Positions 1 to 64,000 of a stretch of DNA of 64,000 nt are shown here, in pieces. The DNA lies in assembly GCF_900176365.1 (NCBI RefSeq), contig NZ_FWXY01000002.1:248001-312000 (forward strand). The letters are read 5' to 3'. Position 1 is the first letter of the stretch. Each line of letters opens with the position of its first letter. Source of the stretch: Desulfocicer vacuolatum DSM 3385 (lineage in GTDB: Bacteria > Desulfobacterota > Desulfobacteria > Desulfobacterales > Desulfobacteraceae). Both the position numbers and the translations under genes were made by a program. Below the pieces are notes generated by a model that did not search any database, was not told where the DNA came from, and saw nothing but the letters and a program-made list of their open reading frames with translations.

Positions 1-2
1 TT

Positions 3-113
3 GCAATGCTCATGGTTGAAAAACATTTTCACACCATACCGGTGGTTGAGGAGGGCAAAGTGGTGGGAATTGTGGGAAAGGAAGATGTGTTAAAAACCTT
101 GATGAAACCATAA
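3..113 (+). CDS. CBS-domain protein, C-terminal fragment
   Basis: An open frame enters from the left edge and stops at 111-113. Its 36 residues contain the pattern HTIPVVEEGKVVGIVGKEDV, the typical second half of a CBS domain (hydrophobic-PVV-acidic-G-hydrophobic-VGIV-D/E-hydrophobic). CBS pairs bind adenine nucleotides and regulate enzymes or channels. The N-terminal part and the attached domain lie outside the window, so the specific function cannot be told. The next gene is convergent. A short inverted repeat (CCGCTT/AAGCGG, about 150-169) follows but has no T-run. Confidence 0.7.
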   Translation, partial: AMLMVEKHFHTIPVVEEGKVVGIVGKEDVLKTLMKP

Positions 114-386
114 GGCACTCAGGATGGTGGACACCAACGCCACAGCAACCGCTTTCCTGTTTAAGCGGAAATCGGATACAGAAGTGCATGATCATAGATG
201 TTTAGAAATCGGTCTTAAATAAACTCCGTGGCAGTTATTTCGGACTCTTTCCTTAACATCCATAACCTGGACAAGCCAGAACCAAAAAGGTTTTCTGATT
301 CTTTTGCCCAAATAACACGAAAATAAGAGATAAGAATCTAAAAATCACATAAAAACAGGGTTGATTACCAAAGTATCGCTTTCGTG

Positions 387-1001
387 CTAACAGTGTCCCC
401 CGGAATCCTCAAAGGAATGCACTGTATACGTCTCAATAACAATATCCTTGTCCTTCCAGGCCCGGGAGGACAATCCTGCCTTTTGGCACAGGTGTTCCAA
501 AAACAAGTCCGGCTCTGGAAGCTGCTCCCACACCTGGGGTAAAAAAGTTGCCTTGGCTCCGTGCTTTTCAAGAATCACCCCATGGATACCGGGTTTGAGT
601 TTTTTCTTAAGCGCCTCCGGTCCGGCATAATCCATGACCCGGGGAGGCGTTAAAATGCTGATCTCCACGGTAATCTCCAGAAACTCTTTTTGGGTAAGGG
701 CAGGAAACCTCGGATCATGGAAGGCTGCATGCCGGGCATTTTCAGCAACTTCCTTTGCAAGGGGTAACACCGGCTCCAGGGTACCGATACATCCCCTGAG
801 TTCTCCATGGTGTTGAAGGGTCACAAACACCCCCATTTTTTTCTCCAGCAGACGGGCCTGGACATCCGATACCGCAGACGGCTCCTCGTCCATGGCATCT
901 GCCACCCCCAGTTTTTGGGCAATGGCGTTCCGGGCAATGGCCAGCAACAGTGTACCCAGCTGCTCTGTAAATTCATCTGATATTGATTTTTTCCAATGCA
1001 T
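387..1001 (-). CDS. amrA: AmmeMemoRadiSam system protein A (AMMECR1 domain)
   Basis: This 204-residue protein has the AMMECR1 fold signature: GVFVTL, then LRGCIG near the middle, then FHDPRFPAL and a C-terminal half rich in ITVEISIL-type strands. In bacteria the family is often encoded with a MEMO-like protein and a radical SAM enzyme and is named AmrA; the biochemical role is unsettled. The partner genes are not seen here. I chose the ATG at 1001 because it lies 4 nt after the stop of the upstream phosphatase gene and is preceded by AAGGGA; a longer frame to 1067 would overlap that gene. It is probably co-transcribed with the receiver-phosphatase gene. Confidence 0.85.
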   Translation of the reverse strand: MHWKKSISDEFTEQLGTLLLAIARNAIAQKLGVADAMDEEPSAVSDVQARLLEKKMGVFVTLQHHGELRGCIGTLEPVLPLAKEVAENARHAAFHDPRFPALTQKEFLEITVEISILTPPRVMDYAGPEALKKKLKPGIHGVILEKHGAKATFLPQVWEQLPEPDLFLEHLCQKAGLSSRAWKDKDIVIETYTVHSFEDSGGHC

Positions 1002-1005
1002 TTTT

Positions 1006-2193
1006 CTATCCCTTAAACTCAATGCCCAGAAGGGATATGTCATCATTGGGGGCAAGGCCGTTCCCAAAGGTATTGACCCCCTTTAAGATATCGTCCAGGG
1101 TTTGGGATAACGGATTTTTCATGCCGGCAACCAATTGGCTGAAAAACCGTTTTTCACCAAAAAAATTACCCTGGTCATCCTGATACTCGGGCACCCCGTC
1201 CGTGTACAGAAAAAGTCGATCCCCGGGATTTAGAATGGCCCGCCCCTCATCAAAGGGCATCACGCCCCCCATGCCGATGATGGTACCGCCCTGGTCCAGA
1301 AATTTTGTGGAACCGTCGGTTCTGACAATGACGGGATGGGGATGGGCTGCATTGCTGTAAACAATGGCCCCGGTCTTAATATTTAAAACCATATAGCTCA
1401 TGGTAAAATATTTATCAAACCGCTCCATGGGGTAGAGGGTGTCCAGTTCCTCAAGCACTGTTGCCGGAGAAGAGATTTCATAATAAGGAGGGGGTGCAAT
1501 GCTCTGCTTTAAAATAAACCCCACATGGGGAAAAAGCATCTGGGACACGGAAACCGCCACCATGGCCGCTGGCACACCATGGCCGCTTACATCCAGCATA
1601 TACACAGCAAGGTGGGATTCATCCAGGCGGAAAATATTAAAAATATCGCCACCGATATCCTGACAGGGAAGAAATTTCCAGGCAATATCCAGGGAGTCCA
1701 CATCCGGTACGGCATGGGGTAAAAGGGTTTGCTGAATGGCCCCTGCTGCCTTTAAATCAGCATCTATGAGATTTTGTTTTTCCACCAGTGCAGCATTGGC
1801 ATCCAGCAGATTCTGGTTCAACCGACGGATCTCCAGCTGGGAATTTACCCTTGCAAGCACCTCCCCCTGGTCAAAGGGTTTGGTCATATAGTCACTGCCC
1901 CCCAGATTCAACCCCTTGATCTTATCCTGGGTTTCGGTTTTGGCGGACAAGAAAATGATGGGGGTTGCCGCAAATTTTTCATCCTCTTTTAACTGACGGC
2001 ACACCTCATATCCGTCCTTCAGGGGCATCATCACATCCAGCAAAATTAAATCCGGCATGATATCTTCGGCCATGGATACAGCCTCTTGGCCATCCTGGGC
2101 CTCAAAAAGAAGATATCCTTTTTTTTCAAGAATCATGATCAACAATTTTCGATTAACAGCGTTATCGTCAACAATCAATATTTTTTCAGCCAT
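1006..2193 (-). CDS. Response regulator with PP2C-type serine phosphatase output (RsbU-like)
   Basis: The 395-residue protein has an N-terminal receiver domain (about 4-120) with the acidic pair D9-D10, the phospho-acceptor Asp at about 53 in LILLDVMMP, and the conserved Lys at about 105 in MTKPF. A short helical linker (about 120-165) leads to a SpoIIE/RsbU-type PP2C phosphatase domain (about 180-394) with GGD and DVSGHG metal-binding motifs and LFLYTDGVPE. Such proteins usually dephosphorylate an anti-sigma-factor antagonist when the receiver is phosphorylated. No kinase or STAS partner is adjacent. The ATG at 2193 starts exactly at the receiver domain. Confidence 0.9.
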   Translation of the reverse strand: MAEKILIVDDNAVNRKLLIMILEKKGYLLFEAQDGQEAVSMAEDIMPDLILLDVMMPLKDGYEVCRQLKEDEKFAATPIIFLSAKTETQDKIKGLNLGGSDYMTKPFDQGEVLARVNSQLEIRRLNQNLLDANAALVEKQNLIDADLKAAGAIQQTLLPHAVPDVDSLDIAWKFLPCQDIGGDIFNIFRLDESHLAVYMLDVSGHGVPAAMVAVSVSQMLFPHVGFILKQSIAPPPYYEISSPATVLEELDTLYPMERFDKYFTMSYMVLNIKTGAIVYSNAAHPHPVIVRTDGSTKFLDQGGTIIGMGGVMPFDEGRAILNPGDRLFLYTDGVPEYQDDQGNFFGEKRFFSQLVAGMKNPLSQTLDDILKGVNTFGNGLAPNDDISLLGIEFKG

Positions 2194-2250
2194 GGGAACC
2201 TCATTTTCGCATCTTTGTTAAATCGTATAGTCTTGATCACATTTTTTTTT

Positions 2251-2339
2251 ATATGAAATACTCCGCAAATCCGGGGAGTATTTCAAGTTTTGTTGTGGGC
2301 AAAACCGGATCAGAATACGGTCCGCCCGTGAAAGTTATA
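2251..2339 (-). repeat. Solo B-module repeat (double hairpin)
   Basis: The copy holds both B hairpins: GAAATACTCC..GGAGTATTTC, then GTTGTGGGC..GTCCGCCCGTG, ending in GTTATAC. It lies in the divergent gap between the phosphatase gene and glutamate dehydrogenase (2194-2598), which otherwise shows no recognisable gene. Family members are at 5751, 6820, 7125, 17167, 17411, 20667, 26398, 29582, 29858, 33905, 40100, 56409, 62616 and 63664. Confidence 0.8.
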
Positions 2340-2456
2340 CTGAATATCCCTACCACAATGTTTTGTTTTTCTCCACTAATTTACTTGACATCCCAGGTAA
2401 GGCTCTATAGAAGACAGCAGAGTGCAGATACAATAAAGTAAACCTGTAAATTAAAA

Positions 2457-2570
2457 TCACATTCCCTTGGCTACAATGGCGTAATCAAGGGGAAAAAGGC
2501 AAAACACCTTTTTAATTTCCAGACCTGCATCTGCCGGAACATATTTTTTCAACGTATTCAGTGTGGTCAT
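2457..2570 (-). CDS. Possible small ORF (37 aa), doubtful
   Basis: An ATG at 2570 opens 37 codons with plausible residue use (MTTLNTLKKYVPADAG...). It lies divergently against the glutamate dehydrogenase start, which is where that gene's leader and promoter should be. I see no ribosome binding site and do not recognise the product. It may be a remnant or chance. Confidence 0.15.
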   Translation of the reverse strand: MTTLNTLKKYVPADAGLEIKKVFCLFPLDYAIVAKGM

Positions 2571-2598
2571 TTTAATTTTTTTATCAACGAGGATGAAA

Positions 2599-5500
2599 AT
2601 GAAGATCAGACAAAAAGAGTGCATGGGAAAACTCGCCAGCTGTCCCTCCACCATTTCCGAAGGCACCTACATCATCAACCAGGCAAAAGAAGTAAACCTT
2701 GATCCCGGGGTATTGTACGAAACCGTCATTGAGCTTGCATCAGAGGGGTTAATCACCTCAACTGCCATTAACATGGCTGCGGGCATTCTGGTGAGCGAAC
2801 TTGCCCTTCCCAACTATTTCTTTGAAAACATCACCAAAGAATCCCTGCGGCATATTCTCTCTTCCATTGCCATGAGCATTAAATGCCAGGATGGGTGTGT
2901 GGGACTTTCCGGACGGGTGGCCCACATCGATTTCAACCTTGAACAGGGCACCAACATCCAGCGGGTCCGCATTGCCACTGAAGAGACAAGGGATGCCATG
3001 GAAGAACTGCTGGCGCCCTTTCTTTCCGGCAGACGCCGGGAGTACTATTACTCCCCTGAGAGTAAGTATTACACCTATATCATCCGGCCTGAAACCGTTG
3101 ATGATTATCAGAAAACAGCTTTTGAAGAATCAAAGTTTCTTTACCATCTCTCCGGGGATCACAAAGAGACTCCGATTGTCACCCGCCAGCGGTATGAAAG
3201 TATTTTAAGGGAATCTGAAAATGCCATTTCCCCCCTGATTGAGGTGTTCAACCTCCCGGAAACCGGCGAAACCCGTCTGATGTTCAACAGCGATTTTGAA
3301 ATGCCCCAGATTCCGGTGCTGCGCAGGTTGTTCCAGGACCATGACCTGATCCTGGGCCGGGCCTACTGGGAACCCTATTGCGGTAAATCCCAGGCCCCAT
3401 CCTCCATCTGCTCTTTATACACCAGGGGTGAGCTCTCCCGGACAAAAGAGACCGCCCTTCTCAAAGATCTATATGCCTACCTGGCCATGAGTATCACAGA
3501 CATGACCGATCTTTATGTGGAGGGACAACTCTCTTTCAGGCAAATGCTTTTTGCCTCCAATGCCGTTGATTTCACCCATATGTTTATATTCAAGGAGAGT
3601 AAAAACCTGGTGGACAGAGAGATCATGTCCAGCCTCACCAGCCCTGACCACAAAGAGGCCTATGCCGGTAGAATCCATGACGCCAACAAATCAACCTATG
3701 TCTATGAAACCATTCTGGATACAGCCAAAAAGAATCCAGATCTCATTGAATTTCTTTATATCCTTTTTGAAAACCGTTTTGATCCTTCCCGGAACAACAG
3801 ACTCTCCTCCGATGCCCTGGAGATGAAATTCAAAGAGTTTGAAAAACTCATTGCTGTGCGCTTTATTGATTTCAGTCTGGGCTATGAAATTTTCCGGTTC
3901 ATGTTTAAAATCATCACAAGCACCCTTAAAACCAATTTTTACAAAGATGTGAAACGCTCCTATTCCTTCCGCCTGGACAACAAGATTTTGGATCCCATTG
4001 TGTTCAGTCAGTCTGTGTATGGTATCTTTTACGTCAATGGGCACTATGCCTGCGGTACCCATCTAAGGGCCGGTGACATTGCCAGGGGCGGCCTTCGCAT
4101 GATCCGGGTATCCCCCACCAATCATTCTGCAGAGCTTGACAATGTGGTAATGCTCAACTATGCACTGGGGGCCAAGGCCCAGCGCTTGAAACACAAAGAT
4201 ATCTGCGAAAGCGGCTCCAAGGGCGTGGTGGTTCCCCACACCATTTATGCCACATGCAGCATGGATGCCCTGTATGACTACACCGAAGGCATCATGGATC
4301 TCATGCTTGCCGGTGAACAGATTGTGGATTACCTGGGTCACCCGGAAATGATCTTTTTCGGACCGGACGAAGGCACGGCCCCCCTGATGGATGCCGTGGC
4401 CATGCGGGCCAAAGAAAGGGGTTACAAACACTGGCGAACCATCACCACAGGAAAAAGTTTTGGAATTCCCCATGACACCTATGGCATGCTGGAGGATGGC
4501 CGGTTGTTCGGCCTCCTGGATCAAAAAGACCAAGGCACCGAGTTGCAGGTTGACGGAGAATCCATTGTCACCACCACGGACATGGAAAAAATTTACGATG
4601 TCATTGGAGGACGCATAAAACAAAGCGGCATGACCACCACCTGTGTCATGGGGGCATTTCGTACCCTTATCGAACATTATAATGCCAAGGAAGAAGATCT
4701 AAACCTCATGATCACCGGTGGACCCGACGGGGACCTGGGGGCCAATGAGATCCAGTGTTATAAGGGAAAAATCTGCCTGATCATTGATGGGGGCTCCATC
4801 CTGTTTGACCCCATGGGCCTTGACAAAAAAGAACTCATGAAAATCGCCTTCATGCGCCACACCGCCCCCCGGGCCAATTCCGTTGCCTACCCCACGGAAA
4901 AACTCAGCGAAAATGGCTTCATGGTTCGCCTGGGGGCCAAGGAGATTACCCTTCCCGACGGCACCTATGTGGAAGATGGCACCATTTTTCACAAAACCTT
5001 TCTCACCAATGGCGAAAACCGAAAATTCATTGAGCAGGCCAACATTGAAGCCTTTATTCCCTGCGGTGGATTCAAGGACACCATCAACCATGGCAATGTC
5101 CATGAATTCCTGGAAAACTTCCAGGAGCTTCGATTCATTGTGGAAGGGGCCAATGTGTTTTTTGATGATTCCGCCCGACGACACATTGCCACCGCCTCCA
5201 AGATAAAGGAAATCAAAGATTCCACCGCCAACAAAGGCGGGGTGTTCAGCTCCTCCATTGCCGAAGTGCTGACCGCATTTTTGTTCAACGATGATTATGA
5301 AACACGGCTGCTGGAAGACAAGACCACCCGCTGGGGCCTGATCCGTGACATCATTGAACTTGTGGAAAAATATTCCCGCCTGGAAACCGGTATGCTCATT
5401 AAAATCCATGAGGCAGATCCCCAGGTTCCCCTGTTCAGCCTTTCAGAACAGACCAGTGAGCAGATCTTTAAATTGCAGAATATTTTTGAAGATAACATTT

Positions 5501-5754
5501 CAACCCTTGTGGAAAATGAAGACCTGGTGTGGCAAATCATGGAACATTATATCCCGTCCATGCTCATTGCCAAGCAGGGCAAAGAAAATATCATGGCTTT
5601 GCTTGCCACCCCGGAGATGGTGGCCTATCGAAATACCATTATCACCAAAAAGCTGGCTTCCATGGCATTTTATAAATATGGCCTTGACTGGGACGAGTTT
5701 ATTGGCAAGGTGGAAGCCAATTTTGAAAAAACGGTTAACACCATTATGGAATAA
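2599..5754 (+). CDS. gdh: NAD-specific glutamate dehydrogenase, large (115-kDa-like) class
   Basis: The 1051-residue protein interconverts glutamate with 2-oxoglutarate and ammonia. Class markers in the C-terminal half are ARGGLRMIRVSPTNHSAELD, KAQRLKHKDI followed by GSKGVVVP, FFGPDEGTA with a following GKSFGIPHDTYG, the Rossmann segment ITGGPDGDLGANEI, and VEGANVFFDDSARRHI. The long N-terminal region is typical of the large class and lacks similarity to the short hexameric enzyme. I chose the ATG at 2599, 6 nt after ACGAGG; an in-frame ATG at 2593 sits too close to that site. The gene stands alone on the plus strand. A B repeat begins at its last codon and may act as its 3' hairpin. Confidence 0.88.
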   Translation: MKIRQKECMGKLASCPSTISEGTYIINQAKEVNLDPGVLYETVIELASEGLITSTAINMAAGILVSELALPNYFFENITKESLRHILSSIAMSIKCQDGCVGLSGRVAHIDFNLEQGTNIQRVRIATEETRDAMEELLAPFLSGRRREYYYSPESKYYTYIIRPETVDDYQKTAFEESKFLYHLSGDHKETPIVTRQRYESILRESENAISPLIEVFNLPETGETRLMFNSDFEMPQIPVLRRLFQDHDLILGRAYWEPYCGKSQAPSSICSLYTRGELSRTKETALLKDLYAYLAMSITDMTDLYVEGQLSFRQMLFASNAVDFTHMFIFKESKNLVDREIMSSLTSPDHKEAYAGRIHDANKSTYVYETILDTAKKNPDLIEFLYILFENRFDPSRNNRLSSDALEMKFKEFEKLIAVRFIDFSLGYEIFRFMFKIITSTLKTNFYKDVKRSYSFRLDNKILDPIVFSQSVYGIFYVNGHYACGTHLRAGDIARGGLRMIRVSPTNHSAELDNVVMLNYALGAKAQRLKHKDICESGSKGVVVPHTIYATCSMDALYDYTEGIMDLMLAGEQIVDYLGHPEMIFFGPDEGTAPLMDAVAMRAKERGYKHWRTITTGKSFGIPHDTYGMLEDGRLFGLLDQKDQGTELQVDGESIVTTTDMEKIYDVIGGRIKQSGMTTTCVMGAFRTLIEHYNAKEEDLNLMITGGPDGDLGANEIQCYKGKICLIIDGGSILFDPMGLDKKELMKIAFMRHTAPRANSVAYPTEKLSENGFMVRLGAKEITLPDGTYVEDGTIFHKTFLTNGENRKFIEQANIEAFIPCGGFKDTINHGNVHEFLENFQELRFIVEGANVFFDDSARRHIATASKIKEIKDSTANKGGVFSSSIAEVLTAFLFNDDYETRLLEDKTTRWGLIRDIIELVEKYSRLETGMLIKIHEADPQVPLFSLSEQTSEQIFKLQNIFEDNISTLVENEDLVWQIMEHYIPSMLIAKQGKENIMALLATPEMVAYRNTIITKKLASMAFYKYGLDWDEFIGKVEANFEKTVNTIME

Positions 5755-5850
5755 CTGCCCCGGGCAGAGCGTATTTGGATACTGCTCTGCCCACAACAAA
5801 GCTTGAAATCCCCCCCCGATGGGTAATGGGACAGGCCAAACTGCCATGTG
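5751..5850 (+). repeat. B-module repeat fused to a truncated A module, at the gdh 3' end
   Basis: The B module starts in the final gdh codons. It carries a perfect stem GGGCAGAGC/GCTCTGCCC (5761-5770 with 5784-5792) extended by GTAT/ATAC. After GCTTGAAATC it runs into CCCCCCCGATGGGTAATGGG, the left arm of an A module without its partner arm. In RNA the strong hairpin could end or stabilise the gdh transcript, although it has no T-run. Confidence 0.75.
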
Positions 5851-5856
5851 GGTTTA

Positions 5857-6945
5857 TTAGAATGGAATTTGAATGGAAAACAACATAGCCCGATTCTCCG
5901 GCTTTTTTAACGCCCCGTCCTGATTTATATAAAGGATATCAAGGGGTTCCAGGTGTTGAATACGGTGCAATGTTTTCCGGGTTTTAAATCGATTATATTT
6001 ATGGGCGCTGGAGATGGAACCGTAAATGCTGCCTCCGTAAAACCCGGACTCCACCACACTCAAAAGCCCGCCAAGTATATTGTCTCCCCGGTCAAAGGAT
6101 TGATGGGCGGCAAAGATCAAACCGGCATTAATAATAAAGGCGGCCAGGGCATCCTGATATCGTTGGCAATAGAGAAAGCCTCCTCCGGGAACAAGGGCTG
6201 TTATCCCGGCCACAAAGGGAGATTTTTCCTCCTGGTTCACAATGGCTTTAACGGCCTGTCTTATCTCCCCTGTATGAAAAACCGCTTCCCCGGTGCCGGA
6301 TATTTGGGACAAAAATGCATCTGCCTGCTCCAGGGCACCGGGTTCCATGTCCCCGGCCCGGTGAAGCGATATCCACGCCAGGGCACAAAGGACCCGATCC
6401 TTTACCTCTGTTACCTCACTGGCAGATAAAAGATCCACCAGCACCCGTCGGGCTCCCTGAATGCGTCCCTGGGCCAGCAAAGTCTTACTGAGCATGAAAA
6501 ACGATTCTATGTTTTGATACGTCCCCACATAGGGGAAACGCTGGGCTTGAAATATGGTCCGGGCCTGATCCCATTTTTTCAAATGAAACAAAGAAATACC
6601 AAGGTTAAATCGGGCCGTAGGTATCCGTGAATCCAGAGGGAAAAAGTGAATAAACCGTTTCCACTCCACCATGGCGGTTTCATGGGCGCCCTCTTTTTGA
6701 CTGGCAAGGGCATAGTCATACTGCATATCTGCGGTGATGGTCAGGCCATGGGCAAAACAAGATGAAATAATAATCAAAATGGTAAAAAGACCACCAATAA
6801 AAACCAACCGCTTTAAGTTGTAACTGCCACGGGAAGACTTTATTCTGCCCTGGGCCTGCCCACAACTAAGGAACAAAAACCAAATAACCTGAACATTATT
6901 TGATGTGAATCCAAAGGGGCAGTCATTATTAATCGTGTGATGCAT
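5857..6945 (-). CDS. Membrane-associated TPR-like protein of unknown function
   Basis: The core of this protein has a hydrophobic export segment (IGGLFTILIIISSCFA), helical repeats resembling TPRs (YDYALASQKEGAHETAMVEW, then ARFNLGISLFHLKKWDQA), and a C-terminal glycine-rich membrane-like part around PGGGFLYCQRYQDALAAF. Family members tend to lie beside yidD, as here, and may have an envelope role; I cannot assign a reaction. The ATG at 6945 has AGGA 6 nt upstream, but the first 46 codons run through a B repeat (6820-6873). A TTG at 6807 immediately before the export segment may be the ancestral start. Thus the repeat may have replaced or extended the N-terminus. Confidence 0.6.
   Translation of the reverse strand: MHHTINNDCPFGFTSNNVQVIWFLFLSCGQAQGRIKSSRGSYNLKRLVFIGGLFTILIIISSCFAHGLTITADMQYDYALASQKEGAHETAMVEWKRFIHFFPLDSRIPTARFNLGISLFHLKKWDQARTIFQAQRFPYVGTYQNIESFFMLSKTLLAQGRIQGARRVLVDLLSASEVTEVKDRVLCALAWISLHRAGDMEPGALEQADAFLSQISGTGEAVFHTGEIRQAVKAIVNQEEKSPFVAGITALVPGGGFLYCQRYQDALAAFIINAGLIFAAHQSFDRGDNILGGLLSVVESGFYGGSIYGSISSAHKYNRFKTRKTLHRIQHLEPLDILYINQDGALKKPENRAMLFSIQIPF
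6820..6873 (+). repeat. Partial B-module repeat at the 5' end of the TPR gene
   Basis: The segment GTAACTGCCACGGG through CTGCCCACAAC matches one half of the B module in forward orientation; the second hairpin is missing. It overlaps the 5' end of the minus-strand gene ending at 5857. Between here and 6977 I see no further feature. Confidence 0.65.
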
Positions 6946-6976
6946 CTTGTTCCTATACCAAAATCAATTACTATAA

Positions 6977-7217
6977 AAGGCAACCTCAGCAGAGCCGCCC
7001 CCCGATGGGCAATAGGAACCGGACAATTGAGCTGTCTACAGTTCCGGTCCGGGACCATTGCCCATCGGGGGGCGGCGGCATAATACCATTTTCAATATTC
7101 GTTGTGTCCGGCAGGAGATGCCCGTTAAATGAAATACGTGGTAGATCAGGGATGTATTTCAATCTTCGTTGTGGGCAGACCGAATTCAGAATAAGGTCTG
7201 CCCATGGCAGTTATATA
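6977..7217 (+). repeat. Composite repeat A-linker-B
   Basis: Module A occupies 6994-7076. Its arms are a perfect 20-bp inverted repeat (GCCGCCCCCCGATGGGCAAT and its complement) around the conserved centre CAATTGAGCTGTCTACAG. A linker containing ATAATACCATTTTCAATATT and TTGTGTCCGGCAGGAGATGC leads to a full B module ending in GGCAGTTATATA. It lies between the yidD-like gene and the TPR gene on the same strand. Confidence 0.9.
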
Positions 7218-7243
7218 AAAGAGATCCTGTTGGAAATTTACAA

Positions 7244-7639
7244 TCAAGGAGAAGTATACCACCAGAAATCATTGTCTTCCAAGGTATCCCCGGTCAAGAT
7301 TCTACCACCGGACACAATGGGGGGGGAAAGGCGGGTTTCATCCCGACCGCACCGGATCAAACGGTCACAGGATATGATCCAGCCCATGAAAAAACCATGT
7401 TTTTTAAAGGCCCGGGCCGCATAGGCAGCACAGGAAGGGGACATACCGCAGCGGTTTCCATCTGTGGCGGAAATAACGGTTTTATAAAAATGAAAAAACC
7501 TTCCCCCCGCTTGATCCCGGCCTGCTTCCCCATTATTTGATGATGCCCATGCCCCCCTGGAAGCACCTGCCAATAGTAAAATTAAAAAAAGAAAAACAAT
7601 TTTTTTAATGGCTCTGCCGGCCTCGTTACTTTCCTTCAT
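7244..7639 (-). CDS. yidD: YidD-like membrane protein insertion factor with N-terminal export segment
   Basis: The 131-residue protein contains the YidD (DUF37) core at about 49-108: FYKTVIS, a GMSPSCAAYAARAF segment with conserved Cys, KKHGFFMGW, and RLIRCGRDE. Canonical YidD proteins are 70-90 residues, start with the core, and help the YidC/Sec machinery from the cytoplasmic side. Here about 32 extra N-terminal residues contain a hydrophobic stretch (IVFLFLILLLAGAS) resembling a signal peptide, so the domain may be exported. It follows gspE by 38 nt on the same strand and could be at the tail of the secretion operon. The A-B repeat lies just downstream. Confidence 0.75.
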   Translation of the reverse strand: MKESNEAGRAIKKIVFLFLILLLAGASRGAWASSNNGEAGRDQAGGRFFHFYKTVISATDGNRCGMSPSCAAYAARAFKKHGFFMGWIISCDRLIRCGRDETRLSPPIVSGGRILTGDTLEDNDFWWYTSP

Positions 7640-7677
7640 TGAAATTCCCGGAAAAATTGTGTTAAATGCACCAAGAG

Positions 7678-9369
7678 CTAATCCTGGGTCACCCGCATCA
7701 CCTCTTCCACAGTAGTGATCCCCCCAAGAAGTTTTTCTATACCGCTGTGTCGAAGGGTTGTCATACCCTGTTCCAGGGCCTCGGCTTTAATGGCATTGGC
7801 ATCGGAGGTGGCCAGAATCACCAGCTTTAAAGCCTCATTGACCGCCATGATTTCAAATATGGCCTGACGTCCGGAATACCCGGTGTTAAAACAGGCCGGG
7901 CATCCCACGGCCCGGTAAACCGTCTTTCCCACCAAGTCTGCCTGATCAATGCGAAAGCCTTTAATATCCCCTTCCTTTAAAGTGTAAGCTTCCCGGCAGC
8001 CGGGGCACAGGGTTCTCACCAGTCGCTGGGCAATCACCGCCTTCACCGACGAGGTGATCAAATAGGGTTCCACACCCAGATCCACCAGACGGGTAACAGC
8101 ACTGGGGGCATCATTGGTGTGCAGGGTGGAAAACACCAGATGACCGGTGAGGGCCGACTGAATGGCCACCTGGGATGTTTCAAGATCCCGGATCTCCCCC
8201 ACAAGGATCACATCAGGATCCTGGCGCACAATGGATCTTAAGCCCTTGGCAAAGGTAACACCTATTTTACGGTTCACCTGGATCTGGCCAATACCTTTGA
8301 GCTTATATTCCACCGGATCTTCAATGGTGATAATATTTTTATCCGGTGAGTTAATGGCACTCAATGCCGCATAAAGGGTGGTGGTCTTTCCACTGCCTGT
8401 GGGACCTGTCACCAGAACAATGCCGTTATTTAGGCGAATTAATTTATTGAGAATCGCATAATTTTCAGGGGAAATACCAAACTGGGACAGCTCCAGCAAT
8501 GCCCGGGATTTATTTAACAAGCGCAGCACCAGTCGTTCTCCAAAGGCCGTGGGCACAGTGGATACCCGGATATCGATCTCTTGATCTCCGATGCGCACAT
8601 CCAGTCGTCCATCCTGGGGAATTCTTTTTTCTGCAATATTCATGTCCGCCATGACCTTGATGCGGGACACCAGGGCCGACTGTATCCACCGGGGGGGAGA
8701 CAACATGTCATACAATATGCCGTCAATGCGATACCGGACTTTGATGCTGTCCTTAAAAGGCTCAATGTGAATATCACTGGCCCTTGCCTTCACCGACTGG
8801 GAGATCATATGGTTCACAAGCTTGATCACCGGGGCATCACTGGTGTCATCCAGAAGATCCGTGGTTTCCTCAATCTCCTGGAGAATACTGGAACCGTTAC
8901 CGGCCATGTCTTCCACCAGCTGACTTGCGCTGTCAGTGTCTTGGTCGTACAGGGTGTTTATGGCTGACAGAATTTCGTTTCTTCTGGAAAGTCCGGCCCG
9001 GTAAGCCCCATGTCCCAAAATTCCTGCAAGATCATCGGCAACGGGCAGATGAACGGGGTCATTCATGACAATGTGCACCCCGCTTTTTTCCCCTGCAACG
9101 GGAACCATGCAATGGGCCTTTAAAAACTGTATGGGAACCCGGGAGATAAATTCCCGGGGTATCAGGTCGGGCACTGGATGTTTCACAAGGGGCATGGCAT
9201 ATAGTTCAGCCATGGCCCGTATAATCTCCTGTTCTGTCATGATTTTTGATTTTAAAAGCGCATGGACAAAATTACCCCCGGCGTTTGCATGGATGGCCAT
9301 GATTTTCTCACGGTCCGTGGCCCCAAGTGATCTCTTGCTTGACACCACCTCAATAAAGCGGTTGATCAT
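7678..9369 (-). CDS. gspE: Type II secretion ATPase GspE
   Basis: The 563-residue cytoplasmic ATPase powers pseudopilus assembly. It has an N-terminal GspE/MshEN-like domain (about 25-145) and a catalytic domain with Walker A GPTGSGKT (322-329), Asp box ITIEDPVEY, Walker B VILVGEIRD (388-395), and HLVFSTLHTND. Two CxxC pairs (CPGC about 455, CPAC about 490) form the usual zinc site. It is the last gsp gene of the operon and starts 3 nt after the gspD stop. The normally adjacent gspF is absent. Confidence 0.95.
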   Translation of the reverse strand: MINRFIEVVSSKRSLGATDREKIMAIHANAGGNFVHALLKSKIMTEQEIIRAMAELYAMPLVKHPVPDLIPREFISRVPIQFLKAHCMVPVAGEKSGVHIVMNDPVHLPVADDLAGILGHGAYRAGLSRRNEILSAINTLYDQDTDSASQLVEDMAGNGSSILQEIEETTDLLDDTSDAPVIKLVNHMISQSVKARASDIHIEPFKDSIKVRYRIDGILYDMLSPPRWIQSALVSRIKVMADMNIAEKRIPQDGRLDVRIGDQEIDIRVSTVPTAFGERLVLRLLNKSRALLELSQFGISPENYAILNKLIRLNNGIVLVTGPTGSGKTTTLYAALSAINSPDKNIITIEDPVEYKLKGIGQIQVNRKIGVTFAKGLRSIVRQDPDVILVGEIRDLETSQVAIQSALTGHLVFSTLHTNDAPSAVTRLVDLGVEPYLITSSVKAVIAQRLVRTLCPGCREAYTLKEGDIKGFRIDQADLVGKTVYRAVGCPACFNTGYSGRQAIFEIMAVNEALKLVILATSDANAIKAEALEQGMTTLRHSGIEKLLGGITTVEEVMRVTQD

Positions 9370-9372
9370 AAT

Positions 9373-11319
9373 TTACTCCAGCGGAGAGAGCCGCCCTCCT
9401 TTATATAACTTCACATCCCCTTTTTTGATGGTGTCAATCTCTTTTTTTTTCTCATCATAGATCTCCCTGGCCTCCAGGGGATTTTTCACCACTCTGGGGG
9501 TGAGAAACACATAAAGATTGGTTCTGTCTTCCCCACTGGAAAGGGTTTTAAAAAGATATCCAAGACCCGGGATTCCCCCCAGACAGGGCACACTGTATTC
9601 CGCCCGGGAGAGCGTTTCATCAATGAGCCCCCCAATGACAATGGTGTGGCCATCCTCCACAATAAGGGTGGTGTCGATTTGACGCTTCAGGGTGGTGGGC
9701 CTGTCATTGCTTTGTTCATTGGCATTGTCAAGCTTGGTCACCTCCTGGTACACATCCAGACGTACCAGACGGTCTTTGCTGATCTGGGGAGTGATTTTTA
9801 GTGTAATACCCACATCTTTATACTCGTAAGAGCTGTAGGTGTCTGTGGCATTGTCTGCAGCAGACCGGGTCTGGTAGGGAACGTTCTTTCCAATGGTAAG
9901 GCTTGCCTCTTCATTATCTGTGGTCAGCACCTGGGGGGTGGAAAGAATATGAACATTGGAATCATTTTGATAGGCCTGGATCACTGCCCCCAATGTGGGA
10001 AAGGTAATCCCCCCAATGGTGAGCCGTTCACCCATCACCCCCACGGAAAATCCCGCAGGTAAACTTCCTTTGGTTACAATGCTGTTAAAATTTGAATAAC
10101 TATTACCGCTGTACCCACCAAAGATAACACCGTCATCATTGTCAATGCCATCTCCGACACGCCATTCTGTGCCCAGGTTAAGGCCATTTTCAACATTTAC
10201 CTCCATGATCAGGCACTCAATGTACACCATGGCCCTGGGAATATCCAATTTGGAAATCACCTCCTCCAGAACGGGATAGTCCTCTTTTTCCGCCATGATG
10301 ATCAAGCTGTTGGTGGCAGGATCAGCAGTAATTCTGGCGGATTTGGATACCAGGGGGGCCAGTTTTTTGCCTTCAACCTGTTTTTTACCGCTGTCCGAAG
10401 GGATTTCCTGGAGCACCTTGGCCAAATCCTCTGCATTGGCATGCTCCAGATAATACACCCGGATTTTTTCATCCCCCCGGGGCACCTTTTTATCCAGAAG
10501 TGCCACCAATTGCTTCACCCGGTCCGTTTCCACTTCACTGGCAAGAAGCACAACGGAATTGGTTCTTTCATCTGCAACAAATTTCACCACCATGTCCGGG
10601 TCGGTTTTTCCCTTTTCCCCCCGGCTCCGGGCCGTGAAAATGCCGGTGAGATTTTTCACAAGCTTAGATGCATCGGCATGTTCCACCGGAATCACGGAGA
10701 TCTGTTTACCAATGCCCATGACATCCACGGCAACAATAATTTTTAACAATCGCTCAATATTGGAAAGGGTGTCGGTGATGATGAGGGTGTTGGTATCACT
10801 GTAGGATAAAACAATGCTTCCCTTGGACACCAATGGGGTGAGAAGACGCTTTATGTCATTGGCATCGGCATATCTTAAGGGAATAATACGGGTGACCAGC
10901 CTGTCCCCGGCAACATCACCTGATTTTCGAACCCCGGTATCGATGTTCTGAGATTTTGCATCGGGGGACGGAATGATTTTAATCACCCGCCCGGCCTGCA
11001 CCGTGGAAAACCCGTTGATATTCAAGACCGATTCAAAGACCATGTACGCTTCCTTAACCGATATTTTTGAAGGAGAAATAATGGTGACATTCCCCTTGAC
11101 CCGTCGATCCACAATGAAATTCTTTCCGGTGAGTTCACTGATAAATTTTATAAATACATTGATATCCACATCACTGAAATCAATGGATACCAGTTTATCT
11201 TCCCCTTGATCAACACCAGAGGGGGCACAGGCGGCATTTTGCACCCGGAACACCATTGTTCCCAGGCAAATCATCAGCATGATCAACAGACCGGACAATA
11301 ATTTTTTTCTACTCCACAT
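9373..11319 (-). CDS. gspD: Type II secretion outer-membrane secretin GspD
   Basis: The 648-residue protein has a signal peptide (MWSRKKLLSGLLIMLMICLG), an N0 domain (SIDFSDVDINVFIKFISELT), three N1-N3 KH-like repeats (for example VIPLRYADANDI, IPVEHADASKL, YYLEHANAEDL), and a C-terminal secretin barrel with VPYQTR, YKDVGITLKITPQIS and HTIVIGGLIDE. It forms the outer-membrane channel. I chose the ATG at 11319 because AAGGAG lies about 10 nt upstream and the signal peptide begins there; it overlaps the gspC end by 11 nt, indicating coupled translation. Confidence 0.94.
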   Translation of the reverse strand: MWSRKKLLSGLLIMLMICLGTMVFRVQNAACAPSGVDQGEDKLVSIDFSDVDINVFIKFISELTGKNFIVDRRVKGNVTIISPSKISVKEAYMVFESVLNINGFSTVQAGRVIKIIPSPDAKSQNIDTGVRKSGDVAGDRLVTRIIPLRYADANDIKRLLTPLVSKGSIVLSYSDTNTLIITDTLSNIERLLKIIVAVDVMGIGKQISVIPVEHADASKLVKNLTGIFTARSRGEKGKTDPDMVVKFVADERTNSVVLLASEVETDRVKQLVALLDKKVPRGDEKIRVYYLEHANAEDLAKVLQEIPSDSGKKQVEGKKLAPLVSKSARITADPATNSLIIMAEKEDYPVLEEVISKLDIPRAMVYIECLIMEVNVENGLNLGTEWRVGDGIDNDDGVIFGGYSGNSYSNFNSIVTKGSLPAGFSVGVMGERLTIGGITFPTLGAVIQAYQNDSNVHILSTPQVLTTDNEEASLTIGKNVPYQTRSAADNATDTYSSYEYKDVGITLKITPQISKDRLVRLDVYQEVTKLDNANEQSNDRPTTLKRQIDTTLIVEDGHTIVIGGLIDETLSRAEYSVPCLGGIPGLGYLFKTLSSGEDRTNLYVFLTPRVVKNPLEAREIYDEKKKEIDTIKKGDVKLYKGGRLSPLE

Positions 11320-12181
11320 GATATTGAATCTCCTTTGTCTTTCCCCGCCGTTTGATCTGCACATTCACATCTGATGCATCTTTTAATAGCTCATAGAAGG
11401 TCAGGGCATCATCCACGCTCTCAATTTCTTTACCGTCAACCCCCATGATAATATCCCCGTTTTTAAGCCCCATGTTTTGGAACAAAGAATTTTTTTTAAT
11501 GCCGTACAGCAACAGCCCGTCGGGTTTTCCCCGGGAAAAGTGGGGTCTCACCCGGACATCTCCCATGAGTTTATTGATATTTCCCAGGGCTTCATTCACC
11601 ATGGTACGGCTCAGGGTATTTTTTTCACCGGTTTTCCCCCCCGACAGAACAGAAGGAAATAAAGGAGCCGCCGGAACACCGGAACCCTTGGCAGGCTCCA
11701 TCAAAAGCACTTCATCCCGTCCCTTGTAAGAAAGAATCACCTTTTCCCGTAACACTGCCTTTATCAAAGCGTTTTGAACAGTGTCTCCCTTTTGATAGCG
11801 TTTTTGTTCTTTTTTACGCCCCTCCTTTATAATGGCAAAGGCTCCCCGGGGTTCTAAAACAATGGTTCCCAGCAGTTTCAGATCAAGACGGGTTTTTTCC
11901 AGGGTATCCACCAAGGGAATTTCAGGATCAGGCCCAGAAACTTCTTTTTTTTCTTCCAACGCTGCCTTAAACAAATTTCTTTTTTCTATGGCAGCATAAT
12001 GTTGTCTGGATTTTTTTTTCTTTTTTATCTCTTTGGCAGTGTCACCAAGTGACAGATCCACATGGTGGGACATTACAGGAAGCACAAATAGATCATTCCA
12101 TTGGCCATAAAACATCTGTGCCCCCTGGAAGGCCAGCAAAGAGAGCAATAGAAGATGGATGACAATAAACCCTTTTTTCAT
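11309..12181 (-). CDS. gspC: Type II secretion inner-membrane protein GspC
   Basis: The 290-residue protein has one N-terminal membrane segment (FIVIHLLLLSLLAFQGAQMF), a homology region in the middle (LDLKLLGTIV followed by AFAIIKEG), and a C-terminal PDZ domain (about 215-288) containing LLLYGIKKNSLFQNMGLKNG. GspC links the inner-membrane platform to the secretin. It overlaps gspN by 4 nt upstream and gspD by 11 nt downstream. A lysine run (KKKKK, about 55) lies between the membrane segment and the homology region. Confidence 0.9.
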   Translation of the reverse strand: MKKGFIVIHLLLLSLLAFQGAQMFYGQWNDLFVLPVMSHHVDLSLGDTAKEIKKKKKSRQHYAAIEKRNLFKAALEEKKEVSGPDPEIPLVDTLEKTRLDLKLLGTIVLEPRGAFAIIKEGRKKEQKRYQKGDTVQNALIKAVLREKVILSYKGRDEVLLMEPAKGSGVPAAPLFPSVLSGGKTGEKNTLSRTMVNEALGNINKLMGDVRVRPHFSRGKPDGLLLYGIKKNSLFQNMGLKNGDIIMGVDGKEIESVDDALTFYELLKDASDVNVQIKRRGKTKEIQYHVE

Positions 12182-13068
12182 AGACTCACCCCGGGCCTGT
12201 CCAAGGTGCCTTTAATCTTAAAGGGAACGCCCTTGCCCTTGAACCGCCCAAGAAAAGCGGACACCATTGGCGGAAGATTGGGAATCCCGGCAAGGTAACC
12301 GGCATCCGGTTGCACACGGCCCTTTAAATCAAGCCTGCTGCGTGATATTGGCGCATTGAGTGCAACCGTCCCTGACACCGTCAGGGTCATCTCAGCCCCC
12401 GTGGCCCGGCATCCAAGAATTTCAAGATTATTATCCTCTAAGCGATATGTGATTTTCACGGTTTCAAAATTCACTCCGGGAATGCCCATGCCGGACAATA
12501 TTTCATGGACAATATCAACGGCACAGTTTGTAATCTTAATTTCCCCTATGCCCCCCAGGCCTCTGTCTTGGCTTCTGGAAAGGGTAAACTGCCCTCCGGC
12601 AAGACATGACACCGTAATATCCCCCTGGGGGCTTTTATATTGAAAATTTTCAATGTGGATACCGTCAAACCGGGCATCCACAATATAGCTTAACGGCATC
12701 CCGGAAAGTCCCTGTTCCGGTTCAAGGGAAAATTCCACCCTGCCAAAGGCCCTGCCCTTATATAAATCCATATCAAAATCAATGGTTTTGGATTCATTCA
12801 AAAAAGTGGTCCATGCAGGCTTTAACCATAAATGCTCCACAAAAATCCGGCGGTCCCGGGGAAGGGAAACCACAATGCCTTTCCCCCCCAGTTTCAAGGG
12901 AAGATGCCATTTAATATCTTCCATGGAAATCGTCACCGGCTCCAGGGACTTATTGAGTATCCGGGACATTATTGTGGCCAGTCTTTCACCGGGGAGCAAC
13001 AGATATAAAAAAACAACAAACGCCCCAAGGGTATACAAAAGATATAAAAAAATCGATTTAACACCCAT
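12178..13068 (-). CDS. gspN: Type II secretion protein GspN
   Basis: The 296-residue protein has an N-terminal membrane anchor (FLYLLYTLGAFVVFLYLLL) and a beta-rich AsmA-like periplasmic domain. This matches the GspN family, which occurs in a subset of type II systems, including deltaproteobacterial ones. It ends with a GTLDRPGV motif. Its exact role is unclear. Start and stop each overlap a neighbour by 1-4 nt, so it is translationally coupled with gspM and gspC. Confidence 0.85.
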   Translation of the reverse strand: MGVKSIFLYLLYTLGAFVVFLYLLLPGERLATIMSRILNKSLEPVTISMEDIKWHLPLKLGGKGIVVSLPRDRRIFVEHLWLKPAWTTFLNESKTIDFDMDLYKGRAFGRVEFSLEPEQGLSGMPLSYIVDARFDGIHIENFQYKSPQGDITVSCLAGGQFTLSRSQDRGLGGIGEIKITNCAVDIVHEILSGMGIPGVNFETVKITYRLEDNNLEILGCRATGAEMTLTVSGTVALNAPISRSRLDLKGRVQPDAGYLAGIPNLPPMVSAFLGRFKGKGVPFKIKGTLDRPGVSL

Positions 13069-13604
13069 CAGGCAGCATCCTCCGGAACCAGCACCCAGGC
13101 ATCCACCACCGCATCCAGAAGCCGGTTTTTTTTACCGGTTTTTACCAAAGAAACCCCTGAAATATGAACGCCCCTGTCAGCGGTTTCAATGAGATAAAGA
13201 AAATCCATGAACTCCTTTAAATACAAAGATTCAAGTTTAACCTTTACCATGGAAACAGTGCCGGTGCCATTGCCCTGTTTGCGGGAATCGGGTTTCATGT
13301 GCACAATATTTTCCTTGACCTTACTTTTCATGGCCTGTTGATCCAGAAAGGAAAACAGGGTAAATCCCTTTACACGTTTTTCCCCGGTGGATAATCCCTG
13401 GGCAACAGCCAAGCCCATGCGGTGATGCCGGGTCTCCATGGAGAGCATCTCCTGTAAATTTTTTTCAGCCACAGCCACCCTTTTTTCCAGGTGTTCTTTT
13501 TTTTCCATGGCCGGTAATAATATGCCTTTAAAGGCAAAAAACAGTAATAAAAAGCATACTCCCAGAAAAAGAACTTTTTTTTCCCGCATGGAAAGCTGTT
13601 TCAT
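13068..13604 (-). CDS. gspM: Type II secretion protein GspM
   Basis: The 178-residue protein has a short cytoplasmic N-terminus, one membrane segment (KVLFLGVCFLLLFFAFKGIL), a coiled coil (EKKEHLEKRVAVAEKNLQEM), and a ferredoxin-like periplasmic domain with VKVKLESLYLKEFMDFLYLI. GspM pairs with GspL in the inner-membrane platform. The assignment rests on topology, size and position between gspL and gspN, since sequence conservation in this family is low. Confidence 0.85.
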   Translation of the reverse strand: MKQLSMREKKVLFLGVCFLLLFFAFKGILLPAMEKKEHLEKRVAVAEKNLQEMLSMETRHHRMGLAVAQGLSTGEKRVKGFTLFSFLDQQAMKSKVKENIVHMKPDSRKQGNGTGTVSMVKVKLESLYLKEFMDFLYLIETADRGVHISGVSLVKTGKKNRLLDAVVDAWVLVPEDAA

Positions 13605-15223
13605 GAATTCTCCTTTTTAACCATGGATACATCATTCCTGCCGTTTGTGGTCTGAAAAACAAATTTAAAGCGAATACGTTTGTCATTCTTATCTGCTGCT
13701 GCATTACTGATTTTTACATCAATGAAAAACGCAGAGGATTCCATGGCTGTTTTCATTTTATCCACGCTGTCATAGGTGTCTGTATTCCCGGAAATAACCA
13801 TGCGACCGTCGTTGAAAACCAGTCGGGAAATTTCCACATCAACGGTGGGGGGAATCCGACTGGAAAGTTCAAAAAACAGATCTGTTATTTTAGTATCAGC
13901 GACAAAACGATGTTGCATGTTCCGGGCCCCCGGGGATTTTTCCAAAGCCTGTCGCATCTGGATTTTCATCTGCATGTAAGGATCCACAACGGTGGTAATC
14001 TCCGGAAAGCTTCTTTTTAAAACAGTGACGGCCCGGCGGTCCATGGCTGCTGACTTATTTTCAAGGGAAGCAATGTCCATATACTGCCCGGCAACGGCCA
14101 TAACAAAGCAAAACAGAAGCAAAACACCCGTGGTTATCAGTTGTGGCATATGTTTTTCCACAAACGCACCTTGACCATTACCATTGCGGCAAAAATTAAG
14201 ATAGCCTTGTTTCCCACTGCATTGGGCCGCGGCAAAGGCGTTAACATAGTCATGGGCATCGGGTTGAAGAACCAATGTTTGGCTTTCAGGGGATGGCAAA
14301 ACCAGGGTGGCATCTTCAAACACCACAGGGACGTCAAGGATTTTTTCCAGCCGGGCCTTTAATCCATGGACAATGTCCATTTCTTCCCCCCGGACATGGG
14401 GTAAAATGATGTGACAGCCCAAAAGCGGCGGGGTAATTCCCAGGCGATGGCGGAAAAGCATAAGGGTGCGTGACACATCCATGGCCACATGGGTATCCCT
14501 TTGTTCAGGCGACATTACCAGGGATCTGAACCCCACAATATTCCTGTCAAGGATCCCGTTTACCACCAGGCAATGGGAGGTCACATCCACCATGAGGTAA
14601 AACCCCCTGTCCGCCAGGGAAGAAAAAAAAAGATGAGAAGCCAGATAACCGGCAGATGAGATCAAACCCGGTGCCATGCCCCGTTTTCCCAGACCATCGT
14701 AAATCACATCCACAACCGTGGTGGAAAGGGAGGCCGTTAAAAAAATATGGTCATCACTGAGGGAAAGACCGGTGGAAATAAAATCATGGGTGTGGGGCTC
14801 ATCGGGCAGGGGGAGCGCGGCATCAAGCTCCATGGGAAGCACCTGTCCGATTTTCCACCGGGACCGAAAGGGCAGATCCATGTGCCGAAAAAAAAACAAA
14901 AAGGCTGGAATGGCCACCGCGACCCGGGAACAGGCAGAAAAATCCATTTTTTGGGCCAATCGATCCAAAACCTCATCCAGGGCAGATTCACCATCCCGGT
15001 CCCCGTTTTTTTTCTCCACCAAAGGCTGCATATAAAGTGTGGTGGCATTGAGGATCACAAGCCCCTTTACCGTGGGCTTTAGAATCAATGCAGACAATGT
15101 CCAGGAAAAGGGGGTGGCAGCACCTTTTTCCGCATGTTGCCCCCCTGTCCCTTTTGGAATGATGTCAGCGGAATCAGGACATGGGGTATCTTTTATTTCC
15201 AGTGCAAGCAAATGGCCATTCAT
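13601..15223 (-). CDS. gspL: Type II secretion protein GspL (PilM/PilN-like)
   Basis: The 540-residue protein has an N-terminal actin-like cytoplasmic domain similar to PilM/GspL (about 1-350, with VAVAIPAFLFFFRHMDLPF and YLMVDVTSHCLVVNG). It is followed by a membrane segment (LITTGVLLLFCFVMAVAGQY) and a PilN-like periplasmic ferredoxin domain with IPPTVDVEISRLVFNDGRMV. GspL recruits the ATPase GspE to the membrane. It overlaps gspM by 4 nt and is separated from gspK by 3 nt. Confidence 0.88.
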   Translation of the reverse strand: MNGHLLALEIKDTPCPDSADIIPKGTGGQHAEKGAATPFSWTLSALILKPTVKGLVILNATTLYMQPLVEKKNGDRDGESALDEVLDRLAQKMDFSACSRVAVAIPAFLFFFRHMDLPFRSRWKIGQVLPMELDAALPLPDEPHTHDFISTGLSLSDDHIFLTASLSTTVVDVIYDGLGKRGMAPGLISSAGYLASHLFFSSLADRGFYLMVDVTSHCLVVNGILDRNIVGFRSLVMSPEQRDTHVAMDVSRTLMLFRHRLGITPPLLGCHIILPHVRGEEMDIVHGLKARLEKILDVPVVFEDATLVLPSPESQTLVLQPDAHDYVNAFAAAQCSGKQGYLNFCRNGNGQGAFVEKHMPQLITTGVLLLFCFVMAVAGQYMDIASLENKSAAMDRRAVTVLKRSFPEITTVVDPYMQMKIQMRQALEKSPGARNMQHRFVADTKITDLFFELSSRIPPTVDVEISRLVFNDGRMVISGNTDTYDSVDKMKTAMESSAFFIDVKISNAAADKNDKRIRFKFVFQTTNGRNDVSMVKKENS

Positions 15224-15226
15224 GGT

Positions 15227-16372
15227 TTATTTGGTTAAGAGTTCCAGAAGCCTGCAGGACCATGCCCCTGTTTTCTCTTGTTTTTCCCTTTTTATGATAC
15301 CGGTTAATGTGACCATGCGACCGTTGAGATCTGCCACGGCTGTTGCCCCAAACAAATGGCTTGAATAGGTAATAATGGATTCAAATGCCTTTTTTTCCTT
15401 TTCAGACAACTGTATAACCTGTTCATACCATCCTTTGTCAAGGGCATTTATAAATCGCTCACTGTCCGGTTCCTGTTCCAGCCTGAATGCCACAAGGGCC
15501 GAAGCCTCATCCTCCATGCCTGTGGGGAGCATGAAAGACAACACTTCCTCTCCGGCAGTATTGATATTAATTAAACCGGAAAAAGAGAATCGGCCTTTTT
15601 TTTTCCTGGTACCGGCCATGCCATGGATGGAAAAAAATTGCCCAATTTGAACATCCGTGCCCGACGGTGTCATGGATAAGTCATCGTTGTCCACAAGCCC
15701 AGATGCCATGTCTGCCTTTCCCCATTCAAGAAAGTTATCAGAAACACCTTTAACAAAATAAAGTTCATCCAGGGTGGTCAACGGCCCATTGGTGCAGAAC
15801 ACTGGAGGATCCAGGGATTCATAATAATCTGTTTCCGCACCGGATATTCCGGTGACAGCATCATCGTCTCCACTGTCCAGCCAGTCTTTTAAAGCGTTGA
15901 TGATTTCCGCCGGGTCCCTGTCATCCCGGGATTTATCCCCGGAAATGATAAGGCCCAACATGCGTTCCCACAATTGACGTTGATTTTCGTTAAATGCGTT
16001 GCCGGGATAGGCATCCAACAGGGCATTGACCTGAATTTTTCCCAGCTCATCGGTGATGGAAAGGTTAAGGCTCCCCCGGGGTATTTCCAATGCAGCCACG
16101 GCCATGGCCAGTTTTTCAGGGCTTGCCCAATCTTCCTGGAGGGAATCAATCTCGTTTTTTTCAGCATCTGCGGCAAGGATAGCCATGGCCAGTTGAATGC
16201 CGGACCAGGCGGTTTGTCTGGCCTGGAACAATTCCAGGGCCGCCGTACTCCGGGACGCAGCCTTTCCGGCCCGGCGTCCCACCTCCAGGGCTGCTGCCGT
16301 TAAAACAGAAATCAAGGCAAGGGTCATGAAAAGGGCCACACCCCGGTTATTCTTCATTGGGTTTCTCATCAT
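15227..16372 (-). CDS. gspK: Type II secretion minor pseudopilin GspK
   Basis: The 381-residue protein has a prepilin-like N-terminus NNRGVALFMTLALISVLTAA in which G/V is the likely cleavage site and the residue at +5 position is not Glu, as is typical of GspK. A large alpha-helical insertion contains two helix-hairpin-helix-like parts (INVNALLDAYPG, LDELYFVKGVSD). GspK caps the pseudopilus tip with GspI and GspJ. The ATG overlaps the gspJ stop as ATGA, so translation is coupled. Confidence 0.9.
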   Translation of the reverse strand: MMRNPMKNNRGVALFMTLALISVLTAAALEVGRRAGKAASRSTAALELFQARQTAWSGIQLAMAILAADAEKNEIDSLQEDWASPEKLAMAVAALEIPRGSLNLSITDELGKIQVNALLDAYPGNAFNENQRQLWERMLGLIISGDKSRDDRDPAEIINALKDWLDSGDDDAVTGISGAETDYYESLDPPVFCTNGPLTTLDELYFVKGVSDNFLEWGKADMASGLVDNDDLSMTPSGTDVQIGQFFSIHGMAGTRKKKGRFSFSGLININTAGEEVLSFMLPTGMEDEASALVAFRLEQEPDSERFINALDKGWYEQVIQLSEKEKKAFESIITYSSHLFGATAVADLNGRMVTLTGIIKREKQEKTGAWSCRLLELLTK

Positions 16373-17169
16373 TCCAAAGCATCCCTGTACACCGGCAGGG
16401 CAATGGAAGTCATAATCACATCACCTGCCAAACTGTTATCCCGGGCCTTGCCGGCATGGTATCCAATGATCACATCTATGGCACGGGGGGTGGCATGATC
16501 AAAGGCTTCGCCATCGGAATCCCAGTGGGTGAATCGTTCATTTTCTCCGTTCAAGAAAGCCAACTCAAAGGAAGATACATCCTTTATCAATATGGGGTCA
16601 CAGGAATTTTGTACCCCATCTTCCCAGGGAGGCAGGGATTCAGACCGACACAGATCAAATCCGCCGTTTTCATTGGCACGCACATAATAGATGATTTGAA
16701 CCGGCCGCTGATGCCCACCTTCTCCATGGATAGTTAAAAGCCCTTGGGAGACAAATCGCAATCTAAAAAAATCCTTCCCCCCCACGTTATCTTTATCCCC
16801 CACCAGCCTGAAGGGATCAGGCATGGATCGGGTATCAGGTTTTACATAGGCCGGAGACAGGGAAAAATGGGCAAACGTCAGATCCCGGGAGATGATTTTC
16901 AAAGGAATGGACAGGGCCCCATCCCGGGCAATGGCTGTCTGAATATGATCAGAAGACATGACAAAGGCTTTAAAAGAGGAAACCACAGTGGTCATTAAAA
17001 TAGCAAAAATCACCACTGCCACCAGAATTTCCATGAGGGTGAACCCTTTGTTGGAAGGACTCGCTTCGCTGCCCTTCCAACCAAAAGTTGCAACAGACAC
17101 GCTTCGCATGCTGATGAACTTTTGGTTCAAGGTGCTGAGCTGCATCTGAGGTTTGTATATTTTTCTCAT
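16369..17169 (-). CDS. gspJ: Type II secretion minor pseudopilin GspJ (start uncertain)
   Basis: The mature part begins at NKG/FTLMEILVAVVIFAILMTTV, a type IV prepilin cleavage motif with Glu at +5, followed by a GspJ domain including FELAFLNG and VIIGYHAGKARDNS. The N-terminus is odd. The frame remains open into the composite repeat at 17167-17500 and I see no good ribosome binding site. The ATG at 17169 gives a leader of about 42 residues and the ATG at 17109 one of about 22. The leader is encoded by two nested inverted repeats (17051-17080 and 17079-17127). The repeat separates gspJ from gspI within the operon. Confidence 0.8.
   Translation of the reverse strand: MRKIYKPQMQLSTLNQKFISMRSVSVATFGWKGSEASPSNKGFTLMEILVAVVIFAILMTTVVSSFKAFVMSSDHIQTAIARDGALSIPLKIISRDLTFAHFSLSPAYVKPDTRSMPDPFRLVGDKDNVGGKDFFRLRFVSQGLLTIHGEGGHQRPVQIIYYVRANENGGFDLCRSESLPPWEDGVQNSCDPILIKDVSSFELAFLNGENERFTHWDSDGEAFDHATPRAIDVIIGYHAGKARDNSLAGDVIMTSIALPVYRDALE
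17051..17127. repeat. Nested inverted repeats in the gspJ leader
   Basis: TTGGAAGG at 17051-17058 pairs with CCTTCCAA at 17073-17080. AACCAAAAGTT at 17079-17089 pairs with AACTTTTGGTT at 17117-17127. Both lie in the region that would encode the GspJ leader peptide, upstream of the prepilin motif. Confidence 0.75.
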
Positions 17170-17500
17170 AATTGCCGCGGGCAGACCGTGCTCTGGTCCG
17201 GATCTGCCCACAACAAATCTTGAAATATGTCCCTGATCTACCACGAATTCCATTTAACGGGCATCTCCTGCCAAACACAACGAATATTGAAAATGGTATT
17301 ATACCGCCACCCCCCGATGGGCAATGGGGCCCGGACCGGAACTGTAGACAGCTCAATTGTCCGGTTCCTATTGCCCATCGGGGGGCGCTGCCTTGGAGGC
17401 TGCATTGTATATAACTGCCACGGGCAGACCTTATTCTGATCCGGTTCTGCCCACAACGAATCTTGAAATACCCCTCTGATTTGAGGAGTGTTTCATATAA
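17167..17500 (-). repeat. Composite repeat B-linker-A-B between gspI and gspJ
   Basis: Read on the plus strand, a B module (17167-17255) leads through the linker (TTTAACGGGCATCTCCTGCC) to a reversed A module (17306-17388, arms GATGGGCAAT/ATTGCCCATC). A short GGAGGCTGCATTG segment then precedes a second B module (17411-17500) in the same orientation as the first. The 346-nt gspI-gspJ gap is filled almost entirely by this element. Confidence 0.9.
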
Positions 17501-17515
17501 AAAAAGTGTATCCAC

Positions 17516-17980
17516 TCATGCATCACTATTCACATAGACCCAGGTTTGCAGGGTAAAAACATGTCTGTCTCCCAGAAAAATACTGAGCTCAATGCGTTTC
17601 ATATGCTCTGCCTGTTTTTCAGAAATTATGTTTTCATCAAACACCGACATTTCCCCCATGCGACATTCCCATGAATATCCGGGAAATTCATCCCCGAAAT
17701 CTCCCCCGGTGTTACCTGTGTCCTCCATATCCATAGAAATTTCCGTGATTTTTTTCTGGGCAAGGGCCGTTGCCACGGCGTTGAACTTAACCTTTTCTGC
17801 CAGCACAATGGTGGCTGCATGCATTTGAAACAGGGAGACCAGCACAATGGCAATGATGGAAATACTGACCATGATTTCAAGGAGGGTGAACCCATGTGGG
17901 GTCAGGCCTGTTTTTTTATGGTGCTGTGGGCCATTATTGTGAAGCGCCGGGTTCTGTGGAAAGTTTAATTGTGGAGGCAT
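17516..17980 (-). CDS. gspI: Type II secretion minor pseudopilin GspI
   Basis: The 154-residue protein has a prepilin motif HG/FTLLEIMVSISIIAIVLVSL after a leader of about 29 residues, then the GspI signature ATALAQKKITEI and the GYSWECRMGEM region. GspI nucleates the pseudopilus tip with GspJ and GspK. The leader is longer than usual and contains no membrane segment; a shorter start is not obvious. It follows gspH by 8 nt. Confidence 0.88.
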   Translation of the reverse strand: MPPQLNFPQNPALHNNGPQHHKKTGLTPHGFTLLEIMVSISIIAIVLVSLFQMHAATIVLAEKVKFNAVATALAQKKITEISMDMEDTGNTGGDFGDEFPGYSWECRMGEMSVFDENIISEKQAEHMKRIELSIFLGDRHVFTLQTWVYVNSDA

Positions 17981-17988
17981 ATGTGTTT

Positions 17989-18510
17989 TTAATCCCCGCA
18001 GAAAACATGACCGGCCAAAAGCTGTGCCCGGGGTAAAAAGGGCTCTATGGTCACTGTGAGATCCCGGCCATCTTCATGTATATAAATAAAAGCCTGGTTA
18101 CAATATCCATGCCCACTGAACCGGATGGTGATCTCGTCATCATCATCATCATCCATTTCCGTTAATGGGGTTTTGACATCTTCAATGGATGAATCATCGG
18201 AAAATAAAATAAGAACCTCCGGGGAGGAGGGCTTTTTCGGCATATCTCCAGCCCCGGAAGCAAGGGTTGGTGACGTTACCCACACCCGTCCCGTGGCAGT
18301 ATCAATGTTCAAAAAAAAATCTTGCCGGGTTTCCAGGCTCTGGGATTTAAGCTGCTCAATGAGGAGCACCAGTTTTCCGGTGGGGGTCATTGATGCCCCA
18401 AAGGGATTAAAAACATCAAATCGCGGCAGGGTAAAAAAAAGAACAATACCCATCACAGCCATCACCGTTACCAGTTCGATAAGGGTAAATCCTCGACTAT
18501 TTCTAATCAC
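17989..18510 (-). CDS. gspH: Type II secretion minor pseudopilin GspH
   Basis: The 173-residue protein begins MIRNSRG/FTLIELVTVMAVMGIVLF, a short class III prepilin leader with Glu at +5, and continues with a GspH/FimT domain. An unusual acidic run of six Asp residues (about 116-122) lies in a surface loop. The start overlaps the gspG stop by 4 nt. It belongs to the pseudopilus tip complex. Confidence 0.88.
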   Translation of the reverse strand: MIRNSRGFTLIELVTVMAVMGIVLFFTLPRFDVFNPFGASMTPTGKLVLLIEQLKSQSLETRQDFFLNIDTATGRVWVTSPTLASGAGDMPKKPSSPEVLILFSDDSSIEDVKTPLTEMDDDDDDEITIRFSGHGYCNQAFIYIHEDGRDLTVTIEPFLPRAQLLAGHVFCGD

Positions 18511-18941
18511 TCAATTTCCCAGCTGTTGATATCCATGTCCTTGTCAACGCCACCCGGGGCTCCATCTGCCCCATGGGATATGATATCATACTCACCGTTC
18601 ATTCCCGGGGAAAGATAAATATAATCCCGGCCCCAGGGATCTTTGGGAATCTTCCCCTTTTCAAGATATCCGCCGGTGGGCCACTTTGTGGGAATGGGTT
18701 CACTTTCTGGCCGTTCCACCAGGGCAAGGAGCCCCTGCTCTGTTGTGGGAAAATTACCATTATCCAGGCGATACAGTTTCAGCCCGGTTTCCATGGCAAC
18801 AATGTCGGTGCGGGCCTTGACCTGCTTTGCTTCATCGGTACGGCCCATCAATTTTGGGACAATCATACCGGCCAGAATTCCCAGAATCACCACCACCACC
18901 ATGAGCTCTATTAATGTAAATCCGCTATTGTTTTTCACCAT
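18507..18941 (-). CDS. gspG: Type II secretion major pseudopilin GspG
   Basis: The 144-residue protein has the leader MVKNNSG before FTLIELMVVVVILGILAGMI, then the GspG hallmarks VPKLMGRTDEAK, YRLDNGNFPTTEQGLLALV, PKDPWGRDYIYLSPG and a C-terminal Asp-rich calcium loop (DGAPGGVDKDMD). It is the main subunit of the pseudopilus and the first gene of the operon. The region upstream (18942-19120) should carry the operon promoter, but I could not pick a convincing one. Confidence 0.95.
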   Translation of the reverse strand: MVKNNSGFTLIELMVVVVILGILAGMIVPKLMGRTDEAKQVKARTDIVAMETGLKLYRLDNGNFPTTEQGLLALVERPESEPIPTKWPTGGYLEKGKIPKDPWGRDYIYLSPGMNGEYDIISHGADGAPGGVDKDMDINSWEIE

Positions 18942-19120
18942 AATATTTTTCCCTTTATTGTAACCACAGGCAACGTGATAAATTCAATCTGATCTTTTCC
19001 TCCATGGGGTTGGCATACATTGAAACGTCCATGTATTATCATTATCCAAGCATAAAAGATAGATGATCAGAACAACACAAAAATTTAAACTGATTTTCAG
19101 GTTATATGATGGATGTGGCT

Positions 19121-19163
19121 TTAAAAAACAAAAAGGGCTTAGAAATTTCTTTCTAAGCCCTTT
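19121..19163 (-). terminator. Intrinsic terminator after the tRNA pair
   Basis: A 14-bp perfect stem (19150-19163 with 19132-19145) with a 4-nt loop is followed on the minus strand by TTGTTTTTT. It directly follows tRNA-Cys and separates the tRNA transcript from the gsp operon. Confidence 0.92.
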
Positions 19164-19179
19164 CAGTATAACAAAATAT

Positions 19180-19254
19180 TGGAGGCGGCTTCCGGATTTG
19201 AACCGGAGAATAACGGCTTTGCAGGCCGTCGCCTTACCACTTGGCCAAGCCGCC
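19180..19254 (-). tRNA. tRNA-Cys (GCA)
   Basis: The cloverleaf is complete: acceptor GGCGGCT/AGCCGCC, anticodon loop with GCA, T-arm CCGG-TTCAAAT-CCGG, and an encoded CCA end. It is 15 nt downstream of tRNA-Gly in the same transcript. Confidence 0.96.
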
Positions 19255-19269
19255 TTGACTGACTTTAAA

Positions 19270-19344
19270 TGGAGCGGGAAACGGGATTTGAACCCGCGAC
19301 TTCGACCTTGGCAAGGTCGCACTCTACCACTGAGTTATTCCCGC
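19270..19344 (-). tRNA. tRNA-Gly (GCC)
   Basis: The cloverleaf is complete: acceptor GCGGGAA/TTCCCGC, anticodon GCC within CCTTGCCAAGG, T-arm GCGGG-TTCAAAT-CCCGT, and an encoded CCA end. Confidence 0.96.
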
Positions 19345-19362
19345 TCAGTTAAGACAAGAGGT

Positions 19363-19391
19363 TTTATATAAGGTTCCCCTTCATCTGTCAA
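19363..19391 (-). promoter_or_regulatory. Sigma70-type promoter of the tRNA-Gly/tRNA-Cys unit
   Basis: On the minus strand a consensus TTGACA (19386-19391) and TATAAA (19363-19368) are separated by exactly 17 nt, about 19 nt before the tRNA-Gly 5' end. Confidence 0.88.
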
Positions 19392-19428
19392 CCATAATTT
19401 TAGAATGGGCTTATTTTTTTTAAACCCC

Positions 19429-20076
19429 TTACTTGTTTTCTTTCTTTTCCCAGTCTGCCATAAAGGCATCAATGCCCTTGTCGGTCATGTGATGGGAGGC
19501 AAGGGCCTTTAAAACCTTATGGGGGATGGTGGCAATGTCAGCCCCCAAAAGGGCAGAATTCAGGACATGGAGGGGATTTCGAACACTTGCCACAATGATC
19601 TCTGTGGCGTATCCATAATTGCCGTAAATGTCCACAATCTCCTCAATGAGGTTCATGCCGTCCTGGGACAAATCATCCAGACGTCCCACAAAGGGGCTGG
19701 CATAGGTGGCACCGGCCTTGGCTGCCATCAGGGCCTGGAGGGCGGAAAAAATCAGGGTGACATTGGTTTTAATGCCTTCATCGGAAAGGGTTCTCACCGC
19801 TTTAAGGCCCTCAATGGTCATGGGAATTTTCACCACAATATTATCGGCAATGGTGGCAAGTTCTCTTGCTTCGGACACCATGCCGTCATAATCAAGGCTG
19901 ATCACCTCTGCACTCACCGGGCCATCCACCACAGAACAGATTTCCTTGATGATATCCTTAAACTCACCGTCTTCCCTGGCAATCAGGCTGGGATTTGTGG
20001 TGACACCATCCACCATGCCCATGCTGTTGGCATCTTTAATCTCGTCAATATTTGCAGTATCTATGAAAAACTTCAT
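19429..20076 (-). CDS. tal: Transaldolase, small TalC/FSA family
   Basis: The 215-residue protein matches the small transaldolase/fructose-6-phosphate aldolase family: [13 protein letters not shown] start, [10 protein letters not shown], the Schiff-base Lys in [28 protein letters not shown], and SPFVGRLDD. It acts in the non-oxidative pentose phosphate pathway. The ATG at 20076 is the conserved start; an upstream extension to 20109 is not needed. It follows folK by 52 nt on the same strand. Confidence 0.93.
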
Positions 20077-20128
20077 GTTTGTGTTCTCCGTTTTTGTGTA
20101 ATAGATCACCCCTTAAGGGTGGGTTGTT

Positions 20129-20647
20129 TCAAGGTAAGGCACCTTGGGGGGCATATGGTAAAATATTCTGCTCACCCTCTTTTAATTCATCCAAAAGACT
20201 TTGCGCAGTTTGATTCAGCACCGGGTGCATTATGTGTGCATCTATATCACAAAGGGGTTTTAATACAAAGCGCCTTTGGTGCATCCGGGGATGGGGAAGA
20301 ATAACTGTCTCCTCATTTATCACCAGATTATCATAATAAACAATATCCAGATCAATGAGTCGGGGGCCAAACCGCACAGATTTTTCAAACTGGCCCAGGG
20401 CCTGCTCAATGCCTTTTAAGGCAGCCATCAATGGAACAGGTAAAAGTGAGGTGCTTATTTTTACCATGCCGTTGACAAACCAGTCCTGATCTGTGAAATC
20501 AACAGGATCGGTCTGATAAAAGGGTGATACTTCAATGACAGATGTCTGATCCAGCTGTTTTAAAAGTTCAACCCCCTTGAGGCAATTGTCATATTTATTT
20601 CCCATGTTAGAGCCAATGGAAATAAAAACCGATACCTGTTTTTCCAT
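20129..20647 (-). CDS. folK: HPPK, 6-hydroxymethyl-7,8-dihydropterin pyrophosphokinase
   Basis: The 172-residue enzyme transfers pyrophosphate from ATP to hydroxymethyl-dihydropterin in folate synthesis. Seen motifs are SIGSNMGNKYDN, the SPFYQTDPV loop, FGPRLIDLDIVYYDN and LPHPRMHQRRFVLKPL. I chose the ATG at 20647 before EKQVSVFISIGSN; the longer frame to 20770 is translated from repeat sequence. A composite repeat lies immediately upstream. Confidence 0.94.
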   Translation of the reverse strand: MEKQVSVFISIGSNMGNKYDNCLKGVELLKQLDQTSVIEVSPFYQTDPVDFTDQDWFVNGMVKISTSLLPVPLMAALKGIEQALGQFEKSVRFGPRLIDLDIVYYDNLVINEETVILPHPRMHQRRFVLKPLCDIDAHIMHPVLNQTAQSLLDELKEGEQNILPYAPQGALP

Positions 20648-20666
20648 GATATACTTTCTTTTTTTT

Positions 20667-20958
20667 AGATGAAATACTCCGTACATCTGTGGAGAACTTC
20701 TATCTTTGTTGTGAGCAGCGGTGTATTTCAAGTTTTGTTGTGGGCAGAGCCGGATCAGAATACGGTCCACCCGTGGCGGTTATATACAAAGCAGCCTCCA
20801 AGTTTACCCCGGCAGAGCCCCCCCGAGGGGCAATAAGAACCGGCCAATCGAGCTGTCTACAGTTCCGGCCGGACCCATTGCCCTTCGGGGGGGCGGCATA
20901 ATGCCATTTGGCTCCGCGTCTACGACCCTATATTCGTTGTGCCCGCCGGAAGATGGGG
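20667..20958 (+). repeat. Composite repeat (partial B)-B-A-linker upstream of folK
   Basis: A truncated B (20667-20718) runs into a second B (20720-20788), then TACAAAGCAGCCTCCAAG and a diverged A module (about 20815-20896; arms GAGGGGCAAT and ATTGCCCTTC, one mismatch). The linker GCTCCGCGTCTACGACCC ends next to the lipoprotein stop at 20961. Confidence 0.87.
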
Positions 20959-20960
20959 TT

Positions 20961-21392
20961 TTATTCAAAATCAAACGCCACGATTTCTGAATATTCACTG
21001 AAAATATTGATACCCAGACGGGTTCTCAGGCGGTAGGAATACCGAAAACCCTTTTCAAGGATCTCCCCATACTTCAGGGTTCCTGCCGAAAGGTCTGCTC
21101 TTTTTTCAAAGGGTAAAGGGCACCCCTTGCAGGCATCCATGGAAAGAACTCGCCGGGCCCTGTAAATTTCAACCCCCATATCCTTTCCTTTGTTCTTTTT
21201 TTGAAATTCAGAATCAATCTTCCATTGGAGCATCACCCGATCTGCCGTGAGCCGGGAAGTGAAGTGAACAGGTGGCGGTGGTGTTAAGGCCAATGGTGCC
21301 AGTGGCGGCCCTTTTTTCCCGCACCCCATGCCCACGACCATGAACAAAAAGACTATGGTTACCAAGGCAATTTTTTGTGATAGGCGCAGCAT
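20961..21392 (-). CDS. Small lipoprotein with LptM-like N-terminus
   Basis: The 143-residue protein has a signal peptide (KIALVTIVFLFMVVGMG) and a lipobox Cys followed by GKKGPPLAP, the pattern seen in LptM/YifL-type lipoproteins that are often encoded next to lysA or argH. The remaining 110 residues look like a fibronectin type III-like domain (VMLQWKID ... YSYRLRTRLG). LptM assists LPS transport complex maturation in enterobacteria; whether this longer protein does so is unknown. It lies downstream of argH on the same strand. Confidence 0.7.
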   Translation of the reverse strand: MLRLSQKIALVTIVFLFMVVGMGCGKKGPPLAPLALTPPPPVHFTSRLTADRVMLQWKIDSEFQKKNKGKDMGVEIYRARRVLSMDACKGCPLPFEKRADLSAGTLKYGEILEKGFRYSYRLRTRLGINIFSEYSEIVAFDFE

Positions 21393-21476
21393 CTAAACCT
21401 CATTCCTTTTTCCACAAGCAAAAATGTATGGGTCCACTTAGGAATGCGTCCGAAATAATTTTTCCATTTACAAAGC

Positions 21477-21572
21477 GGGGACAGATTTAAAAATCTGCCC
21501 CCCTAAGTACTAAGGGCGGGCATTGTCCCGCTAAGGAGCTCATAAATGGGGCAAGTTATTTAAAACTGATTC
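21477..21572. repeat. REP-like hairpin and shared 19-mer 3' of argH
   Basis: GGGGACAGATTT (21477-21488) pairs with AAATCTGCCCC (21491-21501) with one bulged base, and GCGGG/CCCGC follows. At 21554-21572 lies AGTTATTTAAAACTGATTC, identical to 56840-56858 beside batBC. The block fills the argH-lipoprotein gap. Confidence 0.65.
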
Positions 21573-21573
21573 T

Positions 21574-22953
21574 TTAAGCGTTCAATTGCCCACGGGCCTT
21601 TTCCACGGCAAGCTTAACATTTTCATAGCCGGTCCCCCCGTGGGTGACCCTGCGGGAGACCATCTGCTCCGTGGAAAGAAAGTCAAAAATATCCCCCTCA
21701 ATGAGCTGGGAAAAGGTTTTAAAATCTTCCAGGGTGAGCTCATGCAGCTCCTTTTCTTTACCCAGGGCAAAGGCCACAGCCTTTCCTGACACTGAATGGG
21801 CTTCTCTAAAGGGCATGCCTCGGACCACAAGATAATCGGCAAGATCTGTGGCATTTAAAAATCCGGTTTCAGCGGCATCTCGCATGGTGGGGGCATTGAC
21901 CTTAATATTGGGCAGCATGCGGGCATAGATTTCCACACAGGCCTTCAGGGTGTTCACCGTGTCAAATAATGGCTCTTTATCCTCCTGCATGTCCCGATTA
22001 TAGGCCAGGGGTAAAGATTTCATCAAAGTGATCATGGCCATGAGATTTCCCACCACCCGGCCGGTTTTACCCCGGACAAGCTCTGCCACATCGGGATTTT
22101 TCTTCTGGGGCATTATGCTGGAACCGGTGGTAAAGGCATCTGAAATGGTGATAAAGGCAAACTCCGATGAGGACCACAATACCAGCTCTTCGGAAAACCG
22201 GGACAAATGCACCATGCAGATACTGGCATGGGAAATGAATTCCATGGCAAAATCTCTATCAGACACAGAGTCCATGCTGTTATCTGATACCTTGGCAAAA
22301 CCCAACAGCTCCCGGGTGTATTCCCGGTTTAAAGGAAAGGTGGTACCTGCCAGGGCAGCACTGCCAAGGGGCATGACATCGGTGCGCTTAAGGGAATCTT
22401 TAAACCGTTCATAATCGCGTTTAAACATCTCATAATAGGCCATGAGATGGTGGGCAAACAACACCGGCTGGGCCCGCTGGAGATGGGTGTAGCCCGGCAT
22501 CACCACATCAAGGTTTTCATGGGCCTTTTCCACCAGTACCCTTTGAAGGGCCATGAGCCCGTCCAGGATATCCCGGGTCTGGGCCTTTAAATACATCCTC
22601 ACATCCAGGGCCACCTGGTCATTACGGCTGCGCCCCGTATGAAGTTTACGGGCCACTGTTCCCACTTCATCACCCAGGGCGCTTTCTATGTGCATGTGTA
22701 TATCTTCCAGGGTATCGGAAAATTCCAGGGCATTGTCCTTTATCTTCTGACGCACCGATTCCAGACCCCGGGCCAGCACATCGGCCTCTTCATCGGTGAT
22801 CATGGACTGGTGGGCCATCATCTTTAAATGGGCAATGCTGCCGTCAATGTCATAATTATAAAGCTCTTTGTCCACATCAATGGAGGAGGAAAATTTTTCC
22901 ACCAGCTTGTCTGTACTCTGGGAAAATCTGCCGTCCCATGGTTTCTTTGCCAT
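21574..22953 (-). CDS. argH: Argininosuccinate lyase
   Basis: The 459-residue enzyme splits argininosuccinate into arginine and fumarate, the last step of arginine synthesis. Markers are MAKKPWDGRFSQ at the start, the HTGRSRNDQVALD segment, PGYTHLQRAQPV, and the fumarase/lyase signature GSSIMPQKKNPD. I chose the ATG at 22953; the upstream extension to 23034 adds no family sequence. It is the last arg gene of the array, 99 nt after argG. Confidence 0.96.
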   Translation of the reverse strand: MAKKPWDGRFSQSTDKLVEKFSSSIDVDKELYNYDIDGSIAHLKMMAHQSMITDEEADVLARGLESVRQKIKDNALEFSDTLEDIHMHIESALGDEVGTVARKLHTGRSRNDQVALDVRMYLKAQTRDILDGLMALQRVLVEKAHENLDVVMPGYTHLQRAQPVLFAHHLMAYYEMFKRDYERFKDSLKRTDVMPLGSAALAGTTFPLNREYTRELLGFAKVSDNSMDSVSDRDFAMEFISHASICMVHLSRFSEELVLWSSSEFAFITISDAFTTGSSIMPQKKNPDVAELVRGKTGRVVGNLMAMITLMKSLPLAYNRDMQEDKEPLFDTVNTLKACVEIYARMLPNIKVNAPTMRDAAETGFLNATDLADYLVVRGMPFREAHSVSGKAVAFALGKEKELHELTLEDFKTFSQLIEGDIFDFLSTEQMVSRRVTHGGTGYENVKLAVEKARGQLNA

Positions 22954-23052
22954 TTTTTTATTCCTGATTTTTACAGTCAGTAAATGCGCCCGTGGGTTCA
23001 AACCCGGGTTATCATGGATCAGGCAGCACAACAACGCAGGCCTGATCCCAAA

Positions 23053-24261
23053 TTACTTGCGTCTTTCCTGGGCCAGCTTTCGGATTCTCAGGCGCAGGGC
23101 ATTGAGCCGGATAAAGCCTTCGGCATCCTTCTGGGAGTAAACATCATCATCCTCAAAGGTGGCAAAAGATTCATCATAAAGGCTCAAGTCAGACTCCCGA
23201 CCCAGCACATGGCATCCGCCTTTGTAAAGTTTCAGGCGCACCCGGCCACATACATTGGTCTGGGTGTCGTCAATCATCTTCTGGAGCAGCTCCATCTCCG
23301 GGGAGAACCAGAAACCATTGTAAATCAGCTCGGCATATTTGGGGATTAACGAATCCCGTAGATGGGCCACTTCCCGATCCAGGGTGATGGACTCCATGTT
23401 CATGTGGGCCAGACGTAAAATGGTGCCGCCGGGTGTTTCATAAACACCCCGGGATTTCATGCCCACAAAACGGTTTTCCACCAGATCAATGCGACCGATG
23501 CCGTTGCGGCCCCCCAGGGTATTCAAGGTTTTGAGCATGGTGGCCGGGGACATTTCCTCGCCGTTGATGGCCACGGGATCACCGTTTTTAAAGGTAATAT
23601 CAATTATTTCAGGCACATCCGGAGCATCTTCAGGGCGGATGGACATGGTGTACATGTCATCGGTGGCCTGGGCCCAGGGGTCCTCCAACACCCCGCCCTC
23701 GTAGCTGATGTGCAGCATATTACGATCAGTGCTGTAAGGCTTTTTAGGCGTCTGGGGCACTTCTATGCCGTGCTGATTTGCAAATTCCATGAGCCGGGTC
23801 CGGGAGGTAAGATCCCAGTCCCGCCAGGGGGCAACAATTTTAATGGCCGGATCAATGGCCAGGTATCCCAGTTCAAAGCGCACCTGGTCGTTGCCCTTTC
23901 CTGTGGCACCGTGACTTACGGCATCGGCCCCTTCCTTGTGGGCAATTTCAATCTGGCGTTTGGCAATGAGGGGCCGGGCAATGGAGGTCCCCAAAAGATA
24001 CTGACCTTCATAGATCACATTGGCCCGGAAGGCAGGAAAAACATAATCCCTGACAAACTCCTCCCGAAGGTCTTCCACATAGGCTTTCACCGCACCGGTT
24101 TTTAAGGCCTTTTCTTCAAGGCCGTCCAGCTCTTCTTCCTGGCCCAGATCTGCGGTGAGGGTCACCACTTCACATTGGTAGGTTTCTATGAGCCACTTTA
24201 ATATCACCGAGGTATCAAGCCCACCGGAGTAGGCAAGCACCACTTTTTTTATATCAGCCAC
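23053..24261 (-). CDS. argG: Argininosuccinate synthase
   Basis: The 402-residue ATP-dependent enzyme joins citrulline and aspartate. The PP-loop [10 protein letters not shown] lies at about residues 10-19. Further family motifs are [22 protein letters not shown], and the C-terminal YLALDP-like LAIDP with APWRDW. It starts 11 nt after the argF stop, so the two genes are probably on one transcript. Confidence 0.97.
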
Positions 24262-24272
24262 GTTTTTTCTCC

Positions 24273-25193
24273 TTAACGGGTTTTAAGAATCAAAGTTTCC
24301 AGAATCGCCTTGTGCATATGGCGCTTGTTTTCCGCCTGGTCCCAGAACACCGCCCCCGGGGCCTCAAGCACATCTTCTGCAATTTCCTCATCCCTGTGGG
24401 CCGGCAGGCAATGCAGCACGGTCACATCTTTTTTGGCATGGGCAAGCAGAGCTTTATTCACCTGAAATCCTTCAAAGGCTCTTTCCCTCTTTTTTTGTTC
24501 CTCTTCCTGGCCCATGCTGGCCCAGACATCGGTGTACACCACATCGGCATCTTTCACCGCTGCCACGGGATCATGGGTAAAACTGATTTTTGAGCCGCCC
24601 ATTGCAAGTGATGCAGCCTTGACATCTTCGGGGATCTCATAGCCTTCAGGGGTGGCAATCACCAGTTCCAGATCCAGAACCGCTGCGGCATTGACCCAGG
24701 AGTTGGCCACATTATTCCCATCCCCCACCCAGACGATTTTCTGTCCTTCATAGGTGCCTTTAATTTCAATGACGGTCATGATATCGCTTAAAATCTGACA
24801 GGGGTGAAAAGAATCCGTCAAAGCATTGATCACAGGAATACTTGCCGATTGGGCAAATTCTGCCACCAGGTCGTGGTCAAAGGTACGCATGGCCAGGGCA
24901 TCCACATATCTGGACAGCACCCGGGCCGTATCACAGGCAGGCTCGTTTCGGGATATCTGGGTATCCTGGGTGCTCATATATATGGGGGTTCCCCCCAGTT
25001 GAATCATGGCAGTTTCAAAGGCCACCCGGGTCCGGGTGGATTTTTTATCAAAAATCAATCCAAGGCTTTTTCCAATGAGAGGACGATCGGCAATGCCCTG
25101 GGCAAATCGTTTTTTCAGCTGCAAGGCCCTGTCAAACAGATGGGTAAAATCATCCTTTTCCAGATCAAGCAGAGACAATATATCTTTTTTCAA
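24273..25193 (-). CDS. argF: Ornithine carbamoyltransferase
   Basis: The 306-residue enzyme makes citrulline from ornithine and carbamoyl phosphate. The carbamoyl-phosphate loop [11 protein letters not shown], the ligand motif [19 protein letters not shown] for ornithine, and [11 protein letters not shown] are all present. It follows argD by 12 nt and precedes argG by 11 nt. Confidence 0.97.
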
Positions 25194-25205
25194 AACAAAT
25201 TCTCC

Positions 25206-26390
25206 TTATGCCAGAAGGCTGTCCAGCACCGCCACCAAGGCGTCTATTTCTTCATGACTGATAATCAAAGGCGGTGCAAAGCGTAAAATATTACCTTGAA
25301 TTGCATTAATAATAAAGCCTTTTTTCAGACATTCTTCAACAATTTTACCGGCTTCTCCGTCAATTTCCATGCCCACAAGCAATCCTTCTCCCCGGACGGC
25401 TTTAATGTGAGGATGGGTGGCTTGAAGGGAAGACAGTTGCTTTTTAAAGTATTGTCCCTTTTCCACCACATCCTGCAAAAATGCGGGTTGGGAGATGATG
25501 GAAAACACAGTTAAAGCCGCAGCTGCCACCAGGGGGGTGCCTCCAAAGGTGGTGGCATGGCTTCCCAGGGCAAATCCTGTGGCTGCCTCCTGTGTGGCCA
25601 GCATGGCCCCCATGGGAAGACCGTTGGCCAAGGCCTTGGCCAGGGTCATGATGTCCGGGGTGACACCGTAAATCTCATGGGCAAAGAGCCGACCGCAACG
25701 TCCCATACCGGTCTGCACTTCATCAAAAATGAGCAAAATACCCTCCCGGTCACACAGGGCACGCACAGCCTTTATGTATTCAGGGTCAGCCGGAACCACA
25801 CCGCCCTCTCCCTGGATGGGCTCCATCATGACGGCGCACACCGTATGGTCCATGTTTGCCTTTAATGCATCAATGTCGTTAAAGGGAATGTGGATAAACC
25901 CATCCACCAGGGGAGCAAACCCGTCTTTTATTTTATCCTGACCCGTGGCAGACAAAGTGGCCATGGTTCGCCCATGGAAAGAGCGGGACATGGAAATAAT
26001 CTTAACCCGGTCCGGCTGCCCTTTTTTATTGAAATATCTTCTGGCAAGCTTTATGGCCGCCTCATTGGCTTCGGCTCCGGAGTTGGCAAAAAAGGCTCTA
26101 TCGGCAAAGGAAGATGTCACCAGTTTTTCAGCCAGATCTGCCTGGGGAGCTGTGTAATAAAGGTTTGACACATGGGTGAGGGTGGCTGCCTGTTCTGCCA
26201 CGGTCTTTGCCACTTCGGGATGGCTGTGGCCCAGGCTGCACACGGCAATTCCGGCCAGAAAGTCGGTGTAGGTATTTCCCTCTTCATCCCACAGGGTGGC
26301 CCCTTGTCCCTTGACAAAAACCTTTTGGATGCGGCCATAGGTATTAAAAACATATTTATCTGTTTTTTCTTTTGTATTCAAAATATTCAC
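25206..26390 (-). CDS. argD: Acetylornithine transaminase
   Basis: The 394-residue PLP enzyme converts N-acetylglutamate semialdehyde to N-acetylornithine. Seen are FANSGAEANEAAIKLAR, SFHGRT, LIFDEVQTGMGR and the PLP-Lys region TLAKALANGLPMGAM. The first codon of the frame is GTG at 26390, but a TTG at 26381 lies better placed after the AGAGG site. The composite repeat at 26398-26684 abuts this ribosome binding site and separates argD from argB. Confidence 0.95.
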   Translation of the reverse strand: MNILNTKEKTDKYVFNTYGRIQKVFVKGQGATLWDEEGNTYTDFLAGIAVCSLGHSHPEVAKTVAEQAATLTHVSNLYYTAPQADLAEKLVTSSFADRAFFANSGAEANEAAIKLARRYFNKKGQPDRVKIISMSRSFHGRTMATLSATGQDKIKDGFAPLVDGFIHIPFNDIDALKANMDHTVCAVMMEPIQGEGGVVPADPEYIKAVRALCDREGILLIFDEVQTGMGRCGRLFAHEIYGVTPDIMTLAKALANGLPMGAMLATQEAATGFALGSHATTFGGTPLVAAAALTVFSIISQPAFLQDVVEKGQYFKKQLSSLQATHPHIKAVRGEGLLVGMEIDGEAGKIVEECLKKGFIINAIQGNILRFAPPLIISHEEIDALVAVLDSLLA

Positions 26391-26397
26391 CTCTTTT

Positions 26398-26684
26398 TAT
26401 AACTGCCATGGGCAGAGCTTATTGGGATCTGACCTGTCCACAACTAATATTGAAACTCTAATTACTGCAAGGCTTTGGGTGGCGTTTCATATAAACCCAC
26501 ATGTCCTGGCGAACACAACAAATATAGGGTCGTAGACGCGGAGCCAAATGGTATTATACCGCCGCCCCCCCGATGGGCAATGGGCCCGGACCGGAACTGT
26601 AGACAGCTCAATTGTCCGGTTCCTATTACCCATCGGGGGGGGCGGCTCTGCTGAGGTTACCTTGGAGGCTACCTTTTCATATAA
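26398..26684 (-). repeat. Composite repeat B-linker-A between argB and argD
   Basis: On the plus strand a diverged B (26398-26494) is followed by the linker GGTCGTAGACGCGGAGCC and a reversed A module (26561-26646) with seven or eight C/G pairs in the outer stem. The inner arm has one change (CAAT against ATTACC). The element ends at TTTTCATATAAAA, 20 nt before the argB stop. Confidence 0.9.
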
Positions 26685-26712
26685 AAAATCCCGGCAGGTT
26701 TGCTCTTGCCCC

Positions 26713-27600
26713 TTAACCATTATCCCTGAAAACCTGGGTACCGATGCCGGAATCGGTGAAAAGCTCCAAAAGCAGGGCATGGGACCTTGTGCCGTTGATG
26801 ATGTGGGACTTTTGCACCCCATGATCCAGGGATTCCAGGGCACACTCCATCTTGGGGATCATGCCTCCCTTGATATTTCCATTTTTAATCATGCCATGGA
26901 TGGTGGCTGCATTGGCAGAGGAAACCAGTTTTCCGGCCTCGTCCAGAAGACCGTCCACATCGGTGAGCAGAATCAGTCGCTCGGCATTAAGGGCAGATGC
27001 AATCTTGGCCGCCACCAGATCGGCGTTGATATTATAGGTTTCTCCTTTTTCACCAATACCCACCGGGGCAATCACCGGGATAAACCCCTGATCCGTAAGG
27101 GTATGAATAATATGGGGATTCACCCGGGACACCGTACCCACCATGCCCGGGTCAATGATTTCCGGAGGATTATCCCCTTCTGCCTCCTGGTAGATGGTCA
27201 TTTTCTCTGCAGTGATGAGCCCCCCGTCCTTGCCGGTGAGTCCCACGGTGTTGCCCCCTTTGCTGTTAATACGGGCCACAATTTCCTTATTGACCTTGCC
27301 CCCCAGCACCATCTCCACCACATCCATGGTTTCATCGTCGGTGTAGCGCATGCCCCGGACAAAACTTGAGGTAATCCCCATGGCATCAAGCACTTTATTA
27401 ATTTGGGGACCACCACCGTGCACCACCACAGGATTGAGTCCAATGCATTTCAACAAAGTAATGTCACTGGCAAAGTCATCTTTTAATTTTTCATCCACCA
27501 TGGCATGGCCACCATACTTCACCACAATGGTTTTTCCGGAAAACTGCCGAATATAGGGAAGGGACTCTATCAGTATGTCTGCTACGGTTCGATCTGTCAT
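26713..27600 (-). CDS. argB: Acetylglutamate kinase
   Basis: The 295-residue kinase phosphorylates N-acetylglutamate. It has VVKYGGHAM near residue 24, [22 protein letters not shown], the [12 protein letters not shown] region and [10 protein letters not shown]. The ATG overlaps the hslU stop as ATGA, tying arginine genes to the HslUV protease operon. Confidence 0.97.
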
Positions 27601-28991
27601 AGTATGTACCTGCTTAAATCTTCGTCTTCAACAATGTCTTTTAATTGCCCATTCACAAAGGCCGCATCCACCACAACGGTTTTTTCCTCCAGGTCCGGTG
27701 CATCAAACAGCACATTTTCCAGCAGTCTTTCCATGAGGGTGTGCAACCGCCTTGCCCCGATGTTCTCTGTGTTGGTGTTCACCTCTTCGGCAATGGAAGC
27801 GATGGTTGCCACGGCATCTTCGGTGAACTCCAGGGCAATACCCTCGGTGCGTAAAAGGGCGATGTACTGAAGTACCAGGGCATTTTTAGGTTCCGTTAAA
27901 ATACGTTCAAACTCTGCCTTTCCAAGGTTATCAAGCTCCACCCGAATGGGAAAGCGGCCCTGGAGTTCCGGGATAAGATCAGACGGTTTTGAAATATGAA
28001 AGGCCCCGGAGGCAATGAATAGAATATGATCGGTTTTCACGGTACCGTACTTGGTGGGAACGGAACTGCCCTCCACAATGGGCAACAGATCCCGCTGGAC
28101 ACCTTCCTTGGAAACATCCGGGCCATGCCCTTTTTCCTTGCCGGCAATTTTATCAATCTCATCAAGGAATATAATGCCGGACTGTTCCACCATTTCAATG
28201 GCCTGGGCCACCACTTTTTCCATGTCCACCAGATGAGCCGCCTCTTCCTGGCATAGAATTTTCATTGCTTCGGACACCTTGATTTTGCGGCGCTTGGTGT
28301 TCTTGGGCATGAGGTTGCCCAGCATATCCTTAAAATTAATACCCATCTCTTCCATGCCGGTGTTGCTGAAAATCTCCACCATGGGGGGACTTTTTGCCTC
28401 AACCTCCAGGTCCACCAGACGATCATCGAGTTTACCTGCCCTGAGCATCTTACGAAGCTTTTCCCGGGTGGAAGATTTGGAGGCAGCACCGGCATCCACA
28501 ATGTCAATGGGATTGCCTTCACCTGCCACACTGCCTTCAATGGGAGGGGCACCCTGGGCTTTGGGGGTATTACCGGTGGGAAGCAGGATATCCAAAATTC
28601 GCTCTTCGGCAATGGCGGCGGCCTTTTCCTGAACTGCCTCCTGTTGACGGCCTTTAAGATTGTTGATGGTAAGCTCCACCAGATCCCGCACCATGGACTC
28701 CACGTCCCGTCCCACATAGCCCACTTCGGTGAACTTGGAGGCTTCCACCTTATAAAAGGGAGAATCGGTTAAATCTGCCAAACGCCGGGCAATTTCTGTT
28801 TTTCCCACCCCTGTTGCACCAATGAGAATGATATTCTTAGGGGCAATTTCATCCCGGAGACCTTGTTCCACCTGACGTCTTCGCCACCGGTTTCTAAGGG
28901 CAATGGCCACAGATTTTTTAGCATTTTTCTGGCCAATGATGTATCTGTCCAGGCGTTGAACAATCTCTTTGGGTTTCAGATCCTGAATCAT
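27597..28991 (-). CDS. hslU: HslU ATPase of the HslUV protease
   Basis: The 464-residue AAA+ unfoldase has Walker A GATGVGKT (about 57-64), the VGRDVES segment of the pore loop region, an I-domain (about 110-240), Walker [12 protein letters not shown], and sensor 2 [17 protein letters not shown]. It feeds substrates to HslV. The start is 11 nt after the hslV stop and the stop overlaps argB. Confidence 0.96.
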
Positions 28992-29002
28992 ATGGTGATC
29001 CT

Positions 29003-29539
29003 CTATATGGTTTCTATGGTGATGTTATCATTGGTGTAAATGCAAAGAGATGCGGCAATGCCCATGGCCTCTTTCACAATTTTCACAGGATCAAGGTCTG
29101 TGTGCCTCACCAGGGCCTGGGCTGCGGCCTGGGCACCGATACTGCCGGAACCAATGCTGATGACCCCGTCATCGGGTTCAATGACATCTCCGTTACCGGA
29201 CAACAGGTATGTGGCATCCTTGTCTGCGGCGATCATCATGGCTTCAAGCCGCCTTAAATATTTGTCTGTGCGCCACTCCCGGGCAAGTTCCACCGCACTT
29301 CGGGTGAGATTGCCGTTAAAGCGCTCCAGTTTTTGCTCCAGTTTTTCCGACAGATGAAGTGCATCGGCCGTGGCACCGGCAAACCCTGTGATGATGGCAT
29401 CATTGTAGATGCGTCTCACCTTCCGGGCCTTGTGTTTGGTTATGGTATTGCCCAGGGTTACCTGGCCGTCACCGGCCACCACCACCCGGCCTTTGTGGCG
29501 CAGGGCAAGAATGGTTGTTCCATGAAATACATCATTCAT
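29003..29539 (-). CDS. hslV: HslV protease subunit
   Basis: The 178-residue proteasome-beta-like subunit carries the [12 protein letters not shown] segment in which the Thr after Gly becomes the N-terminal nucleophile; the catalytic Lys lies in the family position around [18 protein letters not shown] and [15 protein letters not shown] are typical. It forms the HslUV complex with the next gene. Confidence 0.96.
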
Positions 29540-29581
29540 CTGTTTTTCTCCCGGTCTGATGTCTCAGACCTTCTGTTTAAG

Positions 29582-29945
29582 CTATAACTGCCACGGGCAG
29601 ACCGTCTTTTAATCCGGCTCTGCCCACAACAAATCTTGAAATACCCCCCAGATCTGCGAGGCATTTGATATAACGGGCACCTCATGTCGGACACAACAAA
29701 TATAGGGTCGTAGACGCGGAGCCAAATGGTATTATACCGCCGCCCCCCGACGGGCAATGGGCCCGGACCGAAACTGTAGACAGCTCAATTGTCCGGTTCC
29801 TATTGCCCGTCGGGGGGCGGCTCTGCCTTAGGTTGCCTTGAAGGCTGCCTTTTCATATAACCGCCACGGGCGGACCGTATTCTGATCCGGTTCCACCCAC
29901 AACGAAGCTTGAAATACGCCCCTCATTTGCGGAGTATTTCATATA
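29582..29945 (-). repeat. Composite repeat B-linker-A-B between hslV and xerC
   Basis: On the plus strand B (29582-29672) is followed by the linker (GGGTCGTAGACGCGGAGCC), a reversed A module (29739-29821) and a second B (29858-29945). The A arms read GACGGGCAAT/ATTGCCCGTC rather than GATGGGCAAT/ATTGCCCATC, a paired change. Confidence 0.92.
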
Positions 29946-29972
29946 AAAAAAAACGAAGGTACACCTTCGAAT
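29944..29972 (-). terminator. Intrinsic terminator downstream of xerC
   Basis: CGAAGGT (29954-29960) and ACCTTCG (29963-29969) form a 7-bp stem with a 2-nt loop. On the minus strand it is followed by nine T residues. It would end transcripts coming from xerC before the repeat and hslV. Confidence 0.8.
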
Positions 29973-29978
29973 TGGCAG

Positions 29979-30090
29979 TGTAAATGTTTGACCGATGTCC
30001 CATATTCACTTAGTTGGGACTGCACAGCATACCAATAATATGTGAGCAAGACAAAATGAGGGAATATGGGGTGCCGATCGAATATTTACA
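29979..30090 (+). ncRNA. Long inverted repeat, candidate structured RNA or short mobile-element relic
   Basis: Two 29-nt arms (29979-30007 and 30062-30090) pair over almost their whole length: TGTAAAT and CCCATATTC match exactly. Five of the seven differing positions are G-U wobbles if the plus strand is transcribed, and would be A-C mismatches on the minus strand. The 54-nt middle can fold further (GCATA/TATGT). Against an RNA gene, I see no clear plus-strand promoter or terminator. The TGT...ACA ends would also suit a small palindromic transposon relic. Confidence 0.4.
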
Positions 30091-30134
30091 GACGTAAGAA
30101 TATAAGGCCTTGGAAAAAAGATGCAAGTATTATT

Positions 30135-31028
30135 TCAACGGCGGGGATGGGCCTTATCATATACTTCCATGAGCCGATCCATGGAGACATGGGTGTAAAT
30201 CTGGGTGGTGGAGAGACTGGCATGGCCCAGGATTTCCTGGATGCCCCGGAGATCGGCCCCGGCATCGAGCATGTGGGTGGCAAAGGAGTGGCGCAGGGTG
30301 TGGGGGGAGGCGGGCAGATAAAGGCGGCAATCAGCAATGATTTTATTAAGGATGTTACGCATGGACCGGTCGGAAAGCCGGGTTTTGTTTTTATTCAAAA
30401 ACAGGGGTCCCCGGGAGGCAGCCACGCTTTGTCTATAAAAAAGAATGGCAGAAAGCGCCCGTTGACCAATGGGCACCATGCGCTGCTTATTGCCTTTGCC
30501 CGTGACCTTGAGAAAATGCCTTTCTGCGTCCACATCCTCAACATTGAGTCCCTGCATTTCCGACACCCGGATACCGGTGGAGTAAAAGGTTTCAAAAATG
30601 GCGGCATTGCGTCGCCCAAGCAGGGTATCTGTTTTTATGGAATCCAATAGTTTAAAAATATCATCCACGGTGAGAAAATCAGGGATCTTCCGGGGAACCT
30701 TGGGGTAAGGAATGGCCTCTGCGGGGTTAAAGGAGAGGTGCTGCCCCATGACCAGATACCTGAAAAAAGACTTAATGGCTGCAAGCTTTCGGGCCACCGA
30801 TCTTTTCTGAATACCGCTGCGGGCCAGAACCGCCATGTATTCCCGGATCAAGATTCTGTTTTTATGATTTACATATTCCAGGAATTTTACATCGGGCAAA
30901 ACCTCAGCGCCATTTTCCCGGGCGCAAAAGGCCATGAAATCCTTCATGTCCCGGGCATAGGCCCTGATGGTGTGATTGGAATAGCCTTTTTCTGCATCCA
31001 GCACTTCCAGGAATTTATTTAATAGCAT
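30135..31028 (-). CDS. xerC: Tyrosine recombinase XerC/XerD
   Basis: The 297-residue recombinase has an N-terminal SAM-like core-binding domain (about 1-90) and a catalytic domain with Arg in STGIRVSEMQG, Lys in KGNKQRMVP, HTLRHSFATHM, and LGHASLSTTQIYTH with the nucleophile Tyr. Xer proteins resolve chromosome dimers at dif. Proximity to hslVU favours xerC as the name, since xerC-hslV-hslU clusters are common, but XerD cannot be excluded. Confidence 0.9.
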   Translation of the reverse strand: MLLNKFLEVLDAEKGYSNHTIRAYARDMKDFMAFCARENGAEVLPDVKFLEYVNHKNRILIREYMAVLARSGIQKRSVARKLAAIKSFFRYLVMGQHLSFNPAEAIPYPKVPRKIPDFLTVDDIFKLLDSIKTDTLLGRRNAAIFETFYSTGIRVSEMQGLNVEDVDAERHFLKVTGKGNKQRMVPIGQRALSAILFYRQSVAASRGPLFLNKNKTRLSDRSMRNILNKIIADCRLYLPASPHTLRHSFATHMLDAGADLRGIQEILGHASLSTTQIYTHVSMDRLMEVYDKAHPRR

Positions 31029-31050
31029 TTCAGCGGATCACCTTTAAATT

Positions 31051-31228
31051 TTATAACCGCCACAGGAGAACGGTATTCTGAACTCGGTCCGGCCGCAACG
31101 AATATTGAAAATGACATTATGCCGCCCCCCGGACGGGCAATGGGCCCGGCCCGGAACTGTAGACAGCTCAATTGACCGGTTGCTATTACCCCCGGGGGCT
31201 CTGCTGAGGAAGCTTGAATACTACCTTT
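31051..31228 (-). repeat. Degenerate composite repeat (B remnant plus A) upstream of xerC
   Basis: TTATAACCGCC..GGCCGCAACGAATATTGAAAAT is a decayed B, followed by a reversed A module (about 31121-31199) with its centre AACTGTAGACAGCTCAATTG intact. The right arm is broken (CCCCCGGGGGC), so the 20-bp stem is lost. It fills the gap between xerC and the UDG-like gene. Confidence 0.8.
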
Positions 31229-32080
31229 TTACCCAGTATGCTTTAAAATACGTTTCATGCTCTCCCACACCGGTCGTTTAAGGGAAGGATCATTAATGAG
31301 CTGGGCTGGATGAAAGGTGGGAATAAAAAGCGCTGTGGCCATATTTTGGAACTGCCCTTCCCCATCTGCCAGGCGGGCGTCATTTCCCAGCATCACCTTC
31401 AGGGCATTTTCCCCCATGGAACAGATAACCCGGGGGTTGAGCTGTTTTATTTTTTCAAACACATGGGTTTTAATCTCTTTTTGCCATCCTTTACCAGGGC
31501 TGTCAGGCTGGGAAACCGGGGGCTGAAAACTGATGATGTAAGCCTTGTCCACATCAAGCTTCATGGCTTTTAATATTTTCAGGAACAGATCACCGGCAGG
31601 CCCCCCGGTAATATCCGGTTGTTGATTTTCATCCAGGGAGGAAACCTCACACAGAAAAAAAATTCCGGCATCTCCAGTGCCCCGGCCCTTGATAACGGGC
31701 ATGGTAATATTTTGAGTACCAGATGCCCCATCACCGGAACCATCCCCCCCTTTGGAGGAAATCTGTGGAACTGTGTCAGATGGTTTGGCACTCTGGGTTT
31801 CCAGAGGCATTGTTTGAGTATCCAACGAATTGAGCGGTTTTAAGGAGCTTGTCTGTTTTTTTTCAAGAAAGGAAGAGCCTCCCGGCCGGGCAGGCTTAAC
31901 CATGGGACGAAACTTACCCCTTTGCCACTGCTCCATTAATTTTATTGTGCCCGGGGCAAGATCCAGACTGTTTATCCCCATCTCCCTTTGCAGGGAAAGA
32001 TAATTTGAAAAATCCCTGACAATCTCTCCAAGGGCCCGGGCTGATACCATGGGCTGATGATCTGCGCTCTTTTCCATCAC
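31229..32080 (-). CDS. Uracil-DNA-glycosylase-fold protein, divergent
   Basis: The 283-residue protein has a low-complexity, Ser/Gly/Pro-rich N-terminal half (about 1-125) and a C-terminal UDG superfamily domain. Motifs resemble family 4: GGPAGDLFLKILKAMKLD, AYIISFQPP in place of the usual NVVKCRPP, and IPTFHPAQLIND. The Fe-S cysteines of family 4 are not visible and the first motif (CEVSSLDENQQ) lacks the GEAPG-type loop. It may therefore be inactive or act on another substrate. The start overlaps the coaBC stop by 4 nt. Confidence 0.7.
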   Translation of the reverse strand: MMEKSADHQPMVSARALGEIVRDFSNYLSLQREMGINSLDLAPGTIKLMEQWQRGKFRPMVKPARPGGSSFLEKKQTSSLKPLNSLDTQTMPLETQSAKPSDTVPQISSKGGDGSGDGASGTQNITMPVIKGRGTGDAGIFFLCEVSSLDENQQPDITGGPAGDLFLKILKAMKLDVDKAYIISFQPPVSQPDSPGKGWQKEIKTHVFEKIKQLNPRVICSMGENALKVMLGNDARLADGEGQFQNMATALFIPTFHPAQLINDPSLKRPVWESMKRILKHTG

Positions 32081-33276
32081 AATCTGATGCCAATCTCATC
32101 AAGAAGGGCATGGGCCACAGCGGATTTATCCATGAGTGGTACATCCCGTCGGGTACCGTCCCGGAAAAGAAAGGTGACCTTGTTGGTATCAGCTTCAAAC
32201 CCGGACCCCTCAACCCCCACCTTGTTGGCAACGATCATGTCAAGATTTTTTCTGTCCATTTTAAGGGTGGCATTTTCCACCAGATCATTGGTTTCTGCGG
32301 CAAACCCTGCCACAAACCGGTGTTGCTTTTTCTTTCCCACGGCCCGGAGAATATCCGGGTTTTCTGTGATATTTATGGACAAATCCTCTCCGGTCTGGTC
32401 TTTTTTCTTTATCTTTTTATCCCTGGAATCAGCCGGTCTGTAATCTGCCACCGCCGCCACCTTTATAATGATATCTGCTGTATCCATGGCCCCCAGTACG
32501 GCATCTGCCATGTCCCGGGCACTTTCCACCCGGACCGTTTCCACCCCCAGGGGAGGCAAAAGAGCCACCGGGCCGGACACCAGGGTAACCTCGGCCCCTC
32601 TTTTTTCTGCAGCTTCGGCAATGGCATACCCCATTTTACCCGAGGAGTGGTTGCTGATGTAGCGCACCGGATCAATGGCCTCCCGGGTGGGACCTGCTGT
32701 GATTAATATTTTCTTACCGGTAAAATCACAGGGCACAAACAATTTATCCAGCCGATCAAAAATCACTTCAGGGTCCGGCAGGCGCCCTGCCCCTGAGGTT
32801 TTGCAGGCAAGCTCTCCGGTTCCCGGCTCCAGGATCACCATGCCGTCCCCTTCCAGTATATCCAGATTGCGCTGGACTGCCCGGTTTTCATACATGTAAG
32901 TATTCATGGAGGGGCATACCATGATGGGGGCCGTCACCGCCAGCAGCATGGTGGACAAGGCATCATCGGCCAGGCCCCGGGCCATCTTGGCGATGATATT
33001 GGCCGTGGCCGGGGCAATGACAACGGCATCGGCCTCGCTTGCCCATTCAATGTGGCGCACCACGGCCTCGTTGGTGTTAAACAGCCCGGTGCACACATCA
33101 TTTTCCGACAGTACCCGGAAGGTGGTTTCGCCCACAAATTCCCTGGCGGAATCGGTCATCACCACCCTTACCTCAGCCCCTGCTTTTTTTAGGAGCCTTA
33201 AAAGACTCACCGACTTATATGCGGCAATGCCTCCGCAAACTCCCAGCAGTATATTTTTATCTTTCAAATTTGTCAT
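32077..33276 (-). CDS. coaBC: Bifunctional phosphopantothenoylcysteine synthetase/decarboxylase
   Basis: The 399-residue enzyme makes 4'-phosphopantetheine for coenzyme A. The N-terminal flavoprotein decarboxylase (about 1-185) has LLGVCGGIAAYKS, APATANIIAKMA and CPSMNTYMYEN. The C-terminal synthetase (about 190-395) has ILITAGPTREAIDPVRYISN and SSGKMGYAIAEAA. It is coupled to the UDG-like gene by an ATGA-type overlap. Confidence 0.96.
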   Translation of the reverse strand: MTNLKDKNILLGVCGGIAAYKSVSLLRLLKKAGAEVRVVMTDSAREFVGETTFRVLSENDVCTGLFNTNEAVVRHIEWASEADAVVIAPATANIIAKMARGLADDALSTMLLAVTAPIMVCPSMNTYMYENRAVQRNLDILEGDGMVILEPGTGELACKTSGAGRLPDPEVIFDRLDKLFVPCDFTGKKILITAGPTREAIDPVRYISNHSSGKMGYAIAEAAEKRGAEVTLVSGPVALLPPLGVETVRVESARDMADAVLGAMDTADIIIKVAAVADYRPADSRDKKIKKKDQTGEDLSINITENPDILRAVGKKKQHRFVAGFAAETNDLVENATLKMDRKNLDMIVANKVGVEGSGFEADTNKVTFLFRDGTRRDVPLMDKSAVAHALLDEIGIRL

Positions 33277-33306
33277 TTGGTTATTTAACGCCCATTGATT
33301 TGTCTA

Positions 33307-33789
33307 TCAATTTGTCAAAGAAATTTCTCCGGATTCCATGGGCAGGACCTGCTCCTGGGTGGGTGCCACACCGATTTCCACATAGGTGAACAGTTCATTT
33401 TCCCGGATGTTCACCACAGCCCAGCGATTGGCCTTCTGGAACACCAGCATGGTTATTTTGGGGGATTTAATCTGGCTGACAATGTTCCAGTTGTCTTTGA
33501 TCATGTTCATGTGGAAAAAATTGAAAAGGGAATTTTTCTCCACCCGTCCCCGGAGGGCAAGTACGCCGGAGGTGAGGCCGGGGGTGCTGATGATCACTGT
33601 GGCATCTTCATCAATTTTGAGCTCTTCGGGTACCAGTACGTCTTTGAAATCATAGTACACAGCTACGGATTCTTTTTTTTCCACTGTTGGTGTGGGTGTT
33701 TCTTTTTTTTGGGTCAGGCCTGTTGTGGTACAGCCGCCAACACATAGAGCTATCGCCATTAACAAACCCAATTTTATACCTGCTTTCAT
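33307..33789 (-). CDS. Conserved lipoprotein, function unknown
   Basis: The 160-residue protein has a signal peptide (IKLGLLMAIALCVGG) with a lipobox Cys at about residue 20 and a Thr/Pro/Lys-rich spacer. A compact domain follows, with YYDFKDVLVPEEL, STPGLTSGVLALRGRVE and a C-terminal FQKANRWAVVNI. I recognise it as a type of small envelope lipoprotein seen in deltaproteobacteria but know no function. It is 30 nt upstream of coaBC. Confidence 0.75.
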   Translation of the reverse strand: MKAGIKLGLLMAIALCVGGCTTTGLTQKKETPTPTVEKKESVAVYYDFKDVLVPEELKIDEDATVIISTPGLTSGVLALRGRVEKNSLFNFFHMNMIKDNWNIVSQIKSPKITMLVFQKANRWAVVNIRENELFTYVEIGVAPTQEQVLPMESGEISLTN

Positions 33790-33904
33790 TCTGTACTCCT
33801 TTTTTATTTTTTTTCGGCCTTGGTCATAATATCGCCATTCTATGATAAAATTTTATCTCACATATAGTGGCCCAGCTTATAATCAATTCTATTCTTCATT
33901 TATC

Positions 33905-33993
33905 TATGAAATACTCTGCAAATCAGGGACGTATTGCAAGCTTTGTTGTGGGCAGAGCCAGATCATAATACGGTCTGCCCATGGCAATTATAT
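33905..33993 (-). repeat. Solo B-module repeat
   Basis: A full B module runs from TGAAATACTCTGC through GTTGTGGGCAGAGCC and GGTCTGCCC to GGCAATTATATC. It lies between the DUF4124 gene and the lipoprotein gene; the rest of 33790-34057 shows no gene. Confidence 0.82.
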
Positions 33994-34057
33994 CATTGGT
34001 ATCCATTTTAATGATGATGTTCTAAAACGATAAAGAGAGAAAGTCAAAACAATTATA

Positions 34058-34606
34058 TCAATCACCATTATTCATTTCAGCAAATTTTTTAAGTTGTTCA
34101 AGCTTCATATTGTAGGCAGCACTTTGATCCTTATGCGCATGTAAACGGCTTTCATATTGCTGAATTTTAATATTGATATCAGAAACCCTTTTATTGAAAT
34201 CATCCCATTCTGACCTGGAAATTTTTTTTCGAGCTTCCAATTTTTGACGCAGTATTGCCAATTGTTTATTTTCTTCTATGATCACTGCATAGTCTTCTTT
34301 AAGTTTTATGTTTTCTTGCATTAAAGCATCTGCTTTTTTCATTAGTACATCAGATAGCGCGTTGTTTTTATCTGGAATGGGAGGATGCGCAACCTCTTCT
34401 GTCTGTGAATTCTCCACAGGCTCGGTTTTCATCTCATTAATTACTTTCATTTGATCCCGCTGGGCAACGGGTAATTTTGAAAAATCATCTGTAAAAGATA
34501 AAATTCCATTTTCATCCCTGTATTGATATAATTGCGCAGATACAGGCAAATCCATAGTTAACAAAAAAATAAAACAAATGAGCATTCCATATTTTATTAG
34601 TTTCAT
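34058..34606 (-). CDS. DUF4124-type periplasmic protein with coiled coil
   Basis: The 182-residue protein has a signal peptide (GMLICFIFLLTMDLPVSA) and a DUF4124-like strand motif (LYQYRDENGILSFTDD). A long charged helical region (about 80-175) is predicted to be a coiled coil (KADALMQENIKLKEDYAVII). DUF4124 proteins are often encoded at the end of minor-pilin clusters, as here, 33 nt after pilY1. A role in pilus assembly is an inference from position. Confidence 0.75.
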   Translation of the reverse strand: MKLIKYGMLICFIFLLTMDLPVSAQLYQYRDENGILSFTDDFSKLPVAQRDQMKVINEMKTEPVENSQTEEVAHPPIPDKNNALSDVLMKKADALMQENIKLKEDYAVIIEENKQLAILRQKLEARKKISRSEWDDFNKRVSDINIKIQQYESRLHAHKDQSAAYNMKLEQLKKFAEMNNGD

Positions 34607-34639
34607 TTTTAACCCTTTGAACTCGCACCAAGTATGTCG

Positions 34640-37600
34640 TTACTCAGAAAGCTCCTTCCATGATCTCACAGAAGTTGTCACCGTAGCTCCCATGCTCACC
34701 GGATTATTGTATGGTCCACCACCAAAAGGGTTTATATTCCCTTCAGGGGTTTTAATATAAAGATGTTCATCAGTAATCAGAGGAGGAACACGAACATTTC
34801 CCGTGGTAAGCTCAAAATTCACAGTACCATCTTCAATGTCCACAGCATATGTTTTTCCGCTGTTGGCAGTATCATCAACAGCTTCACAGGGGTCTTCTGT
34901 TTCAGCAGTTGATGTTCCAAAATAAATATTACCGGCTGCGGCAAAGGCAGATGCAAAAACACGGTGCCCCTCCTCCAACTTCATGTACCAATCCAGCTTT
35001 ACATCAGCGTCAGATGCTGCCCCCTTATCACTTGTGTCTTCATAAGCAAAAAAATGATACCGGGTATCTGCGGTATTAATATCCTCATCATAATAAGGAC
35101 TATCTCCTGTACCGAAAAATATTTTAACATGATATTCCAACTCGCCTTTAGCGGAAAAGGTATTTTCTGTTATTACTGATGGAGAAGCGTACACAGGCTG
35201 AAACTGATATTTAGTGGCAACGGCATTACCGTCATCATCCGTAAAATCCGTATTAATAACGCAATTGGTAATACCGTATTTCACCGAATCTGGATCATCT
35301 GGGATATTTATTTTGTACATATACCCTTTATCAGATCCGATATAAATACGATCAATATATCCATTTTCATCGGAATCCACCACCGCAGGCTGACCGCTTG
35401 CAGTTCCGCCTTTTCCCCTGGCAGTTCCATCAGGATCATCATCCAGAAAAACCCTTTGAATCAGACTTCCATCCTCAATATTAACAATGTAAACGGAGGG
35501 ATAAAGATTATCATCATAGGTTTTACCTGACACAAAAAATGCAACCCAGGTGGGTGACCCGCTGACCAATATTCTGCCGATCTGGGACACTGCAGCAGAG
35601 GAACGACTCCTGTATAAATCCGGATCGGCAAATTCCCACATAAAAGATGGATCGGCTGGATTTGTGACATCCAGGCATGACACAGTATCACCACCGTTAC
35701 CTTGGGCACACAGTAATACCGTTTTCCAGGAAGAATTGATATTCACATCTGCAATGGTGGGAGATGCATCAACGTAGGCTTGATCATCCTTTTTTAAATA
35801 GTTATTCTTCAATCTTGATATGAGGTTTGCTGGAATAAAAGCCCATAATTCCTCACCGGTTCCATAATTTGGAACCCCTGACTCCCATAAAAAATACCCC
35901 CGATTCTCTTCAATACTTGTTGTATCCGGATTATCTCCTGAACGGAATTTACCGCCATCAAAGGCATGGAGCATACCATCCCGGGAACCCACATAAACCA
36001 CTGTCGGCCTCTCTTTCCAAGTATCCAGGAAAGCATCATAATCTTCCCTTTCATCGTCAGTAATCGCCGTTCCATAATACCATCGGGGTATTCCCGGCGG
36101 TATCTGAACCGCCGGGACAGAATGATCAATGGGGCCCAAAAGCCATTCTTTTGAAGTGGATGATCCATCTTTGTACCCGCGTACCCAGTTGACCAGCCAG
36201 TCACCGTCACTTTCATCAAGGGCATCATCATCATTCATATCATAAACATATCCATCCGGAATGATGTATGTACTGTCCAGGCCCAGCATTGCGTTGGTAA
36301 TATTGGATATTGTAAATTCAGACAATATGCTGGAAGCAGTGTAATAGGAATAAGATGCCTTAACCGGTACACCGTTTTCAGGGGGTGTATTAAAGGAAAA
36401 GCTGTATTCACCGGTAAAACGATTAATTGTTCCCACACCTCCAAGGCTGCCGGTGAGAACGTCGGTATGCTCATCCTTGAATGTTTCGGTGGTGTCAGTG
36501 ATATTTACAGTTAATGCAGAAACCGGATGATGGGCAAATGTACCGGAAAACAACACTTTGGCCCCATCCCCGATTCCCAGGGATTCTTCTACAACCACCC
36601 CATGTGTAATGTAAGGATAATAAATTTTTCTATCTACAGGGGATTTAAGCTGCAGCACTTCGCCTGCATCCCATAGGGTGGCAACCGCCGTTGTATTGGG
36701 ATCTTCAGGAACGTACAACTGAGAGGCTACCAGGTGCCCTCTTAAGACCTTGTCCGTCCATGAAATTGCAGGGGTCTCATAGGTGCCGGAATAGACAACA
36801 TTGGTCTGAACAACAGGCTCAGCCCGGGAAAAAGAACCGTTGGTGGCCACTGTTCCATCAATAAGGACATCTAAAATCTGTGGAATACAGGTTTCCTTGT
36901 CGCTGAACATCTCAGCCTTCCACAAGAGTGCTCGGCCGGAAAGTCCTTTTTCTGAAAAATCCAGACGGACTTTTCTTTTGGTATATTGTGGAGTTCCATA
37001 TACCCAGCCCGTTTCCGGATCACTTCCTGTAATGTTTTTTGTGGCATCTGTTGCATAAATTTCGTCCCAGTCGGTTATCTCAATCCAGGTATCCCCGTTA
37101 TCAATGGAAATGGAATAATCAATCTCAGTGAGCCCTGAGCAGGGCATGTTATCGTAAACCACAAAGGTGACTGCCGTGAAATAGGCATCCTCATCTTCAG
37201 GAACAATGGCAGCGCTGGACTGCAGGCTGGCGATACCCCCTGTTCTTCTTTCTATTTGAAATACCATATCATTGTGGTCCGCATCTCCGCCTCCCATCAA
37301 ATCTTCCCAGCCAAGTATCCATTTGTTAGGTTTGTCCGGCGGAGCTCCTACGATAACATGGGAATATTTGGCCCCCCAGGTTATCGGCAGTTTATATTCC
37401 CCGGACAGGGTAACGTCAAAATAACTTGCCATCCTTGTGATGGCAGGGCTTGCCAGCCATCCACCTTCAGTGGTACAACTCCCTTCCCCAGACTCACCCA
37501 ATTTATAAATTTTATCAAATGTGCCTGAGCCGCAAGCTCCGTATGTATCTGGATTCCAGTCTTTTTTGGTAAAAAAAACACGGGTTGGATCTGAGTTGTC

Positions 37601-39424
37601 CCATCGCTTACTTGCGGTTAGAAAAAAAACCAGCTCTGTTCCACCGGCAATTGTTCCAATGGATTTTTTCATATCAAGGGGAGAAACCTTACCATCCCCA
37701 TTGACCACAAAGGGATAGTCCGTACCGTCGTCATAGGCCGCCAGGGCAGTTTCACTGGAAGTGGGAAACGACCCGTTGCCATATTCCGTGTCAAGGACAC
37801 CGTCCCCACCGCTGCAACAGCCACCTGTTTCATTGTCATCATAAATTTTTATAAAAAGTGGGTGCCTTTGGGCAAGGGGTATTTTATCCCATCCTTTAAA
37901 GGTTCCATCGGCTTCAACGGCATCCTCTTTAAGCATCCAGCCGAAATCCGAGACGTACCCGGCTCCTTCATACAAAAAAGTGACAAAGACTTCCTGGGTA
38001 AAAGGGATTTCAATATTATCGGGGTTTATGGCTTCATTGCCGGTGTCCAGTTCAATTACACCACTTGTTGACACACTTGTGTTTTCCAGACTGAAATTGG
38101 ATGCATTAAAACCTCCGCTATAGTCGGTGGTCGTGTTGGTGGAGCACCCGGGAATACCGTTGTCCGCAGGATCATCATCTGAAGACTCTTTAAAAGTTAC
38201 ACTGATGGTATGATCTTCAGTGACATCTAAAAATTCATATTGATCATCGGTTAGAACTGCAGTGTTATCACCATCCACGGTTAAAACGTCCACCATATAG
38301 CCTTCATCAGGTACCACATCAAAGATAATATCAGCATTATCCACAACATCATTACTGCCGGAGGGACTAATACTTCCATTGCTGCTGGCTGATGCTGTAA
38401 TGGTATGTAAAAACTGAGAAAAAGTAGCCCTGATGGTGTGATTTGCAGAAACAGGGCTAAAAGTGTATTGATCATCAAGCAATGGTAAAACACTGGAAAA
38501 ATCCACAGTAACATCACTTATTTCATACCCGGTATCTGGAACAATGTTAAAAACCGGTTCACTGTTCTTGGTTGCTGTGAACAATCCGGCGGTTATTTCC
38601 CCATTTTCAACGGATATGCTCCCATTTTCACCACTGTCAACGGTTATGGTGTAAGTTGTCGGTATGGGCCCGTTATCTGTGTCAAAATCTTCAAAGTTAA
38701 CCACACATTGATCACCTTTATCATGAGAAGTTACAAACAAACCTACATCCTGTATCCCATTGGCCTGGTTAAGATCTTTACTTTTAATCTCTATCCAATT
38801 TGTCCCGTCCAAAGAATAGAAACCGGTAAAGTTATATTTATTGTTATCAAGTTGCTTCACAAGCTTGAGCCAACATGGATAGGATGATGATGGAGAACGT
38901 CTGGTGTTTTCATTTCTATCCAGAAGCCCATTGTTATTATTATCCCATTGAAAAGCAAATCCATTACCGGGTGTAACAGCAACCATACAATAGCCAGGGC
39001 TCTGACCGTCATTGGAGATATCATTTCTCACCATAATACCGGCCTTGGCCCAGCCATTGGTATTATCCTGGGAAGTTATTTTGACTGTAACAGAAAAATC
39101 TCCCTCAATATCCTCAAGATAGTATGCTCCATACTCATCTGCACCAGTCCAGACATCATTCCCGGCTGCAGTAATGCTCATGGACGTGGCAGATAGGATG
39201 TTAAACGAGCTTATTTCATCCACTTCGTTTACAGAATCATGGAATTTCCATTCGGATGCGTTAAAAGAAAGTGAATCTGCCATAAGGGGTAAACTGAAAA
39301 CCAGGCTCAACAACATGCAACAAAAAAAGAGGAACGCTTGAAGTGTGTTGCGTTCCGTTTTTTTATCTGACTTATTAGATGATCTGATTCGAAATAACGT
39401 GCTTAAAAAAATATGTGGTGTCAT
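34640..39424 (-). CDS. pilY1: PilY1-like pilus-tip protein, long form (1594 aa)
   Basis: After a signal peptide (FLFFCCMLLSLVFSLPLMA) comes a concanavalin-like DUF1349-type domain (about 50-250), then two bacterial beta-repeat units of about 70 residues (TITVDSGENGSIS, HTITASASSNGSIS), and a DUF4114-type calcium-rich module ending in GGGDADHNDMVFQIE. The C-terminal third is the PilY1 beta-propeller with VYVGSRDGMLHAFDGG, LWAFIPANLI and the calcium loop DSDENGYID. PilY1 is a type IV pilus tip adhesin and mechanosensor. AAAGGAGA sits 6 nt before the ATG. It follows the pilX-like gene by 31 nt. Confidence 0.9.
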   Translation of the reverse strand: MTPHIFLSTLFRIRSSNKSDKKTERNTLQAFLFFCCMLLSLVFSLPLMADSLSFNASEWKFHDSVNEVDEISSFNILSATSMSITAAGNDVWTGADEYGAYYLEDIEGDFSVTVKITSQDNTNGWAKAGIMVRNDISNDGQSPGYCMVAVTPGNGFAFQWDNNNNGLLDRNENTRRSPSSSYPCWLKLVKQLDNNKYNFTGFYSLDGTNWIEIKSKDLNQANGIQDVGLFVTSHDKGDQCVVNFEDFDTDNGPIPTTYTITVDSGENGSISVENGEITAGLFTATKNSEPVFNIVPDTGYEISDVTVDFSSVLPLLDDQYTFSPVSANHTIRATFSQFLHTITASASSNGSISPSGSNDVVDNADIIFDVVPDEGYMVDVLTVDGDNTAVLTDDQYEFLDVTEDHTISVTFKESSDDDPADNGIPGCSTNTTTDYSGGFNASNFSLENTSVSTSGVIELDTGNEAINPDNIEIPFTQEVFVTFLYEGAGYVSDFGWMLKEDAVEADGTFKGWDKIPLAQRHPLFIKIYDDNETGGCCSGGDGVLDTEYGNGSFPTSSETALAAYDDGTDYPFVVNGDGKVSPLDMKKSIGTIAGGTELVFFLTASKRWDNSDPTRVFFTKKDWNPDTYGACGSGTFDKIYKLGESGEGSCTTEGGWLASPAITRMASYFDVTLSGEYKLPITWGAKYSHVIVGAPPDKPNKWILGWEDLMGGGDADHNDMVFQIERRTGGIASLQSSAAIVPEDEDAYFTAVTFVVYDNMPCSGLTEIDYSISIDNGDTWIEITDWDEIYATDATKNITGSDPETGWVYGTPQYTKRKVRLDFSEKGLSGRALLWKAEMFSDKETCIPQILDVLIDGTVATNGSFSRAEPVVQTNVVYSGTYETPAISWTDKVLRGHLVASQLYVPEDPNTTAVATLWDAGEVLQLKSPVDRKIYYPYITHGVVVEESLGIGDGAKVLFSGTFAHHPVSALTVNITDTTETFKDEHTDVLTGSLGGVGTINRFTGEYSFSFNTPPENGVPVKASYSYYTASSILSEFTISNITNAMLGLDSTYIIPDGYVYDMNDDDALDESDGDWLVNWVRGYKDGSSTSKEWLLGPIDHSVPAVQIPPGIPRWYYGTAITDDEREDYDAFLDTWKERPTVVYVGSRDGMLHAFDGGKFRSGDNPDTTSIEENRGYFLWESGVPNYGTGEELWAFIPANLISRLKNNYLKKDDQAYVDASPTIADVNINSSWKTVLLCAQGNGGDTVSCLDVTNPADPSFMWEFADPDLYRSRSSAAVSQIGRILVSGSPTWVAFFVSGKTYDDNLYPSVYIVNIEDGSLIQRVFLDDDPDGTARGKGGTASGQPAVVDSDENGYIDRIYIGSDKGYMYKINIPDDPDSVKYGITNCVINTDFTDDDGNAVATKYQFQPVYASPSVITENTFSAKGELEYHVKIFFGTGDSPYYDEDINTADTRYHFFAYEDTSDKGAASDADVKLDWYMKLEEGHRVFASAFAAAGNIYFGTSTAETEDPCEAVDDTANSGKTYAVDIEDGTVNFELTTGNVRVPPLITDEHLYIKTPEGNINPFGGGPYNNPVSMGATVTTSVRSWKELSE

Positions 39425-39455
39425 TTCGGTCTCCTTTTGAATGTCTGTTCATACT

Positions 39456-40070
39456 TCAGGGGGTAATTGTAGTCTGAGCAGTAAAACTGGTGATTGAGTC
39501 TACATCATCTGATTTATAACTTTTCCCGGCCCCGGCCCCGGCCTGGGCTCCATAACCCGTTGCCGTTCCACTGTTTAAAAGTCCTGACAGCCCAACTTCA
39601 ACCCCTGCAGAAGATCCATTTGCAGCTGTTGCCCAGGAAGTAACATTAATTATACCATCGCTATCTGTAATAAGAGAGCCATCATCATTATTATCCCGCA
39701 CACTAACCGTGTATGAACAAACCTGCCCAATTGACTTATTTTTAATCCAGATAAAGGATGAATCCAGTCCAGCCTCTACGCCAGGTTCATCTGTTGAAAG
39801 GGCAAAAGTCCAGTCAGATGAAGAAGTTCTTTTAAAATTTTCAATCATCCGGTTCATCAAAATAGCGGTACAATGCTCAATACCCGCTTCTGCTGCAAAA
39901 AAAGCCTGCTGTTTATTTTTTTCCGCCCCTGCAATCATTGTTTCAATGGTTGATGTGTTCGTGGCCGCAATACCTATCACTGTTAAGATAACAAGAAAAA
40001 GCATTGAACTTAATAAGGCAAATCCATTTTCATTATTCAAGAATAATGAATATTGACGCTCTGCATTCAT
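39456..40070 (-). CDS. pilX: PilX-like minor pilin, cluster 1
   Basis: The 204-residue protein starts with NENGFALLSSMLFLVILTVI, the PilX pattern in which G/F is followed by a hydrophobic helix without the +5 Glu, then AFFAAEAGIEHC. A Gly/Ala-rich tract (GYGAQAGAGAG, near 180) is notable. Minor pilins with PilY1 form the tip complex of type IV pili. A start at 40082 is also possible. Confidence 0.82.
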   Translation of the reverse strand: MNAERQYSLFLNNENGFALLSSMLFLVILTVIGIAATNTSTIETMIAGAEKNKQQAFFAAEAGIEHCTAILMNRMIENFKRTSSSDWTFALSTDEPGVEAGLDSSFIWIKNKSIGQVCSYTVSVRDNNDDGSLITDSDGIINVTSWATAANGSSAGVEVGLSGLLNSGTATGYGAQAGAGAGKSYKSDDVDSITSFTAQTTITP

Positions 40071-40099
40071 CTGAGCCCCCATTTGATAATATTTTTATA

Positions 40100-40184
40100 T
40101 TAAAGATTTCACAAATACGGGGAGTATGTATGCTTTGTTGTGGCCTGAGTCAAATCAGAATAAGGTCTGACCGTGGCAATTATT
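40100..40184 (-). repeat. Degenerate solo B-module repeat
   Basis: GATTTCACAAATACGGGGAG, then TTTGTTGTGGCCTGAGTC and AAGGTCTGACCGTGGCAAT, align with B but several stem pairs are lost. It lies between pilW and pilX of cluster 1. Confidence 0.65.
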
Positions 40185-40262
40185 GAAACAGGCAAGCCCC
40201 CCGGACTCTTTAACTCAGGCTTGTTAACGGTTTAGAGCAGCAATTTTAAAAACCTGTACTCA

Positions 40263-41408
40263 TTAATTGTCAAGATCGAAATTATGAACCTGAACAGTAA
40301 AAGACAGTAAACGTCGATGATACCCATCACTCTGGGTTGCTGCGGTATGATCCTCTATTCCGGGTCTTTTGCTGGTGATTCCACCTTTATATTCCCTGGA
40401 TGTACGCCCAAGAATGGTCACCCGAATGAATCGAATTTTTTCTATATCTGTATCCGATAACTCCCCACTTACCAAATTCCCCTCATCAAACCAGTCGTCA
40501 TTGGAATCATCCGGGTTAGCCGGATCATAGGATAAGTTGATCACACCATCCCCATTGTAATCACCACAAAATCCTATTTGAATATCTTCAATATTCTCAG
40601 AAATTTTATTTGCATTCCCAGCAACAGACCTTCTCAAATAATTTTTTTTATCTATATAGTATCCAATATTTACCAAAGAGTTAGAATTAAAAAAACTAAT
40701 AGTGCTGCCATCTGGATAGGTATTCAGTTGTTTATTAGAATAAGTTACTCCATCAAGAGCTGTAAAGTTAGGCCCATTAGAAATTGTACTGTCGGAGCCC
40801 TCTTTTTTGGCAGACACACCTGTCACAAAAACAATATCAGATTTTGAACCATCCGGGGATGTGATGAGTGCTTGAAATCCAAATTTGGGAGAATCATAAT
40901 CCACTCCTCCGCAGGAGCATCCCTCAGCCCACCATGAGTATGGGGGATGATCTTTCATGTATACCTTAACCTCAGCAACTGTTGAAGTGGGTGGTTTTTC
41001 ACCTTGAAGTAAAAGTTGGGGTAAATCAGCACAAGATCGATTAGCACCCGGTGTCGATCCACAACCACCTTCGTCATCATCCACATAGGTTATTGACAGG
41101 GTATCTGTATCGTTATGAACTTTTGAGTCTCCCTGAGTATTATTTTTAAATGTCAAAGGTTTTATCAATTGCCCGTCAAAGGCAAGAGTTTGTACTCCAT
41201 AACCTGTCATTCTCAAATCTTTTTCAATATAATATTTAGCCATCCGGACGTTTTGCTGCATTCTTGCAATATCTTCCTGAAGAATATATGATTTATTACT
41301 ATTGTCAAAAATAGACAAAACACCGGCAAGAACAATGCCTGAAATAGCAAGGCTGATCAAAATTTCAACCAGAGTAAATCCATTTGAGATATTTTTTAAT
41401 GGTTTCAT
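40263..41408 (-). CDS. pilW: PilW-like minor pilin, cluster 1
   Basis: The 381-residue protein has the prepilin motif SNG/FTLVEILISLAISGIVLA and the PilW family continuation YYIEKDLRMTGYG. A long C-terminal domain contains Cys-rich loops (EGCSCGG) and a calcium-like GDYNGDGVIN. The ATG at 41408 gives a 10-residue leader. It lies 13 nt after pilV and forms part of the tip complex. Confidence 0.85.
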   Translation of the reverse strand: MKPLKNISNGFTLVEILISLAISGIVLAGVLSIFDNSNKSYILQEDIARMQQNVRMAKYYIEKDLRMTGYGVQTLAFDGQLIKPLTFKNNTQGDSKVHNDTDTLSITYVDDDEGGCGSTPGANRSCADLPQLLLQGEKPPTSTVAEVKVYMKDHPPYSWWAEGCSCGGVDYDSPKFGFQALITSPDGSKSDIVFVTGVSAKKEGSDSTISNGPNFTALDGVTYSNKQLNTYPDGSTISFFNSNSLVNIGYYIDKKNYLRRSVAGNANKISENIEDIQIGFCGDYNGDGVINLSYDPANPDDSNDDWFDEGNLVSGELSDTDIEKIRFIRVTILGRTSREYKGGITSKRPGIEDHTAATQSDGYHRRLLSFTVQVHNFDLDN

Positions 41409-41421
41409 TTTAATAGTCTGC

Positions 41422-41856
41422 CTATTTAGAAACAATCGTTGCAAAAGAAAGAGAATGTGTTCTTTCCCCAGACGACCAGGAAGATTTCACAGTTATTGTT
41501 TTAAGACCATTGACCGGACTATTGGAATCAACTGTAGTTGTCCATGAAAATACGCCGTCAACTCCTTGCTCATCATCTATATCGTCATAAGCCATGCCCT
41601 TGTACCCACTTAACTTATCTTCAATCAATGCTGTGGCTTTCGTAATATCACTGGCCCGGCTATTTCCTTTAATTGCAGAAATCTGCATGCCGGCAATGGC
41701 CAACAATCCCACGCCCAATACCACCGTTGCAATCATCACCTCAATAAAAGTAAATCCATTATTGCCAGCAATCGAATTTTTTCGTTTTTTATTCCCAGCT
41801 TGTTCCGTTCCATTTCTTTGTAGAGATAAACCCGGTCGATTCTTTACCAATTGCAT
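41422..41856 (-). CDS. pilV: PilV-like minor pilin, cluster 1
   Basis: The core shows NNG/FTFIEVMIATVVLGVGLLAI followed by AGMQISAIKGN, as in PilV. The chosen ATG at 41856 overlaps the upstream FimT-like gene by 68 nt, because no ATG, GTG or TTG lies between that gene's stop (41789) and the prepilin motif. The leader of about 37 residues is long and basic. The gene frame extends further to 42138 but there it is the other frame of fimT. Confidence 0.75.
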   Translation of the reverse strand: MQLVKNRPGLSLQRNGTEQAGNKKRKNSIAGNNGFTFIEVMIATVVLGVGLLAIAGMQISAIKGNSRASDITKATALIEDKLSGYKGMAYDDIDDEQGVDGVFSWTTTVDSNSPVNGLKTITVKSSWSSGERTHSLSFATIVSK

Positions 41857-42364
41857 AGGTGGTTTTTTTATTATTTTCAAGGTAAACATATCCAGACAAG
41901 CCCGCTCCCATGGCGTTGAACGTTGCATAATTATTATTAAAGGTGACATCATCGTCGCTAAAACTCTGCCCACCGTCTTGCGTTGCATCTTTTGATGCAG
42001 CGCCATGTCCATATTGCACCCCACCGTTGTCAGGTAATGGTACTTCCTTTTCAATGGTATTGCCGGATATTGCCCAGGAACCGTCTGCACCCTTTTCCGA
42101 ACACACAAAATATTTTTTAGCCCCTGTATCAAAAACAATGGCCCAGTCTTTACTCTGTTTCATTGCATTTATTTTGGCAAGCTGCATATCACTGTACAAA
42201 TTTCTTGCAGCCTTTTTCAAATGATAATCCGGCAACCAGTCAATAATATTAGGTACTGCGGTACCAATGACCACACCGGCAATCCCGACGGTAATCATTA
42301 ATTCTAAAAGAGTAAAACCGGTATTCTTTTTGCGTTGTGGGAATTGCATTTGATCAATATTCAT
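41789..42364 (-). CDS. fimT: FimT/GspH-like minor pilin, cluster 1
   Basis: The 191-residue protein has the prepilin motif NTG/FTLLELMITVGIAGVVIG, followed by the FimT region LKKAARNLYSDMQLAKINAM and a GspH-type beta domain. It is the first gene of cluster 1. ATG at 42364 follows an AGG 7 nt upstream; a GTG at 42370 is in frame. The 475-nt region upstream should hold the cluster promoter. Confidence 0.85.
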   Translation of the reverse strand: MNIDQMQFPQRKKNTGFTLLELMITVGIAGVVIGTAVPNIIDWLPDYHLKKAARNLYSDMQLAKINAMKQSKDWAIVFDTGAKKYFVCSEKGADGSWAISGNTIEKEVPLPDNGGVQYGHGAASKDATQDGGQSFSDDDVTFNNNYATFNAMGAGLSGYVYLENNKKTTYAIGKESTGFISTKKWNGTSWE

Positions 42365-42839
42365 AGACACCTGTTATTTGACAATTATTCTAATCACACT
42401 GCAAAAAAATTAATAATTTAAAACCGCATGAAAATTAAGCGTTCATAATTTTGAACTTTTTAAAAAAACATCACACACCAACACCTATGCCAAATTTAAC
42501 TTTAATTTAAACACCGCCAAATCCAATTCTATATATTGCGCTCGTACATATTCAGATATCAATATATGGGTTTAAATATAAATTCAAGTAAACTCAGCGA
42601 AGGTGTTACACACCAAACCCATTAATAGAGGAAAACAAAAGGTCTCAAAGGAAGAATGTCAATTGCTAATAACCTTACGGAATAATGACATTTATGTCAA
42701 ATGGAAAAAATTCCATCTTTTTACCATAAGGATAAATTAATAATAAGCTGATCTTCATTGTCCTACAAAAGTTTTAAAATACAAATTGGGGGCTTTGTCA
42801 TAACGTCGGTCACTTCCCCCTGAGTCTTAACATAATACC
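42365..42839. other. Intergenic region upstream of cluster 1, no gene
   Basis: This AT-rich stretch contains no ORF of note. A weak sigma54-like match on the minus strand (TGGCAT, 5 nt, TTGG; 42478-42492) lacks the invariant C of the -12 box. At 42789-42815 lies GGGGCTTTGTCATAACGTCG, which recurs inverted at 48384-48410. Confidence 0.4.
42789..42815 (+). repeat. 27-bp element, copy 1 of an inverted pair
   Basis: Matches 48384-48410 (minus strand) at 23 of 27 positions, sharing GGGGCTT and GTCATAACGT. It lies just outside the left end of the insertion sequence. Confidence 0.6.
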
Positions 42840-42847
42840 CCAGTCCA

Positions 42848-44336
42848 GGGCGCATTCCCATTTTCCCGGTTTTAAAAAGGTCTATCTTTTAGAGCAAAAA
42901 ACATGATATCCTCTGCTCTGCTGAAATGAACATAAATGGATTGTGCTGATGAAGTCCTTGCTTGTCTTAAAGAACTGGAAGAAGATCCAACCCGCTTGGT
43001 TCGTAACGCTAAAGAATTGGAACAGATGGAGCTGGAAATCCTTGAGTATACAAATCGGATAAGCGCCTTGCTTTTAAAAAAAAGATCCAAACCTCAGTAG
43101 ATTCCTCTGAACAGGCCAATCAGGAAAAAGAATTGATGTCCAGTTGGCCGGGGCGGATGAAAAGCGAAGGGTTTGAGACCGTTTGGATTCAGCTTTGTAC
43201 AGGTAGTTCTGTTGATATACGTGTTCGATACTATAGAAGATCCTGTGATCGCCGCAATGGAAAAAGATATAAAGGTGCATATGCTGGTTTAATCCTTCTT
43301 GGGGTCCATGATCGCTGTTCGCCTGCTCTGGCTTCTATGGTGAGTTCTTGGTCAGCCTTATTGAGTTCTTTTGAAGAAATCCGTCAGGTGCTTTGTGACC
43401 GTGGTATGACGTTGGATATAAAGGTCATCCGTAAATTGACCTATCGATACGCAGAGCGGGCTCGAGCCGAGCAACAAGCGGGTCGAATCCCATTAAATGA
43501 TGGAGACTTACTTGAGGGTCGGCGAGTCGTTATCAGCACTGATGGTGGACGTACACGGCTCAGAGAAAAGAAAAGGGGTCCAAAAACCAAAAAAGATAGA
43601 ACCCGATTTCGTGGTGCATGGCGAGAACCCAAGTTTTTGATCATTTATGTAGTGGATGCCCAGGGAAAGCAATAGAAAAGCCTCACCATTTATTGATGGC
43701 TGTTTCAACGGTCCGGATGGTGTATTCCACTTGTTAAGGGGTTATTTGAACTCTCTTCATATTCAGGACTCAGACAAAATACTGTTTGTTGCAGATGAAG
43801 CGCATTGGATTTGGAATCGAATCCCCGGACTGGTAAAAGCATTGGGTTTGGATCCTAAGCGTGTGTATGAACTTCTTGATTTTTACCATGCTGTGGAACA
43901 TTTGGCTACAGTAGCAGGCTTAAGGAAGACCTGGTCGTCCAAGGGCGCAAACGCTGGGTGTCGAAACAACGACGGCGCCTGCTTAAAGGAAAGGCAGTTG
44001 AGGTCGTACAGGCCGTCCAGAAACTTTGCAAAGGCAGAAATAGTAAGGCTATCAAGACAAAACGGGATTATTTTGTGCGCAATGAAAAGAAACTTGATTT
44101 CTCAACCGTAAAAGCGTTGAACTTGCCCATTGGCAGCGGTGCTATTGAAAGTTCAATTCGGAGAGTGGTGAATTTACGTCTTAAAGGCCCATGCACCTTT
44201 TGGTGTCAGGAGAATGCAGAAAAAATGATTATGCTGCGATCGTTTTATAAAGCTGGGCGTTGGAACTGCCTGAAGCAGATGGCAAACACACATAATCCAG
44301 TGCCAGCGGCATAACCGGGAAAATGGGAATGCGCCC
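42848..44336 (+). mobile_element. ISKra4-like insertion sequence, decayed copy
   Basis: Perfect 24-bp terminal inverted repeats begin GGGCGCATTCCCATTTTCCC (42848-42871 and 44313-44336). They are flanked by an 8-bp direct repeat CCAGTCCA at 42840-42847 and 44337-44344, the target duplication. The 1489-bp element carries one broken transposase gene. It separates the two minor-pilin clusters. The family name rests on transposase motifs, GGG termini and 8-bp duplication. Confidence 0.88.
42936..44314 (+). pseudogene. ISKra4-like transposase, frameshifted
   Basis: The coding series runs through several frames. ORF 1 (42936-43100) reaches an A8 run at about 43073-43083, where a -1 shift enters the frame of 43133-43675. 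That frame ends in TAG at 43673; the sequence resumes in another frame (PFIDGCFNGPDGV) to about 43920, then again shifts to the last part (43958-44314). Conserved parts are ISTDGGRTRL, FVADEAHWIWNR, and GSGAIESSIRRVVNLRLKG with ENAEKMIMLRS, which supply the likely DDE acidic residues. The A8 shift could be programmed; the other two look disabling. Confidence 0.82.
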
Positions 44337-44412
44337 CCAGTCCATCCCCACTCCTTAAACGAAAGCCAGCTACCCGTTTAATGTAACCCCACCTTAAGCA
44401 GGTAGCCGAGTT

Positions 44413-47400
44413 TTATTCACCTTCCCGCCACCAAAGATAAAAAAAGTTCCGGGTGGGGGCCAGGGGATCCATTGAAATCACCCCGGGCTGACCATCCGTA
44501 TCCGTATCGTCATCCGGAGTGGGAGAGCCAACGGTAATGAAAAGCTTGGGCTCCTTTTCAGAAATCACCACCACCGGTTCAGATGGAATCCCGCCCCCGA
44601 TATCTTCATAGGGCTCAAGTTCCACATCTTCACCGTCGGCTTCAGGATCAAAATCAATGGCAGGTTTGCCGGTTTTATAGTTCAGGGCATACAATCTGGC
44701 ACCGCCACCGGGCAGACAGGGGTCATTGTTGGGTAAAAAAGAAGTAATATAAACCGTTTTATAAAACACCGCCCCTTCGGCCAGTATTTTTTCACCGGTT
44801 TCCATATTAAAATACCAACCGTTATCAATGCTTCCATTCGTGTCCACATCCCCTGCCGGATCATCCAAAACAGGAGGAACAGAAATGGATGAAGTGGTGT
44901 TCACCAGATCAGTCAGCGTTACCGGAACCGGTGTCCCCGAAGCATCTGCGGTTACATGATAATCTTTAAAGGCCAGAATCATATCCGGACCCGATGCGGT
45001 GTTACAGGCATCTTCCCTGTCCCCGGTGCCTGCAAAGACAAGATCATACCCCTTTTCCAAAGTGACCCGGGGAGCATAGTAAAATTTTAAATCGGCATCA
45101 TTGGCATTAAAAACAACCTGCGCCTTCCAGGTATTTATATTTTCATCACATTCCGGAAATACCAAGGGATTTCCTGCGGTATCCACAAAGTTGCCCACCC
45201 GCCAGATACGACCGGCCATATCCCCCACATAAAGCTTATCAATAAAACCGTTGCTGTCTTCATCAACAGCATTGACGGCACTGGGGATAGATGCGGTCAT
45301 ATCTGAATCAACGGCCATGTTATGCCCGGAATACCATTTCTGCACCACAGTGCCATTTAAAATACGGATGGCAAAGATGACCTTGCCAAGGGAATTGTCA
45401 GCACTGTAGCCCCCACCAATAAACATGACCGGAGTGCCCACGGTGTCACCAACACCGGTTTTAACAATACCAAAGGCCGGTTCAGACCAGCTTTCCCCAA
45501 GCCCTGGAAGGGTACTGCCGTTGAGCTGCCACATGAACTTGGGCACTTCAGGATCCGTAATATCCAGGGCAAAGTAAACATCCCCCCCTTTTCGCTCGCC
45601 ACTGATGAGGACAACCTGATCCCCGGAATCCACAATGCCGTCACCATCGACATCTGAAAAATAAATTTTCGGTGTGGAATCCACATAAAAGGGATGTGTT
45701 CCCCCTTCAATCAAATACTTCAGACGCGGTAGATGGTGGGTGGGGATAAATCCCCATGCTTCGGTGCCAAAATTGGTTTCCACATTGGCTGCACTGGTGG
45801 TCTGATCTTTTACGGCATGGAGCATGCCGTCATTGGCCCCAAAAAACACATAGGATTCAGAGGTTCCGTCAGTGTAGCGATATTCAAAGATCACCGGTTC
45901 ACTGTGAAGCACATCGCCAGTGATAACGTCTCTGTTTTCATCAATATTACCGTCACCATCCTCATCCAGCGCGTCCGCGCCGCGGATATAGTCAACAAGA
46001 GTATTAACGCCATCTATGGGGTTGCCAAGAATAGATGCTGTGAATCCCCATGAAAAAATCAAATTATCAGTTGAAAATTCATTAAATTCGTTGGTTAAGT
46101 TATTTGAAAAACCAATATATGTATAAATATTTCGATCGGCATTATCAATATAGTTGCATCCACCACCAGTGCAGTCTTGCGTGGAATAATCAGCATTGGC
46201 CCAGTTAATGGTGGCCCAGTAAGGTTTTGCAGATGCCTTGATGGCCCCATTGCTTTCAGTGGCCACATTTCCTTCTTTATCAATGATATTCAGATTATCG
46301 TCCAGACCAAATTTAAGGACATTGCCTTTCCAGAAATTCCCTTCCTGGGGGGTGAACAGAGCCAGATATATTTTGTTGCCACTCAAGGTTCTTGTTACAG
46401 GAACCACCGGAGCTGTAAAGGTGCTGTTACCGGTGAGAATGGAGTTTACCGCATTCAGTATGGCCGATGACAAATCCTCTGCGGAATCTGCCGTAAAATG
46501 GTAATCTCCATAGTTGCTGTTGGTGGTGTCATATAAACTTTTATGACCATTGCCGTTGTTGCTGGTGTTGGTGAGATACGCATTGCTGGCCAGGCCGGTC
46601 ATGACACCCACGGTATAGGTCATCACATTTTGAAACCCGTCCACGTACCCCACCATATCATGGGTGTACAGATAAAATGCCACATCATCAAGCCATGTAC
46701 TGCCCCCTGTGTTCTGTGGTATCTCTAACACCGTACTGTCCACCGTCACCGTGCCCGCACTGCCCGTCCCGCTATCAGTGGTATCTCCGTCAAAGTCGGA
46801 CAAGGTCGTGGGCAAATATTGGTTAGCCCCGCTTTGATCCTCTGAAGAAATGCCCGAGGACACCACAATAACATATTGATTCTGGCAATAATATTCAGAT
46901 TCCACCCCGGACGAAGGTGAATCATAATATCCCCCGATGGTGGCAAGCCCTTCGGCAAGTGGCGAATAGGTGACCGTTCCCATATTATTAATGTTATTCA
47001 CATAATTGGAAGTAAGTACATTGGAGGCGGGATCGCCATCCACCACCGTTGCCACCACATCCCCCAGGGGTTGAACATTGGATGCTCCCTCCGTGGTGGA
47101 AGTGAAATTATATATACCGAAATGGGCCTTGTTGGCTGTCATTTTACCAACGGAGAGCAGGGCTTGTTTGGCATAGTAAAAACGACTTTTATCAGGCAAA
47201 TCACTTCCGTCACCCGTGTAACTTCCAAAAAAAAGCCAGTTGAGGTAATTCTGGGAATACCGAAAAATGGTGGCATTATCTATGATACTCAGCCCGGTTG
47301 CGGCATCAGCCTGTCCAACACTTGAGGGCTGAACAGGCAAGGTGATGGTCCTGCCGTTGATGGTCCAGGTACCGCCGGAGTCTGCATCCAGACCATTAGC

Positions 47401-48075
47401 GTAACTGTCCGGCTCCAGGGTGGGTAAAATTTTTACCAGACACCAGACACCTCCATGGTTGACCAGGGAATATCCATCGGCATTCAAAAAGCCTGATACT
47501 TCTTCCGCCTCCGGCGTTGTCACCACCGGGGGATCAATGATCTGATCAAGTGTACCTGTGGCAATGCTATTTTTATTTTTATACCTCTGAATGGTTTCTC
47601 CCACAATAAAAGGACCATTGGATATTTCCACCACCTTAAGCTCAAGCGTTCCGCCCGCAGGAGCGGCCTCGGTGGGCTCCCTTACTTCTATCAAGGCCGT
47701 TGCCCTGGAAGTTAATCCTGTTATTTCTTTATCAAAAGAATAACTGCCCTCATCCACATTGGTGAGCACCAGAGTTTTATATTCGTTCCCGGAAACAGGG
47801 GGATCAGTTTCAGAATTGTTTACCACTTCAACAGTGGCGTTCTGGGGGGTATAATCAACATTTTTATCATAGTCTCCATGCCATTTAATCTGCTCCATCT
47901 CTGCGCCGTTATCCAGAAGAAAGACAATATTGGGCGGTACTTGATCTGTGGAAACGGTGAACATGCAGGTATCATCGGCCCAAGTCAATTGACATAAAAA
48001 AAAGAGGGACATAAAAATAACCATGAAAAGGGCAATATTACGTCTATTTTGCAACCCCATATTTAAAATCGCCAT
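44413..48075 (-). CDS. pilY1: PilY1-like pilus-tip protein, cluster 2 (1220 aa)
   Basis: A signal peptide (NIALFMVIFMSLFFLCQLTWA) precedes a von Willebrand A-like region (PPNIVFLLDNGAEMEQ; YVIVVSSGISSEDQ). Its metal site is altered: DNGAE replaces DxSxS. The C-terminal PilY1 propeller has VFFGANDGMLHAVKD, AWGFIPTHHLPRL, and a textbook calcium loop DVDGDGIVDSGD. AAGGAGG lies 6 nt before the ATG at 48075. Unlike the cluster 1 protein, it has no DUF1349 or beta-repeat modules. The IS lies directly downstream. Confidence 0.92.
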   Translation of the reverse strand: MAILNMGLQNRRNIALFMVIFMSLFFLCQLTWADDTCMFTVSTDQVPPNIVFLLDNGAEMEQIKWHGDYDKNVDYTPQNATVEVVNNSETDPPVSGNEYKTLVLTNVDEGSYSFDKEITGLTSRATALIEVREPTEAAPAGGTLELKVVEISNGPFIVGETIQRYKNKNSIATGTLDQIIDPPVVTTPEAEEVSGFLNADGYSLVNHGGVWCLVKILPTLEPDSYANGLDADSGGTWTINGRTITLPVQPSSVGQADAATGLSIIDNATIFRYSQNYLNWLFFGSYTGDGSDLPDKSRFYYAKQALLSVGKMTANKAHFGIYNFTSTTEGASNVQPLGDVVATVVDGDPASNVLTSNYVNNINNMGTVTYSPLAEGLATIGGYYDSPSSGVESEYYCQNQYVIVVSSGISSEDQSGANQYLPTTLSDFDGDTTDSGTGSAGTVTVDSTVLEIPQNTGGSTWLDDVAFYLYTHDMVGYVDGFQNVMTYTVGVMTGLASNAYLTNTSNNGNGHKSLYDTTNSNYGDYHFTADSAEDLSSAILNAVNSILTGNSTFTAPVVPVTRTLSGNKIYLALFTPQEGNFWKGNVLKFGLDDNLNIIDKEGNVATESNGAIKASAKPYWATINWANADYSTQDCTGGGCNYIDNADRNIYTYIGFSNNLTNEFNEFSTDNLIFSWGFTASILGNPIDGVNTLVDYIRGADALDEDGDGNIDENRDVITGDVLHSEPVIFEYRYTDGTSESYVFFGANDGMLHAVKDQTTSAANVETNFGTEAWGFIPTHHLPRLKYLIEGGTHPFYVDSTPKIYFSDVDGDGIVDSGDQVVLISGERKGGDVYFALDITDPEVPKFMWQLNGSTLPGLGESWSEPAFGIVKTGVGDTVGTPVMFIGGGYSADNSLGKVIFAIRILNGTVVQKWYSGHNMAVDSDMTASIPSAVNAVDEDSNGFIDKLYVGDMAGRIWRVGNFVDTAGNPLVFPECDENINTWKAQVVFNANDADLKFYYAPRVTLEKGYDLVFAGTGDREDACNTASGPDMILAFKDYHVTADASGTPVPVTLTDLVNTTSSISVPPVLDDPAGDVDTNGSIDNGWYFNMETGEKILAEGAVFYKTVYITSFLPNNDPCLPGGGARLYALNYKTGKPAIDFDPEADGEDVELEPYEDIGGGIPSEPVVVISEKEPKLFITVGSPTPDDDTDTDGQPGVISMDPLAPTRNFFYLWWREGE

Positions 48076-48435
48076 TTTTCCCTCCTTTTGAATCATATGA
48101 AATCAGCCACACAGCATGGTCAAGGTTTAAATTTAGGAATAATCAATTTTTCAGCATATTGTAGTTAGTTGCTCAAAATCAGCCATTATAGGGGATTGAA
48201 GAGATGAGATGACATCTACGCTGTTTAGGTCTTGCTGGAATTTTTTTCTAACCATAACACTTTGCCGACATGACAATAATGGGATTGATCATAAACTGGG
48301 CCACGATACGTGAGATTAAATTTTATCAACCACAACACACTGTGATTAAAAATATTAATTTTTATCACTAAGGTTTTATGACAAAATGGCCAACGTTATG
48401 ACCAAGCCCCAATAATGCAAAGCCTGCTCAACATT
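48076..48435. other. Intergenic region between pilX-like gene and pilY1, cluster 2
   Basis: About 360 nt with no gene. It contains the second copy of the 27-bp element (48384-48410, minus). The gap suggests that this pilY1 has its own promoter, unlike cluster 1 where pilY1 follows pilX by 31 nt. I did not find a convincing sigma54 or sigma70 site. Confidence 0.4.
48384..48410 (-). repeat. 27-bp element, copy 2 of an inverted pair
   Basis: Minus-strand GGGGCTTGGTCATAACGTTG and onward matches 42789-42815 on the plus strand at 23 of 27 positions. The pair encloses the IS and pilY1 of cluster 2. Confidence 0.6.
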
Positions 48436-48909
48436 TTAAAAACCAATTCTGTAAAAACCTGACTCAATAACAATTTCTGAATTTCCAGAACCATCATACC
48501 CATTACAGGTCATCTCATATCTATGGGCTTTAAATTTAGACACTTCATAACCTGATCCCCTGGGGGCTTCAGAAAAACCTGCATAACCCACGGTACCGTT
48601 AAATGACGCGTTATTGGAATTAAAGTCAAAATCTCCTGTTACACCCGATGAAAAGCCGAGGGAGCTTCCCACTGTGATATTATTTTCGCCATATAAACCG
48701 GTGTGGGGTGGTACATACCCCCTTGCCGACTCGGCTGCATAAAAGGCCATGGTATACAAACGATCATTCCGGGCAATGGCCAATTCAGTGGTACTGGTAT
48801 TAATGGAAAAAATCCCCAAAATAGTCACCACAAACAATACCATCAATGCCACCAATAAAGTGGAGCCTTTTTCACTAATCAAGGGTAAAATAAAGTGTTG
48901 TTTTTTCAT
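48436..48909 (-). CDS. pilX: PilX-like minor pilin, cluster 2
   Basis: The 157-residue protein has EKGSTLLVALMVLFVVTILG, a PilX-like start with a small residue rather than Phe at +1 and no +5 Glu, followed by TMAFYAAESARGY. The rest is unlike the cluster 1 protein. ATG at 48909 follows GAGG; an in-frame TTG at 48918 would overlap pilV by 8 nt. Confidence 0.78.
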   Translation of the reverse strand: MKKQHFILPLISEKGSTLLVALMVLFVVTILGIFSINTSTTELAIARNDRLYTMAFYAAESARGYVPPHTGLYGENNITVGSSLGFSSGVTGDFDFNSNNASFNGTVGYAGFSEAPRGSGYEVSKFKAHRYEMTCNGYDGSGNSEIVIESGFYRIGF

Positions 48910-48910
48910 C

Positions 48911-49342
48911 TCATTCAAGCCTCGCTATGAGCTGCTCAAGGATACACGTCTCACCACTGTCAGGAACCACTGTGACAACGATCCGTTTTGCATCAAGTGG
49001 AATGGTTGAATCATCAGCATTCTCTTGCACAGTCCATGACAAATCATAGCCTGACAAAGGTTGACTTGCAGGAGTTCGGGCAGTTCCCTGGGTGCGATCA
49101 AGGTCAGAATCAGTATAAGGCAAACCCATCAACCGTTCAATTTCATTGGATGCCAGGGAAAATTTTTCAGTAATTTTCAGGGCAGCGGCATTGCCGTTAA
49201 TGGCACTGATCTGCATTTTGGCCACCCCGAGAATGCCAAAGGCAAAAATAACCAGGGCCACCATGATTTCAATGAGGGTGAACCCGGCTGTCCCATGTTC
49301 TTTATGAAATCTGCATTTTTTTTGCTCTGTCACTATATCCAT
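48911..49342 (-). CDS. pilV: PilV-like minor pilin, cluster 2
   Basis: The 143-residue protein has TAG/FTLIEIMVALVIFAFGILGV and AKMQISAINGNAAALKITEK, clear PilV features, and ends close to a single Cys (GETCILEQL). AAGGAGA is 8 nt upstream of the ATG. It lies 15 nt after pilW in the same direction. Confidence 0.86.
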   Translation of the reverse strand: MDIVTEQKKCRFHKEHGTAGFTLIEIMVALVIFAFGILGVAKMQISAINGNAAALKITEKFSLASNEIERLMGLPYTDSDLDRTQGTARTPASQPLSGYDLSWTVQENADDSTIPLDAKRIVVTVVPDSGETCILEQLIARLE

Positions 49343-49357
49343 GGGATGCTCTCCTTG

Positions 49358-50101
49358 TCAGAAATAAAGATTTCGACATTGAACCACGGTGGTCAATATG
49401 CGGTTATTAACATTACTCTGCCTTTGCTCATTAAAATCAACCCTTGCTTCAATGGTGATCTGAATGCTTCTGATTTCAGAAAGATCTGTGGTGGCGTTAC
49501 CGTTTAAATCAAGATATTCAAACACAAGCCTCTCGATATTTTCCGCAATAACCCCACGACTTCCTGTGCCCACCTTTCTACCAATGTCCGAATCACCGTC
49601 ACTGTCTGCATCATACAAGTCATATTCAACGCTCTCCAGTTCTCCGGGCTCATCAGTGGTGCCGTCATTATTATTATCACGGTAGTCACCGTCTGCAACA
49701 AAGGTAAATCCCAAGGGATTTCCAACACTTCCATCACCTGCAGCCGTTATGCCAGCCCCGGCCATGCCATCGGGGTCATACCCCGCCATCCTGATATCTT
49801 TGATCATAATGTATTTGGCAGTTCTTATGACCTGCTGCATGTCAACAATCTGTTGCTGGGCAAGTTGGGCATTCTGTTGTCCCTGATATGCATAAAAAAT
49901 GGCAGCGGCCACCACGGTTGAAATCACCATGGCAACCAGCAATTCAATCAGGGTAAATCCCTTATTTTTTTGGCATGCCCCATTTTCCAGTTTACATTTT
50001 TTAAAAAAATCTACCCATTTCCCAGAAAAACTTGATGAAAAAGTGCAAACTACTTTTGAATTTGTATGGAAAATGGCATTTTTTTGATCAATTATTTTCA
50101 A
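49358..50101 (-). CDS. pilW: PilW-like minor pilin, cluster 2
   Basis: The frame contains NKG/FTLIELLVAMVISTVVAA and the PilW continuation KYIMIKDIRMAGYDPDG, then acidic calcium-like loops (DNNNDGTTDEPGE, DADSDGDSDIG). The start is uncertain: a TTG at 50101 gives a leader of about 47 residues, and no better ATG or GTG is found before the prepilin motif. At 247 residues it is shorter than the cluster 1 protein. Confidence 0.82.
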   Translation of the reverse strand: MKIIDQKNAIFHTNSKVVCTFSSSFSGKWVDFFKKCKLENGACQKNKGFTLIELLVAMVISTVVAAAIFYAYQGQQNAQLAQQQIVDMQQVIRTAKYIMIKDIRMAGYDPDGMAGAGITAAGDGSVGNPLGFTFVADGDYRDNNNDGTTDEPGELESVEYDLYDADSDGDSDIGRKVGTGSRGVIAENIERLVFEYLDLNGNATTDLSEIRSIQITIEARVDFNEQRQSNVNNRILTTVVQCRNLYF

Positions 50102-50132
50102 TATCTTACATTCCCATATGGGGTTGTTTAAA

Positions 50133-50645
50133 TCACTCGGTTCTGAGAGTACCCGCAGAATTGATAATAATTTTTTTACTTGTCATGTTTGAATTTCGAA
50201 GGATGATGTTTCCCTCAACTGCTCCGTGGGGTCGCAATCCCCTGCTGTTAAAGCAGACAAAATATCCAGATGTATTAACAGGAAAAGTAGAACTCACCAG
50301 ATTTATCCCCGAAGGCAGATTCATATTCTTTAAAAAGGGTTCGCTGCCATTTTGAACATCATCATTTTTTATGCCTCCGACACCTTCCCCATTATCCAAA
50401 AACGACAGACAGGTGCCCGCGCTCAAATCAAAAACAACCACCGCATTTTCATTTTTTGTAATTGCCGCCATTTTCACTTCCTGTACACAGGAAATAATAT
50501 CCCTGGCAGCACTCCTGAGACGAAATTCAGGAATCCAGGTTGTCATCAGAGGAATGGCAATACCAACCATAAGGCTGATGATGGCAATGACAATCATCAC
50601 TTCCATTAATGTAAAACCGGCATTAAATTTTGGAAATTTTATCAT
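50133..50645 (-). CDS. fimT: FimT/GspH-like minor pilin, cluster 2
   Basis: The 170-residue protein starts MIKFPKFNAG/FTLMEVMIVI, a short prepilin leader with Glu at +5, followed by FRLRSAARDIISCVQEVKMA and a GspH-type domain with two Cys pairs. It is the first gene of cluster 2. The longer frame to 50762 is rejected because the leader fits at 50645. Confidence 0.85.
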   Translation of the reverse strand: MIKFPKFNAGFTLMEVMIVIAIISLMVGIAIPLMTTWIPEFRLRSAARDIISCVQEVKMAAITKNENAVVVFDLSAGTCLSFLDNGEGVGGIKNDDVQNGSEPFLKNMNLPSGINLVSSTFPVNTSGYFVCFNSRGLRPHGAVEGNIILRNSNMTSKKIIINSAGTLRTE

Positions 50646-51225
50646 GTTATCAAATTTTCCATCTTTGTAAGGGAAAGCACACGGCAACCATAATTTCCTG
50701 TCCCATCTGTTGACATTTTTTGTACCACAAAAATATTTTTCACAAAAACACCGGCAAACCATGGATTAAAATATAAACATAATATTTTCATAAGGATTAT
50801 TAGTAATATTCAATGCAAGATTGATGCACTTTTCACAAACATTATAAAAACACCTTTTTATATATGCAAATACAATCATCTTACTACACATTTATCTCAT
50901 CCACCAAACATTTAATTTCTTGCACAGATGTTGGCATAATCCCAAAAATCAGCAATCTGACAATTATTGTCAAAAAAACTGCCATTTTTTATCATTTTTC
51001 ACAAAACAGCCTCATATTGAAACATCATAGCCATACTCCCTATAAGCAATTGGCTCTTTTTAAAAACTTAACTCCAAAATATGAGGGGAATTACTCTGGT
51101 AAATATAAAACAGAAATAAGATATGGCATATTTACGATGAATTTATTTAAAGGATATAGATCAGTTGAAATAAGCTCGATAATAAGATAAAATCTCAACA
51201 TATCTAAATAAAGGAAAGCGTAATA
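50646..51225. other. Divergent intergenic region, AT-rich
   Basis: About 580 nt between the divergently transcribed fimT of cluster 2 and the coiled-coil gene. It must carry promoters for both. I see no ORF with a convincing start, no strong hairpin, and no repeat-family copy. Confidence 0.4.
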
Positions 51226-51792
51226 ATGGAAGAAAAAAACATACCAGATGAAAAAGATATTCAAAGCCTCACCCTGGATAAAAAAACCATGGATGTCCTG
51301 GTGGCAAACATTATCCCCACATCTAAATATTTTGAGGTTCGATTTGATCATATGCAGGATCAAATCAACAGAATTAATAATGACATCAATAATTTTCACA
51401 GTGACGTTGACAAGCGCTTTGACAGCTTGAAGGAGGACATAGATCAACGCTTTGAAAAGGTGGATCAGCGTTTTGAAAAGATGGATCAACGATTCGACAA
51501 CATGAAAAAGGATATGGATCAGCGGTTTGAAAAGGTAGATCAACGATTCGACAACATGAAAAAGGATATGGATCAGCGGTTTGAAAAGGTAGATAATCAT
51601 TTTAAGGACATGAAAATCGATATGGATAAACGGTTTGATCAGATGATAACATCCATTAACCGACTGACAGACACCCTTGAACAAAGAGATATCAAACAGC
51701 GTGGATTTACAATTAGAATGTTTACCATTGCCATCAGCATTTCCCTTTTAGGTGGACTGGGAACTTTTTTAAAATCAATGGGAGTGATCTAA
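51226..51792 (+). CDS. Tandem-repeat coiled-coil protein with C-terminal membrane anchor
   Basis: The 188-residue protein is a long coiled coil (about 40-160) built of 7- and 11-residue units of the type DQRFEKVDQRFDNMKKDM. A hydrophobic segment (FTIAISISLLGGLGTFL) follows near the C-terminus. A 54-bp unit is perfectly duplicated in the DNA (51484-51591). Such proteins resemble the Bdr-like/DUF1640-type architecture and are probably tail-anchored with the coil in the cytoplasm; the function is unknown. AAGGAAAG lies 7 nt before the ATG. It precedes the ATPase gene on the same strand. Confidence 0.75.
   Translation: MEEKNIPDEKDIQSLTLDKKTMDVLVANIIPTSKYFEVRFDHMQDQINRINNDINNFHSDVDKRFDSLKEDIDQRFEKVDQRFEKMDQRFDNMKKDMDQRFEKVDQRFDNMKKDMDQRFEKVDNHFKDMKIDMDKRFDQMITSINRLTDTLEQRDIKQRGFTIRMFTIAISISLLGGLGTFLKSMGVI
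51484..51591 (+). repeat. Perfect 54-bp tandem duplication in the coiled-coil gene
   Basis: Units 51484-51537 and 51538-51591 are identical, each encoding 18 residues. Partly matching units flank them, so the array can probably expand or contract in frame. Confidence 0.9.
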
Positions 51793-51850
51793 TACTCACC
51801 CATCCAGTCTTTTTATATTGACACTACCCAGGAAATGGATCCCTCCCCAT

Positions 51851-53791
51851 ATGAAACCCTCAAAAGAAATAGCCAAAATCCTTTTCAACAGCAAACTTCT
51901 GTCTGGAAAACAGATCAACGCAGCTCTAAAAAATGAGCCTGATATCCGAAAGGCACTAAGAAAACAACAACAGGCAACATCCAAGGAAAACTCAAGTAGC
52001 ACCATCCTTCCCCCCATCTATTTCATGGATGTACTCCTGGCCCTGAAGCTGAAAAAACAAGATGACTCCGGCTTGGAACTGGACGAAGATCTTTTGTATG
52101 AAACCCTGGCCGCCGGGTGGCAACTTCCCTATAAAAAAATTGATCCCCTCACCCTGGACCTCAATGTTGTGACCCAGACCATCCCCCACTCCTTTGCCCT
52201 GCGCCACCTGGTATTACCCCTGAAAATAGAAGGCAAAACCATCCATGTGGCAACTCCAAATCCATTTAACCATGAGGCCATGGGAGACATTGAAAGGGTA
52301 TCAGGGTTCAAAGCATCCCCGGTGGTGAGCCCCAAAACCGATGTGATGCATCTCATTTCTGAATGCTTTGGATTTAGAAAATCCATCACCGCTGCAGAAA
52401 CCCAGTTCTCACAAAAAAGCAAAGGTGAACTTGGCAATCTGGAGCAGCTGGTTCACCTGAAATCCAGCAATGAACTGCCTGCCACGGACCAGCACATTGT
52501 CAATGCCGTGGATCATCTTTTTTCCTATGCCCTGGAGCAACGGGCCAGTGACATCCACATTGAACCCAAACGAAAAAAATCCCTGGTACGCATGCGCATT
52601 GACGGGGTGCTTCACACGGTGTACACCCTGCCTGGACGGGTACACAATGCCATTATCAGCCGAATTAAAACCTTGTCCGGGTTGAACATGGCAGAAAAAA
52701 GACGGCCCCAGGACGGCCGCATTAAGACGAAAAAAGATAAAATTGAAGTGGAAATCCGGGTGTCCACCATTCCGGTGGCCTTTGGGGAAAAGGCCGTGCT
52801 TCGACTCATGGATCCGGAGGTGTTATTCCAGGATCTGCCAAAGCTTGGGTTTTCCCGGGAGGATCTGGAAAAATACAATAACATTATCACCCTTCCCCAC
52901 GGCATTATTCTGGTCACCGGTCCCACGGGAAGCGGTAAATCCACCACCCTCTACTCCACGTTGAAACAATTGTCCACCCCGGCGGTGAACATCACCACCA
53001 TTGAAGATCCCATTGAGATGATCCATGAAGATTTTAACCAGATTGCCGTGCAACCGGCCATTGATGTCACCTTCAGCACCATCTTAAAAAACATTTTACG
53101 CCAGGACCCGGACATCATCATGGTGGGGGAGATCCGGGATCTGGACACGGCCCAGAATGCGGTGCAGGCAGCCCTCACCGGTCATCTGGTGCTCTCCACC
53201 CTGCACACCAATGATGCCGTATCCTCCCTTACCCGGCTTCTGGATCTGGGCATTCCCCCGTTTCTGGTGCAGTCCTCCCTGGTGGGAATCATTGCCCAGC
53301 GGCTGGTGCGGCGAATCTGTCCCCATTGCCGGGAATCCTTTGAAATGGATGAACAAGAACTTTTTGACATGGGCATACAGCTACCTGTCACCCGAAATCA
53401 AAGTGTTTCCCCAACAGATGATCGCCAAGGGCAATCATTTAAGAAGCACCTGTTCTCCCAGGAACCCGGTGCAATGGATTTAAATAACCTGGCGCCCCGG
53501 GACAGTTTAAAAACCGGCCCCAAAAGAAACAAAATAACCCTCCACAGGGGCAAAGGCTGCATCAAGTGCAGACATACAGGCTATCGAGGCAGGAGCGCCA
53601 TTTTTGAAGTGTTGCCCTACTCCGATGCATTAAAAAAAATGACGGCAGGAGATGTCAATGTATCCAGCCTGAGAAAACGGGCCGGTCACGAGGGCTTGAA
53701 AACCCTGAGGGAAGACGCGGTATTGAAAATGCTCAATGGGGAGACCACCTTTGAAGAGGTGCTGCGGGTGACCTGGCAGGGGGATGGTTAA
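51851..53791 (+). CDS. PilB/GspE-family secretion ATPase
   Basis: The 646-residue protein has an N-terminal MshEN/GspE-like domain and a catalytic domain with RASDIHIEPKRK, Walker A GPTGSGKS, ITTIEDPIEM, Walker B IIMVGEIRD and HLVLSTLHTND. The zinc-site pairs CPHC and CIKC are present but separated by about 80 residues of polar insertion, far more than in GspE of this window. It may drive the pili formed with the adjacent minor pilins, or another filament. Start uncertain: ATG at 51851, or TTG at 51818 in frame. Its stop overlaps the convergent batDE stop in TTAA. Confidence 0.88.
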   Translation: MKPSKEIAKILFNSKLLSGKQINAALKNEPDIRKALRKQQQATSKENSSSTILPPIYFMDVLLALKLKKQDDSGLELDEDLLYETLAAGWQLPYKKIDPLTLDLNVVTQTIPHSFALRHLVLPLKIEGKTIHVATPNPFNHEAMGDIERVSGFKASPVVSPKTDVMHLISECFGFRKSITAAETQFSQKSKGELGNLEQLVHLKSSNELPATDQHIVNAVDHLFSYALEQRASDIHIEPKRKKSLVRMRIDGVLHTVYTLPGRVHNAIISRIKTLSGLNMAEKRRPQDGRIKTKKDKIEVEIRVSTIPVAFGEKAVLRLMDPEVLFQDLPKLGFSREDLEKYNNIITLPHGIILVTGPTGSGKSTTLYSTLKQLSTPAVNITTIEDPIEMIHEDFNQIAVQPAIDVTFSTILKNILRQDPDIIMVGEIRDLDTAQNAVQAALTGHLVLSTLHTNDAVSSLTRLLDLGIPPFLVQSSLVGIIAQRLVRRICPHCRESFEMDEQELFDMGIQLPVTRNQSVSPTDDRQGQSFKKHLFSQEPGAMDLNNLAPRDSLKTGPKRNKITLHRGKGCIKCRHTGYRGRSAIFEVLPYSDALKKMTAGDVNVSSLRKRAGHEGLKTLREDAVLKMLNGETTFEEVLRVTWQGDG

Positions 53792-56286
53792 ATCATCTCG
53801 GCATCGCCACTGCTCACCCAACCGATTTTATCCCGGGAAAAGATAATTTTCAGATATCCCCGGCGTTTTTCTTCCACACGCACCCGGGTCCCGGCATGGA
53901 GCACAAATAAAGTGGTGGCTTCGGGGGAAAGGCCCGAACGGATGGAAGCCTCTTTGGAAAGAACAACCGCATACCGACCATGATTTTTTTCATAATAATC
54001 ATAGCACACCGTGGTTCCGGCCAGGAGCATGATCACAAAAAAAAGAAGACCTGCCAGGGTAAATACCCGTTTTCCCTTACGGGTTCTAAATCCCGCATAT
54101 AGGGCAAAAGCAACAGACAGGCCAACAGCAGTCCAGATCATGAGCCGGGGGGGCAGATAATTTTTCCAGAAAAACAGCATTCCTGTGAAATCAAACCCGG
54201 GGGCTTCTGATTTATCTTTAACAAAGGTTCCGGCATGGGCAAGGTTGAACCTCAGATCCGGATCATGGGGCATTTGCATCTTGGCCCGTTCATACCACAA
54301 AATGGCCCGGCCCGTATCCCCGGCTTTTAAAAAGGCATTACCGGCATTGTAATATAATTTCCCATTGTTTATTCCCCGGGAGGCCAGTTGAACAAACAGG
54401 CCTGCTGAATCTTCAAATCGGCCTGCCTCATAGGCGGAAACGGCTTTAAGCAGGAGGGTTCCATCTCCAGTGTCATCCGAAATTTGTGCCGCCTTCACCC
54501 ATGATGGTGACGAAAAAGCCACTATACCGAATGTCAATACAAGACAAATCAGCTTTATTACGGCCTTCACCCGATCCATCAATGCTTTTTTCGCCTGGGA
54601 ATCCAGACCGGTCCCGCCGTACCGGACAGACTCAATGTCATGCATCACATTTTTCATCTGATTCACCGTTTCCAATTCCACCCCACTTTTATCCAGCAGA
54701 TCACAGGCCTCCACAATGGTCATGGATCGCTCCTTTTCTTTGGCCCTGGAAAGAATATGACACATCATGGCCATATAAAGATGTCTTAAAAATGTTTGAT
54801 CATCTGCCTGTTCTTTTTCCCCTTTATCCAGGTAATCAGCTGCTTTTTTTGCCAGAGCAACCCTGGGATCAAGGCCTTTGTTCATAATTCTGAAAAAAAA
54901 TTGCACAAAAAAAAGCAGAACAAAGGGAGAAAGGTATAACACCATAAAAACAGGCATGGAAACGGCAGCGTGCCCGGAGAGCACATCAGGCCCTTGCTTT
55001 AAAGGCAAAATATCCCTGCCGGTGAAGGTCACCTTTCGGGGGGCCGCAGCGTTGGTGCCGGGGGAATACACTTCCACCGGGGGATTGAGCGGCTCCTGAT
55101 CGGCGTTGGGAGCCACGGTCATGGGCATGGACGGTGTAAAAACCGTTTGATAGGCCTTCTTTTCCACATCAAAAAACGTCAGCCCCAGGGAAGGCACGGA
55201 GAAGCTTCCTGGAGACACTGGTACCAGGGCACGTTTAAATTTCTTTTGTCCTTGATATCCCTGATGGGTAAGTGTGATCTCCTCCACCGGGGAATCATCG
55301 TAACTCTTAAATTGCTGCGGCATTTTCACATCTGGAAATTTGGCATCCATAACATTGCCGGTGCCGGAAACAGTCACCGTTAATGTGGTGGAATCTCCGG
55401 CTTTTATGGCATTATTATCCAGAGATGCAGACAATTTAAACCGCCCCACCAGCCCGGAAAAGGGAACGGCCCCGTCATGGGGCGGCAATGGCATGACCTC
55501 AACGGACAGGGCCTTGGTTGAGAAACGTCGGGGCCGGGTCCGGGTGTTGGAAAAAAAACCATTGGCAAAAAATGAATCCCCAAAGGGGTCCCGGCGGCGG
55601 CTTCTGTCCTGGAGCACCACATCACAGGTGAGCATGGCAGGATCAACGGTGATGTTCCCCGGGGTGCGGGGGATGATGAGATAGGCGATCTCCACCCCAT
55701 TGTATCTTTGTCCGTTTATGATATGGGTAAATTTGCGGGGCTCACCCATCTCTTCCACAGTGAATTCTTCAAATTGAGGTTTCTGGAGTCGGGCATTGGT
55801 GAATTGAACCGCACTGAACAGCTGAAATTTATAAATGCCCTGCTGGCCCACAAAGAGTTTATCATGGGAAAGTTCTGCCTGGACAAAAATATCCCGGGTA
55901 TCCCGGGCAGAGAGGTTTTCCTCTGTCACCGTAACCGCAATGGATTGGGTGTAATAGGTTTTGCCGTCATGGGATACAGCCAGGGTCGGAATGGTAAGAT
56001 GTCCTTTGCCCCGGGGAATCAGTTGAAATACAGCGGTGACTGTTTTGGTGTAATTGCCGTTGATAATGCTGATATTGCTGCTGTTACTCCGGGAAACAAT
56101 CTGAAAGTCGGTTATGGGGGTGGTGTCCACTTCCCCTTCCCCGCCATCAAAGATCACCTTAAGCTCCAGATAGTCATTCACGGTAATGTGGTTGCGATCC
56201 ACCTGGGCCGTGACGGAAAAAGCCTGGACCTGGACCGGCACCAGGATCATCATGGCAATCAGAATTTTAAACATATATTTAAACAT
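53788..56286 (-). CDS. batD: BatD-BatE fusion protein
   Basis: The 832-residue protein has a signal peptide and a BatD domain (about 20-430; VDRNHITVNDYLELKVIFDG, YLIIPRTPGNITVDPAMLTC), then a membrane segment (VFMVLYLSPFVLLFFVQFFF) and a helical region. A BatE-like part follows, with TPRs (KLYYNAGNAFLKAGDTGRAI), membrane segments and a C-terminal SH3-like domain (RSGLSPEATTLFVLHAGTRV). Bat proteins form an envelope system linked to stress or aerotolerance in Bacteroides, though the mechanism is debated. ATG at 56286 follows GGGGA; TTG at 56301 is possible. A repeat-rich gap of about 600 nt separates it from batBC. Confidence 0.85.
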   Translation of the reverse strand: MFKYMFKILIAMMILVPVQVQAFSVTAQVDRNHITVNDYLELKVIFDGGEGEVDTTPITDFQIVSRSNSSNISIINGNYTKTVTAVFQLIPRGKGHLTIPTLAVSHDGKTYYTQSIAVTVTEENLSARDTRDIFVQAELSHDKLFVGQQGIYKFQLFSAVQFTNARLQKPQFEEFTVEEMGEPRKFTHIINGQRYNGVEIAYLIIPRTPGNITVDPAMLTCDVVLQDRSRRRDPFGDSFFANGFFSNTRTRPRRFSTKALSVEVMPLPPHDGAVPFSGLVGRFKLSASLDNNAIKAGDSTTLTVTVSGTGNVMDAKFPDVKMPQQFKSYDDSPVEEITLTHQGYQGQKKFKRALVPVSPGSFSVPSLGLTFFDVEKKAYQTVFTPSMPMTVAPNADQEPLNPPVEVYSPGTNAAAPRKVTFTGRDILPLKQGPDVLSGHAAVSMPVFMVLYLSPFVLLFFVQFFFRIMNKGLDPRVALAKKAADYLDKGEKEQADDQTFLRHLYMAMMCHILSRAKEKERSMTIVEACDLLDKSGVELETVNQMKNVMHDIESVRYGGTGLDSQAKKALMDRVKAVIKLICLVLTFGIVAFSSPSWVKAAQISDDTGDGTLLLKAVSAYEAGRFEDSAGLFVQLASRGINNGKLYYNAGNAFLKAGDTGRAILWYERAKMQMPHDPDLRFNLAHAGTFVKDKSEAPGFDFTGMLFFWKNYLPPRLMIWTAVGLSVAFALYAGFRTRKGKRVFTLAGLLFFVIMLLAGTTVCYDYYEKNHGRYAVVLSKEASIRSGLSPEATTLFVLHAGTRVRVEEKRRGYLKIIFSRDKIGWVSSGDAEMI

Positions 56287-56408
56287 CGTTGTTTTCCCCA
56301 AGGAATGAGTCTGAAATAATTTAACCTGACATCCGCGCTCCCGGATATGTAAAAATGGGCAATTTATTTTTTATACAAAAATCCGCCCAAGATTCTGTAA
56401 TAATTAGA

Positions 56409-56653
56409 GTTTCATTTTTCGTTGTGGGCAGGTCAAATCTCAATATAATCTGCCCGTGGCAGTTATATACAATGCAGCCTCCAAGGCAACCTCAGCAGAG
56501 CTGCCCCCCCCGACGGGCAATAGGAACCGGACAATTGAGCTGTCTACAGTTCCGGTCCGGGACCATTGCCCGTCGGGGGGGCGGCGGTATAATACCATTT
56601 GGCTTCGCGTCTATGACCCTATATTTGTTGTGTCCGACAGGACATACCCGTTA
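56409..56653 (+). repeat. Composite repeat B-A-linker between batBC and batDE
   Basis: A shortened B (56409-56470; GTTGTGGGCAGGTC..AATCTGCCCGTGGCAGTTATAT) leads through AATGCAGCCTCCAAGGC to module A (56500-56585). Its arms carry GACGGGCAAT/ATTGCCCGTC. The linker GGCTTCGCGTCTATGACCC and ACAGGACATACCCGTT ends 3 nt before the next inverted-repeat block. Confidence 0.9.
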
Positions 56654-56656
56654 TTT

Positions 56657-56858
56657 ACTCAACTTTCGGGCTTCATTTCAAAGCCGGCATTTTTAAATGT
56701 ACCGATGGGGTCAGTGTGCCGACGGGGTCAGGCTTTTGTTATTGATGTTATCGACCAAGGCCTTTGCCAACGAAAAAAGCCTCGATAATGTCAATAACGA
56801 AAGCCTGACCCCACCACGAAATGCGAACACCGAAAGTTGAGTTATTTAAAACTGATTC
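56657..56858 (+). repeat. REP-like hairpin block with outer inverted repeats
   Basis: Outer arms ACTCAACTTTCGG (56657-56669) and CCGAAAGTTGAGT (56830-56842) enclose an inner hairpin. Its 31-nt arms (56724-56754 and 56782-56812) start GGGGTCAGGCTTT and differ only at three positions, all G-U wobbles on the plus strand. The right side ends in the 19-mer AGTTATTTAAAACTGATTC also found at 21554-21572. Confidence 0.8.
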
Positions 56859-56885
56859 CTGAATACCGATTTTGACAGCAATCAT

Positions 56886-58853
56886 TTACCAATCTTTTTC
56901 CACCCGACCGCCGGAATAAGCAGGTATCATGGCCCCACCCGGCTGATCCTCCAGGCGGTCCAGCATCTGCTGCTGTTGGGGCTGCAAAGCTCCCATGCCC
57001 CGGGATTGCTCCCCTGCCCGGCCGGCCCCTTTATCTTTTTCATCTGTTTTACCTTCTTCCTTATTTTCCGCCGTGGCCTGTTGCCGGCCTTCTGCCTCTT
57101 TTTTGTCATCATCTCCGGCATTGGCGGCACCCGGCTTTTTTTGCTCTTCATGGGGCTTGGAAGACGGGTCCCGGGAGGATTTGTTCTTATCTGAAAATTT
57201 GGAATCCCGGGAATCGGGCTGGGCACCCGGTTGTTTCTCTTCTTTTTTGTCCTGTTCTTGTTCTTTATCCCGGGAGTCTTGATCCTGCTGATCATTTTGC
57301 TGTTGCCGGGAATCACCCGTATCCTTCCCAGAATCTTTTTCTTCCCGGTCTTGGGATTCCTTGTTTTCTCCATCTTTAGAAGATTGTTGATCCCGGGGCG
57401 CGTTCTTTTTTTCTTCGATTTTCTGTTTCACAAATTCAATATTTTCTGAAGCCTTATGAAAAAGAGGCGATGTTTCCGGTATCTGCTCAAAGGACTTCAC
57501 AGCCTCTTCAAGATTGCCCCGGCGATACTGGGTGTTTCCCCGGTTAAAGAGGGCTTTTTGTTTTAAAGTTTCATCATCGGTGTCCATGGCCTTGGTGAAA
57601 TTGGCAATGGCAGATTCATAATCCTCTTTTTTATAAGCGGCACTGCCAATGTTGTAATAAAGTTCCGGCATGTCCGGTCGATCCAGCTGGGCATCAATAA
57701 AGGATTTTTCTGCCTTTTCCCATTGCCCCTGCTGAAATGCCTCAATACCCCGGGCCACACTTTTTGACGCCCCGGCATGGGCCTTGGTAACGGAAAAAAG
57801 CCCCATATAAACGGCCGTTGAAACACCAAATAAAATCAACGGCAATAACGTATTCCGGGAACTGTTTTTTTTCTTTTCACCGATCATAAGTTCCAGAAAC
57901 AATATGAGCACACAGGGCAGTAATACCCATTGGAACCTGTTTTCCCACACTTTTTTTCGCCCGCTCTGTATGGTGGTGCGTTCCATGTTTTTAAGGATCT
58001 CTCCCTTGTAAATCAAATCCAAATCCATGTCACCGGCAACGGATTTCACATAAATGCCCCGGGCCAGGGCTGCAATTTTTTCCAAACCGGCATCATCCAC
58101 CCGGGACATGATAATGCTGCCCGAAGCATCTTTTTTAAATCCTCCGTCAGCATCGGGAATGGGGGCACCCTCTTTTTGTCCCACACCGATGCAAAAGATC
58201 CGAACCCCTTTGTCCGCAGCGATTTGGGCAATGTCCAGGGGATCTCCCGAGGTGTTTTCTCCGTCGGTGATAATGATAATGGCCTTTTCCGATGCCACGT
58301 CCCACTCAAAGCCCTCCAGGGCCGTGGCAATGGCACCGCTTAAATCTGTACCGCCCATGGGCAGATAATCCGGATTAAGGGCCTTTAAAAAAAGGCTGAA
58401 ACCTGAATGATCCAAGGTTAAAGGACATTGCAGAAAAGCACTGCCGGAAAAAGCCACAAGCCCTGCCCGGTCAGACTGCATCATCTTTAACAGATCAATG
58501 ATCTCCCGCTTGGCCTGCTCCAGGCGGGTGGGCTTGATATCCGTTGCCAGCATGCTCCGGGAACAGTCCAAAGCGATCATGATATCCACCCCTTTTTGTT
58601 CCACCTTTTCCCAGCGAAATCCCACCTGGGGACCGGTCAATGCAAGGGTTGCCAGCAGACAACCTGTAATAAGAAGGCACCCTTTGATCCAACGCCGCCG
58701 GGCATCCGCCCCCGGTGCCATGGCAGACAGCAAAGTCAATGACACAAACTGGGAAAGGATACGGCTGCGCTTTTGAATACCGTATACGGTGACCCCGGCC
58801 AGTAGAATCACGATCCAGATCAAATAAAACATGTTTGGCTGGGAAAATTTCAT
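56886..58853 (-). CDS. batB: BatB-BatC fusion (VWA and TPR protein)
   Basis: The 655-residue protein begins with two membrane segments and a von Willebrand A domain (about 85-285) with the MIDAS motif DCSRSM, GGTDLSGAIA and IIITDGENTSGD. After another membrane segment come TPRs (LYYNIGSAAYKKEDYESAI, KALFNRGNTQYRRGNLEEAV), then a long low-complexity charged tail rich in Gln, Asp, Glu and Lys (about 470-640). The TPR part corresponds to BatC. It is a member of the Bat operon. Confidence 0.88.
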   Translation of the reverse strand: MKFSQPNMFYLIWIVILLAGVTVYGIQKRSRILSQFVSLTLLSAMAPGADARRRWIKGCLLITGCLLATLALTGPQVGFRWEKVEQKGVDIMIALDCSRSMLATDIKPTRLEQAKREIIDLLKMMQSDRAGLVAFSGSAFLQCPLTLDHSGFSLFLKALNPDYLPMGGTDLSGAIATALEGFEWDVASEKAIIIITDGENTSGDPLDIAQIAADKGVRIFCIGVGQKEGAPIPDADGGFKKDASGSIIMSRVDDAGLEKIAALARGIYVKSVAGDMDLDLIYKGEILKNMERTTIQSGRKKVWENRFQWVLLPCVLILFLELMIGEKKKNSSRNTLLPLILFGVSTAVYMGLFSVTKAHAGASKSVARGIEAFQQGQWEKAEKSFIDAQLDRPDMPELYYNIGSAAYKKEDYESAIANFTKAMDTDDETLKQKALFNRGNTQYRRGNLEEAVKSFEQIPETSPLFHKASENIEFVKQKIEEKKNAPRDQQSSKDGENKESQDREEKDSGKDTGDSRQQQNDQQDQDSRDKEQEQDKKEEKQPGAQPDSRDSKFSDKNKSSRDPSSKPHEEQKKPGAANAGDDDKKEAEGRQQATAENKEEGKTDEKDKGAGRAGEQSRGMGALQPQQQQMLDRLEDQPGGAMIPAYSGGRVEKDW

Positions 58854-58975
58854 GTTAGTTCATCCCTATTTGAATCGTTTTCCCCTTAGTAGTTTAAAAA
58901 AAGGCATCATCATGCAACCATCCAAATATATTACCCCGTTTTCTGAAAAAATTGACCGATCGAAGAATAAATACA

Positions 58976-59974
58976 TCAGGGAATCCGCATCAGACGTGTG
59001 TTAAAAAGAATAATATAAGCCCCAAGCAACACCATGGCAGGAATGATACACCATGGATAGAGTTCATTGTACTCAGCCCAGGCATCCACCTCCACCTTGG
59101 TTTTTTCCAGGCGATCGATGCTTTGGTATATCTGTTCCAGTTCATTTATATTTTCTGCGGCAAAAAACATGCCCCCTGTTTTTTGGGCAATATTTTTTAA
59201 TGTATCATGGTCCATGTCCACCTGTTGATAAACATAGCGCTGGCCCAAAAGAGGATCATTGACAAGAAAGGGGGCTTTGCCCCGGCTTCCCACCCCAATG
59301 GTGTACACCTTTACCCCGCCTGTGGCGGCAATGTCTGCAGCCGCTTTGGGGTTAAGTTTACCGGAATTGCTTCTGCCGTCGGTCAATAAAATAATAATAT
59401 TGGATTTGCTTTCAATGTCCAAAAGACGTTTAAACGCGATGCCCAGGGCATCTCCAATGGCTGTGCTGGGACCGGCTGCGCCTATTTTCAAACGATCCAG
59501 CACAAAGGAGATGGTGTTATAATCCCGGGTCAGGGGCAATTGGGTAAAGGCCTGGGAGCCAAATACCACCATGCCGATGCGATCCCCCTCCCGTTTCATG
59601 ATAAAATCGTTCACCACCCCTTTGACGGCATCCAGGCGGGTGACAATTTTACCATCCCGTTTAAAATCCAGGGCCGCCATGGATTCAGAAAGGTCCAGGG
59701 CCAGCACAATATTGATGCCTTCGGTGGTGATATTCATCTTACGGGTGCCCCATTGGGGCCTTGCCAAGGCCACGATCATCAATGCCAATGCCAGATATTT
59801 AAACAACGGCAGCATGGCTGAAAGCATCATCACAAAAGATTTTGGCTGGAGACCGGGAAGAGCGCCATGGGAAACCATCACATGGGGTAAGTTATGGCGC
59901 CGTGTGCGCAAAAAAAATACCAGGGGTAAGGCCGCAAGCAATAAAAGAAACCAGGGCGATGCAAATCTGAACAT
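58976..59974 (-). CDS. batA: BatA, VWA-domain membrane protein
   Basis: The 332-residue protein has N-terminal membrane segments (FASPWFLLLLAALPLVFFL), a VWA domain with complete MIDAS (ALDLSESM, AGPSTAIGDALG, ILLTDGRSNSG), and a C-terminal membrane segment. It resembles the VWA part of BatBC but lacks TPRs. It follows the DUF4381-like gene by 6 nt and precedes batBC by 122 nt, where I see nothing else. Confidence 0.9.
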   Translation of the reverse strand: MFRFASPWFLLLLAALPLVFFLRTRRHNLPHVMVSHGALPGLQPKSFVMMLSAMLPLFKYLALALMIVALARPQWGTRKMNITTEGINIVLALDLSESMAALDFKRDGKIVTRLDAVKGVVNDFIMKREGDRIGMVVFGSQAFTQLPLTRDYNTISFVLDRLKIGAAGPSTAIGDALGIAFKRLLDIESKSNIIILLTDGRSNSGKLNPKAAADIAATGGVKVYTIGVGSRGKAPFLVNDPLLGQRYVYQQVDMDHDTLKNIAQKTGGMFFAAENINELEQIYQSIDRLEKTKVEVDAWAEYNELYPWCIIPAMVLLGAYIILFNTRLMRIP

Positions 59975-59980
59975 GGGTTA

Positions 59981-60640
59981 TCAATGCCCCTTTCCAATGT
60001 GTGAAGGGTGATCATCGGGCCCAGGGGACAAGAGATCCCCGGCCTGTTCCCCCCTGGCTGTTGCCGGGTTATTATTGGTGCTTATCCCTTTTACCGGTGC
60101 CGTCTCAGCCCCAGAGTCGGAGTCCATGGTCCCACCGGTTGTGAAATGGATAAATTCCCTTACCAGATCATGATCTTCATGGATACGTTTAATTTCAGGA
60201 GTGATACCCGCATATTTCACCATGGCTGCAAAGTGAAAAAAATCCCGGGTCCGGGCCGTGAGATTTCGATCCAGGTTAAGGCCGGATAAACTGGACACCA
60301 CCTCCCGGGTGGTCATTTCCGGTGCGCCCATGTCAAAAACCTTTCCCATGAATGTTTTTAAAACCGCAGAAATCTCAAAATAATAACGGCGGGGGTCTGT
60401 TTTCATAAGATCGGCCAGGGCATCCAGGGCCTTTATAGCAGCTTGATCCGGTGGAAGGGGCGGGGGCAGCAACAGGGTATCTGCTATGATTTTTTTTTGC
60501 TTACGGTGTTTCAGATAAAAAAAGAGCAGCAGGCCCATGCCTGCAACCAGCAGTATCACTGCCAGACCCAGCAATATCTGGATGTAAATGGGATCCATGC
60601 CAATGGGTATTGGCGGTTCAATATCGTGAATATCGTGCAT
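59981..60640 (-). CDS. DUF4381-like membrane protein of the Bat operon
   Basis: The 219-residue protein has one membrane segment (IYIQILLGLAVILLVAGMGLLLFFYL), a Pro-rich linker, and a helical cytoplasmic domain with RYYFEISAVLKTFMGKVF and PEMTTREVV. Such proteins are commonly encoded between the DUF58 and batA genes. The last 45 residues are polar and probably disordered. It directly follows the DUF58 gene with no gap. Confidence 0.8.
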   Translation of the reverse strand: MHDIHDIEPPIPIGMDPIYIQILLGLAVILLVAGMGLLLFFYLKHRKQKKIIADTLLLPPPLPPDQAAIKALDALADLMKTDPRRYYFEISAVLKTFMGKVFDMGAPEMTTREVVSSLSGLNLDRNLTARTRDFFHFAAMVKYAGITPEIKRIHEDHDLVREFIHFTTGGTMDSDSGAETAPVKGISTNNNPATARGEQAGDLLSPGPDDHPSHIGKGH

Positions 60641-61519
60641 CTACCGCATCCTTTTTTCCCGCTGCCGGAAAAACAGCGTGAGCACATCTGCCACAGACTG
60701 ATCTGTGGGCATATGAAAATAATCCACCCGGGCCCGGGTCAATGCTGTCTCAATGTCAGTTAACTGATCTTTTTTCCATTGAATATATTGATGCCGCACC
60801 TGGGGATTTCCGGCATCCAGCACCCATTTTTCACCGGTTTCAAGGCCTGCCATGGTGACAATGCCCCGGGAAGGCAAATTAAACTCTCCGGAATCTGATA
60901 TGATCACCCCAATGAGTTCATGGCGATGCCGGGCCGTTCTCAATCCCTTTGCCACATCCGGGGCAATGAAATCGGAAATAATAAAGGCCAGACTCTTTTT
61001 CCTTGACACCGTGGCAAGGTACTCCAGGGCTGCCCGAATATCAGTTCCCTGCCCCTGGGGTTCAAAGGTGAACATCTCCCGTATTAATCGCCAGATATGG
61101 CTGGAGCCTTTTTTTGGGGGAATATACTTTTCCACCCGGTCGGTGAAAAAGATAGCCCCCACCTTGTCATTGTTTTTAATGGCACTGAAGGCCAGCACCG
61201 ATGCGGCCTCGGCCGCCTTTTCCAGTTTAAGGCCCGAAAAAGTACCAAAACGCTGGGAAGCACTCATGTCCACCAAAAGGATCACAATGCTTTCACGCTC
61301 TTCTCTGTACAATTTAATAAAGGGACGCCCCAGACGAGCTGATACCTTCCAGTCAATGGCTTTTACATCATCTCCGGGGCTGTACTCCCGGACCTCTTCA
61401 AACTCAATACCCGATCCCCGGAAAACAGATCGATATTGCCCTGCCATGAGGGTGTTCACCGTTCGACTGCCCTTGATGTGAATCCGTTTAATTTTTTTTA
61501 TGATATCTTCAGGAACCAT
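60641..61519 (-). CDS. DUF58-domain protein of the Bat operon
   Basis: The 292-residue protein has the DUF58 hallmark YSPGDDVKAIDWKVSARLGR followed by PFIKLYREE, then a degenerate VWA-like domain (IVILLVDMSASQRFG). These proteins accompany MoxR ATPases in many bacteria and are thought to act in membrane-associated assembly or folding. It starts 36 nt after moxR. Confidence 0.92.
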   Translation of the reverse strand: MVPEDIIKKIKRIHIKGSRTVNTLMAGQYRSVFRGSGIEFEEVREYSPGDDVKAIDWKVSARLGRPFIKLYREERESIVILLVDMSASQRFGTFSGLKLEKAAEAASVLAFSAIKNNDKVGAIFFTDRVEKYIPPKKGSSHIWRLIREMFTFEPQGQGTDIRAALEYLATVSRKKSLAFIISDFIAPDVAKGLRTARHRHELIGVIISDSGEFNLPSRGIVTMAGLETGEKWVLDAGNPQVRHQYIQWKKDQLTDIETALTRARVDYFHMPTDQSVADVLTLFFRQREKRMR

Positions 61520-61555
61520 GGTGGATTAACCTCAAAACCTGCCGTGGCAAAGAAA

Positions 61556-62548
61556 TCATGGCACAGCAACGGAGTCAAAAAGAATGTGAATGATATCATC
61601 CGAGGTAATTTCCTCCGCTTCTGCCTCAAAGGAGAGAATGATGCGATGGCGAAGCACATCAGGTGCCGTGTTTTTAATGTCCTGGGGGGTGACATAGGCC
61701 CGGCCCTGGAGAAAGGCGCTGACCCTGGCCGCCTGGGCCAGAAAAAGGGTGGCCCGGGGGGAAGCGCCAAAGGCCACATGCCCACCGATATCCATGCCGT
61801 ATTTTGAAGGATTTCGGGTGGCAAACACCAGATCCACAATGTACTCTTTTAATTTGTCATCCACATAAATTTCCCGGATCAGGTCAGCCATCTCTTTAAG
61901 TTCCACCGGGGTGACCACGGGTTCAATGGATTCGTGGTGTGCAAACCCTGTTTTCTTTAAAATTTCAAGTTCCTGGCTCCGGTCCGGGTAATCTATGAGA
62001 ATCTTGAGCATGAAACGATCCACCTGGGCTTCGGGAAGGGTGTAGGTACCCTCCTGCTCAATGGGATTCTGGGTGGCCAGCACCAGAAAGGGGTCTGGCA
62101 GGGGATAGGTGGTATCTCCAATGGTGACCTGTTTCTCCTGCATGGCCTCCAAAAGAGCGGATTGTACCTTGGAAGGTGCCCGGTTGATTTCATCTGCCAA
62201 AATAATATTGTTAAAAAGCGGTCCCTTGCGGGTGATGAAGTCCCCCATTTTTGGACGATAAATCTCTGTTCCCACAAGATCCGCCGGCAAAAGGTCCGGG
62301 GTGAACTGGATGCGTTTAAAATCTGCCTGAACCGTGGATGCAAGGGCCATGACTGCACTGGTTTTGGCAAGTCCAGGCACCCCTTCTATGAGCACATGTC
62401 CCCCGGAAAGAAGCCCTGTCAAAAGACCGTCCACCAGATTTTGCTGACCCACCAGTGCCTTACCGATCTCTTTTCTCACGCGGCTGATCAACAAATGATG
62501 GGCCGCAATTTTTTCCTTTATCTCATCCATATAATCCCATATTCCCAA
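61556..62548 (-). CDS. moxR: MoxR-family AAA+ ATPase
   Basis: The 330-residue ATPase has Walker A GVPGLAKTS, QFTPDLLPADLVGTEIY, Walker B IILADEINRAPSKVQSALLE, and the sensor regions VLATQNPIEQEGTYTLPEAQ and ASPRATLFLAQAAR. It heads the Bat operon moxR-DUF58-DUF4381-batA-batBC-batDE. A start at 62530 (MDEIKEK) is equally possible, as neither has a strong ribosome binding site. A composite repeat lies upstream. Confidence 0.94.
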   Translation of the reverse strand: MGIWDYMDEIKEKIAAHHLLISRVRKEIGKALVGQQNLVDGLLTGLLSGGHVLIEGVPGLAKTSAVMALASTVQADFKRIQFTPDLLPADLVGTEIYRPKMGDFITRKGPLFNNIILADEINRAPSKVQSALLEAMQEKQVTIGDTTYPLPDPFLVLATQNPIEQEGTYTLPEAQVDRFMLKILIDYPDRSQELEILKKTGFAHHESIEPVVTPVELKEMADLIREIYVDDKLKEYIVDLVFATRNPSKYGMDIGGHVAFGASPRATLFLAQAARVSAFLQGRAYVTPQDIKNTAPDVLRHRIILSFEAEAEEITSDDIIHILFDSVAVP

Positions 62549-62615
62549 TGTTTCACGGCTTTAAATTTTGCCATTTCATGCTCATTACTTCCAAAGGCGG
62601 CATGATATTATTTTT

Positions 62616-62894
62616 TTATAACCGCCACGGGCGGACCGTATTCTGATCCGGTTCTGCCCACAACAAAGCTTGAAATACAACCCTGATTTGAGGAGTATTT
62701 CATATAAAAGAAAAGGCAGCCTCCAAGGCAAGCTAAGGCAGAGCCGCCCCCCGATGGGTAATAGGAACCGGACAATTGAGCTGTCTACAGTTCCGGTCCG
62801 GGCCCATTGCCCATCGGGGGCGGCGGTATAATACCATTTGGCTCTGCGTCTACGACCCTATATTTGTTGTGTCCGATAGGAGATGCCCGTTTAT
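62616..62894 (+). repeat. Composite repeat B-A-linker upstream of moxR
   Basis: B (62616-62706) is here in the opposite orientation relative to A compared with the other composites. It is followed by AAGGCAGCCTCCAAGGC, module A (62743-62824; arms GATGGGTAAT and ATTGCCCATC) and the linker GGCTCTGCGTCTACGACCC ending GATGCCCGTTTATA. It fills the tetR-moxR gap. Confidence 0.9.
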
Positions 62895-62969
62895 AAGAAG
62901 AAATATAAAATAAAAAAAACAGGTGTCAAGGGGAAGAGTAAAGGCTTTGAAACAAAAAGGTATCCATCA

Positions 62970-63584
62970 TCACGGTATCAGTTTATGGCTGTATATTTCT
63001 GCGGTAATGCGGGTAACTTTCAAAATATGCTCACGGATCTGGGTTTTATCTTTACCGGCATAATTGCGATAACTCATTATAATACCGCTTAATGCACCGA
63101 TAAAAGACTGGGCATAGAGGCGGACATTTTCCTTAACCCCATACCGTTCCAGGATGCGTGAAAACCCGTCAAAAAAAATCCGGGTCACGGCACCAAACTC
63201 TTTTAAAGCCTGGTCATCCATGTTGTCTTTTAACATAATATAGGTCATCATCTGAAAAGTGGATTCATTTTGTATTAAATGGTCAACATAGGTAACAGCA
63301 AAGTCTTCAATGGTGGCAGGGGCGTCCTTTTTTACCATACCTTCAAAGGCCTTACTCACCGAAGAGATGTCCTGGATAAAAGCTTCCACAAACAGCTCTT
63401 CCTGGCTGGGAAAATACCGGTACAAGGTGGCAGGGGAAACCCCGGCTTCATCTGCAACATCCCGCATTCCCACATCATAAAAAGGTTTTTTGGCAAACAG
63501 GGCCAAGGCCGATTCAATGATGATCTGCTTTCTGGCTTCCCGCTCCTTCTCTTTTAAAGAAGCGAACTTTGATTCCGTATTCAC
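62970..63584 (-). CDS. TetR/AcrR-family transcriptional regulator
   Basis: The 204-residue protein has an N-terminal helix-turn-helix (about 20-65; ALALFAKKPFYDVGMRDVAD, then AGVSPATLYRYFPSQEELF) and a C-terminal ligand domain with FDGFSRILERYGVKENVRLY. The frame begins with GTG at 63584, 10 nt after AGGAG. Its target is unknown. An inverted repeat GTTG-TT-CAAC at about 63649-63658 upstream could be an operator. The neighbour downstream is the repeat and moxR. Confidence 0.9.
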   Translation of the reverse strand: MNTESKFASLKEKEREARKQIIIESALALFAKKPFYDVGMRDVADEAGVSPATLYRYFPSQEELFVEAFIQDISSVSKAFEGMVKKDAPATIEDFAVTYVDHLIQNESTFQMMTYIMLKDNMDDQALKEFGAVTRIFFDGFSRILERYGVKENVRLYAQSFIGALSGIIMSYRNYAGKDKTQIREHILKVTRITAEIYSHKLIP

Positions 63585-63663
63585 TAAAAAAAATCTCCTG
63601 TTTTTTTAAATCTCAAATTTCATTGTGGCCGACAACGCTTTCATGTCAGTTGTTCAACACTTT

Positions 63664-63745
63664 TTATAACCGCCACGGGCAGACATTGTTCTGATTTCGG
63701 CCTGCCCACAACAAAGCATAAAAAATTTCCCCTAATTCATTTAAA
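63664..63745 (+). repeat. Solo B-module repeat upstream of the tetR gene
   Basis: TTATAACCGCCACGGGCAGA through CGGCCTGCCCACAACAAAGC is a clear first half; the GAAATAC/GTATTTC half has decayed. It lies about 80 nt upstream of the regulator start. Confidence 0.75.
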
Positions 63746-63776
63746 AACCTGATCATCAATTGATAGGGGTATTGTG

Positions 63777-63917
63777 ATGTGTAAACAACTATCATGCCTT
63801 TCTGGCGGGCACAAGAAAAATTTGGATCAAATGGTCAGGCAGATTGCCAGATTCTCTGACAAAAAAACATCCCCTCGGTACAAAATTGAGAGCGTTGACC
63901 TTTTTAAACCATATTGA
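63777..63917 (+). CDS. Possible small ORF (46 aa) near the right edge
   Basis: The ATG at 63777 opens 46 codons with balanced residue use, starting MCKQLSCLSGGHKKN and ending LFKPY. There is AGGGGT about 8 nt upstream (63765-63770). I do not recognise the product; it could be a genuine small protein, a gene relic or chance. The rest of 63918-64000 shows nothing. Confidence 0.25.
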   Translation: MCKQLSCLSGGHKKNLDQMVRQIARFSDKKTSPRYKIESVDLFKPY

Positions 63918-64000
63918 TATAGAATTCTCACATCTTCCCAATTTTGTTTCAGCCGGAATCAAAACCCATTGCTGAAATTTTTAAAATACAACAACTGCTA

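Follow-up and report, generated by a model that had tools for sequence, protein, structure and literature searches.

Two tandem minor-pilin/PilY1 gene sets beside coaBC in Desulfocicer vacuolatum, candidate alternative tips for one type IVa pilus machine

The window, a 64,000-nucleotide stretch of the Desulfocicer vacuolatum DSM 3385 genome, holds two complete minor-pilin/PilY1 gene sets in tandem, both on the minus strand and transcribed in the order B to A (Table 1). Set B (50762–44413) is arranged fimT-pilW-pilV-pilX-pilY1, and set A (42370–34640) fimT-pilV-pilW-pilX-pilY1, the latter followed by a DUF4124-like gene whose homologs occur near cassettes of several types. All eight pilins match Pfam families above cut-off: N_methyl for FimT, PilV and PilW of both sets, and PilX_N for both PilX proteins. 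The initial annotation had placed two complete sets at about these coordinates and gave their internal orders correctly; it overlooked the insertion sequence between them, the DUF4124-like tail gene and the coaBC setting. Decay of one set, the outcome against which that annotation had weighed its reading, was not seen: all genes are intact, and orthologs of each set are widespread.

Table 1. Features of the two minor-pilin/PilY1 sets and their surroundings (positions in the window)
Feature	Coordinates	Strand	Evidence and remarks
coaBC (dfp)-like gene (presumed), slot anchor	32077..33276	-	matches in 77/86 family genomes
lipoprotein-like gene, slot edge marker	33307..33789	-	homolog adjoins coaBC in most slot loci
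DUF4124-like gene 3' of pilY1-A	34058..34606	-	DUF4124 18.5 bits, below cut-off 22
pilY1-A, 1594 aa	34640..39424	-	T4P_PilY1 54.1, Flg_new_2 39.5, DUF4114 34.5 bits, above cut-offs
pilX, set A	39456..40082	-	PilX_N 48.4 bits, above cut-off
pilW, set A	40263..41444	-	PilW 33.5 and N_methyl 31.5 bits, above cut-off
pilV, set A	41422..41800	-	N_methyl 25.8 bits; signal NNGFTFIEVM; start codon uncertain, open frame to 42138
fimT, set A	41789..42370	-	N_methyl 28.8 and GspH 27.9 bits, each above cut-off
defective insertion sequence between sets	42848..44336	.	broken reading frames; 24-bp terminal inverted repeats
pilY1-B, 1227 aa	44413..48096	-	T4P_PilY1 39.1 bits, cut-off 28.1
pilX, set B	48436..48918	-	PilX_N 48.5 bits, cut-off 25.5
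pilV, set B	48911..49342	-	N_methyl 29.8 bits; TIGR02523 39.9 bits, below cut-off 52.2
pilW, set B	49358..50101	-	N_methyl 38.3 bits
fimT, set B	50133..50762	-	N_methyl 30.8 bits, cut-off 21.2; class III signal GFTLMEVM
TfpB-like accessory extension ATPase	51818..53791	+	NF053534 650.7 bits, below cut-off 850; divergent from set B

The insertion sequence is bounded by exact inverted repeats (42848–42871 and 44313–44336), and a second, longer copy with 95–97% identity lies on contig C35. On one side of the sets is a gene that we take, from general knowledge, to be coaBC (dfp)-like, with a lipoprotein-like gene next to it that has no Pfam match; on the other side is a TfpB-like ATPase gene, homologs of which adjoin A- or B-type pilY1 in other families. 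No Rfam families were found in 33000–53000. A sigma-54-like promoter pattern gave no signal (20 matches, with 25.6 expected by chance). The patterns for sigma-70-like sites (61, with 46.7 expected) and terminator-like stems (27, with 17.3 expected) are too loose for promoter assignment.

Turning to the PilY1 proteins, the propeller is, by sequence comparison, the only part common to PilY1-A and PilY1-B; their sole match to one another within the genome is 32% over PilY1-B residues 776–969. At the N-terminus of PilY1-A, DUF4114 (cut-off 27 bits) and two stretches of Flg_new_2 exceed their cut-offs and DUF1349 does not; DUF4114 is present in 13 of the 14 A-type members scanned. PilY1-B has the T4P_PilY1 propeller as its sole Pfam module and an N-terminal half without any, which bears out the earlier statement that the N-terminal parts share no modules. 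Strand and helix motifs in PilY1-B, read by eye, resemble a VWA domain with a degenerate metal site; Pfam scans of 14 B-type members yielded no VWA match, and the AlphaFold model is poor (mean pLDDT 41). A calcium-loop-like motif of the form D-x-D-x-N-G-x-x-D, also read by eye, is kept in both proteins. A fold search with the DUF4114 region of PilY1-A (model pLDDT 78) returned weak partial matches (TM <0.25). For the DUF4114 domain of Myxococcus xanthus PilY1.1, binding of sugars or EPS has been discussed (PMC9109919); by this analogy the set A tip may bind polysaccharide as a candidate ligand.

Each PilY1 was used as a query against 194 genomes of the order, and orthologs of both were found in many families, including a 63% identical ortholog of PilY1-B in genome G037. 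A tree built from 69 propellers separates the A and B types into clades of 19 rows each, with support of 100 and 98.7, respectively. Gene order follows the same division: among cassettes with all four pilins, the order fimT-V-W-X occurs in 10 of the 11 A cassettes outside the window and fimT-W-V-X in all 11 B cassettes. The sole exception is G159, where an A-type PilX-PilY1 is found with the alternative gene order and with PilW and PilV that are B-like. On these comparisons, sets A and B are separate old lineages, each with its own gene order, and the pair in the window is thus not a local duplication. A local tandem duplication followed by fast divergence would suit the same gene kinds lying adjacent in the same direction, but each PilY1 is closer to its orthologs in other families (mean propeller identity 58% and 51%) than to other types, the two fall in separate clades, and their differing gene orders are each common to distant families. 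The trees and identities rule this origin out, and the question of duplication or transfer that the initial annotation had left to a phylogeny of the pilins is answered against local duplication. The B-A tandem occurs also in another family (G163, locus L089).

The assembly is a draft of 5.04 Mb in 80 contigs (98.4% complete), in which exactly two PilY1 genes were found, both in the window. One PilM gene matches clearly above cut-off and is adjoined by PilN-, PilO-, PilP- and PilQ-like genes and then by a sensor kinase and a response regulator; PilN to PilQ and the regulators were named from position, size and first residues rather than from a domain scan. A second PilM match is weak and passes only with neighbors in the frame. 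A single PilB lies above cut-off (C37:120391), PilT-family ATPases above cut-off include a PilT/PilU-like pair, and contig C50 encodes two PilA-like pilins side by side. Since the PilMNOPQ operon and the canonical PilB are each single and PilY1 genes number just two, both sets probably serve one type IVa pilus (T4aP) machine. This arrangement of one assembly machine, two sets and differing N-terminal modules supplies the background to the earlier suggestion that the cell may place either of two adhesive tips on its pili. In M. xanthus, according to the portion of the report available, clusters 1 and 3 are each alone enough for pili on one machine (PMC7541494).

One set could also serve another filament, since contig C37 carries a second, incomplete type IV filament system (a secretin, an ATPase, a T2SSF protein and weak PilN/PilO matches together) and T2SS genes lie within the window. 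The two sets would then be divided between two filaments, for example the T4aP and an MSHA- or T2SS-like system on C37, and the two PilA-like pilins on C50 would agree with this. However, the C37 system has no PilY1, both PilY1 sets hold the same four pilins and sit together, and only one PilM is clearly above cut-off; we regard this division of labor as improbable.

The surroundings of the tandem were compared across the same family by surveying the region 5' of coaBC, which is present in 77 of 86 genomes. Sixty-one loci were examined, 41 of which extend over at least 12 kb; 31 of these 41 hold at least one minor-pilin cassette, and the other 10 hold none within the stretch examined. Four of the 31 carry two cassettes (G007, G261, G019 and G264), and one (G270) is represented by just two genes, fimT-like and pilV-like. 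The cassettes belong to many PilY1 lineages and lie in either orientation. G241 and G021 each have an ortholog of set A, alone, at the same place beside coaBC; the cassette found there in G261 is of type B, with a third type behind it. With 0 to 3 PilY1 matches per relative's genome, a cassette within 20 kb of a fixed gene should be rare by chance, by estimate rather than computed control. The place beside coaBC is, on this sequence survey, a family-wide slot for tip cassettes, a pattern beyond the two sets that the initial annotation described, as is the PilX-PilY1 module set out below. That relatives carry differing tip sets at one spot points to a modular exchange of pilus tips.

An alternative to assembly of the tandem by transfer at the slot is that the B-A tandem is ancestral to the order and was broken up by loss. 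G163 has the same B-A order, and the same slot contains A in two relatives (G241 and G021) and B in a third (G261), as such a history would leave them. Against this, at three A loci from the family to which G163 belongs, no B set precedes A in the stretch examined (G187 C559, ~6.3 kb; G078, ~3 kb; G187 C502, ~1 kb), other slot tandems combine different types (G261 and G007), and in neither the A nor the B clade does G163 branch as sister of the window. We consider an ancestral tandem unlikely. Exchange at the slot can be taken a step further: the coaBC place in Desulfobacteraceae may be a tip-exchange locus, at which cassettes arrive, replace one another and stack, and PilX-PilY1 is swapped onto resident base pilins. 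We offer this tentatively, at slightly less than even confidence. If true, a lineage could alter what its pili stick to with the pilus machine unchanged.

Trees of the individual pilins bear on which parts travel together. In the PilX tree both clades are intact (support 98.8 for A and 95.7 for B), and the number of type changes is 2, the minimum, against 23.4 in shuffles; the other pilins show 11 (FimT), 8 (PilV) and 10 (PilW) type changes, against 20.8 to 22.5 in shuffles. Changes of host family number 5 for FimT, 6 for PilV, 4 for PilW and 7 for PilX. B as a single clade is rejected for FimT (p 2e-50), PilW (p 3e-9) and PilV (p 0.024); A as a single clade is rejected for FimT only (p 0.033; PilV p 0.51, PilW p 0.39). 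The set B PilW is closest to PilW of same-family cassettes of both B and other types. Across 50 cassettes, distances correlate with those of PilY1 at 0.81 for PilX, 0.42 for FimT, 0.56 for PilV and 0.46 for PilW, and within the family the values for FimT, PilV and PilW are 0.64–0.80.

Together, these trees and distances indicate that PilX and PilY1 are inherited as a pair, that FimT is the pilin most tied to host lineage, joined in set B by PilV and PilW, and that PilV and PilW go either way, with PilY1 or with the host. Because PilX always accompanies PilY1 and FimT follows the host, the distal PilX-PilY1 pair behaves as an exchangeable unit. The exchange is not free, since FimT, PilV and PilW are still correlated with PilY1; nor is the module boundary fixed, since PilV and PilW of set A likewise follow their PilY1, which leaves FimT as the one that does not. 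Published models, as far as the available text gives them, place FimU at the base and PilY1 on top, with a strand common to PilX and PilY1 (PMC13190605). The pairing seen here would fit such tip models, a link that is drawn in the present analysis.

We propose that one type IVa pilus machine can be fitted with either of two tip (priming) complexes specified by this locus. The base of each would be formed by FimT, PilV, PilW and PilX, with PilY1 as the crown; the propeller half common to both PilY1 proteins would dock on PilX, and the unrelated N-terminal halves would face outwards and differ in binding, with A displaying DUF4114, presumed to be a sugar-binding domain. Sets A and B would have been brought side by side in the slot near coaBC, in which cassettes are retained and traded within the family. 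Swapping would involve the distal PilX-PilY1 pair as one unit, and the base pilins, FimT above all, would tend to remain in their host lineage, presumably owing to a need for compatibility with its major pilin. The sequence data show the intact genes, the single machine, the separate lineages, the slot and the joint inheritance of PilX and PilY1; we infer that both sets use that machine, that the cell chooses between tips, what the tips bind and why the boundary lies where it does. As a whole, we hold this proposal to be rather likely.

A different account of how the pair is used is that only one set works in most conditions, with its partner a silent or recent passenger that persists by chance or for a rare condition, as has been reported of cluster 2 in M. 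xanthus. Same-family relatives carry A (G241 and G021) or B (G261, G023, G242, G263 and G250), never both; an insertion sequence lies between the sets; and growing M. xanthus cells are reported to contain PilY1.2 at a level close to the limit of detection (PMC9109919, PMC7541494). All ten genes are nevertheless open with their domains kept, the calcium-loop-like motif read by eye is retained in both PilY1 proteins, and the B-A tandem recurs in another family. A passenger set seems unlikely to us, though it keeps appreciable weight beside two usable tips.

With two alternative tips drawn from an exchanging slot, the idea of different tips for different surfaces becomes testable, as there would be a fixed chromosomal address where tips vary. 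The boundary between PilX-PilY1 and FimT with the other base pilins predicts which proteins need joint swapping. The proposal would also open a way to study how sulfate reducers attach; PilY1 is reported to be highly expressed in a sulfate-reducing partner of methane-oxidizing archaea (PMC10553843). In the literature searched, with most subscription journals outside its scope, neither the coaBC slot nor a PilX-PilY1 exchange unit was found described.

Several minor-pilin/PilY1 sets per genome with functional specialization, and DUF4114-type PilY1 in Thermodesulfobacteriota, are already known from the available parts of three reports (PMC13190605, PMC8833165, PMC9109919). The comparisons that follow draw on similarly partial texts. 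As here, M. xanthus clusters 1–3 comprise several sets of four minor pilins and PilY1 for one T4aP machine (PMC7541494, PMC8833165, PMC9109919, PMC13190605), and their PilY1 proteins share a conserved propeller and have divergent N-termini, one type with DUF4114. The M. xanthus clusters lie at separate loci (MXAN_0362, _1020 and _1365; PMC13190605), whereas the sets described here are in tandem, and M. xanthus PilY1.3 has a VWA domain, for which Pfam gave no match in any of the 14 B-type members scanned. A PilY1 of Desulfonema ishimotonii (Thermodesulfobacteriota), named as a structural hit, has an N-terminal DUF4114 like that of set A (PMC13190605). Finally, in Xanthomonas translucens pv. graminis the minor pilin/pilY1 cluster is, similarly, highly divergent between pathovars and the main T4P components are conserved; that case lies within one species, and the text available reports no module boundary or second set (PMC10699075).

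Beside set B, one of the two tandem minor-pilin/PilY1 clusters, lies a divergently transcribed TfpB-like ATPase gene. Outside the family, its homologues directly adjoin pilY1 genes of type A or B (loci L074, L081, L083, L090, L098, and L105); this recurrent adjacency hints at an accessory extension motor tied to the tip sets. A gene situated between the ATPase and set B encodes a coiled-coil protein with repeated MDQRFE/KVDQRF units, and a homologue of this protein adjoins an A-type locus in L083. Within set B, pilX-B and pilY1-B are separated by 339 bp, compared with only about 40 bp in the B cassette of the relative G261, and an Rfam search of this gap returned no match.

Three genes away from the coaBC slot, where relatives carry pilus-tip cassettes, is a tyrosine recombinase gene whose position is kept in G241 and G021 (A cassette) and in G261. 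The encoded protein is probably a housekeeping XerC, but it might conceivably act in exchange at the slot.

Besides its two tips, the D. vacuolatum genome holds two putative major pilins, encoded by neighbouring PilA-like genes, and an incomplete second type IV filament system comprising a secretin with a SPOR domain, PilN/PilO-like proteins, an ATPase, and T2SSF.

Features discussed in the text
Feature	Location	Remark
Tyrosine recombinase gene	window 30135-31028	Phage_integrase match
Gene-free stretch	window 48097-48435	pilX-B/pilY1-B
Coiled-coil protein gene	window 51226-51792	
TfpB-like ATPase gene	window 51818-53791	
PilA-like pilin genes	L137 8049-8456 and 9603-10019	
Second type IV filament system	L134 7705-16843	

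Genus g13 includes three genomes (G019, G264, and G268; L160 803-8693, L173, and L191) whose coaBC slot is also occupied by minor-pilin clusters, but no PilY1 was detected with them. Their PilW (618-848 aa) and PilX (341-439 aa) are oversized, and G019 and G264 each carry two divergent clusters of this type. Possibly, the adhesive part is here fused to the pilins.
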